A stretch of DNA of 64,000 nucleotides from Lachnospiraceae bacterium (GCA_021199235.1 JAJQIL010000030.1:35296-99295), one strand, 5' to 3'. Shown: positions 1 through 64,000, counted from the stretch's first letter. Numbers and translations: made by a program. The notes: generated by a model from the letters alone, not told the origin.

Positions 1-98
1 AAAGATTTATTGATGCAGCGGATTCATCCGGCCGGGAAAGATTTATTGATGCAGCGGATTCATCCGGCCGGGAAAGATTTATTGATGCAGCAGGAGCA
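1..98 (+). repeat. 36-bp in-frame tandem repeat (12 aa RFIDAADSSGRE), two exact copies plus degenerate copies to about 180
   Basis: aaagatttattgatgcagcggattcatccggccggg at 1-36 and 37-72, partial third copy from 73; in frame with sbcC. Confidence 0.9.
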
Positions 99-1748
99 TC
101 CCGCTGTACAGGCTCTTTCGATGCAGCAGATTCATCTGACCGGGCAGAATCCTTTGATGCTGCAGGATCGTCCCAACGCTCAGTGACGTCGGATACACTC
201 TCTCAGGAAGCGCTGGATTCTCTGGAGAAAACGGCAGATGAGCTTTCGGAAAAGCAGAAAAATCTCGCGGCAAGAGCGCATGCGGCTGCAGAACTTCTTT
301 CGGCGAAGAGGCAAACGCTGGCAGAAGAGGCGGCGAAGCTGCAGGATGAGCTGAAAGCGGAAACGGCAGACCCTTCGGAGGAGATAGCTGCGGAAACGGC
401 GTATGAATATATCGACGAAATCATCCTTCTGTCGGCTGCCCGAATTAAGGAACAGACCGCTGCGCTGAACACGCAAAAAGAAGAACTGGATCAGAAGCTT
501 TTACAGCTGCAGGGACTTCGGGAAAACCTGCGCGTCGCGGATGAGAAAAAGCAGGAACTTGGCCGGATCGCGGAAGAAGCCAGGCAGAAAAAGGCGGCGG
601 CTTATGCAGGGCTGGAGGGCAGCCGGCAGCGGCGCAGCGCGTTGAATGAGACAGGAAGCTTCGCGACAGCAGCGGAAGCAAAGAAAGCGCTGGCAATTGC
701 TCGAAGCTCCAGACAGGAAAGAGAAGAGGCCGCACACAAAGCCGCGGAAGAAGCAGCGTCTGCCCGGGAACAAAGAGACCGTACGAAGGCGCTGATCCAA
801 AAATATGAGCAGGAAATTCCCACGCAGAGGGCACTTTGCGAAAAAAGAAAACAGAATTACGAGACCGGCATGACGCAGAAAAATATGACCGAGGCCGCAT
901 GGCAGAAGCTTGCCGCGGAGCATGCGCCGGAGGAGGAAACCCGTCTGCGTGAAGAACTGGAGCAGTATACAAAGGGCATCGTTTCTGCCAGAAGCAGGAT
1001 GGAATCCGCCCGCGAGGCGATTGACGGCAGGCCGATGCCGGATCTTGAAAAGCTTCGCGCGGAAGTGGAGGAAGCGGAGGAGCAGCGGACCGCGGCGGAT
1101 CAGCTGTATGCCGGGACCGGAGAAGAGCTTCGGGCGGATGAACGGATGAGAGGAGCCCTGCGCCTGGGACTGAAAGAACGAAGACAGGTGATCGTGGAAC
1201 ATACGCGTCTTGATACGCTTTACCGGCTGGTGTCCGGCAACGTCAAGGACAGCCGTATGGATCTGGAGACTTTTGTGCAGCGCTATTATATGGAACAGAT
1301 CCTCCATGCGGCAAACCGGCGGTTCCTCGAAATGTCCGGCGGGCAGTTCGAGCTTCGCATGGTCGATGCAGAAAAGGCAGGAAAAGGAAAAAACCGCGGC
1401 CTGGATCTGATGGTTTACTCCACCGTGACCGGAAAGGAGCGTGAGATACGCACGCTCTCCGGCGGCGAGTCCTTCATGGCAGCTCTCTCACTGGCACTTG
1501 GCATGGCCGACCAGATCCAGCAGCGCACGGCTGCCATTCATCTGGATATGATGTTCATCGACGAGGGCTTTGGCTCTCTCGACGACCGTTCGCGCAGTCA
1601 GGCTGTCCGCGTCCTCAAGGAGATGGCGGGCAGCGACCGGCTGATCGGCATCATTTCCCATGTGACCGAGCTGAAACAGGAGATCGACGACCAGCTGCTC
1701 GTTACAAAGGACGAGACGGGCAGCCATGTAAAATGGCAGATCAGTTAG
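3..1748 (+). CDS. sbcC: Exonuclease SbcC (SMC-like ATPase), C-terminal part, truncated by window start
   Basis: Frame open from position 3; coiled-coil Glu/Ala/Arg-rich region followed by LSGGESFMAALSLALGMAD signature and MMFIDEGFGSLD Walker B / D-loop. Confidence 0.9.
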   Translation, partial: RFIDAADSSGRERFIDAADSSGRERFIDAAGASRCTGSFDAADSSDRAESFDAAGSSQRSVTSDTLSQEALDSLEKTADELSEKQKNLAARAHAAAELLSAKRQTLAEEAAKLQDELKAETADPSEEIAAETAYEYIDEIILLSAARIKEQTAALNTQKEELDQKLLQLQGLRENLRVADEKKQELGRIAEEARQKKAAAYAGLEGSRQRRSALNETGSFATAAEAKKALAIARSSRQEREEAAHKAAEEAASAREQRDRTKALIQKYEQEIPTQRALCEKRKQNYETGMTQKNMTEAAWQKLAAEHAPEEETRLREELEQYTKGIVSARSRMESAREAIDGRPMPDLEKLRAEVEEAEEQRTAADQLYAGTGEELRADERMRGALRLGLKERRQVIVEHTRLDTLYRLVSGNVKDSRMDLETFVQRYYMEQILHAANRRFLEMSGGQFELRMVDAEKAGKGKNRGLDLMVYSTVTGKEREIRTLSGGESFMAALSLALGMADQIQQRTAAIHLDMMFIDEGFGSLDDRSRSQAVRVLKEMAGSDRLIGIISHVTELKQEIDDQLLVTKDETGSHVKWQIS

Positions 1749-1767
1749 CGACAGAACAGATGATAAT

Positions 1768-1853
1768 CGAGTAGGAGGCGGCTTGTCGGCTCCTACTCGC
1801 CAGCGCGGGCCGGGTGCAGCTTTAGCTGCAAAATACTTCGCCCGGCCCTGCGC
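1768..1853. repeat. Two strong palindromes after sbcC (possible terminator/REP-like)
   Basis: CGAGTAGGAG/CTCCTACTCG (1768-1799) and GCGCGGGCCGGG...CCCGGCCCTGCGC with inner TGCAGCTTTAGCTGCA (1803-1853). Confidence 0.7.
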
Positions 1854-1867
1854 ATAAACAGAATCAT

Positions 1868-1980
1868 CCCCGCATATATTTGTTAACGTGAGCTGAAGGG
1901 ATTTTCGCTGCTTGCAGCAGAAAATCACAAGGTCTGGCGAGCAGCTGTGCTGCGAGAAATGACAGGGAATCTATGCGGGG
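1868..1980. repeat. Nested inverted-repeat intergenic element
   Basis: Outer arms CCCCGCATA (1868-1876) / TATGCGGGG (1972-1980); inner hairpins gattttcgctgc-ttgc-agcagaaaatc and gagcagc-tgt-gctgc. Confidence 0.6.
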
Positions 1981-1988
1981 GTATTTTT

Positions 1989-3128
1989 ATGTCCGAATAC
2001 AGGAGATTTGTAGCCTATTTTTATGAATATGCAGGTGGGAAAAAGCAGCAGAACGCAGGCTTTGCCAAGGTAGAGCTGCGGGACGGAATGTGGCGGATCC
2101 TGTTTCGGCTGACCATACCGGATGCGCCGGAACCGCCTCTGCAGGTCTATGGTTTTGTCCGTGAAAATGAATATCTGCACGGCTTTTTGCTGGGAACAAT
2201 GACTTCTGGCGGGACCGTGCCGGAAGAATGGGCCTGGCGTGCCGATACGCCGGTTGGTCTGGGAAAATATTATTTTGGAGAGATGAATGGCATACGGATA
2301 GAAAGCGGTGAGGGCAGAAGCTTTTTTACCGTCTGGGATGACGAAGCCGTGGTTCCGGAACGCTTTGTTTTTGAGATGCCGCAGTATGAAACGGTAATTC
2401 GGGAAGAAGAGGAACCGCAGCTGTCAGAAAAACCGGAGCAGCCGTCACGTCCGGCAGAACCGTCGCAACCGGAGGTACCGGAGCAGCCGTCACGTCCGGC
2501 AGAACCGTCGCAACCGGAGATACCGGAGCAGCCGCCACGTCCGGCGGAGCCGTCGCAACCGGAGATACCGATACAGCCATCACAGCCGGAAATACCGACA
2601 CCGGGGGCAGCTGAAATGCCTGCGCCGCAGATTACGGAACTGCCGCAGCAGGAAAGTCCCATGGTGTCAGAACCGAATGTGCCGGAACTGCCGCCGCAGA
2701 TGCCGGCCGAAATGTTTTTGCCCCGCTCAAAGAAAAATGAACATCAACAGAATCCTGCCGAAAATCTCCTTCAAAGCCGTCAGAGATTCCGCCCGTTTCA
2801 GGATGGGGAATTTACCGACTGTGTGCAGATCAGGCTGTGCGATATCCTGCCGCTCCAGCAGGAAAACTGGAAGGTGGGCAGAAGCAATTTCCTGCAGCAT
2901 GGCTATTATCTGTACCGCCATCTTCTGCTGGGCAGGACGAAGGACGGCGATTACATACTCGGTGTGCCGGGGATGCGCAATCAGCAGGAGGAATATATGG
3001 CGCAGACCTTTGGCTATGATCACTTCAAGCAGTCGGCCGCGAGCGGTTCCGGCCGGAGGTTTGGCTACTGGTACCGGATCTTAAGAGAGCCGGAGCAGGA
3101 CTTTGTATCCGCTGCGAGAATTATATGA
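1989..3128 (+). CDS. Hypothetical protein with proline-rich repeat linker (likely Lachnospiraceae-type DUF)
   Basis: ORF; start ATG 1989 preferred because the upstream part overlaps the palindromic element. Pro-rich EQPSRPAEPSQPE repeats between conserved-looking N and C domains. Confidence 0.75.
   Translation: MSEYRRFVAYFYEYAGGKKQQNAGFAKVELRDGMWRILFRLTIPDAPEPPLQVYGFVRENEYLHGFLLGTMTSGGTVPEEWAWRADTPVGLGKYYFGEMNGIRIESGEGRSFFTVWDDEAVVPERFVFEMPQYETVIREEEEPQLSEKPEQPSRPAEPSQPEVPEQPSRPAEPSQPEIPEQPPRPAEPSQPEIPIQPSQPEIPTPGAAEMPAPQITELPQQESPMVSEPNVPELPPQMPAEMFLPRSKKNEHQQNPAENLLQSRQRFRPFQDGEFTDCVQIRLCDILPLQQENWKVGRSNFLQHGYYLYRHLLLGRTKDGDYILGVPGMRNQQEEYMAQTFGYDHFKQSAASGSGRRFGYWYRILREPEQDFVSAARII
2434..2600 (+). 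repeat. Imperfect tandem repeats encoding EQPSRPAEPSQPE(V/I)P
   Basis: Repeated gagcagccgtcacgtccggcagaaccgtcgcaaccggag units. Confidence 0.85.
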
Positions 3129-3138
3129 AAACAGGCAT

Positions 3139-3531
3139 ATGGGGGAAATCAAAATGGAGACGATGCGCGGGCGTGGGAAAACTATCGGGAGGGTTGTTGG
3201 AGCGCTGACTGTTTCTTTTCTGGCAACCGTGATTCTGTTGCTGGGATTTGCGTTTTTACTTCTGAAACTGCAGCTGACTGCGGGACAGACAGAGATCGGC
3301 ATCCTGGTGATCTATGTGCTTTCCTGCTTTGCGGGAGGCTTATATGGTGGGAAAAAGGCGGACAGACGCAAATTCCTGTGGGGGCTGCTGACAGGCGTGT
3401 TGTATTTCCTGCTTCTTCTGGCGATATCCGGAATGGGAGAGGAAGCGCTGCAGCCGCAGCTGACAAGAACGTTTCTTTCACTGGTACTGTGTGCGCTCGG
3501 CGGGACGCTGGGCGGGATGCTGGCCGGGTGA
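3139..3531 (+). CDS. TIGR04086-like small membrane protein
   Basis: About 130 aa, four hydrophobic segments, GGLYGGKKADRRKFLWG motif. Confidence 0.65.
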   Translation: MGEIKMETMRGRGKTIGRVVGALTVSFLATVILLLGFAFLLLKLQLTAGQTEIGILVIYVLSCFAGGLYGGKKADRRKFLWGLLTGVLYFLLLLAISGMGEEALQPQLTRTFLSLVLCALGGTLGGMLAG

Positions 3532-3541
3532 AAAGTACTGT

Positions 3542-3570
3542 TTGACAATATGCAAGGTATGCGGTATAGT
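3542..3570 (+). promoter_or_regulatory. Sigma-A-type promoter of the thiT riboswitch transcript
   Basis: TTGACA (3542-3547), 17-bp spacer, TATAGT (3565-3570). Confidence 0.7.
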
Positions 3571-3604
3571 AATCCCAGTTCATCGGTTGTTATGCCGATG
3601 CAAC

Positions 3605-3715
3605 AATAACATCCGCTAGGGGAGCACATCGCTGAGACTGAGTCCGTATGGACTCTGACCCTTAACACTTGACCCGGGTAATACCGGCGTAAGGAAGCAC
3701 ATATACCTGTTACGG
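3605..3715 (+). promoter_or_regulatory. TPP (THI-box) riboswitch
   Basis: ctaGGGGagc...CTGAGA...ACCCTT...tgAcccGGgTAATaCCgGCGTAaGGAAGC matches the conserved THI element; directly upstream of thiT. Confidence 0.93.
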
Positions 3716-3812
3716 ACGAGAAAAATACGGCATTCGAAGAGACGAAAGAGGCTTGACTTTTTTGATTCGCAAAGTTGTACGGAATCGTTCAGACAGGGAC
3801 GCTCGATGTGAT

Positions 3813-3843
3813 TCCTCCTTGCGCAGAAAAAGGAGGATTTTTT
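3813..3843 (+). promoter_or_regulatory. Hairpin containing the thiT Shine-Dalgarno, followed by T6
   Basis: TCCTCCTT (3813-3820) pairs with AAGGAGGA (3830-3837), then TTTTTT then ATG (3844). Confidence 0.75.
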
Positions 3844-4503
3844 ATGTCTATTGTAACTGCAGACGGTGGCCTGACCACCCTCGGATACGCCCTTTGCGCC
3901 ATTGCCGCGATCGTGCTGGTGCTGGTGGCGTCATTCTTTCACAGCAAAGCCGATTCCGGCAAAAAAATGTCCACAAAGCAGCTGGTGTATTGCGCGATGG
4001 CGATGGCACTCGCGTTCGTCACCTCGTATATCAAGCTGTTTCACCTGCCCTACGGCGGCTCCGTGACCCTGTTCAGTATGCTGTTCATCTGCCTGATCGG
4101 CAACTGGTATGGCGTAAAAGTCGGTATCCTGACCGGTCTGGCTTACGGAATTCTTCAGTTCCTGCAGGAACCGTACGTGCTGAGCTTTTTCCAGGTGTGC
4201 TGCGACTACGTGCTTGCCTTCGCGGGACTCGGTCTGGCCGGTGTATTCTGGAAATCCAAAAACGGACTGGTCAAGGGCTACATACTCGGCATCCTCGTGC
4301 GCGGTGCGTTCCATTCACTGGGAGGCTATCTGTACTGGATGGACTATATGCCGGAGAACTTCCCGCAGGCATTTTCGGCACTGTACCCGATTATCTATAA
4401 CTACTCCTACATCCTGCTGGAGGGTGTGATAACAGTCATCATTATCTCACTTCCGCCGGTTGCGAAAGCACTGCAGACGGTGAAGGAGAGCGCAGTGAAA
4501 TAA
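3844..4503 (+). CDS. thiT: Energy-coupled thiamine transporter ThiT (ECF S component)
   Basis: Six-TM protein; LPYGGSVTLFSMLFI and RGAFHSLGGYLYWMDYMPE motifs; downstream of TPP riboswitch. Confidence 0.92.
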   Translation: MSIVTADGGLTTLGYALCAIAAIVLVLVASFFHSKADSGKKMSTKQLVYCAMAMALAFVTSYIKLFHLPYGGSVTLFSMLFICLIGNWYGVKVGILTGLAYGILQFLQEPYVLSFFQVCCDYVLAFAGLGLAGVFWKSKNGLVKGYILGILVRGAFHSLGGYLYWMDYMPENFPQAFSALYPIIYNYSYILLEGVITVIIISLPPVAKALQTVKESAVK

Positions 4504-4556
4504 AATGGAATTTTGCGCATAGAATAACAAAGTGAGGTTATAGAATTATATTTGGT

Positions 4557-4599
4557 AATGTCATGTGGAATGTTTTTCTTCACATGACATTATTTTTTT
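4557..4599 (+). terminator. Rho-independent terminator after thiT
   Basis: AATGTCATGTG / CACATGACATT stem followed by ATTTTTTT. Confidence 0.85.
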
Positions 4600-4728
4600 G
4601 TTATACTATTAAAAAGTCTTTATATTTTGTTATAACCGACAGACGTAAAGTTAAAATCAGGACATATCGGAACAAACGACAGAGGAACATTTGGACAGCT
4701 TTCTGGAACGAAAGGAGGAACCGCAGGT

Positions 4729-4998
4729 ATGGCAAACGAGGCAACATTATATGTTAAAATGGATGCAGATATCAAAGAACGGGCGGAACTTTTATATAAG
4801 CGTATGGGAACATCATTGGCAGAGGGAGTAAGAATGTTTACGGTTCAGAGCCTTGAAGTGAACGGAATTCCTTTTTCGGCTCATGTATCTCCAAAGAAAA
4901 ACGGTGTGCGTATTGGGGCTGCTGAAGGTATGTTTAAAACACCGGAAAATATCGATGCTGATAATGATGAAATTGCTAAATTATTCGGAGGTGAGTAA
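4729..4998 (+). CDS. RelB/DinJ-type antitoxin
   Basis: 89 aa; MANEATLYVKMDADIKERAELLYKRMGTSLAEGVRMF RHH N-terminus; 1-nt overlap with downstream PIN toxin. Confidence 0.8.
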   Translation: MANEATLYVKMDADIKERAELLYKRMGTSLAEGVRMFTVQSLEVNGIPFSAHVSPKKNGVRIGAAEGMFKTPENIDADNDEIAKLFGGE

Positions 4999-5402
4999 TG
5001 CGGTTTTTACTGGATACACATATTCTTTTATGGGCATTGACAAATGATTCGAAGCTTCCTGAGCAGGCAAGAGAATTTATTTCCGACGAGAAAAATGATA
5101 TTTTTTACAGCACGGCCTCGGTTTGGGAGGTGTCGATAAAGCACTCATTGCATTCGGATATTATGCCAGTCTCAGGGAAAAACCTTTCGGATTATTGTGT
5201 AAAAGCCGGTTATGAGATGCTGTGCATTCGAGATGATCACGTATACGCATTGGAAACATTAACAAGAGAAGAAAATGCCCCTCGTCATAATGATCCGTTT
5301 GATCGTATTATGATTGCACAGGCGAAGACAGAAAAAATGGTATTTATTACACATGATTCGTTGCTTTCTTATTATAATGAGGCCTGTGTAATGCATGTTT
5401 GA
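4998..5402 (+). CDS. PIN-domain toxin (VapC-like)
   Basis: MRFLLDTHILLWAL...ASVWEVSIKHSL...NDPFDRIMIAQA PIN motifs. Confidence 0.87.
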   Translation: MRFLLDTHILLWALTNDSKLPEQAREFISDEKNDIFYSTASVWEVSIKHSLHSDIMPVSGKNLSDYCVKAGYEMLCIRDDHVYALETLTREENAPRHNDPFDRIMIAQAKTEKMVFITHDSLLSYYNEACVMHV

Positions 5403-5452
5403 ACACCATTTTACAGACGACATATACTGCGCGGCTCTTATCAGAGATAGTG

Positions 5453-5953
5453 TCAGAGCCGCAGATGAATAATCCTCTGGTTCCGGCTGCCGCGGAACTG
5501 CAGCGAGATGTCCTTTTCCGCTTCGATGAACTCGCCGTCGACGAGCACATCAATATAAGAAAGCATTTCCTGCGTCACATCCGTGAACACGCGGCCGCCG
5601 GGGATCAGGTCGGCGTCATACAAATATCCGGTGTAGCACCAGATATCCTTATCAGGATAGTGCTCCCGGATTTTTTTCATGAGGGCCGTGACAACCGGCT
5701 GATTTTCCGGCTCAAACGGTTCGCCGCCCAGCGCGGTAAAGCCCTGGATATAATCGGGTTTCAGGGCTTCCAGAATTTCATCGACAGTCTCGTCGGTGAA
5801 CGGCTGTCCAAATCCAAAATCCCAGGTTTCAGCATTGAAGCAGCCTTTGCAATGGTGACGGCATCCCGATACAAAAAGTGAGACCCGGACGCCCGGACCG
5901 TCAGCGATGTCATTTTTTTTGATATTTCCATAGTTCATAACATGGTTCCTCAT
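5453..5953 (-). CDS. nrdG: Anaerobic ribonucleoside-triphosphate reductase activating protein
   Basis: MRNHVMNYGNIKKNDIADGPGVRVSLFVSGCRHHCKGCFNAETWDF radical SAM CxxxCxxC motif; start moved to M45 of the supplied ORF. Confidence 0.93.
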   Translation of the reverse strand: MRNHVMNYGNIKKNDIADGPGVRVSLFVSGCRHHCKGCFNAETWDFGFGQPFTDETVDEILEALKPDYIQGFTALGGEPFEPENQPVVTALMKKIREHYPDKDIWCYTGYLYDADLIPGGRVFTDVTQEMLSYIDVLVDGEFIEAEKDISLQFRGSRNQRIIHLRL

Positions 5954-6085
5954 ACGGTTCTTCTTTCCTGCGTAATAACTGTGTTTATCATAGAGATTCC
6001 GGTACAAACTGTCAAGCGTTTTTGCTTCATAAAATCGGATGCGTTTTTGGCTCATAAGGCCGGATGCTGTTACGAAAAAATGCAC

Positions 6086-6119
6086 TTGACATTTTGCTAA
6101 AAATGTAGTAAGTTAGCAA
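6086..6119 (+). promoter_or_regulatory. Promoter with overlapping operator palindrome for blaI-like operon
   Basis: TTGACA (6086-6091); TTGCTAA (6094-6100) / TTAGCAA (6113-6119) inverted repeat. Confidence 0.55.
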
Positions 6120-6192
6120 TATAGAAAAACGAAACGGCCGCTAATTACTTTCGGCGAAAGATATACGATTCGCTGCTGTACAGAGGAAGGAT

Positions 6193-6582
6193 ATGAGAGA
6201 AATGATTCATGAAACATTAAGCAACAGTGAGACTTATATTATGAAGGTGATCTGGTCCGGGGAGGAAGACATTTCGGTGATGGAGCTGGTTGACGGGCTG
6301 CGGGAGCGATATGACAAAGATTATCAGCGTTCCACGATTGCTACTTTTCTGATTCGGCTGGCCAGCAAAGGCTTTGTCAGTACCTATAAAAAAAAGAAAT
6401 ACGCATATGTCCATGCGGAAGTGAGCGAGGCGGAATATAAGACTTATATTGCTCAAAATGAGACGGATTTCTGGTTTTCAGGGAGACCGTCCGAGTACTT
6501 CGCGGCGCTGTGCAGTTCAAAGGAGCTGACAAAGGACGAGATTGAACGGATTCGGGGGATGCTCGATGGGATGGATCATTAA
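6193..6582 (+). CDS. BlaI/MecI/CopY-family repressor
   Basis: Winged-helix protein ETYIMKVIWSGEEDISVMELVDGLRERYDKDYQRSTIATFLIRLASKGFV. Confidence 0.9.
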   Translation: MREMIHETLSNSETYIMKVIWSGEEDISVMELVDGLRERYDKDYQRSTIATFLIRLASKGFVSTYKKKKYAYVHAEVSEAEYKTYIAQNETDFWFSGRPSEYFAALCSSKELTKDEIERIRGMLDGMDH

Positions 6583-7855
6583 TCTGACAGCGGCAATCCT
6601 TCTGACAGAGCTGACCGGGAGTACGCTTTTGATCTGTTGGTATTTTACAGGGCGTATTCTGGATAAGAAGGGATATCTGAATATCCTCTATCCGTTTTTA
6701 AAGCTGATTGCGTTTTTCTTTCTGTGCCCGGTCTCCTTTCTGGTTCTGTGGATTGCCGGCCACAACCGGCCCGGCTGGGGCGGCGTTCTGTTCCGGCCGA
6801 CTCCGACGATCAGCATCTGGGCAAGGGCGGCTGCCGTTATCTGGGGGATTGGATCGTTGATTATGTTTGTGTATTGCGCAGGCGGGGCAGTTCGGGGCAG
6901 GAGGCTGGTAAAGGCACGGATTCGCTGTGACAGGGAACGTCAGGAGCTTTTTGAACGGGTATGCAGGGAGACCGGGGTTGCAATTGGAAAAGTAACGCTG
7001 TGCGAGAGCTATCAGGTTCCTGTGCCGATGATCACGGGATTGATTCATCCGGTGATCTTACTGCCTGCGGAGGAATACACAGAACCCGGGCTGCGAATGA
7101 TTCTGATTCACGAACTGGTGCATTACAGGCACAGGGATTTATGGCTGAAAGCCGCGGCTTCTCTGATTTTGGTGATTGGCTGGTTCAACCCGTTTGTCTG
7201 GCTTTACTGCTCACTTGTAGAGCGATGGACGGAATATGCGTGTGATTACACGGCCTGCGGGCTTGTCGGCGACACGAAAGAGTATTTTGAAGTGATTTTA
7301 AAAATGGCTCAAAAGGCGGGGGCTATTAGAAGCTATCTGTCGGCGTCTCTCTTTGAGAATACGCACGAGCTGGTACGCAGAGTCAGCAGAATGGCGGAAT
7401 ACCGGAAGCTGGAAAAGCCCCGCAGGACAAAGACAATTCGGGCGTGTCTGGCACTGTTGCTGATCAGCATTGCCGCTGTCCTGGCTGTCTCTCTGCGAAT
7501 TGCCGCCCTTTATCAGAAAATTCATGACGAAACCATTTCGCTGCAGGAGGAGAGCGGGACACAGCCATCCTGGTTCACGAGAATAGCGGTAACCGTACCT
7601 GACCAGACCTGGGTATCCTCCGGAACATTTGCCGCTGAAGAAGGCCAGAGCATTGTGGTAAACGGTACAATCTGGCCGTCAGGCGGTCCTGTCAAAATCG
7701 GAATCAGCGGCTCTGACGGGGAAACGCGCTACATCGAAGCTTCCGAAGATTATCTGCAGGAATTCTCCGTCACGGAGACGGATACCTATAGCTTTATTGC
7801 GCAGAATTCCAGTGGAAGCGAGGTGGAAATTACCGGTTATATCTGGTGCTGGTAA
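6566..7855 (+). CDS. BlaR1/MecR1-like M56 metallopeptidase sensor with non-penicillin-binding C-terminus
   Basis: HELVHYRHRDLW zinc motif, ERWTEYACDYTA; overlaps blaI end; short beta-rich C-terminal extracytoplasmic domain. Confidence 0.88.
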   Translation: MGWIINLTAAILLTELTGSTLLICWYFTGRILDKKGYLNILYPFLKLIAFFFLCPVSFLVLWIAGHNRPGWGGVLFRPTPTISIWARAAAVIWGIGSLIMFVYCAGGAVRGRRLVKARIRCDRERQELFERVCRETGVAIGKVTLCESYQVPVPMITGLIHPVILLPAEEYTEPGLRMILIHELVHYRHRDLWLKAAASLILVIGWFNPFVWLYCSLVERWTEYACDYTACGLVGDTKEYFEVILKMAQKAGAIRSYLSASLFENTHELVRRVSRMAEYRKLEKPRRTKTIRACLALLLISIAAVLAVSLRIAALYQKIHDETISLQEESGTQPSWFTRIAVTVPDQTWVSSGTFAAEEGQSIVVNGTIWPSGGPVKIGISGSDGETRYIEASEDYLQEFSVTETDTYSFIAQNSSGSEVEITGYIWCW

Positions 7856-7927
7856 ATTTTAAGTAACAGTTACAATTTTAAAGAGTGCTCAACGATGCCT
7901 GACAGGAAAAGGAGAGGAGGGATTTGC

Positions 7928-9070
7928 ATGAAACGATATGTATTCGTATTACTGCTGCTGAACATCGCTGCGGCGTTTGCTCTGCCATGTGTGGCGTCCG
8001 CAGAGCAGGAAACATTTTTTTCACTTGACGGTCAGGAATATTCTTTTGCTCCGGTGCTGGGAGATTTTCTGGAGAACGGCTGGGAGAAGGGTTCCGTGCT
8101 GGAGACCTTCGGCTATTCCTGGTCGAAAGGGCCTTATGAGAGAGAAGAAGCAGAAGAAGGAGAATGGGTCACCTATATGGATACACAGGCCGATAATAAT
8201 ATGGTTTCGTTCGATTCCGGATACGAGCTGACGAATGATGCGGATGCGGTGGGAGCATATTTGGATCAGAGTGCAGTGGAATATGGTCAGGAACCGGCGG
8301 AGTGTCCGCTTGAGCATCTTGGAGTTCCGGCGGGATATGTGGACAGCCTTGTCGTGAATGGAGCCGAACTGGCAAATGCGGATTACACGGACATGGTGGA
8401 TGCCTTTGGCGAACCGGAAACGATGGAAGATACCGGGGCCGGCGTAATATTCTCTTATTCTCTGCCGGAGCTTTCCGCTTTGATTTCCTTTGTTTACGAG
8501 GGAGCATCCGGGGATGAAGAGAGCTTGACGGAGCTGAAAAATTCAGAAGCTCTGGCAGACGAGATTTGTCTGTACTTTGCTCTTCCGACTATCGGCGACG
8601 TAAGCTTTTCCCTGAACGGGCAGGACTATCTGATCTACCCGGTCATGGGGGATTTCCTGGAAAATGGATGGGAGCTGGGAGAGCGCGTGGAGCAGATGGG
8701 AGACTGGTCCGAGGAGGAAGGCCCCTATAATGTGGTCACGTCCGGGTACTACCTGACGAGCAGAAATAATCAGGTGGCGGTCTATCTGGATGATGAGCAG
8801 ATACGGGCAGGAGAAGCCTCTGAGAGCTGTTTCCTGAGGAGCCTGAACCTGTATGGAGACGCTGTGGAAAGTCTTCAAATTAATGGACACGAGATTGCCG
8901 GGGTTACCCGGGAGCAGCTGGTGGAGATTCTGGGCGAACCGAGGCGTCTGCTGGAGGAAACATATGGGACAACTTACTATTATTCTCTTCTAGAGTGCGG
9001 AATTACAATGATGACAGTGAACTATTCCGATACAGGCGATGCTCAGGCACAGATATCGATTTCGTTTTGA
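7928..9070 (+). CDS. Secreted protein with two tandem homologous domains
   Basis: Signal peptide MKRYVFVLLLLNIAAAFALPCVASA; FSLDGQEYSFAPVLGDFLENGWEKG and FSLNGQDYLIYPVMGDFLENGWELG repeats. Confidence 0.8.
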   Translation: MKRYVFVLLLLNIAAAFALPCVASAEQETFFSLDGQEYSFAPVLGDFLENGWEKGSVLETFGYSWSKGPYEREEAEEGEWVTYMDTQADNNMVSFDSGYELTNDADAVGAYLDQSAVEYGQEPAECPLEHLGVPAGYVDSLVVNGAELANADYTDMVDAFGEPETMEDTGAGVIFSYSLPELSALISFVYEGASGDEESLTELKNSEALADEICLYFALPTIGDVSFSLNGQDYLIYPVMGDFLENGWELGERVEQMGDWSEEEGPYNVVTSGYYLTSRNNQVAVYLDDEQIRAGEASESCFLRSLNLYGDAVESLQINGHEIAGVTREQLVEILGEPRRLLEETYGTTYYYSLLECGITMMTVNYSDTGDAQAQISISF

Positions 9071-9152
9071 AATGACAACATTGTTCATCTGAGCAGTCGT
9101 ATTTTATGGAATGGCCTGAAATTACTGCAGTAAAAGATCGGCAAACAATGGA

Positions 9153-9178
9153 AAAAGAGGATCCTCAGGTCCTCTTTT
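9153..9178. terminator. Bidirectional hairpin terminator between convergent genes
   Basis: AAAAGAGGA...TCCTCTTTT. Confidence 0.75.
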
Positions 9179-9234
9179 CAATATGCGCAGGGGACAAGTC
9201 TCCCTACTCGATTGGTTTTATTGATTAACGGGTC

Positions 9235-11424
9235 TTACAGATGCAGCACGCGGTCCTTGATCTCCTGTGTGCGTCCCTGATTCCAGAACTGGGTGCCGAT
9301 GTAGCCGCAGGTACGGCGGGCAACGCTCATCTTGTCCTGGTCGCGGTTGCCGCAGTTCGGGCATTCCCAGACGAGCTTGCCGGCTTCATCCTCGACGATC
9401 TGGATCTCGCCGTTGTAGCCGCAGCAGTTGCAGTAGTCGCTCTTGGTATTCAGCTCAGCGTACATGATGTTGTCGTAGATGAACTTCATCACGGAGAGTA
9501 CCGCCGGAATGTTGTTCTGCATGTTCGGCACTTCCACGTAGCTGATCGCACCGCCCGGAGAGAGCTCCTGGAACGGGGCCTCGAAGCTCAGTTTGCTGAA
9601 TGCGTCGATCTCTTCGGTCACATGGACATGGTAGCTGTTGGTGATGTAGTTTTTATCGGTCACGCCAGGAATGATGCCGAAGCGCTTTTTCAGAAGCTTC
9701 GCAAAACGGTAGGTCGTGGATTCCATCGGCGTGCCGTAGACGGAATAGCTGATGTTCTCCGCAGCCTTCCATTCGGCACATTTGTCGTTAAGGCGCTGCA
9801 TGACTGCCATTGCGAACGGGCGGGTCTCCGGGTCGGTATGGGATTTGCCGAGCATGCGCACGCACATCTCGTAGAGTCCCGCGTAGCCCAGGGAAATTGT
9901 TGAATACCCGTTATAAAGAAGCTTGTCAATCGTCTCACCCTTTTTCAGGCGCGCAAGCGCGCCGTACTGCCAGAGGATCGGCGCTACGTCGGACACGGTG
10001 CCGAGAAGGCGCTCGTGGCGGCAGCGCAGGGCGCGGTGGCAGAGCTCCAGGCGCTCGTCGAGGATTTTCCAGAACTTATCCATATCGCCCTCGGAGGAGC
10101 AGGCCACGTCTACCAGATTGATGGTGACGACGCCCTGATTGAAACGGCCGTAGAATTTGTGGCTTCCGTCCGGGTTCCGCTGGGAATCCTCCACGGTGAG
10201 GAAGGAGCGGCAGCCCATGCAGGTGTAGACGTTGCCGCGTTTCAGTTTTTTCATCATCTTCGCGGAGATGTAGTCCGGTACCATGCGTTTCGCCGTACAC
10301 TCTGCGGCAAGCTCGGTCAGATACCAGTATTTGGAATCCTCGGTGATATTGTCCTCGTCAAGCACATAGATCAGCTTCGGGAACGCGGGCGTGATCCACG
10401 CGCCGCTCTCATTTTTGACGCCCTGCATCCGCTGGCGCATCACTTCCTCGATGATCAGAGCAAGGTCGTCGCGCGTCCGTCCTTCCGGAACCTCGTCGAG
10501 GTACATAAACATGGTCACAAAAGGAGCCTGTCCGTTGCAGGCCATCAGGGTGATGAGCTGGTACTGGATGGTCTGGATGCCGCTGGTGATCTCGTCCTTT
10601 AAGCGGCGTTCTGTCACCATGGAGATGATCTCCTCGTCCAGCGGTTCGCCGCAGGCTTCCCGCTCTTCGATGACCTTGCCGCGCAGCTTCTGGCGGCTGA
10701 TGTCCACGAACGGAGCCAGATGTGCCAGAGAAAATGACTGGCCGCCGTACTGGTTGCTCGCTACCTGCGCGACGATCTGTGTCGTCACATTGCAGGCGGT
10801 AAAGAAGCTGTGCGGCTTCTCGATCATCGTCTCACTGATCACCGTGCCGTTCTGCAGCATGTCCTCCAGATTGATCAGGTCGCAGTTGTGCTCCCGCTGC
10901 GCGTAATAGTCCGAATCGTGAAAATGGATAATGCCCTCCTCATGCGCCTGCACGATCTCTTCCGGGAGCAGCACGCGCATGGTCAGATCCTTGCTGACTT
11001 CGCCCGCCATATAATCGCGCTGTGTCGAATTGATGGTCGGGTTTTTATTGGAATTCTCCTGCTTTGCGTTCTCATTGATCTGATCCAGCAGCGACAGGAT
11101 GCTGTTGTCCGTGGTATTGGTCTTGCGGGAAAGCTCGCGTTTATAACGATAGCGCACATATTTCTGCGCCACCTCGTAGCCGCGCATCTCCATGATGCCC
11201 GTCTCGACCAGATCCTGTATGTCCTCGACATTCAGCGCATGAGAAGACTCCACCGCCTGTCTCGCGATCGTATCCGCCACTGCCGTGATCTGATAGTCGC
11301 TTAAACGATGGATCTTTTCTACGCTGTTATTCGCCTTGCGCACCGCGTTCTCAATCTTTGATTTGTCAAAGACCACTTCCTCGCCGCTGCGCTTGATTAC
11401 ATTTGCCTTTGTAGCTTCACTCAT
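9235..11424 (-). CDS. nrdD: Anaerobic (class III) ribonucleoside-triphosphate reductase
   Basis: ATP-cone N-terminus (KRSGEEVVFDKSKIENAVRKA), NRDQDKMSVARRTCGYIG C-terminus, zinc-site CNCCGYNG/CPNCGN. Confidence 0.96.
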   Translation of the reverse strand: MSEATKANVIKRSGEEVVFDKSKIENAVRKANNSVEKIHRLSDYQITAVADTIARQAVESSHALNVEDIQDLVETGIMEMRGYEVAQKYVRYRYKRELSRKTNTTDNSILSLLDQINENAKQENSNKNPTINSTQRDYMAGEVSKDLTMRVLLPEEIVQAHEEGIIHFHDSDYYAQREHNCDLINLEDMLQNGTVISETMIEKPHSFFTACNVTTQIVAQVASNQYGGQSFSLAHLAPFVDISRQKLRGKVIEEREACGEPLDEEIISMVTERRLKDEITSGIQTIQYQLITLMACNGQAPFVTMFMYLDEVPEGRTRDDLALIIEEVMRQRMQGVKNESGAWITPAFPKLIYVLDEDNITEDSKYWYLTELAAECTAKRMVPDYISAKMMKKLKRGNVYTCMGCRSFLTVEDSQRNPDGSHKFYGRFNQGVVTINLVDVACSSEGDMDKFWKILDERLELCHRALRCRHERLLGTVSDVAPILWQYGALARLKKGETIDKLLYNGYSTISLGYAGLYEMCVRMLGKSHTDPETRPFAMAVMQRLNDKCAEWKAAENISYSVYGTPMESTTYRFAKLLKKRFGIIPGVTDKNYITNSYHVHVTEEIDAFSKLSFEAPFQELSPGGAISYVEVPNMQNNIPAVLSVMKFIYDNIMYAELNTKSDYCNCCGYNGEIQIVEDEAGKLVWECPNCGNRDQDKMSVARRTCGYIGTQFWNQGRTQEIKDRVLHL

Positions 11425-11574
11425 TTTACTCTCTCCATTTCGTCGGTATCGATCTGTGCAGCCTGCGGCTGTTTTATCCTTAAAAAAAGCGCAAACCCCG
11501 GTCAGATGGACCAAAAAGGCTCTTAGGCCGGGCGGCTGCACAATCGGTTTTTAACTTATACTATGGAACATATG

Positions 11575-11622
11575 ACACATTATCTGGTGTGATATGTGGA
11601 TGAACCGCACCAGATATTGCGC
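11575..11622 (-). promoter_or_regulatory. Tandem NrdR boxes upstream of nrdD
   Basis: ACACATTATCTGGTGT (11575-11590) and GCACCAGATATTGCGC (11607-11622); 32 bp centre-to-centre. Confidence 0.8.
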
Positions 11623-11782
11623 ATGTTCCATGATACAGGGTTTTCAGAAAAAGTCAAGACACAATCGAAGAAAACGGATGTAGAAAAAGAGAATGGAAAT
11701 TTGTGGAAAATGATATAAGGATACAAAAACGAAAAAAGGTCATTAAATTTTCATAAAAACCATGAAGTTTTTATAGGTCTGG

Positions 11783-11811
11783 TTGACAAACACCCCTTCT
11801 TTTGCCATAAT
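11783..11811 (+). promoter_or_regulatory. Sigma-A promoter for ABC transporter gene
   Basis: TTGACA (11783-11788), 17-bp spacer, CATAAT (11806-11811). Confidence 0.65.
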
Positions 11812-11982
11812 GCAAGGCGGTAATGTGCGGCGAAATAATCATGGCTGCACTGAAATGAAGTCAGGAAAATGTGCCTTTTTTCGGAAAATTGCTGATTCTT
11901 CGGAAAACGAAGAAACGCAGCAGTTGTGAAGAAACAGAACAGTTACGAGGCACAAAATGAGCATGAGAAAGAAGGGAAAAGA

Positions 11983-14900
11983 ATGCTGGAACTGAAAGCG
12001 ATAAAGAAGGATTACCTCGCGGGAGAGAACACAGTTCACGCGCTGAAGGGGATCGATCTGCAATTCCGCAGCAGCGAATTTGTTGCGATCCTGGGACCGT
12101 CCGGCTGCGGCAAGACGACGATGCTGAATATCATCGGCGGGCTGGATCAGTACACGGAAGGCGATCTGATCATCAATGGTGTTTCGACAAAGAAATATAA
12201 GGATCGGGACTGGGATACCTATCGGAACCATTCGATCGGTTTTGTATTTCAGACATACAATCTGATTCCACATCAGACTGTGCTGCGCAATGTGGAGCTG
12301 GCGCTGACGCTGGCCGGAGTGTCCAAGTCTGAGCGGCGTGAGCGGGCGAAAGCGGCGCTGGAGGAAGTGGGGCTGGGCAACCAGCTGCACAAGCTGCCGA
12401 ATGAGATGTCCGGCGGGCAGATGCAGCGCGTGGCTATTGCGCGTGCGCTGGTGAACAATCCGGATATCATCCTCGCGGATGAGCCGACCGGCGCGCTGGA
12501 TACGGAGACGAGCGTGCAGGTGATGGAGATCCTTAAAAAGATTTCCCACGACCGCCTGATCATCATGGTGACGCACAACCCGGATCTGGCGGAGCGCTAT
12601 TCTTCCCGGACGATCCGGATGCTGGACGGAGAAATTATTTCCGATTCCATGCCGCTGACGCAGGAGGAGATTGAAAAAGAGAAGCAGACGGACCGCCAGG
12701 CGCGGATCCGGAGCGGCAAGTCGAAGAAGCCGTCGATGTCGCTGTTTACCTCGTTCGGTCTGTCGCTGAAGAATCTGACGACAAAGAGCGGGCGGACGCT
12801 TCTGACCGCGTTTGCCGGGAGTATCGGCATCATCGGCATCGCGCTGATCCTCTCTATTTCACAGGGGCTGACGACTTATATCGATGAGGTCGAGGAAGAT
12901 ACGCTGTCCTCCTATCCGCTGACGCTGGAGGCGGAGAGTATTAATATCAGCTCTGTGCTGGAGACCTTTATGAACGTGCAGAACAGTGATGTGGAGCACG
13001 ATACCGACGCGGTGTATCAGAAGGCTGCCCTGCAGGAGATGCTGAACGCGATCAACAACATGGAGGAGAGCGAGAACGATCTGGCCTCCTTTAAGGAATA
13101 TCTGGAACAGAAGATGGCGGAGGAGGACTCGTCCCTTTATGAAGCGTTAAGCGGCGTGCAGTATACCTATGATCTGGAACTGTCCGTTTATACAGAGAAT
13201 GTGGACGGTGAGATTGAAGAGTCGGACGTGACGAATCTTCTGATGGAGATTATGGCCAGCTATATGAATCTGGATTCAGAGACGATGTCTTCCCTGATGG
13301 GGAACACGGAAAGCTCTTCGATGTATTCGTCGATGACCACGATGTCCAGTTCCATCTGGCAGGAAATGCTTTCCGGCAACGACGGTTCTTATGTCAATGA
13401 TCTGCTCAAAAGGCAGTATGATCTGGTCTACGGCTCCTGGCCGAACGACTACAATGAGGTCGTGCTGGTGCTGGATGAAAATAATGAGATTGACGATATG
13501 ACTCTCTATGCGCTGGGTCTGATCTCCGAAGATACGATCATGGAGATTGCGGACGCGGCGAATGACGGGACCGAGGCGCAGATTGACGATACCTCCTGGA
13601 GCTACGAGGAGATCTGCGACCGGGAATACCGCGTGATACTGGATTGCGACGCGTATTCTTATGACAGCGCGACCGGCACGTACATTGACCTTCGTGAGAC
13701 CGAAAGCGGCCTGCAGTATCTCTATGACAATGCGCTTTCCCTGAAAGTAGTCGGCGTCATCCGGACGAATGAGGATGCGACCACTGCCATGCTGGACAAC
13801 GGGATCGCCTATACGAGCGCGCTGACCGAGTATGTGATCGAAGCATCCAGGGAGTCGGATGTGGCGATCTCCCAGCTGGAGAATACGACCACGGACGTGC
13901 TGACCGGCCTGCCGTTCGCGGAAGGCGCTGACAGCCTGACGGATGAGGAAAAGCGGACAGACTTCCTTGCGTGGGTGGCGGAGATTTCCGATGAGGAAAA
14001 GGCGGAGGTCTATATGGAGATCATGAGCACTCCGTCGGATGAACAGCTGGAAGCATCGCTTGAGGAAGCGATGGCGGCTTATACGATTGAGGAGATGCGC
14101 GAGATGCTCATCCAGTCTCTGGAATCAGAGATGAGCCTGGATGAGGAGACGGCAGCGGAATATGTAGAAAGTATGAGCGATGAGAACATTACCGCGATGT
14201 TCTCGCAGGCATTGACCGCACAGATCACAGAACAGTACGCGGCGCAGGTGGCGGAGCAGCTTGGCACCATGACCACAGAGGAGCTTGCGGCGGCGCTGGA
14301 CGCATCAGTGGATTCTTACACGGCGGAAGAGTGTGCAGAGTTTTACGAGGACGTGATGGAATTCTCCGACAGCACCTGGGAGGATAACCTGCTGAAGCTG
14401 GGCTATCTGGATCTGGATGATCCGTCTTCCATCAACCTGTATGCGTCCTCATTTGAAAATAAGGATGTGGTTGAGGACGCGATCGCCGAATACAACGAGG
14501 ACAGAGACGATCTGGAACAGATCAAGTATACGGATTATGTCGGTATCATGATGTCGTCGATCACGACCATCATCAACGCCATCACCTACGTACTGATCGG
14601 CTTTGTGGCGATTTCCCTGATTGTATCCTCGATTATGATCGCTGTGATCACGCTGATCTCCGTTCAGGAGCGCACGAAGGAGATCGGTATCCTGCGCGCA
14701 ATCGGCGCGTCGAAACGCGACGTATCCAGTATGTTCAATGCGGAGACTGTGATCATCGGTTTCTGCTCCGGTATTTTGGGTGTGGTTGTGACCGTGCTGC
14801 TGTGCTTCCCGATCAATTCCCTCATCCACACGGCGACCGGCATTACGGCTTTGAACGCCTACCTGCCGACTGAGGCTGGTGCAATACTGGTTCTGATCAG

Positions 14901-14985
14901 CGTGCTGCTGACCCTGATCGCGGGCATCATCCCGTCGCGGAGTGCGGCGAAGAAGGATCCGGTAGTCGCGCTGCGGACAGAATAA
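11983..14985 (+). CDS. ABC transporter ATPase-FtsX/MacB-like permease fusion
   Basis: GPSGCGKTTMLNIIGGL, MSGGQMQRVAIARAL, ILADEPTGALD; FtsX-type TM region SVQERTKEIGILRAIGASKRDVSSMF; large extracytoplasmic insert. Confidence 0.92.
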   Translation: MLELKAIKKDYLAGENTVHALKGIDLQFRSSEFVAILGPSGCGKTTMLNIIGGLDQYTEGDLIINGVSTKKYKDRDWDTYRNHSIGFVFQTYNLIPHQTVLRNVELALTLAGVSKSERRERAKAALEEVGLGNQLHKLPNEMSGGQMQRVAIARALVNNPDIILADEPTGALDTETSVQVMEILKKISHDRLIIMVTHNPDLAERYSSRTIRMLDGEIISDSMPLTQEEIEKEKQTDRQARIRSGKSKKPSMSLFTSFGLSLKNLTTKSGRTLLTAFAGSIGIIGIALILSISQGLTTYIDEVEEDTLSSYPLTLEAESINISSVLETFMNVQNSDVEHDTDAVYQKAALQEMLNAINNMEESENDLASFKEYLEQKMAEEDSSLYEALSGVQYTYDLELSVYTENVDGEIEESDVTNLLMEIMASYMNLDSETMSSLMGNTESSSMYSSMTTMSSSIWQEMLSGNDGSYVNDLLKRQYDLVYGSWPNDYNEVVLVLDENNEIDDMTLYALGLISEDTIMEIADAANDGTEAQIDDTSWSYEEICDREYRVILDCDAYSYDSATGTYIDLRETESGLQYLYDNALSLKVVGVIRTNEDATTAMLDNGIAYTSALTEYVIEASRESDVAISQLENTTTDVLTGLPFAEGADSLTDEEKRTDFLAWVAEISDEEKAEVYMEIMSTPSDEQLEASLEEAMAAYTIEEMREMLIQSLESEMSLDEETAAEYVESMSDENITAMFSQALTAQITEQYAAQVAEQLGTMTTEELAAALDASVDSYTAEECAEFYEDVMEFSDSTWEDNLLKLGYLDLDDPSSINLYASSFENKDVVEDAIAEYNEDRDDLEQIKYTDYVGIMMSSITTIINAITYVLIGFVAISLIVSSIMIAVITLISVQERTKEIGILRAIGASKRDVSSMFNAETVIIGFCSGILGVVVTVLLCFPINSLIHTATGITALNAYLPTEAGAILVLISVLLTLIAGIIPSRSAAKKDPVVALRTE

Positions 14986-15072
14986 ATGGTCTGGTTCTCC
15001 TGCTGCGTACCGGCAGAGATGATCGGATCATGATGGCAGATGATATCAGCTGCATTGACAATATGATAAATC

Positions 15073-15111
15073 ATGACAGGTCTGCGTACTTGCTGCGCAG
15101 GCCTGTTTTTT
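15073..15111 (+). terminator. Terminator after ABC fusion
   Basis: acaggtctgcg...cgcaggcctgt followed by TTTTTT. Confidence 0.75.
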
Positions 15112-15146
15112 GCTTTATAGGAAACTTCGTTCCTATAAAGCAAAAA
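15107..15146. repeat. 17-bp perfect hairpin adjacent to terminator
   Basis: TTTTTGCTTTATAGGAA-acttcg-TTCCTATAAAGCAAAAA. Confidence 0.8.
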
Positions 15147-15321
15147 CGCTCCGCGGGGATGCGCAGGGCCGGATAAGTCCTCCCGGTCCGATTCAATTGG
15201 GATGCGTATGCCATGCAGGAAATCAGCAGATTTCGCTTGTGAATTTATATTGCAGCGTGTATAATCGGACATGGTTATTATTTGCTGTGCGGACAAAATA
15301 TGAAAAGATTGGGGAACGAAT

Positions 15322-16497
15322 ATGGAAACAAAGAGATTTGTGGAAGAAGTAAAGCAGCATCTGACAGAAAAACTGATCCCGTTCTGGTCGGGACTGAAGG
15401 ACGAGGAGAACGGCGGATTCTGCGGCTATATGGGGTACGACCTGCAGCGTGATCCGACGTACGAGAAAGGCTGTATCCTGAACAGTCGGATCTTATGGTT
15501 TTTCTCTAACGCGTATTTGCTTTTAAAGGATGAAGCGCTGCTGGAGAACGCGTCTCATGCATACCGTTTTCTGCGGGATCACTGCCTGGATAAGGAGCAG
15601 GGAGGTGTATACTGGTCGGTAACATACGACGGGAAGCCGAACGATGATACGAAGCATACGTATAATCAGGCATTTGCCATTTACGCGCTGTCTTCTTATT
15701 ATGATGCCTCGAAGGATCAGGAGGCGCTGGATATCGCCTTTGGTCTGCAGAATGTGATCGAGGAAAAATGCACGGATGAATACGGCTATCTGGAGGCGTT
15801 TGACCGCTATTTCCGGCCGGTGTCGAATGAGAAGCTTTCAGAGAACGGCGTAATGGCGGAAAAGACGATGAACACGCTGCTGCATGTGTTCGAGGCGTAT
15901 ACGGAGCTTTACCGCGTGACGCATCACAGCTATACGGCAGAACGGCTGGAGTTCATGCTCGATCTGTTCTCGCAGAAGGTATACAATCCGGAAAAGGGAC
16001 GACAGGAGGTGTTCTTTGACCGCACCTGGAATACGCTGATCGACCTGTATTCTTATGGACATGATATTGAGACCTCCTGGCTTCTGGACCGCGGCCTTGA
16101 GGTACTGGATAATCCGCTCTATACGGAACCGGTCGCGCCGATCACAGATGAGATCGCGGAAAATATTTACGGCCGTGCATACAACGACCATTCGGTGATG
16201 AATGAGGCGGAGAACGGCGTGGACGATACGAAGCGCGTCTGGTGGATTCAGGCTGAGGCCATCGTGGGCTTTATCAACGCCTGGCAGAAAAATGGCAATG
16301 AGAAATACCTTGACGCGGCGAAAGACATCTGGGGCTACATCTGCTCATACTTTGTAGATTCGCGCGAGGGATCGGAATGGTTTGAAAATGTCAACGCCGA
16401 TCACACGCCGATGGAGCTGCCGATCGTGCAGCCGTGGAAATGCCCGTATCACAACGGCCGCATGTGCATGGAAGTGATCCGCAGACTGGGAGAGTGA
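15322..16497 (+). CDS. AGE-family epimerase, likely cellobiose 2-epimerase
   Basis: LIPFWSGLKDEENGGFCGYMGYDL, HTYNQAFAIYALSSYYDAS, RVWWIQAEAIVGFINAWQ, MELPIVQPWKCPYHNGRMCMEVIRR. Confidence 0.88.
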   Translation: METKRFVEEVKQHLTEKLIPFWSGLKDEENGGFCGYMGYDLQRDPTYEKGCILNSRILWFFSNAYLLLKDEALLENASHAYRFLRDHCLDKEQGGVYWSVTYDGKPNDDTKHTYNQAFAIYALSSYYDASKDQEALDIAFGLQNVIEEKCTDEYGYLEAFDRYFRPVSNEKLSENGVMAEKTMNTLLHVFEAYTELYRVTHHSYTAERLEFMLDLFSQKVYNPEKGRQEVFFDRTWNTLIDLYSYGHDIETSWLLDRGLEVLDNPLYTEPVAPITDEIAENIYGRAYNDHSVMNEAENGVDDTKRVWWIQAEAIVGFINAWQKNGNEKYLDAAKDIWGYICSYFVDSREGSEWFENVNADHTPMELPIVQPWKCPYHNGRMCMEVIRRLGE

Positions 16498-16631
16498 AAG
16501 CAGTGACTGCGTAATTGTGAAGGTACTGAACAGTTACACGACTGCTTTGTGAAACACCTGGAACCGGCCGGTGATTTTCGTGAGCAGATGAAAAATCAAC
16601 GTGTCTGTGTCAGGCGGCAATCGGCCGATAT

Positions 16632-16755
16632 TTATAGTGAACGACAAAATTCTTTTGTCATTCACTATAACTGATGCACACAGACGCGCATGGAATGGCT
16701 GCTTTGCAGCCTCGCGTCTGGCGCAAAGTAAAACGACTTACGTCGTTTACTATAA
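16632..16755. repeat. 124-bp MITE-like palindromic element with terminal inverted repeats
   Basis: TTATAGTGAACGAC at left end; reverse complement of right end is TTATAGTAAACGAC; internal hairpins. Confidence 0.6.
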
Positions 16756-16771
16756 TATGGGGAGAATAGCT

Positions 16772-19060
16772 ATGATTCAGTACGACGAAGCACACCACAT
16801 TTTTAAGCTGGATACACCGAATACCAGCTATATATTTGGTTTAACAGATGAGAGCTATCCGGGCCAGATTTATTATGGAAAAAAGATAGAGGATACCGAT
16901 CTCGGCTATCTGCTGCGGGAGGATGAGCGGCCGCAGCCGCCGTCCGTTCTGCGGCGTGAGAAGGCGGGATATTTTGACTTTTACCCGATGGAGTATCCGT
17001 CCGCCGGGATCGGCGATGCCAGAGAGAGCTGCATCGGCATCCACACGATGGATGGGCAGGAAGGACTGGAGCTGCGGTATCGCTCCCATCAGATCTATGC
17101 CGGGAAAAAACCTCTGGAGGGGCTGCCTGCGACCTGGGACGCGGAGCCGGCCGGGACTTCAGAGACAGATCCCGACAGCTCAGATAAGACAACTGACAAA
17201 GAGGTACAGGCCGCAGACTGTAGCTGCAGCACTCTGGAGGTGACGCTGGAGGATGAGGTGACCGGCATTTGGGTGATCCTTTCCTATACGGCGTTTGAGG
17301 ACACGGACGCGATCACAAGAAGTGTCCGCGTGGAAAACAAAGGAGAGCGGAGCATCTACCTGACGAAGGTGCTTTCCGCCTGCCTGCATGTGGAGCAGGA
17401 GAATCTGGAGGTGCTCACTCTGCCGGGTTCCTGGTCCAGAGAGCGGCAGATCCAGCGGCAGAAGCTCGGCTACGGCAGCATTGTGACGGAGTCGATCCGC
17501 GGCATTTCCAGCCACCAGGATCATCCGTTTATGGCTCTCGTCACAGAGAACTGCACGCAGACGACCGGTGATGTCTACGCGGTGAATTTCGTTTATTCGG
17601 GGAATTTTATCGCCAAAGCAATGCGGGATCAGTTTGACCAGACCCGTATGGTGATGGGGATTCATCCGGATCGTTTCTGCTGGAAGCTGGAGTCGGGAGA
17701 AAGCTTTCAGGCGCCGGAGGCGGTGCTGGTCTACTCGGACGAGGGACTTGGAAAGATGACGAGAGCCTTTCACAGCTTATATCGGAACCATCTGATCCGC
17801 GGCTACTGGAAAGACCGGCGGCGTCCGGTGCTGATCAATAACTGGGAAGCCACCTATTTTGATTTTGATACGGAGAAGCTGCTGGCTATCGCACGTGAGG
17901 CGGCGGAGCGCGGGATTGAGATGCTGGTCGTGGACGACGGCTGGTTCGGATATCGGAGCAATGACGACAGCAGCCTTGGCGACTGGCAGGTAAATGAGAA
18001 AAAGCTGCCCGGCGGATTTACTTATCTGGCGCAGGAGGTCAATAAGCTGGGCATGAAGCTGGGCATCTGGCTGGAGCCGGAGATGGTTTCGGAGGATTCC
18101 AACCTTTACCGGGCGCATCCGGACTGGGCGCTGCAGATGAACGGCCGGGAGCCGGGGCAGGCCCGCGCGCAGTATGTGCTGGATCTAAGCCGTCCGGAGG
18201 TTGCGGAGTATGTCTACGGGATGATCCGTGACGTCCTCTCTTCCGCGAATATTGAATATGTAAAATGGGATATGAACCGTCTGCTCTCGGATGTCGGCAA
18301 TCTGACGCTGCCGTCTGACCGGCAGGGGGAGATCATGCACCGCTATATGCTGGCCGTCTACAGTCTGCAGGATCGTCTGACGAAAGATTTTCCGCAGCTG
18401 CTTTTGGAGAACTGCTGCTCCGGCGGCGGACGGTTTGATCCGGGCATGCTTTACTACAGCCCGCAGATCTGGTGCTCGGATGATACGGATGCCATCGAAC
18501 GCCTGTCAATTCAGGAAGGCACGCAGCTGCTCTATCCCCTCTCCTGCATCGGTGCGCATGTATCGATCTGCCCGAATCATGGCACGGGCCGCGTGACACC
18601 GTTTGAGACAAGAGGAGTGGTGGCGCTCTCCGGCACGTTCGGCTATGAACTGGATATTACAAGACTCTCTGATGAGGAGAAAGATCAGATTCCGGGCCAG
18701 GTGGCGCATTATAAGCAATACAGTCATCTGATCCGCAATGGTGAGTATTACCGCATCGCTTCCTGGAGAGAGAATCATTTGTGTGACTGCTTCATGATTG
18801 TCTCGAAGAATCGGGCGGAAGCGCTGTGCACGTATGTTCAGGTACTTTCGCAGATCAACTGCAAGAGCCTCCGTATCCGCCTGCAGGGGCTGGATCCTGA
18901 CGCGTTTTACAGCGTGACAGAGGTGACACTCGCAGCAGGCAGTGAGAATGAAGCGGCCGGGAAGCGATACCAGGGCGCGGCTCTGATGTATGCAGGGATT
19001 CTGATGCCGCGGGTGATGGGAGATTTTAAAGCCCGGCTGCTTTATATAAAGAGAATCTGA
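16772..19060 (+). CDS. Alpha-galactosidase, GH36 family
   Basis: VVDDGWFG, LGIWLEPEMVSEDSNLYRAHPDW, YVKWDMNR, ENCCSGGGRFDPGMLYYSPQIWCSDDTDAIERL. Confidence 0.95.
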   Translation: MIQYDEAHHIFKLDTPNTSYIFGLTDESYPGQIYYGKKIEDTDLGYLLREDERPQPPSVLRREKAGYFDFYPMEYPSAGIGDARESCIGIHTMDGQEGLELRYRSHQIYAGKKPLEGLPATWDAEPAGTSETDPDSSDKTTDKEVQAADCSCSTLEVTLEDEVTGIWVILSYTAFEDTDAITRSVRVENKGERSIYLTKVLSACLHVEQENLEVLTLPGSWSRERQIQRQKLGYGSIVTESIRGISSHQDHPFMALVTENCTQTTGDVYAVNFVYSGNFIAKAMRDQFDQTRMVMGIHPDRFCWKLESGESFQAPEAVLVYSDEGLGKMTRAFHSLYRNHLIRGYWKDRRRPVLINNWEATYFDFDTEKLLAIAREAAERGIEMLVVDDGWFGYRSNDDSSLGDWQVNEKKLPGGFTYLAQEVNKLGMKLGIWLEPEMVSEDSNLYRAHPDWALQMNGREPGQARAQYVLDLSRPEVAEYVYGMIRDVLSSANIEYVKWDMNRLLSDVGNLTLPSDRQGEIMHRYMLAVYSLQDRLTKDFPQLLLENCCSGGGRFDPGMLYYSPQIWCSDDTDAIERLSIQEGTQLLYPLSCIGAHVSICPNHGTGRVTPFETRGVVALSGTFGYELDITRLSDEEKDQIPGQVAHYKQYSHLIRNGEYYRIASWRENHLCDCFMIVSKNRAEALCTYVQVLSQINCKSLRIRLQGLDPDAFYSVTEVTLAAGSENEAAGKRYQGAALMYAGILMPRVMGDFKARLLYIKRI

Positions 19061-19203
19061 ATTACCTTATAAAAACAATCACATTTGTGTTACAAGTATG
19101 ATACAGTCATTTGTCGGTTTCCATGAAAAACTGTTTCAGATGGCTGTATCTTTTTGAAAAAAACAGGATTTTATGCGGAAACTCTATTGACAAATGCAGA
19201 GAG

Positions 19204-19344
19204 TGTTGTTATAGTAGTTAGCAAGAACTAACAGCAAAAAGATTAGACTAACTTGCAGAGCAATGGTTTTGATACAATGCGCGAATGTTCATCTGGCGCT
19301 CAAAAGAGCGCCTTTTTAAGGGAGAAAGGTTAGAGTATACTAAC
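19204..19344 (+). promoter_or_regulatory. Leader with two GTTAG-N6-CTAAC operators (putative iron-responsive)
   Basis: GTTAGcaagaaCTAAC (19217-19232) directly after a -10 TATAGT; GTTAGagtataCTAAC (19329-19344) near RBS. Confidence 0.55.
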
Positions 19345-19356
19345 TGGGAGGCTCAT

Positions 19357-19638
19357 ATGAGTGTAGTGATTATAGGCGGTAACGAAGGAATGGTATGTCA
19401 GTACGAAGGAATCTGTAAGGACTACGGCTGTAAGGCAAAGGTTTTCGCGAAGGAAAACGGCGCGATCCGCAAAAAGCTCGGCAATCCGGATATGTTTATT
19501 TTGTTTGTAAACACGGTATCCCATAAGATGGTGAAAAGTACGCTTCAGGAAGCGAAGCGAAACAAAATCCCGGTGCTTCGCTGCCATTCAAGCAGTGCGT
19601 CGGCGCTGCAGGATCTGCTCAGTGAACATATCGCGTGA
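19357..19638 (+). CDS. DUF2325 family protein
   Basis: MSVVIIGGNEGMVCQYEGICKDYGCKAKVF...PDMFILFVNTVSHKMV...PVLRCHSSSASAL. Confidence 0.8.
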   Translation: MSVVIIGGNEGMVCQYEGICKDYGCKAKVFAKENGAIRKKLGNPDMFILFVNTVSHKMVKSTLQEAKRNKIPVLRCHSSSASALQDLLSEHIA

Positions 19639-19781
19639 GAGGATGCTTGTACTCCGGCACGGATAAAATATGAAATTATGCAGATGATAAGAGCAGCAGA
19701 TGGTCGGGAAAAAGCAAAACGGACAGAGCAGTTATGACGGTGGGAAGGTACGATGATCTTTAGAGACGGAGGCTGAAATCT

Positions 19782-20372
19782 ATGGGAACGGAAGCAATCG
19801 GATATGCGCTCGGACAGCAGTGCGCGCCGGTGATAACCGGTGTCAAGCCGTCCAATCTTCTGATCGTGGAAAAAGGAAATCAGAATGGGTTAAGGCATGT
19901 GCTGAAAGGGACAGAGCTTTGTGTGCATCTTTTGCATTCCTCGGCGATAAAGGATTACTGGTTTTTATATGATCCGGACGCGCTGCGGGAGGTTCTGGCG
20001 GAACCGGAGAAAGGACAGTATCTGAAGGAATGCGGATATGCGGCGGACGACATGGGCAGAGTGCTTGAACGGCTGGCGGAACGTTTCCGGAATTACAAGC
20101 GGGGCGCCGATGCGTTTCCACATGAGATGGGAGTTCTTTTTGGGTATCCGCTGAACGATGTGAAGGGATTTATTGAGAATGGCGGTCAGAATTTTAAACG
20201 ATCCGGTTATTGGAAGGTGTATGATGATGTGGCCTATGCGGACCGGATCTTTAACCTGTATGAGTCCGCCAAAAAGACAGCTCTGCAGCTTTGCGGCCGG
20301 GGATGGCGCATAGCCGATATCTGGAAATGTTTTCACACGGCGGAGCTTCGTTGGGAACCGGATCCGGTCTGA
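19782..20372 (+). CDS. DUF3793 family protein
   Basis: CAPVITGVKPSNLL, FPHEMGVLFGYPLNDVKGFIENGGQNFKRSGYWKVY; next to flavodoxin. Confidence 0.75.
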   Translation: MGTEAIGYALGQQCAPVITGVKPSNLLIVEKGNQNGLRHVLKGTELCVHLLHSSAIKDYWFLYDPDALREVLAEPEKGQYLKECGYAADDMGRVLERLAERFRNYKRGADAFPHEMGVLFGYPLNDVKGFIENGGQNFKRSGYWKVYDDVAYADRIFNLYESAKKTALQLCGRGWRIADIWKCFHTAELRWEPDPV

Positions 20373-20481
20373 GAGGCGGGGACGCCGATGGACAGAAAAA
20401 CGAGACTGGTAGTTCATGGCTTTGACAGTTCATCTGAACTGTCTGGGCTGACTATAAATTTTTTATTGGAGGATAGAAGAA

Positions 20482-20904
20482 ATGGCAGAATTAAAAGTAG
20501 TATTCTGGAGCGGCTCGGGCAATACGGAATCCATGGCGGAAGCCATTGTAAAGGGGGCTAAGGAGGCAAAGGCAGTTTCCATGGAGGACATCACACCGGC
20601 GGATCTGGCGGACGAAAAGGTCTTTGCGCTCGGCTGCCCGGCGATGGGGGATGAGGAACTGGAAGAGACGATCGTCGAGCCGTTTGTGGCGGAGCTGGAG
20701 AAGAATGTGGCGGGAAAAACAATCGGCCTGTTTGGCTCTTATGGCTGGGGAGACGGAGAGTGGATGCGCCTCTGGGTGGAGCGTATGCAGAAAGCCGGCG
20801 CCACGGTCGTGGACGGAGAAGGCGTGATCTGCGCGGATGCTCCGGATGATGAGGCGGAACAGGTACTCGCCGCGCTGGGCGCGAAGCTTTCCGAAATGCT
20901 TTAA
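20482..20904 (+). CDS. Flavodoxin
   Basis: VVFWSGSGNTESMAEAI FMN-binding loop; GLFGSYGWGDGEWM. Confidence 0.93.
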   Translation: MAELKVVFWSGSGNTESMAEAIVKGAKEAKAVSMEDITPADLADEKVFALGCPAMGDEELEETIVEPFVAELEKNVAGKTIGLFGSYGWGDGEWMRLWVERMQKAGATVVDGEGVICADAPDDEAEQVLAALGAKLSEML

Positions 20905-20975
20905 GGCGGGGCGGTTTTAACCGGAAAGACTCCTTATGCAGCTTAAAGCTGCGCGAACGATAACTGTATGCATAG

Positions 20976-21013
20976 AAAAAGACGCGCTGTCCTTTTGGAC
21001 AGCGCGTCTTTTT
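20976..21013. terminator. Bidirectional terminator
   Basis: AAAAAGACGCGCTGTCC-TTTT-GGACAGCGCGTCTTTTT perfect 17-bp stem. Confidence 0.9.
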
Positions 21014-21113
21014 CCATGCACAGATGCGCGCAAAGAAATCCTCCAGCTTACGCTGGACGCGCATCGCGCAGGCGAGCAGGGAAAAACGCCCTGCTCGATT
21101 GGCGAACATATTC

Positions 21114-21314
21114 TTAAAGCTTTACCACGTTAGCAGCCTGCATTCCGCGAGCGCCTTCTGTCAAATCATAAGAAACTGCCTGGCCTTCTTCGAGGGTCTT
21201 AAAGCCTTCGCCCTGGATTGCAGAAAAATGTACGAATACATCAGAACCGTTCTCACCGGTAATAAAGCCATAACCTTTTTCTGCGTTGAACCATTTTACT
21301 GTACCCTTATTCAT
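21114..21314 (-). CDS. Cold-shock protein (CspA family)
   Basis: [33 protein letters not shown]. Confidence 0.96.
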
Positions 21315-21353
21315 GATGGTACCTCCTAAAAATATTGCTTTGAACATGTAACC

Positions 21354-21427
21354 GGAAAAAAATTTCACTAACTGTTATAGACTACAAGGGGTTTCATTTC
21401 ATAATCTATAAAAGTTAGTGAAATTTT
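21354..21427 (-). promoter_or_regulatory. csp 5' leader hairpin followed by U-tract (attenuator-like)
   Basis: About 22-23-bp stem AAAATTTCACTAACT(g/t)TTATAGA with loop; on minus strand followed by TTTTTTT. Confidence 0.65.
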
Positions 21428-21453
21428 ATCCTGTCAATCCTTTAGCACTGCTC

Positions 21454-21481
21454 ATTATAGCACAATATGAGGTGCTGTCAA
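21454..21481 (-). promoter_or_regulatory. csp promoter
   Basis: Minus strand TTGACA-16 bp-TATAAT, both consensus. Confidence 0.75.
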
Positions 21482-21499
21482 GCCAAAAGACAGAAAATT

Positions 21500-22840
21500 T
21501 TATTCTGTCTCATCTTCGTCCGCTGCTTCTGTATCTTCTTCGATGCTCTCTTCTTCAGCGCTCTCATCTTCGGCATCCATTTCTTCCAGGTCTTCTTCAT
21601 CGAAAGCTTCATCATCGAGATCTTCCGCTTCCTCATCGGTCAGCACCATCTCATCATAGGAAGCAGTGGTGATATTGGCAGTGCTGTAGAGAAGCTCTGT
21701 AGCCTGGGATTCGTACAGACTCCATACGAGATAAGAGCGGACCATGTCGGCTTCAAAATCCGCGGCGGAATCATAACCGTAATATTCGGCATATTCCTCT
21801 ACGTAGGCAACATAATCTTCTTCAGTCACCTCAATGTCATTTTCCTCGCAGATATAGCTGACCAGCAGACGGCGCTCAGCCATATCCTCAACCTCTTCTT
21901 CGAACTCCTCCTGCGTCATTTCAAAATCTTCGTACAGTTTCTCCAGGATCTTTTCCTCGTACTCCTCCTGTGTGATCTCCTGTGCTTCGAGCTCTTCATC
22001 CTCCTCATCGGTATCAAGGAAGAACACATAGCTTTCGATGTTTTCCTCGTAGCAGGCGTCGTACAGATCGTCGGGAATTTCAGAAACCTCGCATTCCGCG
22101 AGCGCGGCCGTGATCAGTTCTTCCAGAACATCCGCATAGGTGTATTCCTCGTATTCCGCCACCAGTTCCTCGCGTACTGCCTCCTCGTATTCTTCCATGG
22201 TGGAATAGTCGGTATTCTCCGCTACAAAATCATCGTCGTATTCCGGCGTGGACACTTCACAGATACTGTCTATGTAGGCTTCAAAATCGACGGTCTGACC
22301 GACCCAGGTATCGTCAATCAGCATTTCTTCCGCATCTGCCGCATCAAATGTGATGCTGAATTTTATCACATCCGCAGCTGACGCACCGATCAGAGCCTCA
22401 TCAAATTCTTCTCCGTAATCTGCGTCGCCGAGATAAAAATAAGTTTCTTCGGAATCGGCATCATCGGAACCTTCGACAGACGAAATCAGTGTCAGGTAAA
22501 CCGTATCGCCGTATTCGGCAGCCCGATCCACAACAGTTTCTTCAATATACATATCGAGTTCAGAGTCGATCTCTTCCTGAACGTCTTCATCCGTGATTGT
22601 ATAGGTGTACTGCGTCACCTCCAGACCATCCAGATTGCCGACGGTGATATACTCTGACGCGTTTTCCACCAGATAATCTGACGGAGTGATTGCCGCAAGC
22701 TCTCCCTCTTCGGTCGCGGCTTCCGTTTCTGTTTCAGCGGGCGCTTCCGTCTCCGTAGTCTCTGAGCTGCCATTGCCGCAGGCAGAGAGCATCAGTGCTG
22801 CGGTCAGACCCATGAGGATCAGAAATGATTTTCGCTTCAT
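21500..22840 (-). CDS. Trigger-factor-like lipoprotein (FKBP-type PPIase plus TF C-terminal-like domain)
   Basis: Lipobox LMLSACGNG; VVDRAAEYGDTVYLTLISSVEG...FIGA-like FKBP region; helical TF-like C-terminus; acidic tail. Confidence 0.7.
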   Translation of the reverse strand: MKRKSFLILMGLTAALMLSACGNGSSETTETEAPAETETEAATEEGELAAITPSDYLVENASEYITVGNLDGLEVTQYTYTITDEDVQEEIDSELDMYIEETVVDRAAEYGDTVYLTLISSVEGSDDADSEETYFYLGDADYGEEFDEALIGASAADVIKFSITFDAADAEEMLIDDTWVGQTVDFEAYIDSICEVSTPEYDDDFVAENTDYSTMEEYEEAVREELVAEYEEYTYADVLEELITAALAECEVSEIPDDLYDACYEENIESYVFFLDTDEEDEELEAQEITQEEYEEKILEKLYEDFEMTQEEFEEEVEDMAERRLLVSYICEENDIEVTEEDYVAYVEEYAEYYGYDSAADFEADMVRSYLVWSLYESQATELLYSTANITTASYDEMVLTDEEAEDLDDEAFDEEDLEEMDAEDESAEEESIEEDTEAADEDETE

Positions 22841-23118
22841 AATTTTATATTCCCCTTTTCTATTTATGATTGTAACTGTACTGTGCCTTCAACAGGTATA
22901 TCAGGCAATTGTTTTTATGATCAGTACCGGGCTGTGATGAATACTTAAATGTCGGTATGATACAATTATTACAGGTACTATAACATTGAAATTCGGCAAA
23001 GTAAACAACATTTCCGGAAGAGACACACTTTTTTCACTTTTGACTTTTCAGAAAAAAAGGGTTGTGATAAGATAGGAAAGAAAATGAAAAGATCGTGACG
23101 GCAAAAACAGGAGGCAGC

Positions 23119-24450
23119 ATGGCGTTTATTGAGATTCCCCCAAAAGCGGGGCGGATTCTTCGAATTTTACATGAAAACGGATATGAGGCGTATGTGGTAG
23201 GCGGCTGCGTGCGGGATTCTCTGCTCGGAAGAAAGCCTCAGGACTGGGACATTACGACTTCTGCATCGCCTGCGCAGGTAAAACAGCTGTTTGCGCATAC
23301 GGTGGATACGGGCATTCAGCACGGCACAGTGACGGTCCTTGAGGACCATGAGGGATTTGAGGTCACGACCTATCGGATCGACGGCGACTATGAGGACGGG
23401 AGACACCCGAAGCAGGTGACATTTACGTCCAGTCTTACGGAAGATTTAAAAAGACGTGATTTTACGATCAACGCGATGGCATATTCGCCGGAGAGCGGAC
23501 TTGTGGACGAGTTCGGCGGGATGAAGGATCTGAAAGAGCGGATGATCCGCTGTGTGGGCCGTCCTCAGGAACGCTTCGGAGAGGATGCGCTGCGGATGCT
23601 CCGGGCGGTACGCTTTGCCGCACAGCTCGGATTTGAACTGGCGGACGGCGTCAAAGGCGCGATTCATGAGATGGCGGAGAATCTGCGGCTGGTGAGTGCG
23701 GAGCGGATTCAGACGGAGCTTGTCAAGCTGGTGGTTTCGCCGAGACCGCACTGGCTGCGGCTGGCGTATGAGTGCGGGATTACGGCTGTGATCCTGCCGG
23801 AATTTGACCGGATCATGGTGCAGAGGCAGAACAATCCGCATCACGCGTACACGACCGGAGAGCATACCCTTGTTGCTATGCAGAACATTCCGGCGGACAG
23901 GGTACTGCGGCTGACCATGCTGTTTCACGATATGGGCAAGCCGGAGGTATTTGAGACGGATGAGGCCGGGATTGACCATTTTCACGGACACGCGGCGTAC
24001 AGTGAGGTGAAAGCAAGGGAGATCATGCGCCGTCTGAAGTTTGACAATGAGACGACGCGGCAGGTCTGCACACTGGTGCGCTGCCATTCGCGTTATCCGA
24101 AGCTGGGGGCATATGATGTGCGCCTTTCTGCTTATGAGATCGGCGGACGGGAACTGTTTGAACAGTTTCTTCTTGTGAAACGGGCGGATATCCTGGCGCA
24201 GCATCCGGACGTGATCGGGCAGAAGCTGGATTATCTGAGGGAAGTGGAGCGTATCTGGCAGGATGTGAAGGATCATGAGGACTGCCTGTCGCTTGGCGAG
24301 CTGGCAATCTCGGGAAGAGATCTGATCGCGGACGGAAGGAAGCCGGGCCCCGGGATCGGGGAGACATTACACGCGCTTCTGATGGAAGTGCTGCGATACC
24401 CTGAGCGGAATACGAAAGAATATCTGCTGGCCATGAGTCGGGAGCGGTGA
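23119..24450 (+). CDS. cca: CCA tRNA nucleotidyltransferase with HD domain
   Basis: YVVGGCVRDSLLGRKPQDWDITTSA, RRDFTINAMAY, HTLVAMQNIPADRVLRLTMLFHDMGKP. Confidence 0.95.
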   Translation: MAFIEIPPKAGRILRILHENGYEAYVVGGCVRDSLLGRKPQDWDITTSASPAQVKQLFAHTVDTGIQHGTVTVLEDHEGFEVTTYRIDGDYEDGRHPKQVTFTSSLTEDLKRRDFTINAMAYSPESGLVDEFGGMKDLKERMIRCVGRPQERFGEDALRMLRAVRFAAQLGFELADGVKGAIHEMAENLRLVSAERIQTELVKLVVSPRPHWLRLAYECGITAVILPEFDRIMVQRQNNPHHAYTTGEHTLVAMQNIPADRVLRLTMLFHDMGKPEVFETDEAGIDHFHGHAAYSEVKAREIMRRLKFDNETTRQVCTLVRCHSRYPKLGAYDVRLSAYEIGGRELFEQFLLVKRADILAQHPDVIGQKLDYLREVERIWQDVKDHEDCLSLGELAISGRDLIADGRKPGPGIGETLHALLMEVLRYPERNTKEYLLAMSRER

Positions 24451-24603
24451 TACGCATGGATGTGAAAGATATTTTATGACATGCACGGGTGTGAAAGATA
24501 TTTTATGATACGCACGGAACACAGGACGTGCTTTCCGGGGAAAACGTGCGGTGAGAGATTAAAACAGGAATAGAGAAAAGGAATAGAGGAAAGAGGAGAC
24601 AAC

Positions 24604-25590
24604 ATGAAAAAGACATCGGTGCGCAGTTCTCTGACTTTATTGTTGACTGCGATGATCTGGGGCGTGGCGTTTGTGGCACAGAGCGTCGGCATGGATTATG
24701 TAGAGCCGTTTACATTCAGTTTTACGCGCTGCATCTTAGGCGGACTGGTGCTGATCCCGTGCATCGCGCTGATGGACCGGCAGAAGACGCGGCAGGAGCG
24801 GGAACAGATAAAAGCGAACCGTCGTACACTTCTGGATGGAGAGCCGCGCCGTTCAGAATTGCCTGACGGCAATGGCGCGGCCTGCGTCCGGCATGAAAGG
24901 CGATGCCGGACAATGGTCGGCGGTGTCTGCTGCGGCATTGCCCTCTGCGTGGCTTCGAATCTGCAGCAGATCGGGATTCAGTATACGACCGTCGGCAAGG
25001 CCGGATTCATCACGGCTCTGTATATTGTGCTGGTGCCGGTGATTGAGATTTTCCTTGGGAAAAAATCGGGTATCAGGACCTGGATCAGCGTCGTGATCGC
25101 GGTGGCGGGACTTTATCTGCTGTGCATCACGGACGGTTTTTCCATAGGCACCGGCGACATATTGATTCTTCTGTGCGCGCTTGCATTTTCTGTACATATT
25201 TTGATCATTGATTATTTTTCCCCGAAGGTAGACGGGGTGCGCATGTCATGCATACAGTTTTTTGTCTGCGGAATTCTTTCCGGGATAGCGATGCTGATCT
25301 TTGAGACGCCGTCCGTCAGTGCGGTCATACAGGCCTGGCTGCCCATCGGCTATGCCGGCATCCTCTCCTGCGGCGTGGCGTACACCCTTCAGATCATCGG
25401 CCAGAAAGGGACGGATCCGACCGTCGCTTCTCTGATCCTCAGCCTGGAGTCGGTGGTCTCCGTGCTCTCCGGCTGGCTGATCCTGCACCAGAGCTTAAGC
25501 AGAAAAGAGCTTCTGGGCTGTGTGCTGATGTTCCTGGCGATCATTCTGGTGCAGCTGCCGCAGAAGGAGACAGAACCACAGGCAGAATAA
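24604..25590 (+). CDS. EamA/DMT-family transporter
   Basis: Multi-TM; WGVAFVAQSVGMDYVEPF; C-terminal SLESVVSVLSGWLIL EamA motif. Confidence 0.88.
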   Translation: MKKTSVRSSLTLLLTAMIWGVAFVAQSVGMDYVEPFTFSFTRCILGGLVLIPCIALMDRQKTRQEREQIKANRRTLLDGEPRRSELPDGNGAACVRHERRCRTMVGGVCCGIALCVASNLQQIGIQYTTVGKAGFITALYIVLVPVIEIFLGKKSGIRTWISVVIAVAGLYLLCITDGFSIGTGDILILLCALAFSVHILIIDYFSPKVDGVRMSCIQFFVCGILSGIAMLIFETPSVSAVIQAWLPIGYAGILSCGVAYTLQIIGQKGTDPTVASLILSLESVVSVLSGWLILHQSLSRKELLGCVLMFLAIILVQLPQKETEPQAE

Positions 25591-25592
25591 CG

Positions 25593-26534
25593 ATGACGGA
25601 AAGGGGCAATCCCGACATGGACACAAAGAAAAATACAAAAGAGGCTTCAAAGAAAACGATTGGTATCCTCTGTGCGCTGACCGGCGGTATGCTCTGGGGC
25701 ATCTCCGGCGTGTGCGGCCAGTACCTGTTTCAGAATAAAGGCGTGACGGCGACGTGGCTGGTGCCGATCCGGCTTACCAGCGCCGGATTGTTTTTACTGC
25801 TGTATTTTTTGCTCCGCGACCATAAAAGGGCGCTGTCTGTATGGAAGGAAAAGCGCAATGCGAAGGACATTCTGGTGTATGCGATCGCGGGTATGATGCT
25901 CTGCCAGTATTCGTATTTTCAGACCATTGAGTGGTCGAACGCGGGGACCGCGACTGTGATCCAGTATTTAGGTCCCGCAATGACGGTCGTATATATCTGC
26001 ATATCCGAGCGGCAGCGGCCGAAGAGGAAGGAAATCCTTGCGGTGCTGCTTGCACTTTGCGGCATTTTTCTGATCGCGACACACGGAAAGCCCGGGTCGC
26101 TTGCCCTCTCCGGGCGCGCGCTGGGCATGGGATTGTTGTCCGCTGTTGGCCTGGTGATCTACACGATAAAGCCGAGACGGCTGCTTGCGCAGTTTCCTTC
26201 ACCGCTGGTTCTGGCGTGGGGAATGCTCATCGGAGGGATCGTACTCTCGGCGGTCATGCGTCCGTGGAACCATATGCCGCAGATTGATGCGGAATTGATC
26301 GGCGTGCTGCTTGTGATCATCTGCCTTGGCACGATGACGAGCTTTTCCCTTTACCTGCACAGCGTCAGCCTGATCGGACCGGTGCAGGCGGGACTGTACG
26401 CCTGTATAGAGCCGGTGGCGGCGACGGTATTTTCTGTGATCTGGATGAAGGAAACGTTTGTGGCGATCGACCTGCTGGGGTTTGTACTGATCATAGCGAC
26501 GGTGTTTGTGCTGGCAGCGCCGGAAAAGGAGTGA
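25593..26534 (+). CDS. EamA/DMT-family transporter
   Basis: Multi-TM; GGMLWGISGVCGQYLF; YACIEPVAATVFSVIWMKE. Confidence 0.88.
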   Translation: MTERGNPDMDTKKNTKEASKKTIGILCALTGGMLWGISGVCGQYLFQNKGVTATWLVPIRLTSAGLFLLLYFLLRDHKRALSVWKEKRNAKDILVYAIAGMMLCQYSYFQTIEWSNAGTATVIQYLGPAMTVVYICISERQRPKRKEILAVLLALCGIFLIATHGKPGSLALSGRALGMGLLSAVGLVIYTIKPRRLLAQFPSPLVLAWGMLIGGIVLSAVMRPWNHMPQIDAELIGVLLVIICLGTMTSFSLYLHSVSLIGPVQAGLYACIEPVAATVFSVIWMKETFVAIDLLGFVLIIATVFVLAAPEKE

Positions 26535-26586
26535 CAGGAACGGAACGGTTACAGGAATTTACGAAAGTGCGGTCTTTAATAAGGAA

Positions 26587-27753
26587 ATGAAATCATCGGG
26601 AGTGAGTCAGGTAAACTGCTGCACACTCTGCCCGCGCAGATGCGGTGCGGAGCGCGAAAATGGGCAAAAGGGACGCTGCCATGCGGATGATAAAATACGG
26701 GTAGCGCGCGCGGCGCTGCATTACTGGGAGGAACCGTGCATATCGGGGACGGCATCCGGCTGCACCGCTTATGCAGAAAACGCTGCGCGTTTGGGCGGCT
26801 CTGGGGCGGTGTTTTTTTCGGGCTGCCCATTAGGCTGCATTTATTGTCAGAACCGCGCGATCTCCCGCGGACAGGCGGGAAAGGCGATATCCATGGAGCG
26901 CCTGGCGGAGATTTTTCTGGAACTGGAGGCGCAGGGAGCGCTCAATATCAATCTTGTGACGGCAGGACACTACGCGCCGCAGGTCTGTACCGCGCTGCGG
27001 CTGGCTAAGGATCAGGGCCTTTCGCTGCCGGTGGTCTGGAACAGCAGCGGCTATGAGACGGTGGAAACACTGCGCATGCTGGAGGGACTGGTAGATATTT
27101 ATCTGCCGGATCTGAAATACCTGGATCCTGCGCTGGCAAAATTATATTCTCACGCGGAGGATTATCCGGAGGCCGCGAAGGCGGCCATTCGTGAGATGGT
27201 GCGCCAGCAGCCACGGCCGCGGTTTGCAAAAGAAAACATTGAAGGTGCGGAAGCTTCGGAAGATGGGAAAACTGCAAACCGGACAAAAATTGCAAAGGAT
27301 ACGAATATCATAGATGATGCGAAAGGTATGGATGATGCCGAAGACGGTGAGTGCCTGATGAAAGCCGGGGTGATCGTGCGGCATTTGCTGCTTCCGGGAC
27401 ATGTGCGGGAGGCAAAGCATGTGGTATCTTATCTTCATGAGACATACGGGGATCAGATCTATATCAGTCTGATGAACCAGTATACGCCGCCTGCGGATAT
27501 TTTTGCGAAAACCTGTCCGAAGACAGGAAACGCTGATAAGGCTGGTGACTTTGCTCATACAGAAAATACTGCGCGGCTGAGTGCTGCTCTTGAACTTTTA
27601 AGACGCCCGGTCACAAAGCGGGAATATGAGCGGCTTCTGGATTATGCGGTGCAGATCGGTGTCACGCAGGGATTTTTTCAGGAGGGCGGCACTGCGGCCG
27701 AGAGTTTTATCCCGGCGTTCGACGGGACAGGAGTCACGAAACCGGCCTCATGA
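26587..27753 (+). CDS. Radical SAM protein, PflA-like (COG1313 type)
   Basis: CTLCPRRCGAER...GRCHA, FFSGCPLGCIYCQN, VTAGHYAPQV, VWNSSGYETVETL. Confidence 0.87.
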   Translation: MKSSGVSQVNCCTLCPRRCGAERENGQKGRCHADDKIRVARAALHYWEEPCISGTASGCTAYAENAARLGGSGAVFFSGCPLGCIYCQNRAISRGQAGKAISMERLAEIFLELEAQGALNINLVTAGHYAPQVCTALRLAKDQGLSLPVVWNSSGYETVETLRMLEGLVDIYLPDLKYLDPALAKLYSHAEDYPEAAKAAIREMVRQQPRPRFAKENIEGAEASEDGKTANRTKIAKDTNIIDDAKGMDDAEDGECLMKAGVIVRHLLLPGHVREAKHVVSYLHETYGDQIYISLMNQYTPPADIFAKTCPKTGNADKAGDFAHTENTARLSAALELLRRPVTKREYERLLDYAVQIGVTQGFFQEGGTAAESFIPAFDGTGVTKPAS

Positions 27754-27851
27754 AAAAGAGAAGAGCAGTTCGTGCGGAAAGTGTGTGGGGGAGATAACTG
27801 TTCAGTACAGTTACTGTGGAAGATTCCATCAGAAAGGAGAACGGATGCTTC

Positions 27852-28655
27852 ATGGAAGAATTACACAATCACACGGAAAACGCGGAAAAATTCAAAGGCG
27901 CGCTTGATGAGACTGCCAGCATTTATCAGCAGCGGGAAGTAAAGAGCGGCCGGGAGCAGATGGCTGCGCTGCACGGAAAGGAAAAAAGAGAGTTTTTCAG
28001 AGAGTATTACGGGAAAAAACTGCTGGCGGCAGTGGTGATTGCTGTCGTGGTACTCTATTTTATTTATAATTATGTGACAACGCCGGAAAATGCGCTCAAC
28101 ATCCTCGCGGTGAATGCATCGGAGGAAGGGAATGAGGAATACGAAGAGACGTATTTTTTGGATTTTCTGGAGCAGAACGGGGTCGATGCCTCCCGATATG
28201 TGGTCAATGCGAACCGTTCAGTCAATGTGGATGCCAACTCGGAAGACTCTTTTAATACAAGCAGTGTGGAGACGATCGTAACCCTGTTTACGGCACAGGA
28301 GGTCGATTTGTTTTTTGCAGACAATGATTATTTCCTCTCTATGGCAGCGCTGGATTATATGGAAAACCTGGAAGATTACCTGACAGAGGAAGAAATTGCC
28401 GCTCTGGACGAGGATGACCTGATCTATGTGACGGTGCAGGAAAGTGACGATGAATATGAGATGGAGAAGGATCCGGACTCCAATGCCGGCGAAACGATTC
28501 TGGCTGGGATTCGTCTTTCACAGGAAGAGGGCTGGCTTAAGGAGATGAACTGGTATCCGGATGGATTTGATGTAATTGTCGGGATTCCGCTTTCTGTCAA
28601 AAACGAGGATCTCGCGCTCAAAATGTTCAGAGAAATCTTGTCTTATGGGGAATGA
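27852..28655 (+). CDS. Membrane-anchored hypothetical protein
   Basis: Single TM (LLAAVVIAVVVLYFIYNYV) then extracytoplasmic acidic domain. Confidence 0.65.
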   Translation: MEELHNHTENAEKFKGALDETASIYQQREVKSGREQMAALHGKEKREFFREYYGKKLLAAVVIAVVVLYFIYNYVTTPENALNILAVNASEEGNEEYEETYFLDFLEQNGVDASRYVVNANRSVNVDANSEDSFNTSSVETIVTLFTAQEVDLFFADNDYFLSMAALDYMENLEDYLTEEEIAALDEDDLIYVTVQESDDEYEMEKDPDSNAGETILAGIRLSQEEGWLKEMNWYPDGFDVIVGIPLSVKNEDLALKMFREILSYGE

Positions 28656-28737
28656 GCCGCGGGGGCACTGCTGACGTTCAGGGGAGCGATTCCTTCTCCG
28701 CTTCGGCCGGAGCTCTGCGTAGGATGGGGGTGAAAAT

Positions 28738-29778
28738 ATGCCGAAAACAGTAAAGCTTTCTGATATTGCCGCAAGGGCCGGCGTCAGTACGGTCACTGTA
28801 TCTAAGGCGCTTTCTGATAAAAAGGGCGTCAGCCGGGAAATGCGTACGAAGATTAAGACGATTGCGGAAGAGATGGGCTATCAGACGCCGTCCGCCGTGA
28901 AAAAGAAAAGCCAGATGCGCAGCTATATCTTCGGGATCCTGATCGCGGAGCACTTTCTCGGAAAATATGATTCCTTTTACTGGCAGATGTATCAGGATGT
29001 GACGACGAAGGCGGTCGCGGAGGGCAGCTTTACGCTGCTGGAGCTTGTTTCCGCGGAGGCGGAGGAGCAGATGGTTTTGCCTAAGCTTTCTGTGGAGAAG
29101 CGCGTGAATGGCATTATTATCATCGGGGAGCTTAAAAAAGGGTATCTGGAACGCCTGAAGAAAGAATGCGAGGTGCCGGTGGTCTATCTGGATTTTTATG
29201 ATGGGACGCCGGACTGCGACGCCGTAATCTCGAACGGATATCACGGCATGTATGCGCTGACCAATCATCTGTTTGATCTGGGGCATCGCCGCATCGCGTT
29301 TGTCGGGAATCTGCTTGCCACAAAGAGCATCACCGACCGCTATTTTGGATATCGGCATGCGCTGCTTGAGCATGGTGTGGAGATGGAGCCGGACTGGCTG
29401 ATCGGAGACCGGGATCCGAAGACAGGCAACATGGATGAGGAACAGATGCAGCGCTTTCCGAAGGAAATGCCGACCGCGCTGGTATGCAACTGCGATCTGA
29501 CGGCGGCCACCATGATCCGCATTCTGGAGGAACGCGGCCTGCATGTCCCGCAGGATATTTCCGTTGTCGGCTTTGACAATTTCCTGTATCCCTGGCTTTG
29601 CCGGACGGCGATCACGACCTATGAGCCGAACAGCAAAGCGATGGTGGCAAAGGCGCTCGAAAAGCTGATTCGTAAAATTGAGGATGCCGGCTATCAGCCC
29701 GGAGTCTTTACTGCGGACGGGCATCTGGTTTATGGGGAGAGTGCAGCCCGCATACCGTTGCCGGAGCATTCTTTTTAA
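28738..29778 (+). CDS. LacI-family transcriptional regulator
   Basis: VKLSDIAARAGVSTVTVSKALSDKKGVSREMR HTH; periplasmic-binding-like domain. Confidence 0.94.
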   Translation: MPKTVKLSDIAARAGVSTVTVSKALSDKKGVSREMRTKIKTIAEEMGYQTPSAVKKKSQMRSYIFGILIAEHFLGKYDSFYWQMYQDVTTKAVAEGSFTLLELVSAEAEEQMVLPKLSVEKRVNGIIIIGELKKGYLERLKKECEVPVVYLDFYDGTPDCDAVISNGYHGMYALTNHLFDLGHRRIAFVGNLLATKSITDRYFGYRHALLEHGVEMEPDWLIGDRDPKTGNMDEEQMQRFPKEMPTALVCNCDLTAATMIRILEERGLHVPQDISVVGFDNFLYPWLCRTAITTYEPNSKAMVAKALEKLIRKIEDAGYQPGVFTADGHLVYGESAARIPLPEHSF

Positions 29779-30652
29779 AAAGCATGGGAGTCACTCCGGT
29801 GCTTTTTTTGAACAGATTGATAAAATGATTGGTGTTTTCGATTCCCACCGCGTTGCCGACCTCGTATACCCGCATATTGGTGGAAAGCAGCAGATCTTTG
29901 GCGGCTTTCATGCGGCGGGCATTCAGGTAGCGGAGCGGCGGCATTCCGTAATAATGGGAAAATTCCCGGCAAAGCCGTTCCTTTCGGATGGAAAACCGGA
30001 TCTCAAATTCTTCCAGATGAAGAGGAACCTGATAGGACTGGTCGAAGGTCTCCTTCATTTCCCGGATGTAGTCCGGGACAAATTCTGCGGCACGGTTGTC
30101 CGTCAGGATCAGGCTGCAGAACTCGGAAAGTATGCTGATGATCCATTTCGAAGCACTGACAGATGCCAGAACGGAGCGAATCGGAACGAGCTGCAGAAGC
30201 TGACGGAAGGCGTACTCGATATCAGAAGAAAGGGGCAGGGAAAGCAGGGGGGGAGTCTGGGCGTTCAGAAGGTCATAATATGCTGCCGCCTCATCTGACC
30301 GCAGAAAAAACATGGCACAGTCCATCTCCGGCGGCGCGATCCGAAGCTGAAGGGACTCTTCGCTCTCACAGTTGAGAAACAGGACAGATCTTTCCGACAA
30401 GAACAGAGAACTGCCCTGCCGGAGCAGCGTACCGCTTCCGGAAAAAACACAGAGAAGCAGAAAGCAGGGGAGCGAATCCGAACGGAGCTGTGTAGTGGAA
30501 CTCAGACGGAACCTTCCCCCGTAATACATTCCGGGCATATGATCATTCAGAAGCCAGTGTTCTTTTTCAAAGAATGACAGGACTGATTCATAGTGAAAAA
30601 GCCTCTCCGGAGCCTCTTCCGGCGGGGGCATGATCTGATTTACCGTATCCAT
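29708..30652 (-). CDS. AraC-family transcriptional regulator
   Basis: KDLLLSTNMRVYEVGNAVGIENTNHFINLFKKSTGVTP HTH; cupin-like N-terminus. Confidence 0.9.
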   Translation of the reverse strand: MDTVNQIMPPPEEAPERLFHYESVLSFFEKEHWLLNDHMPGMYYGGRFRLSSTTQLRSDSLPCFLLLCVFSGSGTLLRQGSSLFLSERSVLFLNCESEESLQLRIAPPEMDCAMFFLRSDEAAAYYDLLNAQTPPLLSLPLSSDIEYAFRQLLQLVPIRSVLASVSASKWIISILSEFCSLILTDNRAAEFVPDYIREMKETFDQSYQVPLHLEEFEIRFSIRKERLCREFSHYYGMPPLRYLNARRMKAAKDLLLSTNMRVYEVGNAVGIENTNHFINLFKKSTGVTPMLFKKNAPATVCGLHSPHKPDARPQ

Positions 30653-31043
30653 CTGTGTGGTTCTCCTTTATTTTTGGTCCGACATGTTATTCATGTCGGA
30701 TGCAGGCCACGCCTCGCCGTAAGGCGATTCTGAATGGCGCGGCTCTCCTTTATCTTGTTCAGAGTCTCCATAATTATATATCCGTTTCCGCAGAAAGACA
30801 AGAAAGAGTAATTTTAAGTAATTAAATTAACTAAAATAAATTAATTTAATTAACTGAAACGAAAAACATGGGTTAACATGTACAAAAATTAAATCCAAAA
30901 TTTGTAAAAAACATATAAAATGACGTGGAAAACAAAAACGATTGATAAAAAGCCAAAAATGAATGATGTACAAAATAGAAGAAATTCCTATAATGTGGCT
31001 ATGTTATCGAAACAGATTTCATAATAATAAGGAGGACAACACT

Positions 31044-32399
31044 ATGAAATTAAAGAAAGCACTTGCCGTTGTTATGGCGGTATCCATGGCAGCTTCCCTG
31101 TCACTGGTGGCATCTGCGGAAGAAGGCGGCATTCCGGCTTACGGCGATATCGTACTTGGTGAGGATTACACGGATCTGGAAGCTACCATCACATTTCTGA
31201 ATCATAAGACAGACCGTGCGGAAGACGGCACAATGGATTCGCTGATCGCGGCATTCAATGAAGTATATCCGAACATCACAGTGGAAGCGACTGCTGTTAC
31301 GGATTATCCAGAGGATGCTCTGCTTCGTTTGTCCGCAGGCGACTGGGGTGACATCATGTTCATCCCGGCAATCGATAAGAGCGAGCTCTCCACCTATTAT
31401 TATGCATACGGCACAGTGGAAGAGATGAGTGAGGAGATCAACTTTGCAAATCAGTGGGCATATGACGGACTCAGCTATGGTATTCCTTACATGGGCAATG
31501 CACAGGGTATCGTTTACAACAAGGCAGTCTTTGAGGCGGCAGGTGTGACAGAGCTTCCGACTACTCCGGATGAGTTCATCGCGGCTCTGCAGGCGATTTC
31601 AGACAACACAGACGCAATCCCGCTTTACACGAACTACGCGGCAGGCTGGACGATGGGTGCGTGGGATGCTTACATCGGTATCGTATCGAACGGTGATGCA
31701 ACCTATCTGAATCAGAAGTTTGCTCATGACGCAGATCCGTTCTCGGATAATGGCGATGGTACAGGCATCTATGCTCTGTATAAGATTCTTTATGACGCAG
31801 TTGCGAATGGTCTCATTGAGGACGACTACACCACGACTGACTGGGAAGGCTGCAAGGGCATGATCAACAACGGCGAGATCGGCTGCATGGTACTTGGTTC
31901 CTGGGCATACGCGCAGATGGTTGAGGCCGGCGACAACGGTGACGACATTGGCTATATGCCGTTCCCGATGACAGTAGATGGTACACAGTACGCTCTGGCG
32001 GGCGGCGACTACTGCTACGCGATCAACGTAAACAGCTCCGAGACCAATATCACGGCTTCTCTCGTATTTATCAAGTGGATGACCGAGGAGTCTGGCTGGT
32101 GTGAGCTGGAGGGCGGCTATCCGGTAGATAAGGACGGTGCGCTTCCGGATATGTATACAGCATTTGACGGCTGCACGATCCTCTCTGACGAAGCGGCTCT
32201 GGAAGGTGAGGAGACTCTCCTTGACGACATCAACAGCGAGTCTGAGCTTTCTTTCAACGCTGGCGGCAACAGCAAGGTTCAGAGAATTGTAGAGTCCGCA
32301 TTCACTGGCGCTGAGACCTTAGACGAGATCATGGCTGACTGGACCGCAGCGTGGAACGATGCACAGGATTACCTCGGCATCGAGACGACTACTTACTAA
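31044..32399 (+). CDS. ABC transporter extracellular sugar-binding protein
   Basis: Signal peptide; strong RBS aaggaggacaacact; solute-binding protein family 1 features. Confidence 0.9.
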   Translation: MKLKKALAVVMAVSMAASLSLVASAEEGGIPAYGDIVLGEDYTDLEATITFLNHKTDRAEDGTMDSLIAAFNEVYPNITVEATAVTDYPEDALLRLSAGDWGDIMFIPAIDKSELSTYYYAYGTVEEMSEEINFANQWAYDGLSYGIPYMGNAQGIVYNKAVFEAAGVTELPTTPDEFIAALQAISDNTDAIPLYTNYAAGWTMGAWDAYIGIVSNGDATYLNQKFAHDADPFSDNGDGTGIYALYKILYDAVANGLIEDDYTTTDWEGCKGMINNGEIGCMVLGSWAYAQMVEAGDNGDDIGYMPFPMTVDGTQYALAGGDYCYAINVNSSETNITASLVFIKWMTEESGWCELEGGYPVDKDGALPDMYTAFDGCTILSDEAALEGEETLLDDINSESELSFNAGGNSKVQRIVESAFTGAETLDEIMADWTAAWNDAQDYLGIETTTY

Positions 32400-32640
32400 A
32401 ATGAAATAAAAACCGTTCGGGTAATTGCTGCTGCATGCAGGAGCGGTTCGTGACTGCCTGATCTGCTGCGGTTCCGGATGGTTATGATGAGAAAAAGTGA
32501 GCCAGAGGGGAGATTCTCTCTGGCTCCTTTACTGACAGGCAGGGCCGGGCGATGTGCTTTTATACATACAGATACACCCGGCAGTATTTTACAGAAAAAC
32601 ATGCTGTGATGATGTGACGATTCGGGAAGGAGGAATATCT

Positions 32641-33651
32641 GTGGCGGGGACAGTTGCTGCAAGGAAAAAGAAAAAACACACATTTAAAGAATGGATGCGC
32701 AGCAGAGACGGCCAGCAGGTGCAGGTGATGATCGCCTTTATGACGATTCCGCTGCTGCTCTTATTTGTGTTTACATATCTGCCGTTTGGCGAGATGTTTC
32801 AGTTCAGTTTTTATAATATGAAATACATAGGAACGAGAACCTGGGTCGGATTGAAGAACTATATCCGTGTGTTCCAGAGAGACGATTGCTTCGGCGCACT
32901 GAAGCTGAGCCTTTATTACATGGGAGGTTCTATCGTACAGCTGGTGCTGGCCCTCTATCTGGCGACAATCTTAAGTTTTAAGGTAAAGGGCGGAAAGCTG
33001 TTTAAAGGCTTTATGTTTTTCCCGTATCTGATCAATGGTATCGCGATCGGTTTTATTTTTAAATTTTTCTATACCAGAGGCTATGTGTTCGATACCGTGC
33101 TGCAGTGGTGCGGTTTTGATCTGGAGAATCTGCCGTACTGGCTGCGTGACCAGAGGATCAATAACATTTCGCTGGTGGCGACCTCTGTATGGCGCTATTT
33201 CGGACAGAACATGGTGTTGTTTATCGGAGCGATCATGTCCGTGGACAATACGCTCTATGAAGCGGCGGAACTGGATGGCGCGAACAAATTCCAGCAGTTC
33301 CGTTATGTCATACTTCCGAGCATCAGTACGATCGTCACGCTGAATGTGATCTTGTCAATCACAGGTTCCTTAAGCGCATTTGAGCCGTCATATGTTATCA
33401 CAAGCGGTGCAAACGGTACGGCGACGTACTTTGTAGTCATGCATGAGATCGCGCATACACAGCAAAAGGTAGGTCTGGCGTCCGCGATGGCGATGGTTCT
33501 TCTGGCAATCATCCTGTTCGCGACCCTGCTGCAGAAGCTGTTCTTTAAGTATGTGTTCCGAAACAGTGAGGATGAGGATCCGAATGCCGCCAAAAAGCGG
33601 GACAAACAGGCGGCGCGTGCTGCAAAGCGTAGCGCAAAAGCAAAGAATTAG
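32641..33651 (+). CDS. Sugar ABC transporter permease
   Basis: Likely GTG start after ggaaggagg; EAAELDGANKFQQFRYVILPSI EAA motif. Confidence 0.9.
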   Translation: MAGTVAARKKKKHTFKEWMRSRDGQQVQVMIAFMTIPLLLLFVFTYLPFGEMFQFSFYNMKYIGTRTWVGLKNYIRVFQRDDCFGALKLSLYYMGGSIVQLVLALYLATILSFKVKGGKLFKGFMFFPYLINGIAIGFIFKFFYTRGYVFDTVLQWCGFDLENLPYWLRDQRINNISLVATSVWRYFGQNMVLFIGAIMSVDNTLYEAAELDGANKFQQFRYVILPSISTIVTLNVILSITGSLSAFEPSYVITSGANGTATYFVVMHEIAHTQQKVGLASAMAMVLLAIILFATLLQKLFFKYVFRNSEDEDPNAAKKRDKQAARAAKRSAKAKN

Positions 33652-33663
33652 GAGGACAGGAAA

Positions 33664-34512
33664 ATGAGTGCTGCAAAAAAAATAGAGAGTGGCGTTCTCA
33701 CATTTCTGAAATATTTTTCACTGGTATTTTTCTCCTTTGTCGCGATTTTGCCGGTCGTCTCCTGCGTGGTCACTGCGTTTAAGACCGAGACGGAATACCA
33801 GCAGACGAATGTCATGACACTGCCGGAAAGCTGGCTGTATTTTGGCAACTTTACAGAAGCATTCCAGAAAGCGAATATGGGGCGGGCGTTTTTCAACTCC
33901 GTGCTCATTCTGGTCTGCGTACTGATCGCCTCCGTATTTATCGGAACACAGCTGGCGTATGTGCTGAACCGGTTCAAATTCCCGTTCAACAATCTGATCC
34001 GGAATCTGTTCCTGTTTGCCTCCCTGCTTCCGGGTGTGGCGATGCAGGTGTCCCTGTATCAGATCATGGGTAATTTGGGATTTATCAATACTCTTTATGG
34101 GTATATTATCATGATGTGCGGAACCGATGTCATTTCGATTTATATATATATTCAGTTTTTCGAGAATATTGATATCTCACTGGATGAGTCGGCGATCGTG
34201 GATGGAGCATCGCTCTTTACGATTTTTTACAAGATCCATCTGCCGCTCTTAAAACCGGCCATCGTGACTGCCTGCATCTTAAAAGGCGTGGGCACCTACA
34301 ACGAATACTATTCGGCAAACCTGTATCTGCAGGATAAGACGAGGCTGGGAACGATGGCGACCTCGCTTTACACTTTTGTGGGTCCGCTCGGCAGCAAGTA
34401 TAATCTGATCTGCGCGGGCGTGATCATCTCGCTTCTGCCGGCATTGATCCTGTTTATTTTCTGTCAGGATCAGATCTACAGCGGTCTGACCGCCGGATCT
34501 GTCAAGGGATGA
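33664..34512 (+). CDS. Carbohydrate ABC transporter permease
   Basis: DESAIVDGASLFTIFYKIHLPLLKPAI EAA-like motif. Confidence 0.92.
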   Translation: MSAAKKIESGVLTFLKYFSLVFFSFVAILPVVSCVVTAFKTETEYQQTNVMTLPESWLYFGNFTEAFQKANMGRAFFNSVLILVCVLIASVFIGTQLAYVLNRFKFPFNNLIRNLFLFASLLPGVAMQVSLYQIMGNLGFINTLYGYIIMMCGTDVISIYIYIQFFENIDISLDESAIVDGASLFTIFYKIHLPLLKPAIVTACILKGVGTYNEYYSANLYLQDKTRLGTMATSLYTFVGPLGSKYNLICAGVIISLLPALILFIFCQDQIYSGLTAGSVKG

Positions 34513-34664
34513 TGAAGCAGGTGCCTGAACACACTCTCTGTTGAAAAGCAGGTGAGCTAAGGGAGGACCGGACGGTAATTGGAAATGTGATCGGAAATGT
34601 GTTCAGACAGGCAGGTGGAATGCCGGAGCAATCGAAAACGTAAGGAAAGAGAAGGAAAAACATC

Positions 34665-35825
34665 ATGTATATTTCACCGGACCATGAGCTGCTGCAGTAC
34701 AGCGGCAGGATCGATTTTGAGGAGCCAAAAGCTCCGGTGTTTGTATTTCCGTGCAGCAGTGTCGCCCTGCGTTTTAACGTACAGGGCGGCGCTGACCGTG
34801 CGGGAGCCGATTCAGGTACGGGCGCTGCCGTGCTTGTGACTGTGACAAATAAAAATGCATATTGCGATAATTATCTGGGCTATATTCTCGATGGAAAGCA
34901 GGGGAAGTTCCGGATTGATAACACGGAACAGCAGACCTATACGGTCGTAGAAAATCTGGCACCGGGTGAGCACAGCCTGCTGCTGTTCAAGCGTATGGAT
35001 TCCTGCCATACGTTTACTCTGCACGGAATAGAAATTCAGGGCGCGATGGAAACGTCCCCTCACGTGCGTTCGGCGGCAGATCGCGCCGACCATGCAAAAA
35101 ACGCTTCGCGTTTAGTCGGCGCTATAGAACTGCTGCCGTGCCCGCCGAAGCCGGAGCGTCGGATCGAGGTCTATGGCGACAGCGTTTCGGCAGGTGAGGT
35201 AGCTGAGGCGGTGGACTATGTTGGCAAGCCGGATCCTGAATGGCACAATGGAGAATTTTCCAACAGCTGGTATTCCTATTCGTGGATCACGGCGCGGAAG
35301 CTGAATGCGGAGATTCATGACATTGCGCAGGGCGGTGTGGCGCTCATTGACGGTATTGGCTGGTACAACGACACGGACTATGTCGGGATGGAGAGTGTGT
35401 ACGACAAGCTCCGCTACAGCCCGGCGCTGGGTGTGATGAAGCCCTGGGATTTTTCCCTCTGGACGCCGCAGGTCGTGGTCATCGCGGTCGGACAGAACGA
35501 CAGCCATCCCTATGATTTTATGAAGGAAGAGTATGAGGGTGCGCAGGCCGCGCACTGGCGGGAATGCTATGGCGCGTTTGTGCGCCGCATCAGAGAGCTC
35601 TACCCGGATGCTGAGGTCATACTCGCGACAACGATTCTGGAGCATGACAAAAGCTGGGATCTCGCGATCGATGCGGTATGCAAAGCCCTGAATGATCCGA
35701 AGGTGCATCATTTCTTATATAAGAGGAACGGCGCCGGGACGCCGGGGCACATCCGGGTTCCGGAAGCGGAAGAGATGGCGGAGGAACTGGCGGGCTATAT
35801 CAACTCATTGGAGATTCCGTGGTAA
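34665..35825 (+). CDS. SGNH/GDSL carbohydrate esterase (CE2-like two-domain layout)
   Basis: N-terminal jelly-roll-like domain; IEVYGDSVSAGE; VVIAVGQNDSH; GTPGHIRVPEAEEMAEEL. Confidence 0.8.
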   Translation: MYISPDHELLQYSGRIDFEEPKAPVFVFPCSSVALRFNVQGGADRAGADSGTGAAVLVTVTNKNAYCDNYLGYILDGKQGKFRIDNTEQQTYTVVENLAPGEHSLLLFKRMDSCHTFTLHGIEIQGAMETSPHVRSAADRADHAKNASRLVGAIELLPCPPKPERRIEVYGDSVSAGEVAEAVDYVGKPDPEWHNGEFSNSWYSYSWITARKLNAEIHDIAQGGVALIDGIGWYNDTDYVGMESVYDKLRYSPALGVMKPWDFSLWTPQVVVIAVGQNDSHPYDFMKEEYEGAQAAHWRECYGAFVRRIRELYPDAEVILATTILEHDKSWDLAIDAVCKALNDPKVHHFLYKRNGAGTPGHIRVPEAEEMAEELAGYINSLEIPW

Positions 35826-35919
35826 TATGTTTGATAATTCTGGTGGCTGCCGGATCGGGAGTCTGGCTCAGCTGCCGCCAGAATCCATGATAATTTCTGC
35901 ATTATGAGGGAGAAGAATT

Positions 35920-37125
35920 ATGTACGACATCAACAGAGAAGCAGGAATCGTAAATCGCGGAAATGAGGAGCGCCTTGAGGCAGTTATGCGGCGCGCGGCC
36001 GCAGGAGAGCGGCTGACGGTCGGCTTTATCGGGGGATCCATTACCAATGGTTCGCTTTCGAGTACGCCGCAGACCTGTTACGCGTATCTCGTGTACTCCT
36101 GGTGGAAGGAGACGTTTCCGAAAGCGGATTTCACGTATGTGAATGCCGGCATCGGAGCGACAGATTCGCAGTATGGTGCGGCGAGAGTAGAGGAACATCT
36201 GTTACAGTATAAGCCGGATGTCGTATTCATTGAGTTTTCGGTCAATGATGAGAGCACGGAGCATTTCCTTGAGACCTATGAGGGTCTGGTCAGACGGGTT
36301 CTTTTCAATGAATGCGCTCCGGCCGTAATCCTGATTCATAATGTCTGCTATGACAATGGTGCGAGCGCGCAGCTGCAGCACGCAAAGGTGGGACGGCATT
36401 ACGGTCTGCCGAGTGTCAGTATGCAGAGCTCGATTTATCCGGAACTGCTCGCCGGGCGCATTCCGAACCGTGAGATCACGCCGGACGACCTGCACCCGAA
36501 CGATGCCGGACACGAGCTGGTAGCTTCGGTGATCACGTACTATCTGGAAACGGTGCGGATGAAAACGCTCGCAGAGGCGGGAGAGCGAAACCCGATGGAA
36601 AGCCATATTGATCATGCGGGAAATGGTTCGAATTGTGTTGAACAGAGCCAGAATGACAGCAAAAGCATGGTTCCTGCAACAGATGTACAGCCTGCTCCTT
36701 TGACAGCGAACACGTATGAGCTCAGCGTACGTTACAGCAACAGAAATTATACTCCTGCAGAGGTGGAAGGCTTCACTGCTGATCTGTGTCCGCAGAGCGA
36801 TATTACAGACAATTTTAAAAACGGCTGGGAATCTTCTTTACAGGGCGCGCATATGACATTCGAACTGGAAGGCACCGGTGTGGCCGTGCAGTTCCGGCGC
36901 TCGGTGCAAAAGCCCGCTCCGATCGCGGAGATCATTGTGGATGGAGACCCTGCGACGCGGAGGCTGCTGGATGCAAACTTTGATGAGACCTGGGGGGATA
37001 AGCTGGAACTTCTGACAGTTACCGAGCACATGCCAAAAGGGATCCACCGGGTGGAAGTGCGGCTGGTGGAAGCGCAGGAGGCGGTGGTGCCGTTTTACCT
37101 GAATGCGATCATTATGGCGGATTAA
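35920..37125 (+). CDS. SGNH/GDSL hydrolase
   Basis: VGFIGGSITNGS; GIGATDSQYG; IEFSVNDES; DDLHPNDAGHELV. Confidence 0.85.
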   Translation: MYDINREAGIVNRGNEERLEAVMRRAAAGERLTVGFIGGSITNGSLSSTPQTCYAYLVYSWWKETFPKADFTYVNAGIGATDSQYGAARVEEHLLQYKPDVVFIEFSVNDESTEHFLETYEGLVRRVLFNECAPAVILIHNVCYDNGASAQLQHAKVGRHYGLPSVSMQSSIYPELLAGRIPNREITPDDLHPNDAGHELVASVITYYLETVRMKTLAEAGERNPMESHIDHAGNGSNCVEQSQNDSKSMVPATDVQPAPLTANTYELSVRYSNRNYTPAEVEGFTADLCPQSDITDNFKNGWESSLQGAHMTFELEGTGVAVQFRRSVQKPAPIAEIIVDGDPATRRLLDANFDETWGDKLELLTVTEHMPKGIHRVEVRLVEAQEAVVPFYLNAIIMAD

Positions 37126-37157
37126 GGAAAGCTGCCGATATATAACGGAAATGAAAG

Positions 37158-37191
37158 GCGGGCGTTCTTCCGGAAGGATGGAAGCGCCCGC
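37158..37191. terminator. Hairpin terminator
   Basis: GCGGGCGTTCTTCC...GGAAGCGCCCGC. Confidence 0.6.
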
Positions 37192-37218
37192 TTTGCCCGT
37201 TTTGCGAATCGTTTGCGC

Positions 37219-38223
37219 TTAGATACCGTATTCCTTTAGTAACTTTCGTTGGTAAGATTCATCTGCTATCGATTTTTTTAAATCATCAAATCGATTATTA
37301 TTCAGAAGATTTTTATTCAACTGATTCACTTTGTTCATCCCATTTTCTTCCTGCTTACGCATCTTATCAGCAAAAAGTTCTTCTAATGCTTCACATAACA
37401 TATCATCATCTCCTCTCGATAATTTATTGGCCCGAATAAGGGTATTCATATATGTCTGGTAATCTGCTTCATTTTCATGCTGCCTGTAAGCGGCAGCCAC
37501 TCGCTGAAGAGAATCCGTAGGCAGAGAGTTTGTCAAAGACTGCAGCCACAGATATTCTTCTCCGGTCAGCTGTGAAGTGACGACTAATTGTGTGGGTATC
37601 ATTTCTGTATTGATATAATACAGCCCTGGAAGCATTTTTTCAAGAGAATTTTGGGAACCTTTATGCGCCGGATGCAAATTTTTCCTTTTTAAATGATTCC
37701 ATAGCTTTTGCGGAAAAGAATGTGAAATCAGTGTCAGGGAAGTATCTTCAAGAATTTTATCTGAATGAAAATGCGTTGGAAAACTGTAAATGTATGAAAG
37801 TGATTTATAATAGTTCTGGATACCAAGTGAATCGCCGGGTCCCTTGTATTCGATGAGATTGTATTTTCGAAAAATCCGGCCGATGAGAGAAGCGATGCTA
37901 CGACTGTTATCTGCTTTGGTGATAAGCAGATCACCCCGTCTCTGGCCTGTGTTTAATACAATTTCAGACTGATAACTCAGTATATCCTGATAATCAGCCA
38001 GTTCGATTTTCATGGCCGATACGATTGCGGAATGCCAGTTGATACGGCAATCGGTCAAACAGTAAAATCCTCCTTTCGGTTTTTGAAATGTTTTAAGTGA
38101 CGCTATGTATTTCGGGTTTATCTTTGGTATCTGCCAGAAAACGCATGTAGTTACTGGAAATATCTGCGAACTGAGAATAAATGACACCAAGAATATAACA
38201 TAAACATATAATAAAGTCAACAT
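37219..38223 (-). CDS. Hypothetical protein, possible PD-(D/E)XK/Rpn-like nuclease
   Basis: WHSAIVSAMKIELADYQDILSYQSEIVLNTGQRRGDLLITK (E...D-x-L-x-I-x-K pattern); charged C-terminus. Confidence 0.5.
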   Translation of the reverse strand: MLTLLYVYVIFLVSFILSSQIFPVTTCVFWQIPKINPKYIASLKTFQKPKGGFYCLTDCRINWHSAIVSAMKIELADYQDILSYQSEIVLNTGQRRGDLLITKADNSRSIASLIGRIFRKYNLIEYKGPGDSLGIQNYYKSLSYIYSFPTHFHSDKILEDTSLTLISHSFPQKLWNHLKRKNLHPAHKGSQNSLEKMLPGLYYINTEMIPTQLVVTSQLTGEEYLWLQSLTNSLPTDSLQRVAAAYRQHENEADYQTYMNTLIRANKLSRGDDDMLCEALEELFADKMRKQEENGMNKVNQLNKNLLNNNRFDDLKKSIADESYQRKLLKEYGI

Positions 38224-38416
38224 AAACCAAATAAGAAAAACAAATAATATATTAATATTTCAGAAACGTAATTATAACTTCTCAAATATTCTTCAAAAAA
38301 AGACAAAAGTCCTTGCCATACGGACATAAAAGGTATAAAATAGGGAACAGATTTGGTCTTTGCCGGAAAGGTGAAGCCAATGATAATTAAATTAAAGAAA
38401 GAGGAGGAAATGAACT

Positions 38417-39574
38417 ATGAAAAAATTAGCAGCAGCTCTGATCTGTGCGACGATGTGCCTGTCCTGCGTGGCGACGGCATCCGCGGAGACCGTGAAGATC
38501 GGTGTGTTCGAGCCGGCATCCGGAGATAATGGTGCAGGCGGCAAGCAGGAGACCCTTGGTATCCAGTATGCAAACGAAGAGACTCCGACCGTAGAGATCG
38601 ATGGTGTAGAGTATGATGTAGAGCTGGTGATCGTGGACAATGAGTCCTCGACAGAGAAGGCTCCGACGGCGGCTTCTGAGCTGGTAAGTCAGGGCGTATC
38701 CATAGTGCTTGGTTCTTATGGTTCCGGCGTATCGATCGCGGCTTCTGATATCTTCGCTGAGGCGGGCATCCCGGTGATCGGTGTTACCTGCACGAACCCG
38801 CAGGTGACGGAGGGCAATACGCATTACTTCCGTATCTGCTTCCTGGATCCGTTCCAGGGCACGGTTCTGGCGAACTTCGCATCTGAAAACTTTGAGGCGA
38901 CAAAGGCGTATGTGCTGACCAAGCTCGGCGACGACTACTCTGCAGGACTTGGTACATATTTCACACAGGCATTTGAGGATCTTGGCGGCGAGGTAATTTC
39001 TGATACGTTCCCGGATGGAACTGCGGACTTTACTTCTTACATTACAACGGCTATCAATGAGGGCGTAGACGTTATCTTTGCTCCGACCTCTACAGAGGCA
39101 GCGCAGCTCATCATCTCTACTGCTTCTTCACAGGGCGTAGAGGTTCCGCTTCTGGCTGGTGATACCTGGGATTCCAACGTAATCCTGAACGCTGCAGAAG
39201 GCACGAACTTAAACGTATATGTTTCTACATTCTATCAGGAAGGCGCAAATGAAGAATTTGATGCCAATATCAAAGAGTGGATCAACTCCGACAGCACGAA
39301 CCTGTCGAACAACGGCGGCGATGACACCGTAGCAGCTGTTACGGCTATGGGTTATGATGCATATTATGTAGCACTTGAGGCACTCCAGAATGCCGGCTCC
39401 ACAGATGCTGCTGCAGTGAATGAAGCACTCTGGGATACGACATACACGGGCGTGACCGGCGAGATTTCCTTCGAGTCCGAGAACGGTGATGCGAACCGCG
39501 ACACCGCTTATGTAAAAGTAGCGAACACCGAGACCGCTGCATGGGATTTCGTAGCGGAGCAGGGCGTGCAGTGA
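38417..39574 (+). CDS. livK: Branched-chain amino-acid ABC transporter substrate-binding protein
   Basis: Signal peptide; KIGVFEPASGDNGAGGKQETLGIQYANEE; first gene of liv operon. Confidence 0.9.
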   Translation: MKKLAAALICATMCLSCVATASAETVKIGVFEPASGDNGAGGKQETLGIQYANEETPTVEIDGVEYDVELVIVDNESSTEKAPTAASELVSQGVSIVLGSYGSGVSIAASDIFAEAGIPVIGVTCTNPQVTEGNTHYFRICFLDPFQGTVLANFASENFEATKAYVLTKLGDDYSAGLGTYFTQAFEDLGGEVISDTFPDGTADFTSYITTAINEGVDVIFAPTSTEAAQLIISTASSQGVEVPLLAGDTWDSNVILNAAEGTNLNVYVSTFYQEGANEEFDANIKEWINSDSTNLSNNGGDDTVAAVTAMGYDAYYVALEALQNAGSTDAAAVNEALWDTTYTGVTGEISFESENGDANRDTAYVKVANTETAAWDFVAEQGVQ

Positions 39575-39610
39575 CAATTCACTATATATAAAGTTTGAAC
39601 TTATAAACAT

Positions 39611-39646
39611 CGCAGGGAGGCTGCACAGGCTGCAGCCTCCTTTGCG
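39611..39646 (+). terminator. livK-livH intergenic hairpin (partial terminator / mRNA stabiliser)
   Basis: CGCAgGGAGGCTGCA-caggc-TGCAGCCTCCttTGCG, no clear U-tract. Confidence 0.55.
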
Positions 39647-39819
39647 TAAATGGGACAGATGCACGGTTCGGTCGTGTATGTTTTGTACTTTTTATAGGGA
39701 CTGTAAGTTACAGTTTTGACAAACAGTACGAGACCCCGGACATCTAAATGCAAAAATCAACGTGACTGCGGTGGATGTCTGAGGTGAAGTACGTGACATA
39801 ACCATGGAGGAAGAATCAC

Positions 39820-40704
39820 ATGGATTTTATCAACAGAAACCTGCCTTACCTGCTGGCCGGTATCTCGGTCGGCGGACAGTATGCCCTGATTGCCATTGGT
39901 TACACGATGGTGTACGGCATCTTAAGGCTGATCAATTTTGCCCACGGCGATATCTTTATGGTGGCTGCGCTGGTATTTGTGTACGCGTCGGCGTCTTTTC
40001 CGCTGTATGTATCGATCCCGCTGACGATCATTATGACGGTGATCCTGGGTTTCGCAGTGGAACGTGTGGCGTATAAGCCGCTGCGGAGTGCGCCGCGTAT
40101 GTCGGTTATGATCTCCGCAATCGGCGTTTCCTACCTGCTGCAGAATCTGGCGCTTTATGTGACCGGCGGTCTGGCACAGATTGTACCGTCGATCCCGGTG
40201 ATCTCAGATTCGATCAAAATCGGCAGTGCGACGACCAGGGTCGTGACAGTTGTGACGCCGATCCTGACGATTGTTCTGGTGATCGTGCTGATGCAGCTGA
40301 TCAACCACACCAAGATCGGTATGGCGATGCGTGCGGTGTCAGATGACTTTGAGACAAGCCGTCTGATGGGAATCAAGATCAATTCCGTCATCAGCACGAC
40401 CTTTATGATCGGGTCGTTTCTTGCTGCAGTCGGAGCGCTTCTGTATTTCACAAACTATCCGTCCGTGGTGCCGACATCCGGCGCGATGCCGGGCCTGAAG
40501 GCGTTTGTGGCGGCCGTGTTCGGCGGCATCGGATCAATTCCGGGCGCGGTGATCGGCGCGTTTATCATCGGTATCTGCGAAAACATTATCAAAGGACTCG
40601 GCTGGACGACGTTTTCCGATGCGTTTACGTTTGCCCTGCTGATCGTTGTCCTTCTTGTAAAACCGACCGGTCTGTTTGGCGAAAAAGCCACAGATAAGGT
40701 CTGA
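39820..40704 (+). CDS. livH: Branched-chain amino-acid ABC permease
   Basis: GGQYALIAIGYTMVYGILRLINFAHGDIFM. Confidence 0.95.
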   Translation: MDFINRNLPYLLAGISVGGQYALIAIGYTMVYGILRLINFAHGDIFMVAALVFVYASASFPLYVSIPLTIIMTVILGFAVERVAYKPLRSAPRMSVMISAIGVSYLLQNLALYVTGGLAQIVPSIPVISDSIKIGSATTRVVTVVTPILTIVLVIVLMQLINHTKIGMAMRAVSDDFETSRLMGIKINSVISTTFMIGSFLAAVGALLYFTNYPSVVPTSGAMPGLKAFVAAVFGGIGSIPGAVIGAFIIGICENIIKGLGWTTFSDAFTFALLIVVLLVKPTGLFGEKATDKV

Positions 40705-40719
40705 GAGGAGGACGATAAC

Positions 40720-41799
40720 ATGAGTAAGAAAACAAATACGATCATTTCCGCTGTGCTCCTCGTGGCACTGTGCGGGTTTGTACTGATCCTGGAGCAGATT
40801 CTTCCGTCGACACACATTGCGCTGACGGTCCTGAAAAAGAGCTGTATTTACGCGCTGCTGGCGGTTTCCATGAACCTGCTGAACGGCTTTACCGGCCTGT
40901 TTTCCTTAGGACAGGCGGGATTTATGCTGATCGGCGCGTATACATACGGTGTCCTGACGATTCCGGTGGCGGAGCGGGCCTCTGTCTACCAGTATTATGA
41001 CGGCGGCCTGATCCAGTTTGCGGTGCCGGTGTTTGTGGGCCTGATCGCCGCAGGTGCGGTTGCTGCAATCTTCGCATGGCTGATCGGACTTCCGGTGCTG
41101 CGTCTGAAAAGTGATTATCTGGCGATCGCGACTCTTGGTTTTGCCGAGATCATCCGTGCAATCTTCCAGTGGGACAAGCTGGGCGTGATCACGAACGGTT
41201 CAAACCTGCTGCGAAAATTCCCGACCTTCAAATCGACATTGTTCCCACTGATCGTCTGCGGTATCTGTATCGCGGTGATCGTGCTGGTGATCAATTCCTC
41301 CTACGGCCGTGCGTTCCGTGCCATCCGCGATGATGAGATCGCGGCGGAGGCTATGGGCATCAACCTCGCGAAGCACAAGAGAATGTCGTTCTGCATCTCT
41401 TCGTTCTTCGCCGGAGTAGGCGGTGGCCTGCTGGCGATGTACCAGACGTCCATTCAGGCGTCGACGTTCAAGTCGTCCATGACCTATGAGATCCTGCTGA
41501 TCGTCGTCATCGGCGGCCTCGGCTCTGTGACCGGCAGCTGCCTGGCTTCGTTCCTCTATATCGCATGTTCCGAATGGTGGCTGCGTTTTCTGGATACGGA
41601 GACTTATATCGGAAGCTTCAAGGTGCCGCTTCTGCGAAGCGGATTCCGCAAGGTGGTTTTTGCGGTCATCGTCATGGTAGTCGTGCTGTTTTACCGCAAG
41701 GGTATCATGGGCGATAAGGAATTCTCGCCTGCCCGTGTGCATGACTGGTGGCAGAAGAAAAAGGCGAAAAAGAACGCCGGGAAGGAGGCCGCACAATGA
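40720..41799 (+). CDS. livM: Branched-chain amino-acid ABC permease
   Basis: LNGFTGLFSLGQAGFMLIGAYTYG; AFRAIRDDEIAAEAMGIN. Confidence 0.95.
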   Translation: MSKKTNTIISAVLLVALCGFVLILEQILPSTHIALTVLKKSCIYALLAVSMNLLNGFTGLFSLGQAGFMLIGAYTYGVLTIPVAERASVYQYYDGGLIQFAVPVFVGLIAAGAVAAIFAWLIGLPVLRLKSDYLAIATLGFAEIIRAIFQWDKLGVITNGSNLLRKFPTFKSTLFPLIVCGICIAVIVLVINSSYGRAFRAIRDDEIAAEAMGINLAKHKRMSFCISSFFAGVGGGLLAMYQTSIQASTFKSSMTYEILLIVVIGGLGSVTGSCLASFLYIACSEWWLRFLDTETYIGSFKVPLLRSGFRKVVFAVIVMVVVLFYRKGIMGDKEFSPARVHDWWQKKKAKKNAGKEAAQ

Positions 41800-42638
41800 G
41801 TACGAACATCCTTCGGGCGGAAGACATTACCATGCAGTTTGGCGGCGTGGTGGCGGTCGATAACCTTTCTTTGGAGGTGAACGAGCACGAGATCGTCGCT
41901 TTGATCGGGCCGAACGGTGCCGGAAAGACGACCGCGTTCAACTGCATTACCGGCGTATATGAGCCGACCAACGGCCGTGTGGAATTCTGCGGAAAAGAGA
42001 TCGTGGAGAGCTATCCGCACGGCAAAATGAAAAAGACCTACAAAGGAGAGAACGCCGGAAAGTATTCAAAGCGGCTGGTGCAGACCCCGGATAAGATTAC
42101 CCATGCCGGGATCGCCCGCACGTTCCAGAATATCCGCCTGTTCAGCTCCATGACTGTATTTGAGAACGTGCTGATCGCGAAGCATATGCGCGCAAAGCAG
42201 AACCTGTTCACTGCGACTTTCCGTTTGAATCACGCGGAGGAGCAGCGGATGAGAAAGGAAGCGCTGGAGCTTCTGGAGATGCAGAATCTGGCGCATTTAA
42301 AGGATGAGATCGCCGGATCGCTGCCTTACGGTATCCAGCGCCGTCTGGAGATCGCTCGAGCGCTGGCGACCGAGCCGAAGCTCCTGCTGCTTGATGAGCC
42401 TGCGGCGGGCATGAACCCGCAGGAGACGCAGGAACTGGCGGACTTTATCAGCCAGATCCGCGACCAGTATGATATGACGATCTTTATGATCGAGCACCAT
42501 ATGGATCTTGTCATGCAGATTTCCGACCGCGTGTATGTGCTGGATTTCGGAAAACTGATCATGGAAGGAACGCCGGAAGTGGTACAGAACGATCCGCGCG
42601 TCATCGAGGCATATCTGGGGGTGAGTGAGGATGCTTAA
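41796..42638 (+). CDS. livG: Branched-chain amino-acid ABC ATPase
   Basis: MQFGGVVAVDNLSLEV, GPNGAGKTTAFNCITG; ATGA overlap with livM. Confidence 0.95.
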   Translation: MSTNILRAEDITMQFGGVVAVDNLSLEVNEHEIVALIGPNGAGKTTAFNCITGVYEPTNGRVEFCGKEIVESYPHGKMKKTYKGENAGKYSKRLVQTPDKITHAGIARTFQNIRLFSSMTVFENVLIAKHMRAKQNLFTATFRLNHAEEQRMRKEALELLEMQNLAHLKDEIAGSLPYGIQRRLEIARALATEPKLLLLDEPAAGMNPQETQELADFISQIRDQYDMTIFMIEHHMDLVMQISDRVYVLDFGKLIMEGTPEVVQNDPRVIEAYLGVSEDA

Positions 42639-43329
42639 AGTAGAGAATCTGAAAGTGAATTACGGCGGGATCGAAGCCGTGAAGGGAATCAGCTTTGAGG
42701 TACCCGAAAACAGCATCGTCACGCTGATTGGAGCAAATGGTGCGGGCAAATCTACGACCCTGCGCTCCATCGTCTCGCTGGAAAAGCCTGCATCCGGTTC
42801 GATCACCTTCAACGGGGAGGACATTACCGGACAGGATACGGACGTCATTGTATCCAAGGGTATCACGCTGGTGCCGGAGGGCCGCAGGATTTTCCCGAGC
42901 CTTACCGTGCTGGAGAATCTGAAAGTTGGCGCTTATATGCGCAAGGACAGCCTGAATGACGATCTGGAATGGGTCTACAGCCTGTTCCCCCGTCTGAAGG
43001 AACGCAGCTGGCAGGCTGGCGGCACGCTTTCCGGCGGCGAGCAGCAGATGCTGGCCGTGGCGCGTGCTCTGATGAGCCGGCCGAAGCTGCTGATGATGGA
43101 CGAGCCTTCCCTCGGACTGGCGCCTCTGATCGTGCAGGAGATTTTCAACATCATCCGCGAGATTCACAAGGACGGCGTGACCATCCTGCTGATCGAGCAG
43201 AACGCGAATATGGCGCTTCGCACTGCAGACGTCGGTTACGTTCTGGAGACCGGCCGCATCACCATGACCGGCAGCGGAGCCGAGCTGCTGGCAGATGAGA
43301 AGGTGCGCGCAGCGTATCTTGGGAAGTGA
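42631..43329 (+). CDS. livF: Branched-chain amino-acid ABC ATPase
   Basis: LKVENLKVNYGGIEAVKGISFEV, GANGAGKSTTLRSI, LSGGEQQMLAVARALMSRPKLLMMDEPSLGLAP. Confidence 0.95.
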   Translation: MLKVENLKVNYGGIEAVKGISFEVPENSIVTLIGANGAGKSTTLRSIVSLEKPASGSITFNGEDITGQDTDVIVSKGITLVPEGRRIFPSLTVLENLKVGAYMRKDSLNDDLEWVYSLFPRLKERSWQAGGTLSGGEQQMLAVARALMSRPKLLMMDEPSLGLAPLIVQEIFNIIREIHKDGVTILLIEQNANMALRTADVGYVLETGRITMTGSGAELLADEKVRAAYLGK

Positions 43330-43414
43330 TGATACCAGGATTCCGGGAGACGCTTGTTTAGCGCGGACCGAAGCGGTAGCGTAGACCGAAGCACGGAGAA
43401 ATCCGCAGGTATCA
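43330..43414. repeat. Imperfect hairpin element with internal direct repeat after livF
   Basis: TGATACC (43330-43336)...GGTATCA (43408-43414); internal GCGcggACCGAAGC / GCGtagACCGAAGC. Confidence 0.5.
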
Positions 43415-43426
43415 TTAAATGAAATA

Positions 43427-43535
43427 TCAGAGTTCCTCCAGCACCGCCTGGATTTTACGGAATTCTTCACCAGTGCCCCCGACGATCGCCTGAGAGTCCT
43501 CTCCGGCGACGGGGGCTTTTTCTTTGCGGTATTTT
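43427..43535 (-). pseudogene. Duplicated 3' end (34 codons plus stop) of the AraC gene at 46041-46997
   Basis: About 94% identical to 46041-46149; encodes the same YRKEKAPVAGEDSQAIVGGTGEEFRKIQAVLEEL*; 6 differences in sense codons, all synonymous; stop TGA vs TAG. Confidence 0.93.
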
Positions 43536-43666
43536 CTGTAAATATACTTCGTGGTATTTAAGGATATTAATTATATCAAATACAAAGATAATAAAATTAA
43601 GATAAGAAATACTTGAAGTTTTTTGGTATTTATAGTACCATATTTGCATCAGAAGTTTGAATATTT

Positions 43667-43801
43667 GTAACTATTCAGGACAGTACCTCGCACTTGCTGC
43701 GAGGTACGTATGAAAGTATACAGCATGTGGGGAAAAGCCCCATCGCGAAGCGATTTTAAATGGGCTTTTCACTCGTAACTGTGAAGGTACTGAACAGTTA
43801 C
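43667..43801. repeat. Composite multi-hairpin element upstream of the XRE operon
   Basis: GTACCTCGCA-cttgc-TGCGAGGTAC; GAAAAGCCC...GGGCTTTTC; ends with the 27-bp GTAACTGTGAAGGTACTGAACAGTTAC palindrome. Confidence 0.6.
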
Positions 43802-43838
43802 GAATATTTAATCAGGAAATGTCAAGGAGTGAATCATA

Positions 43839-44186
43839 ATGAAACATTTGTCTCAGGAAAAACTGGCAGAAGTGGTAAAAAATCTAAGAAAGAAAAAGAA
43901 CCTGACACAGGAGCAGCTAAGTGAAACTACAGGTATCAACAGGCAGATGATCGGCAGACTTGAGAATAAAGAATACATGCCTTCCATCCTTCAATTGGAA
44001 AAGCTGGCTCATGTATTGGATTTTGATATTTCTGATCTATATGCTGATACGGAACCTCTGGTATATACAGCATTTCGCAGCTCGGGCATGTCCGAGGAAG
44101 AAAAAAACGGAATCGATCATATGCTTGAGATGATGATAGCCTCCAGACAACAGATACTTTTAAGAAAGGCGATGCTGCATGAATAA
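43839..44186 (+). CDS. XRE-family HTH regulator / antitoxin-like
   Basis: LRKKKNLTQEQLSETTGINRQMIGRLENKEYMPSILQLEKLAHVLDF. Confidence 0.9.
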   Translation: MKHLSQEKLAEVVKNLRKKKNLTQEQLSETTGINRQMIGRLENKEYMPSILQLEKLAHVLDFDISDLYADTEPLVYTAFRSSGMSEEEKNGIDHMLEMMIASRQQILLRKAMLHE

Positions 44187-45213
44187 AAAAAAATCTGTCA
44201 CTTTAAACGAACAACAGATATTTGAGGTGAAAAGGCTGGCATCTGAGACGAGGCAACTTTTCGGCGTTTTTCCTAATGTTCCGATAGGAAGTGATATTCG
44301 GCTGCTCTTGGAAAAGAAAGGTATTCTTTTGTGTGAATATCCTTATCCAGATGAAGGAGGAACGCACGCATATGGAAATATTATCTGGTTTAAAAATGAT
44401 AATATTACATTTATTGGACTAAATACCTCCAGCTATTATGATGAGCAGATATTTGCAATAGCTCATGAGCTTTATCATTATACGACTCAGACAGGGAAAG
44501 CATATACACCTGAACTTGAACTGGAGGATGCAACGACAGAAAAAGAGGCAGACAGGTTTGCTGCGGAATTATTACTTCCGGAGGAGGCTTTGAAAAATGC
44601 GGTCGCAGATTTTTGCGCGTTTTCTGTTAGTTGGTATTATCAGGATTCGGCCGGATATGGATATCCGGTGGAAGTCCTTTTGGATTCGGCCGAATCAAAG
44701 CACAAACGTATCCTTGCGTATGCGGAAGCACTTAGTAATCGGCAGAAACGACAGATTTCAGGACACTCTGAACGACGATTGTCAGGTTATGATATGTATG
44801 CGGTTCCTGACAATAGAATTCTCAGATTTATTGCAAGGATACAATGCGATTGGTGGCTCCCATATCAGGCTATTGTAAATAGATTATTCGAAGAGAAAAT
44901 CATAAATGAGTCTCAGTATAGCAGACTGTATAAAATTGATTGTCGTGCGGAGGATGGCTTATACAGGAGAATACTCAGGAATATTGACAGTGAAATGGCG
45001 GCATTATTGAATAAAAAAACAAAGACAGTGGGTATTTCTGGCAAAGTGATTGAGACAATTATTGATAACTATGAGGATGGGCTGATTGATGAAGACGAGT
45101 TTGTTGAGATGTTGTTTTTGTTTGAAAAAAAACCTGAAGATTTCGGCTTTAAAATAGAGGCGGAAACAGATGACGATCTCAAAGATTTGTGTGAAAGCGG
45201 TGATGATGAATGA
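44179..45213 (+). CDS. ImmA/IrrE family metallo-endopeptidase
   Basis: AHELYHYTTQTG HExxH motif, EKEADRFAAELLLPEEAL; overlaps XRE gene. Confidence 0.9.
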   Translation: MNKKKSVTLNEQQIFEVKRLASETRQLFGVFPNVPIGSDIRLLLEKKGILLCEYPYPDEGGTHAYGNIIWFKNDNITFIGLNTSSYYDEQIFAIAHELYHYTTQTGKAYTPELELEDATTEKEADRFAAELLLPEEALKNAVADFCAFSVSWYYQDSAGYGYPVEVLLDSAESKHKRILAYAEALSNRQKRQISGHSERRLSGYDMYAVPDNRILRFIARIQCDWWLPYQAIVNRLFEEKIINESQYSRLYKIDCRAEDGLYRRILRNIDSEMAALLNKKTKTVGISGKVIETIIDNYEDGLIDEDEFVEMLFLFEKKPEDFGFKIEAETDDDLKDLCESGDDE

Positions 45214-45938
45214 AAGTAGATATCCGGAAGGTGAATCCGGCTTTCCAGAGTATAATGCGGGCTTCTGATCAGCCGATTTTTCTGGATGCAAATTTTTTCA
45301 TCCCGCCGGATCGAAGCAGTTATAAAGGTGTAAAGGCTTATTCCTTTGAACAGTTTAAAGAAAGCTGGATTGAGCCATTGTTAAGCGAATTTCCAGGATT
45401 AGCTGTTCATGAATCCGTTTATGATGAACTGGTTGCCGGTAAGGTGAGAGCATATGTTAACGCGCAGTGTATCTCTGATCCTGAACGGCTTAAGATCCAT
45501 TATGATGCGGAATTAAATGAAACTGAAACGGCGTTATTGAATTATTACATAAACAAAATAGCGGTACATTCGCTGTATGACCCATATATAGATAACGCGA
45601 AAGACAGAGGAGAGGTAAGATCGTTATCTTTTATGGCTGTAAAGCAGTATCTGTATTTTGCTGCGAACGATGCACTGGCAGTTAGGCTGATCAAAGACGC
45701 AGATAAGCTGAAAACCGGGCTTGACGATATGGGTATCTTACAGATGTATGAACTTATTTATTATCTGTATATGATGGGAAAATACAGCAGCAAAGAATTA
45801 CGAACATTGTATAAATATCAGTATTATTTGACAACAGGAGACAAAAGAATAAACCCCGAATGGGGAACATTTGTAAAACAAATGGATATTATTTATAGAA
45901 CCGATAATCAGAACACTTTCCAGACCCAGTCCGCATAA
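45210..45938 (+). CDS. PIN-like nuclease/toxin-candidate protein
   Basis: QPIFLDANFFIPP N-terminal PIN-like Asp motif, ANDALAVRLI; ATGA overlap with ImmA/IrrE gene. Confidence 0.6.
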   Translation: MKVDIRKVNPAFQSIMRASDQPIFLDANFFIPPDRSSYKGVKAYSFEQFKESWIEPLLSEFPGLAVHESVYDELVAGKVRAYVNAQCISDPERLKIHYDAELNETETALLNYYINKIAVHSLYDPYIDNAKDRGEVRSLSFMAVKQYLYFAANDALAVRLIKDADKLKTGLDDMGILQMYELIYYLYMMGKYSSKELRTLYKYQYYLTTGDKRINPEWGTFVKQMDIIYRTDNQNTFQTQSA

Positions 45939-45990
45939 TTGCATCTCTCTAACTGTTTCATTGCAGGACGGGGTGCAGTGCCTCTAATAG

Positions 45991-46026
45991 GCCGCCCGAG
46001 ACTTCTGGTGCCGGACGGCCGTTTTT
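45991..46026 (+). terminator. Terminator after XRE-ImmA-PIN operon
   Basis: GGCCGcCCG...CGGaCGGCCG followed by TTTTT. Confidence 0.7.
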
Positions 46027-46040
46027 CAATTGGTGTTTTA

Positions 46041-46997
46041 CTAGAGTTCCTCCAGTACAGCCTGGATCTTACGGAACTCTTCACCAGTGCCCCCGACAAT
46101 CGCCTGAGAGTCTTCTCCGGCGACGGGGGCTTTTTCTTTGCGGTATTCTTTGGGCGTGCAGCCCTTGATCTCTTTGAATTTACGGATAAAATAGCTGAAA
46201 TTCTCAAAGCCCGTCTCGAACGCGACGTCCATCACAGGCAGATCGGTGGTCTTCAAAAGGATGCAGGCCTGGTCGATCCGGTAATGGTTGATATACTGCG
46301 TGAAACTCACGAGGAACGTTTTTGCAAAAAAAGAGCTGAAATACTTCGGGGACATATGCATGATTTCCGCGCCCTGTTCTAATGAGATGTGCTCCTGGTA
46401 ATGGGCGGAGATGTAGTCCGTCAGCTCCCGGATGCGGATGGTGGTCTGCGTATGGTTGACCGGGATGGCTGAATTTACGGGGACGAAGAGCTGGTTCGAC
46501 TCCAGCAGGAGCAGGATTTTGTACAGCTGGATCTTGATCATCAGGCGGTAGCTGTCCGGCTGCATCACGTAAATCTGTTTGATGGTAAGCAGATCCCGAA
46601 GCAGGATTTTGTGGCAGCTCTGCCCGGAGGAGACTTTCAGCGGGAATCCCAGTTTATCTTTCAGAGGATTCAGTATCGTATGCTGGACATAGTCGGTCTG
46701 TTTGAAATCCAGCCATTCCGGATCAAAGACAAAGGAAAAATACGAGCTGTTTTGCTGCTCGAGAACGAGCTGATGTACCTGTCTGGGATTGATAAAGAAC
46801 ACATCACCGGCATGTCCGACGTGCGTTTCGCCCTCCACCATAAGCACCAGTTCGCCCTGATTCACACAGATGATCTCAATCTGCCGGTGCCAGTGATAGT
46901 TTACTACAAAACGGTTGGATTCCGCCTGCGCGCCATAGCATTCAAAGGGGAAATAATCTGTGCCGTGGCTTTTCTTTTCCTCCAGATTCGTCGCCAT
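46041..46997 (-). CDS. AraC-family transcriptional regulator
   Basis: FVVNYHWHRQIEIICVNQGELVLMVEGE cupin; MSPKYFSSFFAKTFLVSFTQYINHYRIDQACILLKTTDLPVMDVAFETGFENFSYFIRKFKEIKGCTPKEYRK. Confidence 0.93.
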   Translation of the reverse strand: MATNLEEKKSHGTDYFPFECYGAQAESNRFVVNYHWHRQIEIICVNQGELVLMVEGETHVGHAGDVFFINPRQVHQLVLEQQNSSYFSFVFDPEWLDFKQTDYVQHTILNPLKDKLGFPLKVSSGQSCHKILLRDLLTIKQIYVMQPDSYRLMIKIQLYKILLLLESNQLFVPVNSAIPVNHTQTTIRIRELTDYISAHYQEHISLEQGAEIMHMSPKYFSSFFAKTFLVSFTQYINHYRIDQACILLKTTDLPVMDVAFETGFENFSYFIRKFKEIKGCTPKEYRKEKAPVAGEDSQAIVGGTGEEFRKIQAVLEEL

Positions 46998-47368
46998 AGT
47001 CTTCTCCTTTCTGGATTTTGTGTTATTTTTTCTGTATATAAAACAAGAAATCTGTACTTTTCTCTGGTATGATGTCACCATAAGATCATGAGCGAAAAAC
47101 AGTGATGGAACAAAAGGAATTACGCGATTTCAAGGGATTATCATAGAAATTCCGAGAAAAACGCATGAAAAATGGTAATATTTAACTGAAAAATGTCAAA
47201 AAACGCGTAATACATACAAAATACCGACATTTTTCATAAAATATGAACGATGCACTGCAGAACGGAATTCCGGCATTCGGTCATATAAAAATGTGGAAAT
47301 ACTTCACTGCTTTTGTCTTATGATTATACACGAAAAAGAACAGTAATTCAATCAGAAGGAGAGCTATC

Positions 47369-48634
47369 ATGAATAAAAGAAAAACTTCTATGGCACTGGC
47401 GGCATCAATGATCCTGTCCCTGACAACGGGAGCACTTCCGGTACTGGCGGATGATACAGTATCCATTACTATTTTCAACTCGAAGTCTGAGATCCAGAGT
47501 CAGCTTGAGGAAAAGGCAGCGGAGTATTCTGCTGAGACAGGCGTGGAAATCGAGGTTTACTATTCCAGCGACACTGTGTCCGCTCATCTGGCGACCAGAT
47601 ACGCGTCCGGCGACCCGTATACGATTTCCATGGTAGACGCAAAGGATGTCTACTCACTGGCGGAAGAGTATGCGGTGGACTTAAGCGATGAGGACTGGGT
47701 GGACGACACAGAGTATGAGATCGCGATCGACGGAGTGGTATATGGTTTCCCGGTCTGTGTAGAGGCTCGCGGCATCATCTACAACGCAGATGCGATCGAG
47801 GCAATCACAGGCGAGACCTTTGACCCGTCTGCATATACGACTCTGGACGCGTTCACAGAGCTGCTGGAGACGCTGGTCGCAGGCGACATGGAGACGCCGG
47901 TTGGTATTATGAAGGAAGACTGGTCCCTTGGCGCACATTATCTTGCAGAGGTATATGAGCAGCAGGAGGACGTGGAGGCATTCGTTTCCGCTCTCCAGGA
48001 AGGGACGGCAGACCTGATCAACAATGAAAAATTCAATTCGCTGATGGACGTCTTTGATGTGCTGATGCAGTACAATTACGCGGCAGGTTCCGCGATCGCG
48101 GCAGAGCGTGAGGTGACAGAGATGATGCTGGCAGACGGCGAGATCGCGTTTATGTTCGGCGGCAACTGGGACTGGTCCGTGATCAATGCGTATGATTACA
48201 CGGAGAATATGGGTATCATGGCAGTTCCGCAGAACACGGACGATGGGACAAATGAAAAGCTTGTAGGCGGCGGTTCCAAGTTTTTCTTCATCGATTCCTC
48301 TGAGAATACTTCCGAGGAGCAGGTGCAGGCGGCGAAGGATTTCCTGAACTGGCTGGTCTATGATGAGGACGGTCAGTCTTTCCTCGTGAACGATTGCGCA
48401 CTGGTTCCGGCTTACAGCAACATCACACTTGACGTATCGGATCCGCTTGGACAGTCTGTGAAAGAGTATGCAGACGCAGGCCTGCTGATCGACAATTACA
48501 ATTATCTTCCGGATGACCACTATTCACTCCTCGGCGCTTCCTTCCAGAAATATCTGGCCGGCCAGATTGACCGCGAAGGATTTGCGGCAGAGATCGAGAG
48601 TTACTGGCTTACCGCAGAGGTGGCAGAGCACTGA
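47369..48634 (+). CDS. ABC transporter extracellular sugar-binding protein
   Basis: Signal peptide; solute-binding family 1; RBS agaaggagagctatc; followed by two permeases. Confidence 0.9.
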   Translation: MNKRKTSMALAASMILSLTTGALPVLADDTVSITIFNSKSEIQSQLEEKAAEYSAETGVEIEVYYSSDTVSAHLATRYASGDPYTISMVDAKDVYSLAEEYAVDLSDEDWVDDTEYEIAIDGVVYGFPVCVEARGIIYNADAIEAITGETFDPSAYTTLDAFTELLETLVAGDMETPVGIMKEDWSLGAHYLAEVYEQQEDVEAFVSALQEGTADLINNEKFNSLMDVFDVLMQYNYAAGSAIAAEREVTEMMLADGEIAFMFGGNWDWSVINAYDYTENMGIMAVPQNTDDGTNEKLVGGGSKFFFIDSSENTSEEQVQAAKDFLNWLVYDEDGQSFLVNDCALVPAYSNITLDVSDPLGQSVKEYADAGLLIDNYNYLPDDHYSLLGASFQKYLAGQIDREGFAAEIESYWLTAEVAEH

Positions 48635-48747
48635 TAAAAATCTGAAAACATCGGGCAGGGAAATATCCCTGTCCGGTTGTGAAAACTCAGGAAAGAGATG
48701 CAATTGAAAAAGTGGCAGACAGTTACAAGTCAGGAGGGTAGACAGAA

Positions 48748-49629
48748 ATGAAAAAAAATACTACCTCATATAAAGTATCGCAGTTTCTCATGTTTGCCGG
48801 ACCGGCAACGATACTTTTTGCAGCAGTAGTACTTCTCCCGTTTGTCTATGGTCTGTATCTGACCTTTACAAGCTGGGACGGTGTATCGAAAACAAAGCCT
48901 TTTGTGGGGCTGGAAAACTATATCAAGGCGTTCAGTGATTCCGCATACTGGGCGGCTCTCGGCAGGACTGCGGTATACACGGTCATCGCGGTCGTGCTGG
49001 TCAACGTCGTGGCGTTCCTTCTCGCTTATCTGGTGACGAGCGGCATCAAAGGACAGAATTTTTTCCGCGCCGGATTTTTCATCCCGAACCTGATCGGCGG
49101 TATCGTACTTGGTTATGTATGGAAATTCGTATTTAACCGTGCGCTGGTAGCGCTTGGGAAATCCCTTTCCATCGGTGCGCTTTCCACCAGCTGGCTGGCC
49201 ACCACCGGGGGCGCGATGCTCTGCCTGATCATCGTGTCCGTATGGCAGTATGCCGGCTATATGATGCTGATCTATGTGGCAGGATTTATGAGCGTGTCAA
49301 AAAGCCTGATGGAGGCGGCTGAGATTGATGGCTGCACCAAGTCTCAGGCAATGAAAAACGTCACGATTCCGCTGATGCGCTCTTCGTTTGTACAGTGCAT
49401 TTTCCTGACACTGACACGGTGCTTTATGGTATACGATGTGAACCTTTCTCTGACCAACGGTGAACCGTTCAACAGCTCCGTGCTCGCGGCAATGCACGTA
49501 TACAATCAGGCATTTACCTATAAGAACTATGGTACCGGCCAGGCGGAGGCACTGATCCTGTTCGTAATCTGTGCGGTCGTAGGCGTGACGCAGGTATATA
49601 TCGGTAAGAAAGGGGAGGTGGAAGCATAA
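48748..49629 (+). CDS. Sugar ABC transporter permease
   Basis: LMEAAEIDGCTKSQAMKNVTIPLMRSSF EAA motif. Confidence 0.93.
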   Translation: MKKNTTSYKVSQFLMFAGPATILFAAVVLLPFVYGLYLTFTSWDGVSKTKPFVGLENYIKAFSDSAYWAALGRTAVYTVIAVVLVNVVAFLLAYLVTSGIKGQNFFRAGFFIPNLIGGIVLGYVWKFVFNRALVALGKSLSIGALSTSWLATTGGAMLCLIIVSVWQYAGYMMLIYVAGFMSVSKSLMEAAEIDGCTKSQAMKNVTIPLMRSSFVQCIFLTLTRCFMVYDVNLSLTNGEPFNSSVLAAMHVYNQAFTYKNYGTGQAEALILFVICAVVGVTQVYIGKKGEVEA

Positions 49630-50489
49630 TGGACGCAAATGCAAAAGCAGCGCGCAAGAAAAAAGTAACGAACGTGATCCTCTGGGTCGTGCTTCTGCTC
49701 CTTTTTATCGCATTTATCTTTCCGTTCCTGCTGGTTTTGATCAACGTATTTAAGACAAAGGCGGATATCACCATGTCGCCGCTCGCTTTGATCGGTTCGC
49801 ATGGCTTTACGCTGGAGAACTTCCCGAACGCCATGAAGAAGATGAACTTCTGGGTAGCGTTCAGGAACTCGCTGATCATTACCTGCAGCGCAACGGTTCT
49901 GACTATCCTGTGCTCCGCGATGGCGGCGTTTGTCATCGTCCGGAACAAGTGGAAAGCATGCAGCCTGCTGTTTACCGGCATGGTCGCTTCCATGGTCATC
50001 CCGTTCCAGGTGCTGATGATCCCGCTCGTATCTCTCTACGGCGGTATCTTCGGAGTCCTGAACAGCCGTGTCACATTGATACTGATGCACACCGGCTTCT
50101 CCGTATCCATGGCGACCTTTATGTTCCACGGCGCAATTCACACGAACATTCCGCTGGAACTGGAAGAGGCGGCGCTGATGGATGGCTGCACAAGATGGCA
50201 GACATTCTGGAAAATCGTATTTCCGCTGCTGAAACCGACGGTCGCAACCGTAGCGATCATTGACGCGATGGCATTCTGGAATGACTACCTGCTTCCGAGC
50301 CTGGTGCTTGGCCGCAAGGAGCTGTATACCATACCGATCGCAACCCAGGTATTCTACGGAACCTATTCCACGGATATGGGCATGGTGATGGCGGCTCTGC
50401 TGCTGGCAATGCTGCCGATCCTGATCTTATATCTGTTCCTTCAGCGCTACATCGTCGAGGGTGTTACATCCGGTGCAGTGAAAGGCTGA
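49629..50489 (+). CDS. Carbohydrate ABC transporter permease
   Basis: LEEAALMDGCTRWQTFWKIVFPLLKPTVAT EAA motif. Confidence 0.93.
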   Translation: MDANAKAARKKKVTNVILWVVLLLLFIAFIFPFLLVLINVFKTKADITMSPLALIGSHGFTLENFPNAMKKMNFWVAFRNSLIITCSATVLTILCSAMAAFVIVRNKWKACSLLFTGMVASMVIPFQVLMIPLVSLYGGIFGVLNSRVTLILMHTGFSVSMATFMFHGAIHTNIPLELEEAALMDGCTRWQTFWKIVFPLLKPTVATVAIIDAMAFWNDYLLPSLVLGRKELYTIPIATQVFYGTYSTDMGMVMAALLLAMLPILILYLFLQRYIVEGVTSGAVKG

Positions 50490-50506
50490 TAAATGACTGC
50501 AACATG

Positions 50507-50551
50507 TGGCGCGGTGGGATCATTCATACGTCCCCACTGCGCCATTTTTAT
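50507..50551 (+). terminator. Terminator-like hairpin between permease and GH32
   Basis: TGGCGCgGTGGG...CCCACtGCGCCATTTTT. Confidence 0.75.
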
Positions 50552-50574
50552 AATAAAATTGATGGAGATCGTTT

Positions 50575-52317
50575 ATGACTTATTCGACAGACCTGCGTGT
50601 TCCGTATCTGGGGCTTCCGGTAAAGACGGGACAGAAGAGAACAACTCTTGAAATTTTTGCGGATAATGAAAAAATACTGGAACTGGAGATCGCGGATCTG
50701 CAGGGAGATTTCTGTGACTATTACTGCTGGCTGCGGCTTCCGGAATGTATCGGGAAGACGCTCACGCTGAAAGGGAAGCTGTCAGATGCCTTTTTTGCGC
50801 TGGTACAGCAGACGGAGCACTATGATTATGAGCCGATTACCCGTCCGCTGCTGCATTTCACTGCCGAGAGAGGCTGGCTGAATGACCCGAATGGCATGGT
50901 TTATCAGGATGGCGTGTACCACCTTTATTTTCAGTACAATCCGGCGGATTCCGAATGGGGAAATATGTCCTGGGGACACGCCGAAAGCACAGACCTGTTG
51001 CATTTTCGGCAGGCAGATACGGTCCTGCTGCCGGACGAAAACGGACCGGCTTTTTCAGGAAGCGGTCTTGTGAATGAGCGGGGGCTTCTGGGGCTGCCCA
51101 AAGACGCGCTGGTTTTCTATTATACAGCTGCGGGCGGCCTGAATCCCTGGAGTCGAAATGTATCTTCTGGTACCGCCTCGGCTGTGAAGAATGCGGCGGC
51201 AGAAGGAGCTACATCGCAGACGGTGGAAGATGCGGCGGCAGAAGCAGCTATATCGCAGACTGTGGAAAATGCGGTAGAATCGACGTTTACACAGCGGATT
51301 GCGGTAAGTACGGACGGCGGACAGACACTGAATAAGCTGCCAAAGGAGGCTGTGGGCGTCATCGCTCCGGAATCGAGAGATCCGCAGGTGTTCTGGCATG
51401 AGGCCTCCGGCGCGTACGTGATGGCGCTCTGGATCGAGGGCGAGGAGATGGCTGTTTTGCGCTCGGACGACCTGCAGAATTGGGAGATGACGGATCGATT
51501 CACGCTGCCGGGAGCCTTTGAGTGTCCGAACCTGTTCTGCCTGCCGGTGCCGGAGGAAGACGATGCGACATCTTCTGACAGAGATCTGCCGGTAAAGCCG
51601 TCGGAGGCGTACGGGATGCAGTGGATCCTGCTCGCGGCGGACGGTTCTTATTATTTCGGGGATTTTGACGGGTATCGGTTTGTCTCGGATGGAGTGCGGC
51701 GGAAAGTGTATCTGAATGAGCTGCCTTATGCCGCACAGATTTATAACGGAATATCGGATCGTAAGGTGTTGGTCCCCTGGCTGCGTACGAGGAACGAAGG
51801 AAGGCTTTATACGGGATCAATGGGGCTGCCGCGGGAACTGGGGCTGCTTCGAAAAAATGGAGAACTGCTTCTTGAGATGCTTCCGGTGCGGGAATACGAG
51901 AAAGCAAAAAAGAAGCTGGCATCCTTCGCGATGATCCACGAAAAAACATTTTTGACAGCGCCGGAGGGAAAGTTCCCATTTGAAGCAAAGTCAGACCGGA
52001 TTTCGTTTGAAATAACAGAAGAGGCCGTGACGGAGCTCGTGCTGATGCCTGGAAAAGAGGGAAAGCTGCGGATAGATTTCTTCGGGCAGACTCTGACGGT
52101 GGAGGAGGATAGACTGTGCCTGAGCGGCGCCGAAGAACAGACGGTATTGCCGGAAGTATTTGCGGAACTGCACCTCCTGATCGACCGGCAGATTATTGAG
52201 GTTTATGGAAATGAGGGTACGCTGACTGCTTACTATGAGACCGGCTCGGATACCCTGACAGGGAAGATTGCCATAAGCGGATTTTCCGGGACTCTGGATG
52301 TGTATCAATGGAAATAA
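50575..52317 (+). CDS. GH32 beta-fructosidase (sucrose/fructan hydrolase)
   Basis: FTAERGWLNDPNGMVYQDGVYHLYFQYNP, ESRDPQVFW, FECPNLF. Confidence 0.93.
   Translation: MTYSTDLRVPYLGLPVKTGQKRTTLEIFADNEKILELEIADLQGDFCDYYCWLRLPECIGKTLTLKGKLSDAFFALVQQTEHYDYEPITRPLLHFTAERGWLNDPNGMVYQDGVYHLYFQYNPADSEWGNMSWGHAESTDLLHFRQADTVLLPDENGPAFSGSGLVNERGLLGLPKDALVFYYTAAGGLNPWSRNVSSGTASAVKNAAAEGATSQTVEDAAAEAAISQTVENAVESTFTQRIAVSTDGGQTLNKLPKEAVGVIAPESRDPQVFWHEASGAYVMALWIEGEEMAVLRSDDLQNWEMTDRFTLPGAFECPNLFCLPVPEEDDATSSDRDLPVKPSEAYGMQWILLAADGSYYFGDFDGYRFVSDGVRRKVYLNELPYAAQIYNGISDRKVLVPWLRTRNEGRLYTGSMGLPRELGLLRKNGELLLEMLPVREYEKAKKKLASFAMIHEKTFLTAPEGKFPFEAKSDRISFEITEEAVTELVLMPGKEGKLRIDFFGQTLTVEEDRLCLSGAEEQTVLPEVFAELHLLIDRQIIEVYGNEGTLTAYYETGSDTLTGKIAISGFSGTLDVYQWK
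51193..51270 (+). repeat. 39-bp in-frame tandem duplication inside GH32 catalytic domain
   Basis: AAAEGATSQTVED / AAAEAAISQTVEN. Confidence 0.85.
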
Positions 52318-52417
52318 CAGTGCCTTTAAGCGGTAACCCGTAACTGTGAAGGTGCTGAACAGTTGCAATGCGAGGTAATAAGCACGAAGAATGTAATGGT
52401 ACTTAGGGAGAAAGGCA

Positions 52418-54463
52418 ATGAAAAATGGAGAAAATAAAACGAAAGCTGCAGAAGTCGCGACAAGGACGAGGACAATAACGGAAAGGACGCCTGGAACGCC
52501 CTCCAGATCTTCGGCCGGAAACGCGAAAATGACGAGAACCTTGCCGAGATCACGAAAAAGAGCAGGGACTTCAGTGAGGACGCAGAATCGGGCAAATATA
52601 AAGGAGACAGAAAAACCATCAAAAGAATTTGATTCAGATGTTCTTTTTGAGCAGCGTCTTGCCAGACACATGGATGAATTAAAGTGGCTGTACATGGAGC
52701 TGTACAGCAACGGTTCCATGTTCGCAGAACTGTGTGAGCAGATGCACCGTTTTTACGAGGAGCGAAGAACACCGCTGAAAAAGCTGGATGAGAAGCGTGA
52801 GAGCGATCCGAACTGGTATCGGCAGAATGATATGCTGGGCATGATGTTTTATATCGACAATTTTGCGGGCGATATGCAGGGAGTAGAGAAAAAGCTGGAC
52901 TATATCGAGAACTGCGGAGTGAATTATATTCACCTGATGCCGTTTCTGGATACGCCGAAGGGACGCAGCGACGGCGGGTACGCGGTGTCGGATTTCCGGA
53001 AGGTGCAGGAGAAGCTGGGGACGATGGAAGATCTGGATGCGCTGACGGACGACTGCCACAGGCGGGGCATCAATATCTGCATGGATTTTGTCATGAACCA
53101 CACTTCGGAGGATCATGAATGGGCAAAGCGAGCACGTGCGGGCGAAGGAGAGTACATGAGCCGGTACTTTTTCTTTGACAATGCCGCGATCCCTTCGCTT
53201 TTTGAAAAGACGGTACCGCAGGTCTTTCCGACGACCGCCCCGGGGAATTTCACCTGGCTCCCCGACATCGGACACTATGTGATGACGACCTTTTATCCGT
53301 ACCAGTGGGATTTGAATTATCGGAATCCTCGGGTGTTCAATGAGATGATGTACAATTTCCTGTATCTGGCCAATCAGGGTATCGATATCATCCGCATTGA
53401 CGCCGTGCCTTATATATGGAAAGAGCTGGGGACTAACTGCCGGAATCTCCGTCAGGTACATACGATCGTGCGCATGATGCGCATGATCTCCGAGATCGTC
53501 TGCCCGGGCGTGCTGCTTCTGGGCGAGGTGGTGATGGAACCGGAAAAGGTGGTGCCTTACTTTGGCACCGTGGAAAAGCCGGAATGCCATATGCTCTACA
53601 ACGTGACGACGATGGCGACCACCTGGCATACAGTGGCGACGCGGGATGTGAGCCTTTTGAAAAAGCAGCTGGATATTGTGAGCTCGCTTCCGAAAGACTA
53701 TACCTTTTTGAATTATCTGCGCTGCCACGACGATATCGGCTGGGGACTGGACTACGGCTTCCTTGCGCAGCAGGGCTTTGACGAGCGTACCCATAAGCAG
53801 TATTTGAACGACTATTTTGAGGGAAAGACCGGCGCGAGCAACAGCCGCGGCGAGCTGTACAACGCTGACCCCGTGACGGGTGATGCGCGTTTTTGCGGGA
53901 CGACCGCTTCCATGTGCGGCATCGAAAAAGCCGGATTCGAGCAGGATGAGGCGGCGATGGAGAAAGCAATCCAGCTGGATATCATGCTCCATGCCTATAT
54001 GTTCATGCAGTCGGGAATTCCCGTCCTGTACGGTGGCGATGAGATTGGACAGGTGAACGACTATTCCTACAAAGAAGATCCGGAAAAAGCGCCGGACTCC
54101 CGCTACATCCACCGCGGCATGATGCGCTGGGATCTGGCGGAGCGGATCAGCGATCCGGATTCTGTAGAGGGAAAAGTGTTCCGCCGGCTGAAAGAGCTGG
54201 AAGATATCCGAAAGAAAGAGAAAGTATTTGTATCCAATGCGGATACCTGGACGGTGGAGACATGGGAAAACAGTGTTCTCTGCATCGGCAGATATTATGA
54301 CGGCGACAAGCTGCTGGGACTCTTTAATTTCAGCGAGTACGACAAGACCGCCTGGATCAACGAGACAGACGGACTGTACCGGGATCTGCTGAGCGGGCGT
54401 GCCATGAAAGCCGCGGGAGTCGATATTCCGGCGTATGGGTTTTTCTATCTGAAGAAAATTTAA
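52418..54463 (+). CDS. GH13 alpha-amylase family (amylosucrase-like)
   Basis: HMDELKWLYMELYSN, GVNYIHLMPFL, DFVMNHTSEDHEWA, GIDIIRIDAVPYIWK, LLGEVV, CHDDIGWG. N-terminal about 70 aa doubtful. Confidence 0.85.
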   Translation: MKNGENKTKAAEVATRTRTITERTPGTPSRSSAGNAKMTRTLPRSRKRAGTSVRTQNRANIKETEKPSKEFDSDVLFEQRLARHMDELKWLYMELYSNGSMFAELCEQMHRFYEERRTPLKKLDEKRESDPNWYRQNDMLGMMFYIDNFAGDMQGVEKKLDYIENCGVNYIHLMPFLDTPKGRSDGGYAVSDFRKVQEKLGTMEDLDALTDDCHRRGINICMDFVMNHTSEDHEWAKRARAGEGEYMSRYFFFDNAAIPSLFEKTVPQVFPTTAPGNFTWLPDIGHYVMTTFYPYQWDLNYRNPRVFNEMMYNFLYLANQGIDIIRIDAVPYIWKELGTNCRNLRQVHTIVRMMRMISEIVCPGVLLLGEVVMEPEKVVPYFGTVEKPECHMLYNVTTMATTWHTVATRDVSLLKKQLDIVSSLPKDYTFLNYLRCHDDIGWGLDYGFLAQQGFDERTHKQYLNDYFEGKTGASNSRGELYNADPVTGDARFCGTTASMCGIEKAGFEQDEAAMEKAIQLDIMLHAYMFMQSGIPVLYGGDEIGQVNDYSYKEDPEKAPDSRYIHRGMMRWDLAERISDPDSVEGKVFRRLKELEDIRKKEKVFVSNADTWTVETWENSVLCIGRYYDGDKLLGLFNFSEYDKTAWINETDGLYRDLLSGRAMKAAGVDIPAYGFFYLKKI

Positions 54464-54484
54464 ATAACAGTTCAGAGCTGTATC
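54434..54484 (+). repeat. Direct repeat, copy 1: 3' end of the GH13 gene
   Basis: 51 bp, 49/51 identical to 56761-56811. Confidence 0.92.
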
Positions 54485-54541
54485 TCAGGCGACTCGCTGT
54501 CCTGAATATCTAAGCGATGTCTTTCTTTGAATCTGCTGAAA

Positions 54542-54578
54542 CGAAAAGCCCCGGAGGTGTGATGCCTCCGGGGCTTTT
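54542..54578. terminator. Terminator after GH13
   Basis: AAAAGCCCCGGAGGtgtgatgCCTCCGGGGCTTTT. Confidence 0.92.
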
Positions 54579-54580
54579 GT

Positions 54581-54628
54581 ATCGATTAATATTGGCATAA
54601 CAGGCCCTCCTGGAAATTATTTTCGTAC
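54581..54628 (-). pseudogene. Remnant of GH36 gene start (RBS, ATG and about 6 codons)
   Basis: 44/48 identical to 59240-59287, the 5' end of the intact GH36 gene; minus strand AGGAGGgcctgttATGCCAATATTAATCGAT. Confidence 0.85.
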
Positions 54629-54790
54629 TGAGAAGATTCATATCAAATAAAACGCAATGGATATAACTGATTATAATAGAATATTTTGACGGAAAATTTG
54701 GATAATATAATGAAACGAAAAAAATATTTGCGTTTTATCCCAAAAAGTATATAATAAAAGTGCCTCGATGAAAGGAAGGGTGAAGATACC

Positions 54791-56074
54791 ATGAAACTGA
54801 TTCGTGTAAAAATTGAAGGCTTTCGCAATATTGAAGAAGACGAAATTATTCTGGGGAATGAGATTACCTCTCTTGTTTCAGAAAACAGTTATGGGAAATC
54901 TAATTTAATGGAAGGCATTGATTTTGCTGTTTCTTTTATTTCTGCAACTCCAGCTGAGAAGTCCTATATGATGGGTTGGAAGCGAGGAATCCCGCTTAAT
55001 AAAAAAACAGAGAATCATGATTTTAAAGCAAATTTTATTTTTGAGACAGAGTTTCAGGATGAATCATATGAAATCAATTATGGTTTCTCTTTTACCTGGA
55101 TTAAAAATGATGGCGGGAAAAAAATCCAGAATGAGTGGTTAAATGCGCGCAGACTGGGAATTGCCAGAAAGTATATTAAATTGATCAGCCGCGATGAACG
55201 GGCATTATTTAAGTCTTCTCCGACAGGCCGATGCAGCAGTGTCGTAAGGATAGCCGATGAGGAACTGATTCTTAATAAGCTGCTCAATTTCGATGATTTA
55301 TATTATATGCCGATTATTGAAGAATTGAATCATATCAGTGTATATGTAGAACGTCATCTTGACGCTTCTTTTTCTTATACGAAAAATCCTCTGGTAATGA
55401 AAAACAGCGACCAGTCGATTTTACTGGATTTTACTGATATACCGAGGGTGATTTATCAGCTTAAGAAAAAGCATAATGATAAGTATGAAGTCCTTAAGGA
55501 CGCATTCATGCAGTTATTCCCGAATATTACAAATATTACGGTACAGGAGTTTGATATAAGTCGGAATCACGGCATAAAAATTGACATTGATGCTCCATAT
55601 ACCATTTCGGATAAGGTATACTCTATATTCGTACAGGATAAGAATCTTAACCAGCCGTTGGATTTTAGCGGTATGTCTGATGGGGCGAAAAGAGTTTTTC
55701 TGATGCTGACATTTGCTGTTGTAGCAAATATTGAGAAGATGACATTGATTGCGTTCGAAGAGCCGGAGAATTCTATTCATCCATCCTTGCTGCAGGGATA
55801 TCTGCGAGTACTGACGCAGCTTGCCGGTGACTGTAAGATCATCGTTGCAAGTCATTCGCCCTATATTATTGAATATGTGTCCACAGAGGATATTTATATT
55901 GGCAAGCCAAATCCGTATGGACTTGCGGATTTCTCCAAAATAGACGCAAAGAAAGTGAATCGATTAGAACGTGATGCCATGAACGACAGTGTATCTGTAG
56001 GCAGCTATATTTTTGAATTGCTTTCTGGCGGAGAAGATGAGCTTGATATTCTAAACACATATCTGGAGAAATAA
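54791..56074 (+). CDS. AAA (RloA/OLD-like) ATPase of a two-gene defence-like module
   Basis: LIRVKIEGFRNIEEDEIILGNEITSLVSENSYGKSNLMEGIDF divergent Walker A; FSGMSDGAKRVFLMLTFAVV signature; LIAFEEPENSIHPSLLQGYLRVL Walker B; ASHSPYII. Confidence 0.85.
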   Translation: MKLIRVKIEGFRNIEEDEIILGNEITSLVSENSYGKSNLMEGIDFAVSFISATPAEKSYMMGWKRGIPLNKKTENHDFKANFIFETEFQDESYEINYGFSFTWIKNDGGKKIQNEWLNARRLGIARKYIKLISRDERALFKSSPTGRCSSVVRIADEELILNKLLNFDDLYYMPIIEELNHISVYVERHLDASFSYTKNPLVMKNSDQSILLDFTDIPRVIYQLKKKHNDKYEVLKDAFMQLFPNITNITVQEFDISRNHGIKIDIDAPYTISDKVYSIFVQDKNLNQPLDFSGMSDGAKRVFLMLTFAVVANIEKMTLIAFEEPENSIHPSLLQGYLRVLTQLAGDCKIIVASHSPYIIEYVSTEDIYIGKPNPYGLADFSKIDAKKVNRLERDAMNDSVSVGSYIFELLSGGEDELDILNTYLEK

Positions 56075-56078
56075 AAGT

Positions 56079-56717
56079 ATGGCAAAAAAGAATAACGGCA
56101 GTGCCGATAAAAAAACAATTCTCGTAATATTTATTGAGGGAGACACTGAGGTGGATTTTTATAATAAGATGGTTGCATCTATTAGAGAAAAGGTGGGGCA
56201 GCCTTCCTGTACCGTAAAAATTAAAAATGTAAAAGGTGTCGGAAATTACCAAAACAGAGCGTGCCGGATTTTTGAAAATGGCATCAAAAAGAAGTATCCA
56301 GGCTATCGGTATGTAGTTGCCCTTTGTTATGACACGGATGTGTTTCTATACAGCAGGAAACCACCGGTGGACTGGGATGCTGTTACGAAAGCGTTGAAAG
56401 AAAAAGGAGCGGATCAGGTGAATCTTGTACGTGCCGAAAAATCTATTGAAGACTGGTTTTTGTTCGACATGGATGGGCTGAGAAGATTTTTGAAAATTTC
56501 ACTGAAGACGAAGCTCCCGGCCTATAAAGGACAAAAAGGGCTGGAGCAGCTGTTTTTAAAAGCAAACAAGACCTACATTAAAGGTGTCCAGTGTAAAGGA
56601 CTGGTTGATGCATTGGATATGGAAAAAATTTTCCCGCATATCTGTAGGGAAATACGAACCATCTGTAATACGATGGGAGTAAATTGCAGTACAGATAATG
56701 AACGCTGCAATGGCTGA
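56079..56717 (+). CDS. TOPRIM/RloB-like nuclease-candidate partner protein
   Basis: TILVIFIEGDTEVDFYNKM (EGxTE TOPRIM-like), VVALCYDTDVF (DxD); 4 bp downstream of the ATPase gene. Confidence 0.7.
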   Translation: MAKKNNGSADKKTILVIFIEGDTEVDFYNKMVASIREKVGQPSCTVKIKNVKGVGNYQNRACRIFENGIKKKYPGYRYVVALCYDTDVFLYSRKPPVDWDAVTKALKEKGADQVNLVRAEKSIEDWFLFDMDGLRRFLKISLKTKLPAYKGQKGLEQLFLKANKTYIKGVQCKGLVDALDMEKIFPHICREIRTICNTMGVNCSTDNERCNG

Positions 56718-56760
56718 TGCTGGCGAAAAATTGTCGGAAATCAGAGAAAATGAAGCGCTG

Positions 56761-56811
56761 TATGGGTTTTTCTATCTGAAAAAAATTTAAATAACAATTC
56801 AGAGCTGTATC
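56761..56811 (+). repeat. Direct repeat, copy 2: detached 3' end of the GH13 gene
   Basis: tatgggtttttctatctgaaaaaaatttaaataacaattcagagctgtatc; encodes YGFFYLKKI* like copy 1. Confidence 0.92.
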
Positions 56812-56819
56812 GAAACAAA

Positions 56820-56850
56820 CAACCCCGAAGGTGTGATGCCTCCGGGGTTT
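56820..56850. terminator. Second copy of GH13 terminator, before GH36
   Basis: AACCCCGAAGGtgtgatgCCTCCGGGGTTT. Confidence 0.88.
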
Positions 56851-56860
56851 GATTTGTTTT

Positions 56861-59257
56861 TCATACACGTGAAAGATACACCTGCCATGCCTGATACTCA
56901 CCGTTCATCCAGGGAACCGGTAGCCCGGCAGCCATCAGAGCATTTCCCGGAACCAGCGTTTGTTCATCTTCAAGTACCTTGTTCCCGGCACTTCGTTCGC
57001 CGCGCCCATTGCGGGTACTCATCGCTTCGGTGAGGCGGTACCAGCCATTCGGATCCAGCCCGCGCAGCTTTACGTATTCGACCGGTGAGTTGCAGTGCGC
57101 ACCGGTCCTGATCAGATTCAGAAGCGCCTCCGCACCATCCTCAGAAGAGAATTCCCAGGCGGTATATTCCTCGTTTTCCATCGGGCTTGACAGTCGGAAG
57201 TAGCGCCCCTCACGGATCAGATCGCTGTATTTTATATAATCCCGGATCTGACGGCGGACGATTTCTTTTTCTTCTTCTGAGACCAGATTCAGGTCAAGCT
57301 CATAACCGAAGGTACCGGCCATCGCCACGACGCCGCGCGTCACAATGTCCGTGCGCCGGCCTGTCTGGTGATTCGGCACTGCGGATACGTGGGAGCCGAC
57401 CGCAGAGATCGGATAGCCAAAGGAAGTCCCGTACTGGATGCGCAGCCGTTCGATGGCGTCCGTATTGTCACTGCACCAGATCTGCGGCGTGTAATACAGC
57501 ATTCCCGTGTCAAAGCGTCCGCCTCCTCCGGCACAGCCTTCGATCAGAAGCTCCGGGAAACGCGTTTGCAGCCGTTCCAGAAAATCATAGACGCCCAGCA
57601 CATAGCGATGCAGGGTCGCCCCCTGGTTCTGTTCGCGGGCTGTCAGCGAATAGATATCGGAGAGATGGCGGTTCATGTCCATCTTTATATAGGAAACATT
57701 CGCTGCAGAAATAACCACACAGATCTGTTCCAGAATATGGTCAACAACTTCTTTTCTGGAAAAATCAAGCACGAGCTGATCTCTGCCGCGCACCGGCTTT
57801 CTTCCGGGGATGACAAAAGCCCAGTCCGGGTGCGCGCGGTACAGGTCGCTGTCCTCCGATACCATCTCCGGCTCGATCCAGAGGCCGAATTTCATGCCCA
57901 GCGCATTCACCTGCTCTGAGACTGCTTTCAGAGTAGAACCCAGCTTTTCTTCATTCACATACCAGTCGCCGAGTCCGCTGTTATCCGAGTCGCGTTTTCC
58001 GAACCAGCCGTCGTCCAGCACGAGCATTTCCACGCCCAGTTCCGACGCCTGTTTCGCGATCCGCACCAGCTTGTCCGCATCAAAATCAAAATACGCCGCC
58101 TCCCAGCTGTTGATCAGCACCGGGCGCCTGCGGTCTCTCCAGTATCCACGGCACAAGTGGCGGCGGATCAGACGATGGTATTCCTCTGAGAGCGTCCCAA
58201 ACCCGGCGTCGCTGCAGCAAAGTGCCGCTTCCGGCGTGTCAAAGGTCTCTCCCGGCATAAGCTTCCAGGAAAACAGCTCATCCGAAATGCCCAGCAGCGC
58301 GCGCGTCTGCTTATACTGATCGACAGAAGCCTCTCCCTTAAAATTGCCGCTGTACAAAAGCTGGAAGCCATAGCAGTCTCCGTTTGTCTCCCCGGCATCT
58401 TTGGACGCCAGGATAAAGAATGGATTCTGCTGATGACTGGACGCTCCGCGGCGGCTCTGCAGGATCTGCTCGGCGTGCGAAAGAGGCGTGCGTGAAAACT
58501 GCCGCTCCATCCCATGTCTTCCGTGAAAGTGGATCAGGTCAAATTCCCCATACAGAAAATCAAGGCAGCAGCTGGCCGCTTTTTCCACATATACAGTGTC
58601 GGCTCCGGTGTTCCGAATCCGGGCTGCGCGCGTGATCACATCGCTGTCTGAAAGTATCCCGTAGAGCAGGGTCACTTCGACGCCGGACGCCTTATCCTCC
58701 AATATAACCTCGAGGGTCTGTGCTGGCGGCTGAGCAGGCTTCTTTTGCCCGCCATTATCCGCTTCCGGGCAGTCTTTGCAACAGCATTCGTCTGCGTTGG
58801 CCTCCGCTGCCGCTTCGCGCGGGACGTCGTTGTAGATGGCCGGCATCCCGGGAATGCTGTATTTTTCCTCCAGTACGCGTGCGGATTTGTAGCGCAGGTC
58901 GCAGCTGGCAGTACCATCTGCATTTCGGATCTGCAGCGCAGTGCTGCGGTAGTCGCCGGTGCCGAAACAGGGGTATTCCTGCGGCAGCGCATCCATTGAG
59001 TAAGTGCGGTCTGTCCCGGCGTCATACGGATTACCGGAAAAACCGCGGTCATAGAAGGTCAGAAGATAGCGCAGATCCGGGGCATTTTCACTGGCTTCAA
59101 CGCCGGAATCGCAGGAGTCCGGTGCATCATGGAGAGCGAGTTTCTTCCCATAGTAAAGGTGCAGAAGGTGCCCATATTTCCCCACTGTCATCTGGTATGT
59201 GGTATGCTTTGTGTGAATAGTAAAAAGCCTGCGTGTCTCATCGATGAATATTGGCAT
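56861..59257 (-). CDS. Alpha-galactosidase, GH36 family (second paralogue)
   Basis: LVLDDGWFGKRDSDNSGLGDW, LWIEPEMVSEDSDLYRAHPDW, YIKMDMNRH, EGCAGGGGRFDTGMLYYTPQIWCSDNTDAIERL. Confidence 0.95.
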   Translation of the reverse strand: MPIFIDETRRLFTIHTKHTTYQMTVGKYGHLLHLYYGKKLALHDAPDSCDSGVEASENAPDLRYLLTFYDRGFSGNPYDAGTDRTYSMDALPQEYPCFGTGDYRSTALQIRNADGTASCDLRYKSARVLEEKYSIPGMPAIYNDVPREAAAEANADECCCKDCPEADNGGQKKPAQPPAQTLEVILEDKASGVEVTLLYGILSDSDVITRAARIRNTGADTVYVEKAASCCLDFLYGEFDLIHFHGRHGMERQFSRTPLSHAEQILQSRRGASSHQQNPFFILASKDAGETNGDCYGFQLLYSGNFKGEASVDQYKQTRALLGISDELFSWKLMPGETFDTPEAALCCSDAGFGTLSEEYHRLIRRHLCRGYWRDRRRPVLINSWEAAYFDFDADKLVRIAKQASELGVEMLVLDDGWFGKRDSDNSGLGDWYVNEEKLGSTLKAVSEQVNALGMKFGLWIEPEMVSEDSDLYRAHPDWAFVIPGRKPVRGRDQLVLDFSRKEVVDHILEQICVVISAANVSYIKMDMNRHLSDIYSLTAREQNQGATLHRYVLGVYDFLERLQTRFPELLIEGCAGGGGRFDTGMLYYTPQIWCSDNTDAIERLRIQYGTSFGYPISAVGSHVSAVPNHQTGRRTDIVTRGVVAMAGTFGYELDLNLVSEEEKEIVRRQIRDYIKYSDLIREGRYFRLSSPMENEEYTAWEFSSEDGAEALLNLIRTGAHCNSPVEYVKLRGLDPNGWYRLTEAMSTRNGRGERSAGNKVLEDEQTLVPGNALMAAGLPVPWMNGEYQAWQVYLSRV

Positions 59258-59363
59258 AACAGATCCTCCCGGAAATTATTTTCGTACGGATTATACATGG
59301 CTGTTCTGCTCTTTTCAAGTAAAATATTTGCAGCTGATGAGGCTGCATTTCCGTGCTGAATGA

Positions 59364-60254
59364 CTATATGCCGGATTTTGCAGACTTCCTGTGTTCCCCG
59401 GGCGTGCAGCCGAAGCGCCTGCGGAACAGTTTATTAAAATAAGAAATGTTGTGGAAACCATTATCCAGTGCGATCTCCGTCACGGAAAGATCGGTTTCCT
59501 CCAGCGCGGCCGCCGCCTTTGTCAGGCGGAAACGATTGATGTATTCGACGCAGGTCATGCCGGTATACCGGCGAAAAAAATTCATGAAATATGTTTCACT
59601 GAAATGACAGACTTTGGAAAGCTCCTGTATGGTAAGGGGATCCCGGTAATGTTCCTGAATATAACCCAGAATTCCTTTAAGCTTTTCTTCTGTATGCCGA
59701 CTGCTGCTGTTGAGGTCGGCTTTTTCGATATAGCCCAATCGGTACAGATCTGCTAAAAGTGTTAGCAGGAGCGCTTTTGTCTGAAGCTCATATGCGGATT
59801 CTTTTTTCTGAAAGATATGGCATAAATCAAGAAAACATTTTTTAAGCTCCGGATAGCCTGGCTGATCCGGATGAATGACCGGCACGAAACGATGCTTTCC
59901 GGTCAAAAGCGGATTCAGATATTTGACAGTGCAGATATCCGGTGTCAGTCCGCCCGGATAATTCAGGTGAAAGACCAGGCTCTGCGAGGCCATGGTGCAG
60001 CCTGGTTCCTCACTGGCGCCATGCAGGACATGCGGGGAAATGAAAAGCAGGTCGCCGGCCTGTACCCGGAAAGGTGTAAAATGAATCGTGTAGTTGGCAG
60101 ATCCATTTTCAATGTAGGTAATCTCCGCTTCCTCATGCCAGTGAAGCTCAAGATTGCGGTAACTTTCCAGTATGCGGCAATAATAATATTCCACCGGAAG
60201 CAGAGCGCTTCCATGTGTGGTTTTTTCCTGATAATCCGGAATCTGTTTTTCCAT
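59364..60254 (-). CDS. AraC-family transcriptional regulator
   Basis: LELHWHEEAEITYIENGSANYTIHFTPF; LSKVCHFSETYFMNFFRRYTGMTCVEYINRFRLTKAAAALEETDLSVTEIALDNGFHNISYFNKLFRRRFGCTPGEHRK. Confidence 0.94.
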   Translation of the reverse strand: MEKQIPDYQEKTTHGSALLPVEYYYCRILESYRNLELHWHEEAEITYIENGSANYTIHFTPFRVQAGDLLFISPHVLHGASEEPGCTMASQSLVFHLNYPGGLTPDICTVKYLNPLLTGKHRFVPVIHPDQPGYPELKKCFLDLCHIFQKKESAYELQTKALLLTLLADLYRLGYIEKADLNSSSRHTEEKLKGILGYIQEHYRDPLTIQELSKVCHFSETYFMNFFRRYTGMTCVEYINRFRLTKAAAALEETDLSVTEIALDNGFHNISYFNKLFRRRFGCTPGEHRKSAKSGI

Positions 60255-60441
60255 GATACAGGCGTCCTCCCGTTCCACAAATACCATAGGATTGTGTTAA
60301 TACTGCGTAATATTCTGCAAGAAATTCTGCAAGCATTATAGTATAATTCTATCATAAATGCCACTGTTCTTTTCGGACTTTTTCAGGAGGAAGAGCTCCG
60401 GCGGCGGAAACACGTATTGGAAAAAACGGGAGGATAAAAGA

Positions 60442-61980
60442 ATGCCAGGATGGTTAAAAAACGCAGTGTTTTATGAGATTTATCCGCAGTCATTTTACGA
60501 CACCAACGGAGACGGGATCGGAGATTTTAACGGTATCATTGAAAAACTGGATTACATCAGGGAACTGGGATGCAATGCCCTGTGGATCAATCCGTGTTTC
60601 GATTCTCCGTTTAAAGATGCGGGGTACGATGTGCGTGACTATAAAAAGGTTGCTCCAAGATACGGAACAAATGACGATCTGTATCGTCTTTTTGAAGAGG
60701 CGCACAAAAAGGGAATTCATATTCTGCTGGATCTGGTTCCCGGACATACCTCGGAAGAACATCCGTGGTTCAGGGAGAGTCAGAAGGCAGAAAACAACGA
60801 ATATACGAACCGCTATGTATGGACTGACCATCCTTTTGCACCGATCAAAGGGTATCCGTATATCGGCGGAGAGAGTGAGAGAGGCGGAGTATATCTGCTG
60901 AATTTCTTTAAGTGTCAGCCGGCGCTGAACTATGGATTCCTGAATTGCGAGGAAAAGTGGCAGCTTCCGCCGGACCATCCGGACTGCATTGCTACCAGAG
61001 AAGCGATGAAAGATGTGATGCGTTTCTGGCTGGACCACGGGTGCGACGGATTCCGTGTGGATATGGCTGCGTCCCTCGTGAAAAATGACGATGAGGCAAA
61101 ATCCGGTACCTGTGCTCTCTGGAGAAATATCCGGGAAATGCTGGATGAGGAATATCCGGAGGCGGCGATGGTTTCTGAGTGGGGAGATCCGGTAAAAGCG
61201 CTGAATTCGGCCGGATTCCACATGGATTTTTATCTCAACAGACGCGGCAACGGGTATAATACGCTGATGCGGGATTATGAGACCGGGGAGGACAACAGCT
61301 TTTTCAAAAAGGACGGGAAAGGGGACATTACCCGTTTCCTGAACGAGTATCTGCCGGATTATGCTGCTACAAAAGAACATGGATATTATTGTATGCTGAC
61401 CTGCAATCATGATACGCTCCGGCCAAAATACAATCTGGACGACAGGGAACTGAAGCTCGCCTATGCATTCCTGTTTACAATGCCGGGTGTCCCGTATCTC
61501 TATTATGGCGATGAGATTGGTATGCGTTACCAGGAGCTGCCGACAAAGGAAGGCGGGTATCATCGCACCGGGTCACGTACGCCGATGCAGTGGAATGCTG
61601 AAAAGAATGCAGGTTTCTCTGACGGCTCGGCGGAAGATCTCTATCTTCCTGTGGATCTTTCCGCAGGTGCTCCTGATGTGGCTGCGCAGGAAATGGATGC
61701 AAATTCACTGCTGAATACCGTAAAAGCTCTGCTTCGACTTCGCCAGGAGGAAGAAGACCTGCAGGCGGATGCAGGATTTGAGGTGGTTTATGCGGAAAGC
61801 GGGAAACTGCCTTTTGTGTACCGCAGAGGAAATCTTCTGCTTGCGCTCAACCCGTCTTTGGAAACAGTGACTGCCGCAGCTGATGTGGGAAACAGAACGG
61901 TTCGTTTCTCAATTGGCAAAGGAAATGCGGAGGACGGAATGATTACCATGGAGCCGCAGTCGTTTCTTGTGTTAAAATAA
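60442..61980 (+). CDS. GH13 alpha-glucosidase family (oligo-1,6-glucosidase-like)
   Basis: VFYEIYPQSFYDTNGDGIGDFNGIIEKLDYI, DLVPGHTSEEHPWF, CDGFRVDMAASL, SEWGDP, TCNHDT. Confidence 0.92.
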   Translation: MPGWLKNAVFYEIYPQSFYDTNGDGIGDFNGIIEKLDYIRELGCNALWINPCFDSPFKDAGYDVRDYKKVAPRYGTNDDLYRLFEEAHKKGIHILLDLVPGHTSEEHPWFRESQKAENNEYTNRYVWTDHPFAPIKGYPYIGGESERGGVYLLNFFKCQPALNYGFLNCEEKWQLPPDHPDCIATREAMKDVMRFWLDHGCDGFRVDMAASLVKNDDEAKSGTCALWRNIREMLDEEYPEAAMVSEWGDPVKALNSAGFHMDFYLNRRGNGYNTLMRDYETGEDNSFFKKDGKGDITRFLNEYLPDYAATKEHGYYCMLTCNHDTLRPKYNLDDRELKLAYAFLFTMPGVPYLYYGDEIGMRYQELPTKEGGYHRTGSRTPMQWNAEKNAGFSDGSAEDLYLPVDLSAGAPDVAAQEMDANSLLNTVKALLRLRQEEEDLQADAGFEVVYAESGKLPFVYRRGNLLLALNPSLETVTAAADVGNRTVRFSIGKGNAEDGMITMEPQSFLVLK

Positions 61981-62089
61981 AACGACCATTTATGTACTTG
62001 GACAACAGCTCTGTGCATCAACACAGAGCTGTTGCTGCGCATACGAAAATTATGACCGAAATGAAATATTATGCTAATAGAATATGACA

Positions 62090-62332
62090 TTATACTTCTG
62101 CCAGCATCTGAGCTTCAATCTTACGCACTTCATCGACCGACATATTCTGATAAACCGCGATTTTTTCGACAGGAAGTTTATCCTGCAGCATTCGGATTAC
62201 TGCCGCTGTTGTTGATTGTGCAGCACCTTTCTCCATGCCATCCTCTATTCCAAGATTATATAATTCTTCCGCTTCTGCACTCATCCGTTCATAGCCCCCT
62301 TTCTCTCGCTTTATTGGTTGTTTATTTTCCAA
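62090..62332 (-). CDS. Small hypothetical protein (C-terminal-tail type seen in Rpn-like proteins)
   Basis: AVIRMLQDKLPVEKIAVYQNMSVDEVRKIEAQ. Confidence 0.4.
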   Translation of the reverse strand: MENKQPIKREKGGYERMSAEAEELYNLGIEDGMEKGAAQSTTAAVIRMLQDKLPVEKIAVYQNMSVDEVRKIEAQMLAEV

Positions 62333-62903
62333 TAACCTTTTCTGTCAGAACCAATTCGCTCAATAACGCCCCTTTCTTTCAGTTGCTTTATTCGCTGGGC
62401 GATTGTTTTTCTGCTGATTCCCAGTTTTTCTGAAAGCTGTGGCATGGTGTATCCGGGGTCCTCAGCGAGAAGCAACAGTAAAGCGAGCTCGTTATCAGTC
62501 ACCTTATCAGTCACCTTATCAGTCACCTTGGAGGAACGAATAACTCTGTCCTCTGGCGCAGTAAATTCAATCATGATATCACCAGGATTGATCGTGTAAA
62601 CAGGCTGCGGTACACCGTCTTTTTTACAGGCTGAACAGATTTTTTCAATTCCACGTCCCCAGCTTTCAATTTGTGAGCATTCTTTATGCCAATAATTTTT
62701 CCGTCATCATCACAGCCAATATAGATTTTTCCTCCCTGTGCGTTAGCATAGCCGCAAATCCACTCCAAATATTCATCTTTCCATTTGCTTTTCCACTCGA
62801 TATTTTGGCACTCGGGCATTGTTGTTACCGTCCTTATCTTTATTTTTGCTACGGCTTTTATAAACATTATAATAAAAAAAACATGGTCTGGCAAGCTTGA
62901 CAT
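62311..62903 (-). pseudogene. Decayed AlbA_2 / RecG-like transcriptional regulator with internal deletion and frameshift
   Basis: N-part NIEWKSKWKDEYLEWICGYANAQGGKIYIGCDDDGKIIGIKNAHKL joins out of frame to QIESWGRGIEKICSACKKDGVPQPVYTINPGDIMIEFTAPEDRV plus wHTH tail. Confidence 0.75.
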
Positions 62904-63366
62904 ATTTGATTTATTTTGCTATATTAATGCAACAAAGACAATATAATATACAGAAAGATAAATGTCAATAACAATTTAAAACAAAAAAGAGACGCGGATT
63001 AGATGTTTCAATAATATGCCAGGAAATGGAACGCACAGTCGACGATGTGTTACCACGCGTCACAAGGTTTGATTTGCCCGGTCGGCACAGAGTTACAGAT
63101 AATGTCACTTCAAACTAAAAATCTTTATAAAAACAGGAAAAAAATATTAACGAAAATTATTTCGCAAACGTCGAAAGTATTGACATATTACACAAATCGT
63201 GAGAAAATATTCGAACACTAAAAAGAAAAATGGCGCTTTGTAACTTGAAGGCTGCTATATTGAATAAAGATGACGGTTTCTTTGGAATACGGCTTCAGGA
63301 TGTACCGTCTTGCATGAGACAGGATGTGCGGTAATGGCTGCACCTGGAATGGGGGCTTGCAGGTAA

Positions 63367-64000
63367 ATGAAATGGAATAATTTTGAAAAATCACGGAAAT
63401 GGCTGGCGTGGATGTTGACGGTGGCCATAGTTTTGTGTAATCTGTCGACGCCGACGACAGCGATCAGTGAAGAGAGCGATGTGGTCGTGCAGGCTGAGAC
63501 GACCATCGAGACGGAGACGACGACAGTGCAGACGGGGGTGACATCTCAGACGGAGGCGACTTCCCAAACAGAGTCGACAGCCCAGACGGATGCGGCCGTA
63601 CAGTCAGAGACGACGGCACAGACAGACGCAGCTGCGCAGACGGAAGCGGTGAGCCAGACAGACGCAGACGCGCAGACAGGGACAGGGGCTCAGTCCGGCA
63701 CGGAGACCGAAGCAACGGAGCAGGCTGATACAGAGACGGAAGCCGGGACGGAGACCGCTGCAGAGACAGGGACCGGTTCCACGACGGATACAGAGGATGA
63801 GACGGAAGCTTTGGCAGACCTGACATCAGGGTCAGACACGGATGCGGAAACGGATTCTGACGGTGAGATAGAACAGGCAGGCGGGGACGAAAACGAATCT
63901 GAGACGGAGACAGAAACTGACGACGACGGGGGGGCATCTTATACATTAGATACGACGATTACGCAGGAGGTTTTCATCGACACCACGAATGAAGAAGATG
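63367..64000 (+). CDS. N-terminus of secreted surface protein with Thr/Gln/Glu-rich stalk, truncated by window end
   Basis: ATG at 63367 opens a frame to the window end; signal-like MKWNNFEKSRKWLAWMLTVAIVLCNLSTPTTA then QT(E/D)A repeats. Absent from ORF track because it has no stop in the window. Confidence 0.75.
   Translation, partial: MKWNNFEKSRKWLAWMLTVAIVLCNLSTPTTAISEESDVVVQAETTIETETTTVQTGVTSQTEATSQTESTAQTDAAVQSETTAQTDAAAQTEAVSQTDADAQTGTGAQSGTETEATEQADTETEAGTETAAETGTGSTTDTEDETEALADLTSGSDTDAETDSDGEIEQAGGDENESETETETDDDGGASYTLDTTITQEVFIDTTNEED

Follow-up and report, generated by a model that had tools for sequence, protein, structure and literature searches.

The routes by which small defence modules without mobility genes pass from genome to genome are an open question, raised here by a two-gene module in a 64,000-nt stretch of a Lachnospiraceae bacterium genome (GCA_021199235.1 JAJQIL010000030.1:35296-99295; hereafter the window, with positions counted from its first letter, in genome G000). 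The genes of an AAA ATPase and an RloB-like protein lie here between two copies of the 3′ end of the upstream GH13 gene (GH13a). We propose, with a probability of roughly 0.6, that a small non-autonomous gene-tail cassette, integrating via the tail it carries, has this pair as its cargo. The features concerned are collected in Table 1.

Table 1. Features of the GH13a and AraC1 sites in the window, and cargo found at the spoVAC site of related genomes.
Feature	Position in window, or genome	Strand	Basis or remark
Displaced AraC1 tail	43429..43538	-	identical to G014 native single copy over repeat
Second module: HTH 43839-44186, M78 peptidase 44179-45213, third ORF 45210-45938	43839..45938	+	
AraC1 regulator gene	46041..47081	-	ORF; Pfam
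AraC1 tail attached to gene, foreign substitutions	46043..46152	-	
GH13a (GH13 gene, 3′ tail duplicated)	52418..54463	+	ORF; Pfam Alpha-amylase E=2e-50
Attached GH13a tail, copy 1: 31 terminal bp of the gene incl. stop + 21 bp downstream	54433..54484	+	
Block almost identical to G008, internal deletions aside	54497..56780		right edge 21 bp inside displaced tail
Terminator hairpin, copy 1	54538..54576		repeat search
Relic of GH36 start/AraC2 spacer	54581..54631		90% to 59240-59290
AAA ATPase (AAA_21/AAA_15)	54791..56074	+	Pfam AAA_21 1e-17; best PADLOC matches HEC-01A, AbiLi, AriA
RloB-like protein, EGDTE...DTD motif, putative TOPRIM-type nuclease	56079..56717	+	Pfam RloB; motif read from sequence
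Displaced GH13a tail, copy 2	56760..56811	+	repeat search
Terminator, copy 2, adjoining GH36 stop codon	56812..56850		
GH36 alpha-galactosidase, right flank of pair	56861..59257	-	Pfam
In-place copy of GH36-AraC2 region, present also as relic left of pair	59240..59405		
spoVAC cargo: Septu	G061		
spoVAC cargo: Fic + small upstream ORF	G065, G063		
spoVAC cargo: ArsC-like protein + Fic	G001		
spoVAC cargo: Septu + at least one further ORF	second G001 contig		
spoVAC cargo: AAA+RloB-like pair	G021		

The initial annotation had described the pair as enclosed by two GH13 gene ends, with a 49/51 match at the stop codon and a terminator behind each copy. A repeat search confirmed the enclosure and lengthened the match by one base, to a 52-bp direct repeat over the GH13a stop (50/52, 96%) in which the coding difference, aag/aaa, is indeed synonymous (Lys/Lys). 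A match of this length and identity is not expected by chance in a 64-kb window, and a whole-genome search recovers the GH13a tail in two copies only, those flanking the pair. The terminators agree at 34/39 positions (87%). In copy 1, 53 bp (54485-54537) separate tail and terminator and are missing from copy 2; the GH13a repeat is therefore collinear but gapped, and its coding part comprises 31 bp only. In both G000 and its sister species G008, the two tail copies share lineage-specific bases (GAGCTGTATC / GAGCAGCA), which duplication or conversion inside each lineage would fit as well. The tail pattern has no match in IMG/VR. While both repeats are thus present as described, the picture of two gene ends with terminators is incomplete, as relics of the GH36/AraC2 region are also found at the left border.

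The ATPase is of the AAA_15/AAA_21 type seen in PARIS/AbiL/HEC-01-type defence. It matches several of these families at similar moderate scores (HEC-01A 3e-25, AbiLi 1e-22, AriA 7e-20), which single out no one family. The RloB-like protein has a weak Pfam RloB match (E=2e-4; 22.1 bits, below the family cut-off of 31.5) and a predicted structure too poor for use (pLDDT 39). As in PARIS (AriAB), AbiL, HEC-01 and OLD-family ATPase/TOPRIM systems, of which PARIS is the best-studied split one (PMC10568477), an AAA_21/AAA_15 ATPase adjoins a small RloB-like protein, yet the pair differs from them in this second protein, which is matched by none of the PADLOC or NCBIfam models. The two-gene module is probably anti-phage, with a split ATPase/TOPRIM-nuclease abortive defence as the predicted type. 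A homologue of the pair occurs in 4/47 congeneric genomes, and none was found in plasmids and phages at 1e-20. G061 has an 89% homologous pair elsewhere in its genome, without gene-tail repeats; near it (L057, G061:C46 14-7574), ORFs judged by eye include a set resembling Tn7-like tnsA/tnsB/tnsC/tniQ.

G008 carries the same pair in the same place. Identity between G000 and G008 amounts to 95.1% over 49399-54631, 99.93% over 54624-56081 (1458 bp) and 96.0% over 56608-61000, and is often ~90% in the remaining syntenic blocks of the contig. The high identity begins near 54497, with 2 differences up to 54631, and extends over 56637-56780 with 0 differences before divergence returns inside the displaced tail; the tail region at 54454-54496 is poorly conserved. 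With these limits, the shared block ends on the right inside one gene-end repeat and begins on the left directly past the other. The 99.9% identity against flanks of 95-96%, combined with the sparse distribution among congeners, supports the view that the pair behaves as an acquired unit. In G008 (L033 ~13198-13200), the RloB-like gene has lost most of its length by an internal deletion (window 56082-56607 missing), and the ATPase protein is 100% identical.

The relic at the left border covers the start codons of GH36 together with the spacer between GH36 and AraC2. In G008 it is longer and runs to the AraC2 3′ tail, after which the module starts; in G000, 113 bp have been lost between two CGTAC motifs. 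The relic shares 86% identity with the in-place copy of either genome, while these two copies share 97%; the relic therefore either predates the G000/G008 split or is foreign. Its presence implies that the 52-bp repeat is the visible part of a longer duplicated or imported stretch, and under the gene-tail cassette model an extra event is needed to explain it.

The initial annotation had proposed to look in relatives for the amylase-terminator-GH36 junction without the pair. No empty junction was found among them; in the nearest relatives the locus is rearranged, with GH13b at this place in G014 and G001 and an inverted GH36 in G021. The polarity of attached and displaced tail at GH13a is accordingly putative. 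It is because GH13a has no empty-site relative that our confidence goes no higher than the value given above. Across 52418-61980, the order and orientation of GH13a, GH13b, GH36 and AraC2 differ among G000, G014/G001 and G021. An apparent AraC2 3′ remnant, read from the sequence, lies between GH13a and GH13b in G014/G001, and a truncated HigBA toxin-antitoxin look-alike was seen by eye beside the GH36 3′ end in G033 (L040 ~9400-9900), in the slot of the pair.

The same arrangement had also been claimed for 43.4-46.1 kb, and here clean empty sites do exist. AraC1 3′-end copies (105-110 bp, 93-94%) surround the HTH/M78 module, and both G008 and G014 have one AraC1 tail copy and no module. The M78 peptidase and the third ORF have PDC-M69B and PDC-M69C as best PADLOC matches. 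Beyond G000, the M78 protein is matched in a single congeneric genome, where the match is split in two. The displaced AraC1 tail, beside livF, is followed by the native spacer. Of the 14 positions where G000 deviates from both relatives, 6 lie in the attached tail, within the last 73 of 1041 bp, against ~0.6 expected from the rest-of-gene rate (Poisson ~4e-5), and the post-stop spacer, TAGTAAAACACCAATTGAAAAA, is that of G028. These substitutions, the spacer and the match of the displaced copy to G014 together demonstrate that the AraC1 gene has a foreign tail and that its native tail is displaced. A drop in divergence similar to that at spoVAC (see below) also appears at AraC1 when G001 is compared with G000/G008/G014. 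Upstream of the HTH gene, 43656-43802 belongs to a dispersed repeat (MITE or REP-like), of which G014, G027 and G033 have similar stretches. Possible toxin-antitoxin remnants lie downstream of AraC1 in G063 (L147) and G027 (L038), HicB-like and, by eye, PanA/SocA-like; they suggest that the end of AraC1, too, may be a hotspot.

Further modules bounded by gene-end duplications, another search that the initial annotation had recommended, were found in relatives at the 3′ end of a third gene, spoVAC (TIGR02838). In G021, a distant AAA+RloB-like pair (~31-32% and 27% identity) is located inside a gene-tail repeat of 111 bp at 91%. A genus search revealed partial second spoVAC copies in G021, G061, G063, G065 and G001 (twice), starting at query residue 111/112. 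All six displaced tails share the same start nucleotide, preceded by a ~27-bp motif, TTTTTTGTCCCTAATRGAACSCYRGCA, which is degenerate in G065. The cargo varies (Table 1). In G061 a PtuA ATPase (PADLOC 1.2e-172) is encoded next to a PtuB HNH nuclease (1.3e-69), as is characteristic of Septu; in G027 and G001, Septu was recognised from PtuB and DNA similarity. The Fic proteins match PDC-S04 and PDC-S72. G001 has a tandem array of two units, spread over two contigs. In G031 the Fic cassette has a truncated spoVAC tail, and in G010 the ArsC/Fic cargo is accompanied by a short scar that resembles, by eye, a tail end. No recombinase is present among the ORFs of the spoVAC cassettes examined. Within the genus the motif marks spoVAC sites, with two 3-mismatch matches elsewhere; at up to 2 mismatches it has one occurrence, in an unrelated context, in 397 family genomes. 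In IMG/VR the motif is found on one contig only, in unrelated genes, and the spoVAC tail has no match. The motif is absent from both window sites (GH13a, AraC1). For G021, a comparison with G015 did not distinguish native from foreign tail. Outside the window, G000 itself has a fragment that matches the Septu PtuB protein at 84% identity (G000:C37:123694-123933), and on the same contig (~4.8-12.2 kb, L074) ORF-like motifs recur in the manner of a CRISPR array.

The spoVAC site allows the history of tail and gene body to be separated. Over 252 bp, the first displaced tail of G001 with its spacer agrees at 97.6% with the one attached to spoVAC in G027, and the Septu DNA of both at 99.5% over 2227 bp, whereas the spoVAC bodies reach 74.7%; the tail thus moves together with the cargo. 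In 31 genomes, third-position divergence of spoVAC drops from 0.56 (codons 70-111) to 0.23 (codons 112-150) in 12 species around the carriers, compared to 0.54 and 0.50 for the same codon ranges in the 19 others, and the correlation of body and tail distances is r -0.13 versus 0.63. Since the 12-species group was hand-picked around cassette carriers, this step in divergence may be taken as strong but not blind evidence. In ~1.6 Mb scanned, including G000 contig starts, clean single-copy gene-tail repeats occur at GH13a, AraC1 and spoVAC only; the scan was enriched for these three loci and gives no frequency estimate. In a partial sample of G000 contigs, the candidates for further gene-tail duplications were dispersed repeats or not clean.

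Integration via a carried tail would account for the polarity (foreign tail on the gene, native tail past the cargo), for the intact genes and for the tandem units. The mobile unit would consist of a foreign copy of the 3′ tail of a resident gene, its terminator and then the defence cargo. Upon recombination of the carried tail with the resident tail, the foreign tail would join the resident gene, which stays intact, and the native tail would end up beyond the cargo, giving the direct repeat. An excised circle, by a single crossover, or an exchange with linear donor DNA would produce the observed structure; we infer such a circular or linear intermediate, as well as an enzyme and a vector. No recombinase was seen encoded in the cassette units, and recombination through the tail itself is most likely and the mechanism we prefer. 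GH13a appears to fit this class by its layout and the identity break with G008, and we infer that it belongs with the AraC1 and spoVAC cassettes.

The main alternative is site-specific recombination, in which the gene tails would be att sites for a tyrosine or serine recombinase that an ICE, IME or phage provides in trans, and the cassettes CIME-like decayed or satellite elements accreting in tandem. CIMEs are known to accrete in this way (PMC5704250), the foreign AraC1 tail starts near the duplication boundary, and the spoVAC tail begins at a fixed codon with the ~27-bp motif beside it in unrelated cassettes, as an att core with its arm would. Nevertheless, we consider this explanation rather unlikely: the cassette ORFs examined are free of recombinases, the motif has the single unrelated occurrences mentioned above in the family genomes and IMG/VR, and no core sequence common to the three target genes was seen. 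The fixed spoVAC boundary and motif could be explained either by a recombinase that acts in trans on an att site or by a founding cassette whose end was reused by later cargo.

Still less probable, in our judgment, is a long target duplication of the Kobayashi type, whereby the entry of the pair into the AraC2 3′ end/GH13a region duplicated ~2.6 kb (GH13a tail, terminator, GH36, AraC2 tail) in a single event, and a later deletion of the first GH36 copy left a short repeat on either side. Left of the pair, the order of tail, terminator, GH36 start and, in G008, AraC2 tail is that of such a deleted first copy, the divergence of both stretches is similar (terminator 87%, AraC2-region relic 86%), and insertions of this kind have been reported for restriction-modification genes (Nobusato et al., 2000, as cited in PMC1643837 and PMC3031569). 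However, both copies should then stem from one native target, while the AraC1 copies differ in ancestry, the attached one being foreign and the displaced one native, and at GH36 the lower identity of the relic than of the in-place copies to each other points to an older or foreign origin. That the displaced GH13a tail is a remnant of an old tandem GH13 paralogue, as the initial annotation had considered, or of a local GH13a/GH13b/GH36 rearrangement unrelated to the pair, is suggested by the plasticity of the locus, with GH13b after GH13a in G014 and G001 and GH36 inverted in G021. Yet nothing homologous to GH13 is found upstream of 56760, the neighbouring GH13b has another C-terminus (SFLVLK), the tail is 96% identical though GH13a and GH13b are distant, and the G008-identical block ends within the repeat; moreover, spoVAC tails move with unrelated cargo. 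This reading is already disfavoured and appears very improbable.

Integration via a carried tail, our preferred reading, shares elements with several known systems. CIMEs and accretion at gene ends have been described (PMC5704250), and like CIMEs and accreted ICE/IME islands, where attL and attR are formed from the target gene end, the cassettes have gene-end copies on both sides (the tail direct repeats at GH13a, AraC1 and spoVAC), no integrase of their own and tandem accretion in which the gene end separates the units. They differ in their size of 1.4-2.9 kb, their content of defence or toxin-type genes only, their repeats of 50-126 bp and the ORFs seen, none of which is a conjugation or integrase remnant; as to a partner integrase, the motif was not found in autonomous elements of the family genomes or IMG/VR. 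Long target duplication (Nobusato et al., 2000; Furuta et al., 2010) likewise places defence genes between long chromosomal direct repeats without a recombinase, whereas the AraC1 and spoVAC Septu units have one foreign tail travelling with the cargo, and the spoVAC boundaries are fixed and reused by different cargo. The antiviral hotspots of P2/P4 phages and satellites (PMC9122126) resemble the spoVAC site as a fixed slot for interchangeable small defence modules. At spoVAC, in contrast, the slot lies in the chromosome, at the 3′ end of a sporulation gene whose tail belongs to the moving unit. Tandem units that each start with a homologous tail or a recombination site are also known from Rhs/CDI orphan toxin-tail arrays and integron cassette arrays, but the cassette tail encodes the same conserved C-terminus and no new toxin, and no IntI was seen. 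Among open-access papers, we found no matching arrangement.

In summary, the recurrent layout at three genes points to an unrecognised route for the spread of defence genes. More tentatively, and short of an even chance in our view, there may be a genus-wide traffic of recombinase-free units of gene tail, terminator and defence cargo that insert behind several housekeeping or metabolic genes by recombination via the carried tail, form arrays and leave tail replacements after cassette loss. The use of a host gene tail as a portable integration site seems to spare the gene and to permit tandem stacking. It would also leave a readable scar, with synonymous divergence changing stepwise at a fixed codon, which makes this route testable by sequence in any genus.
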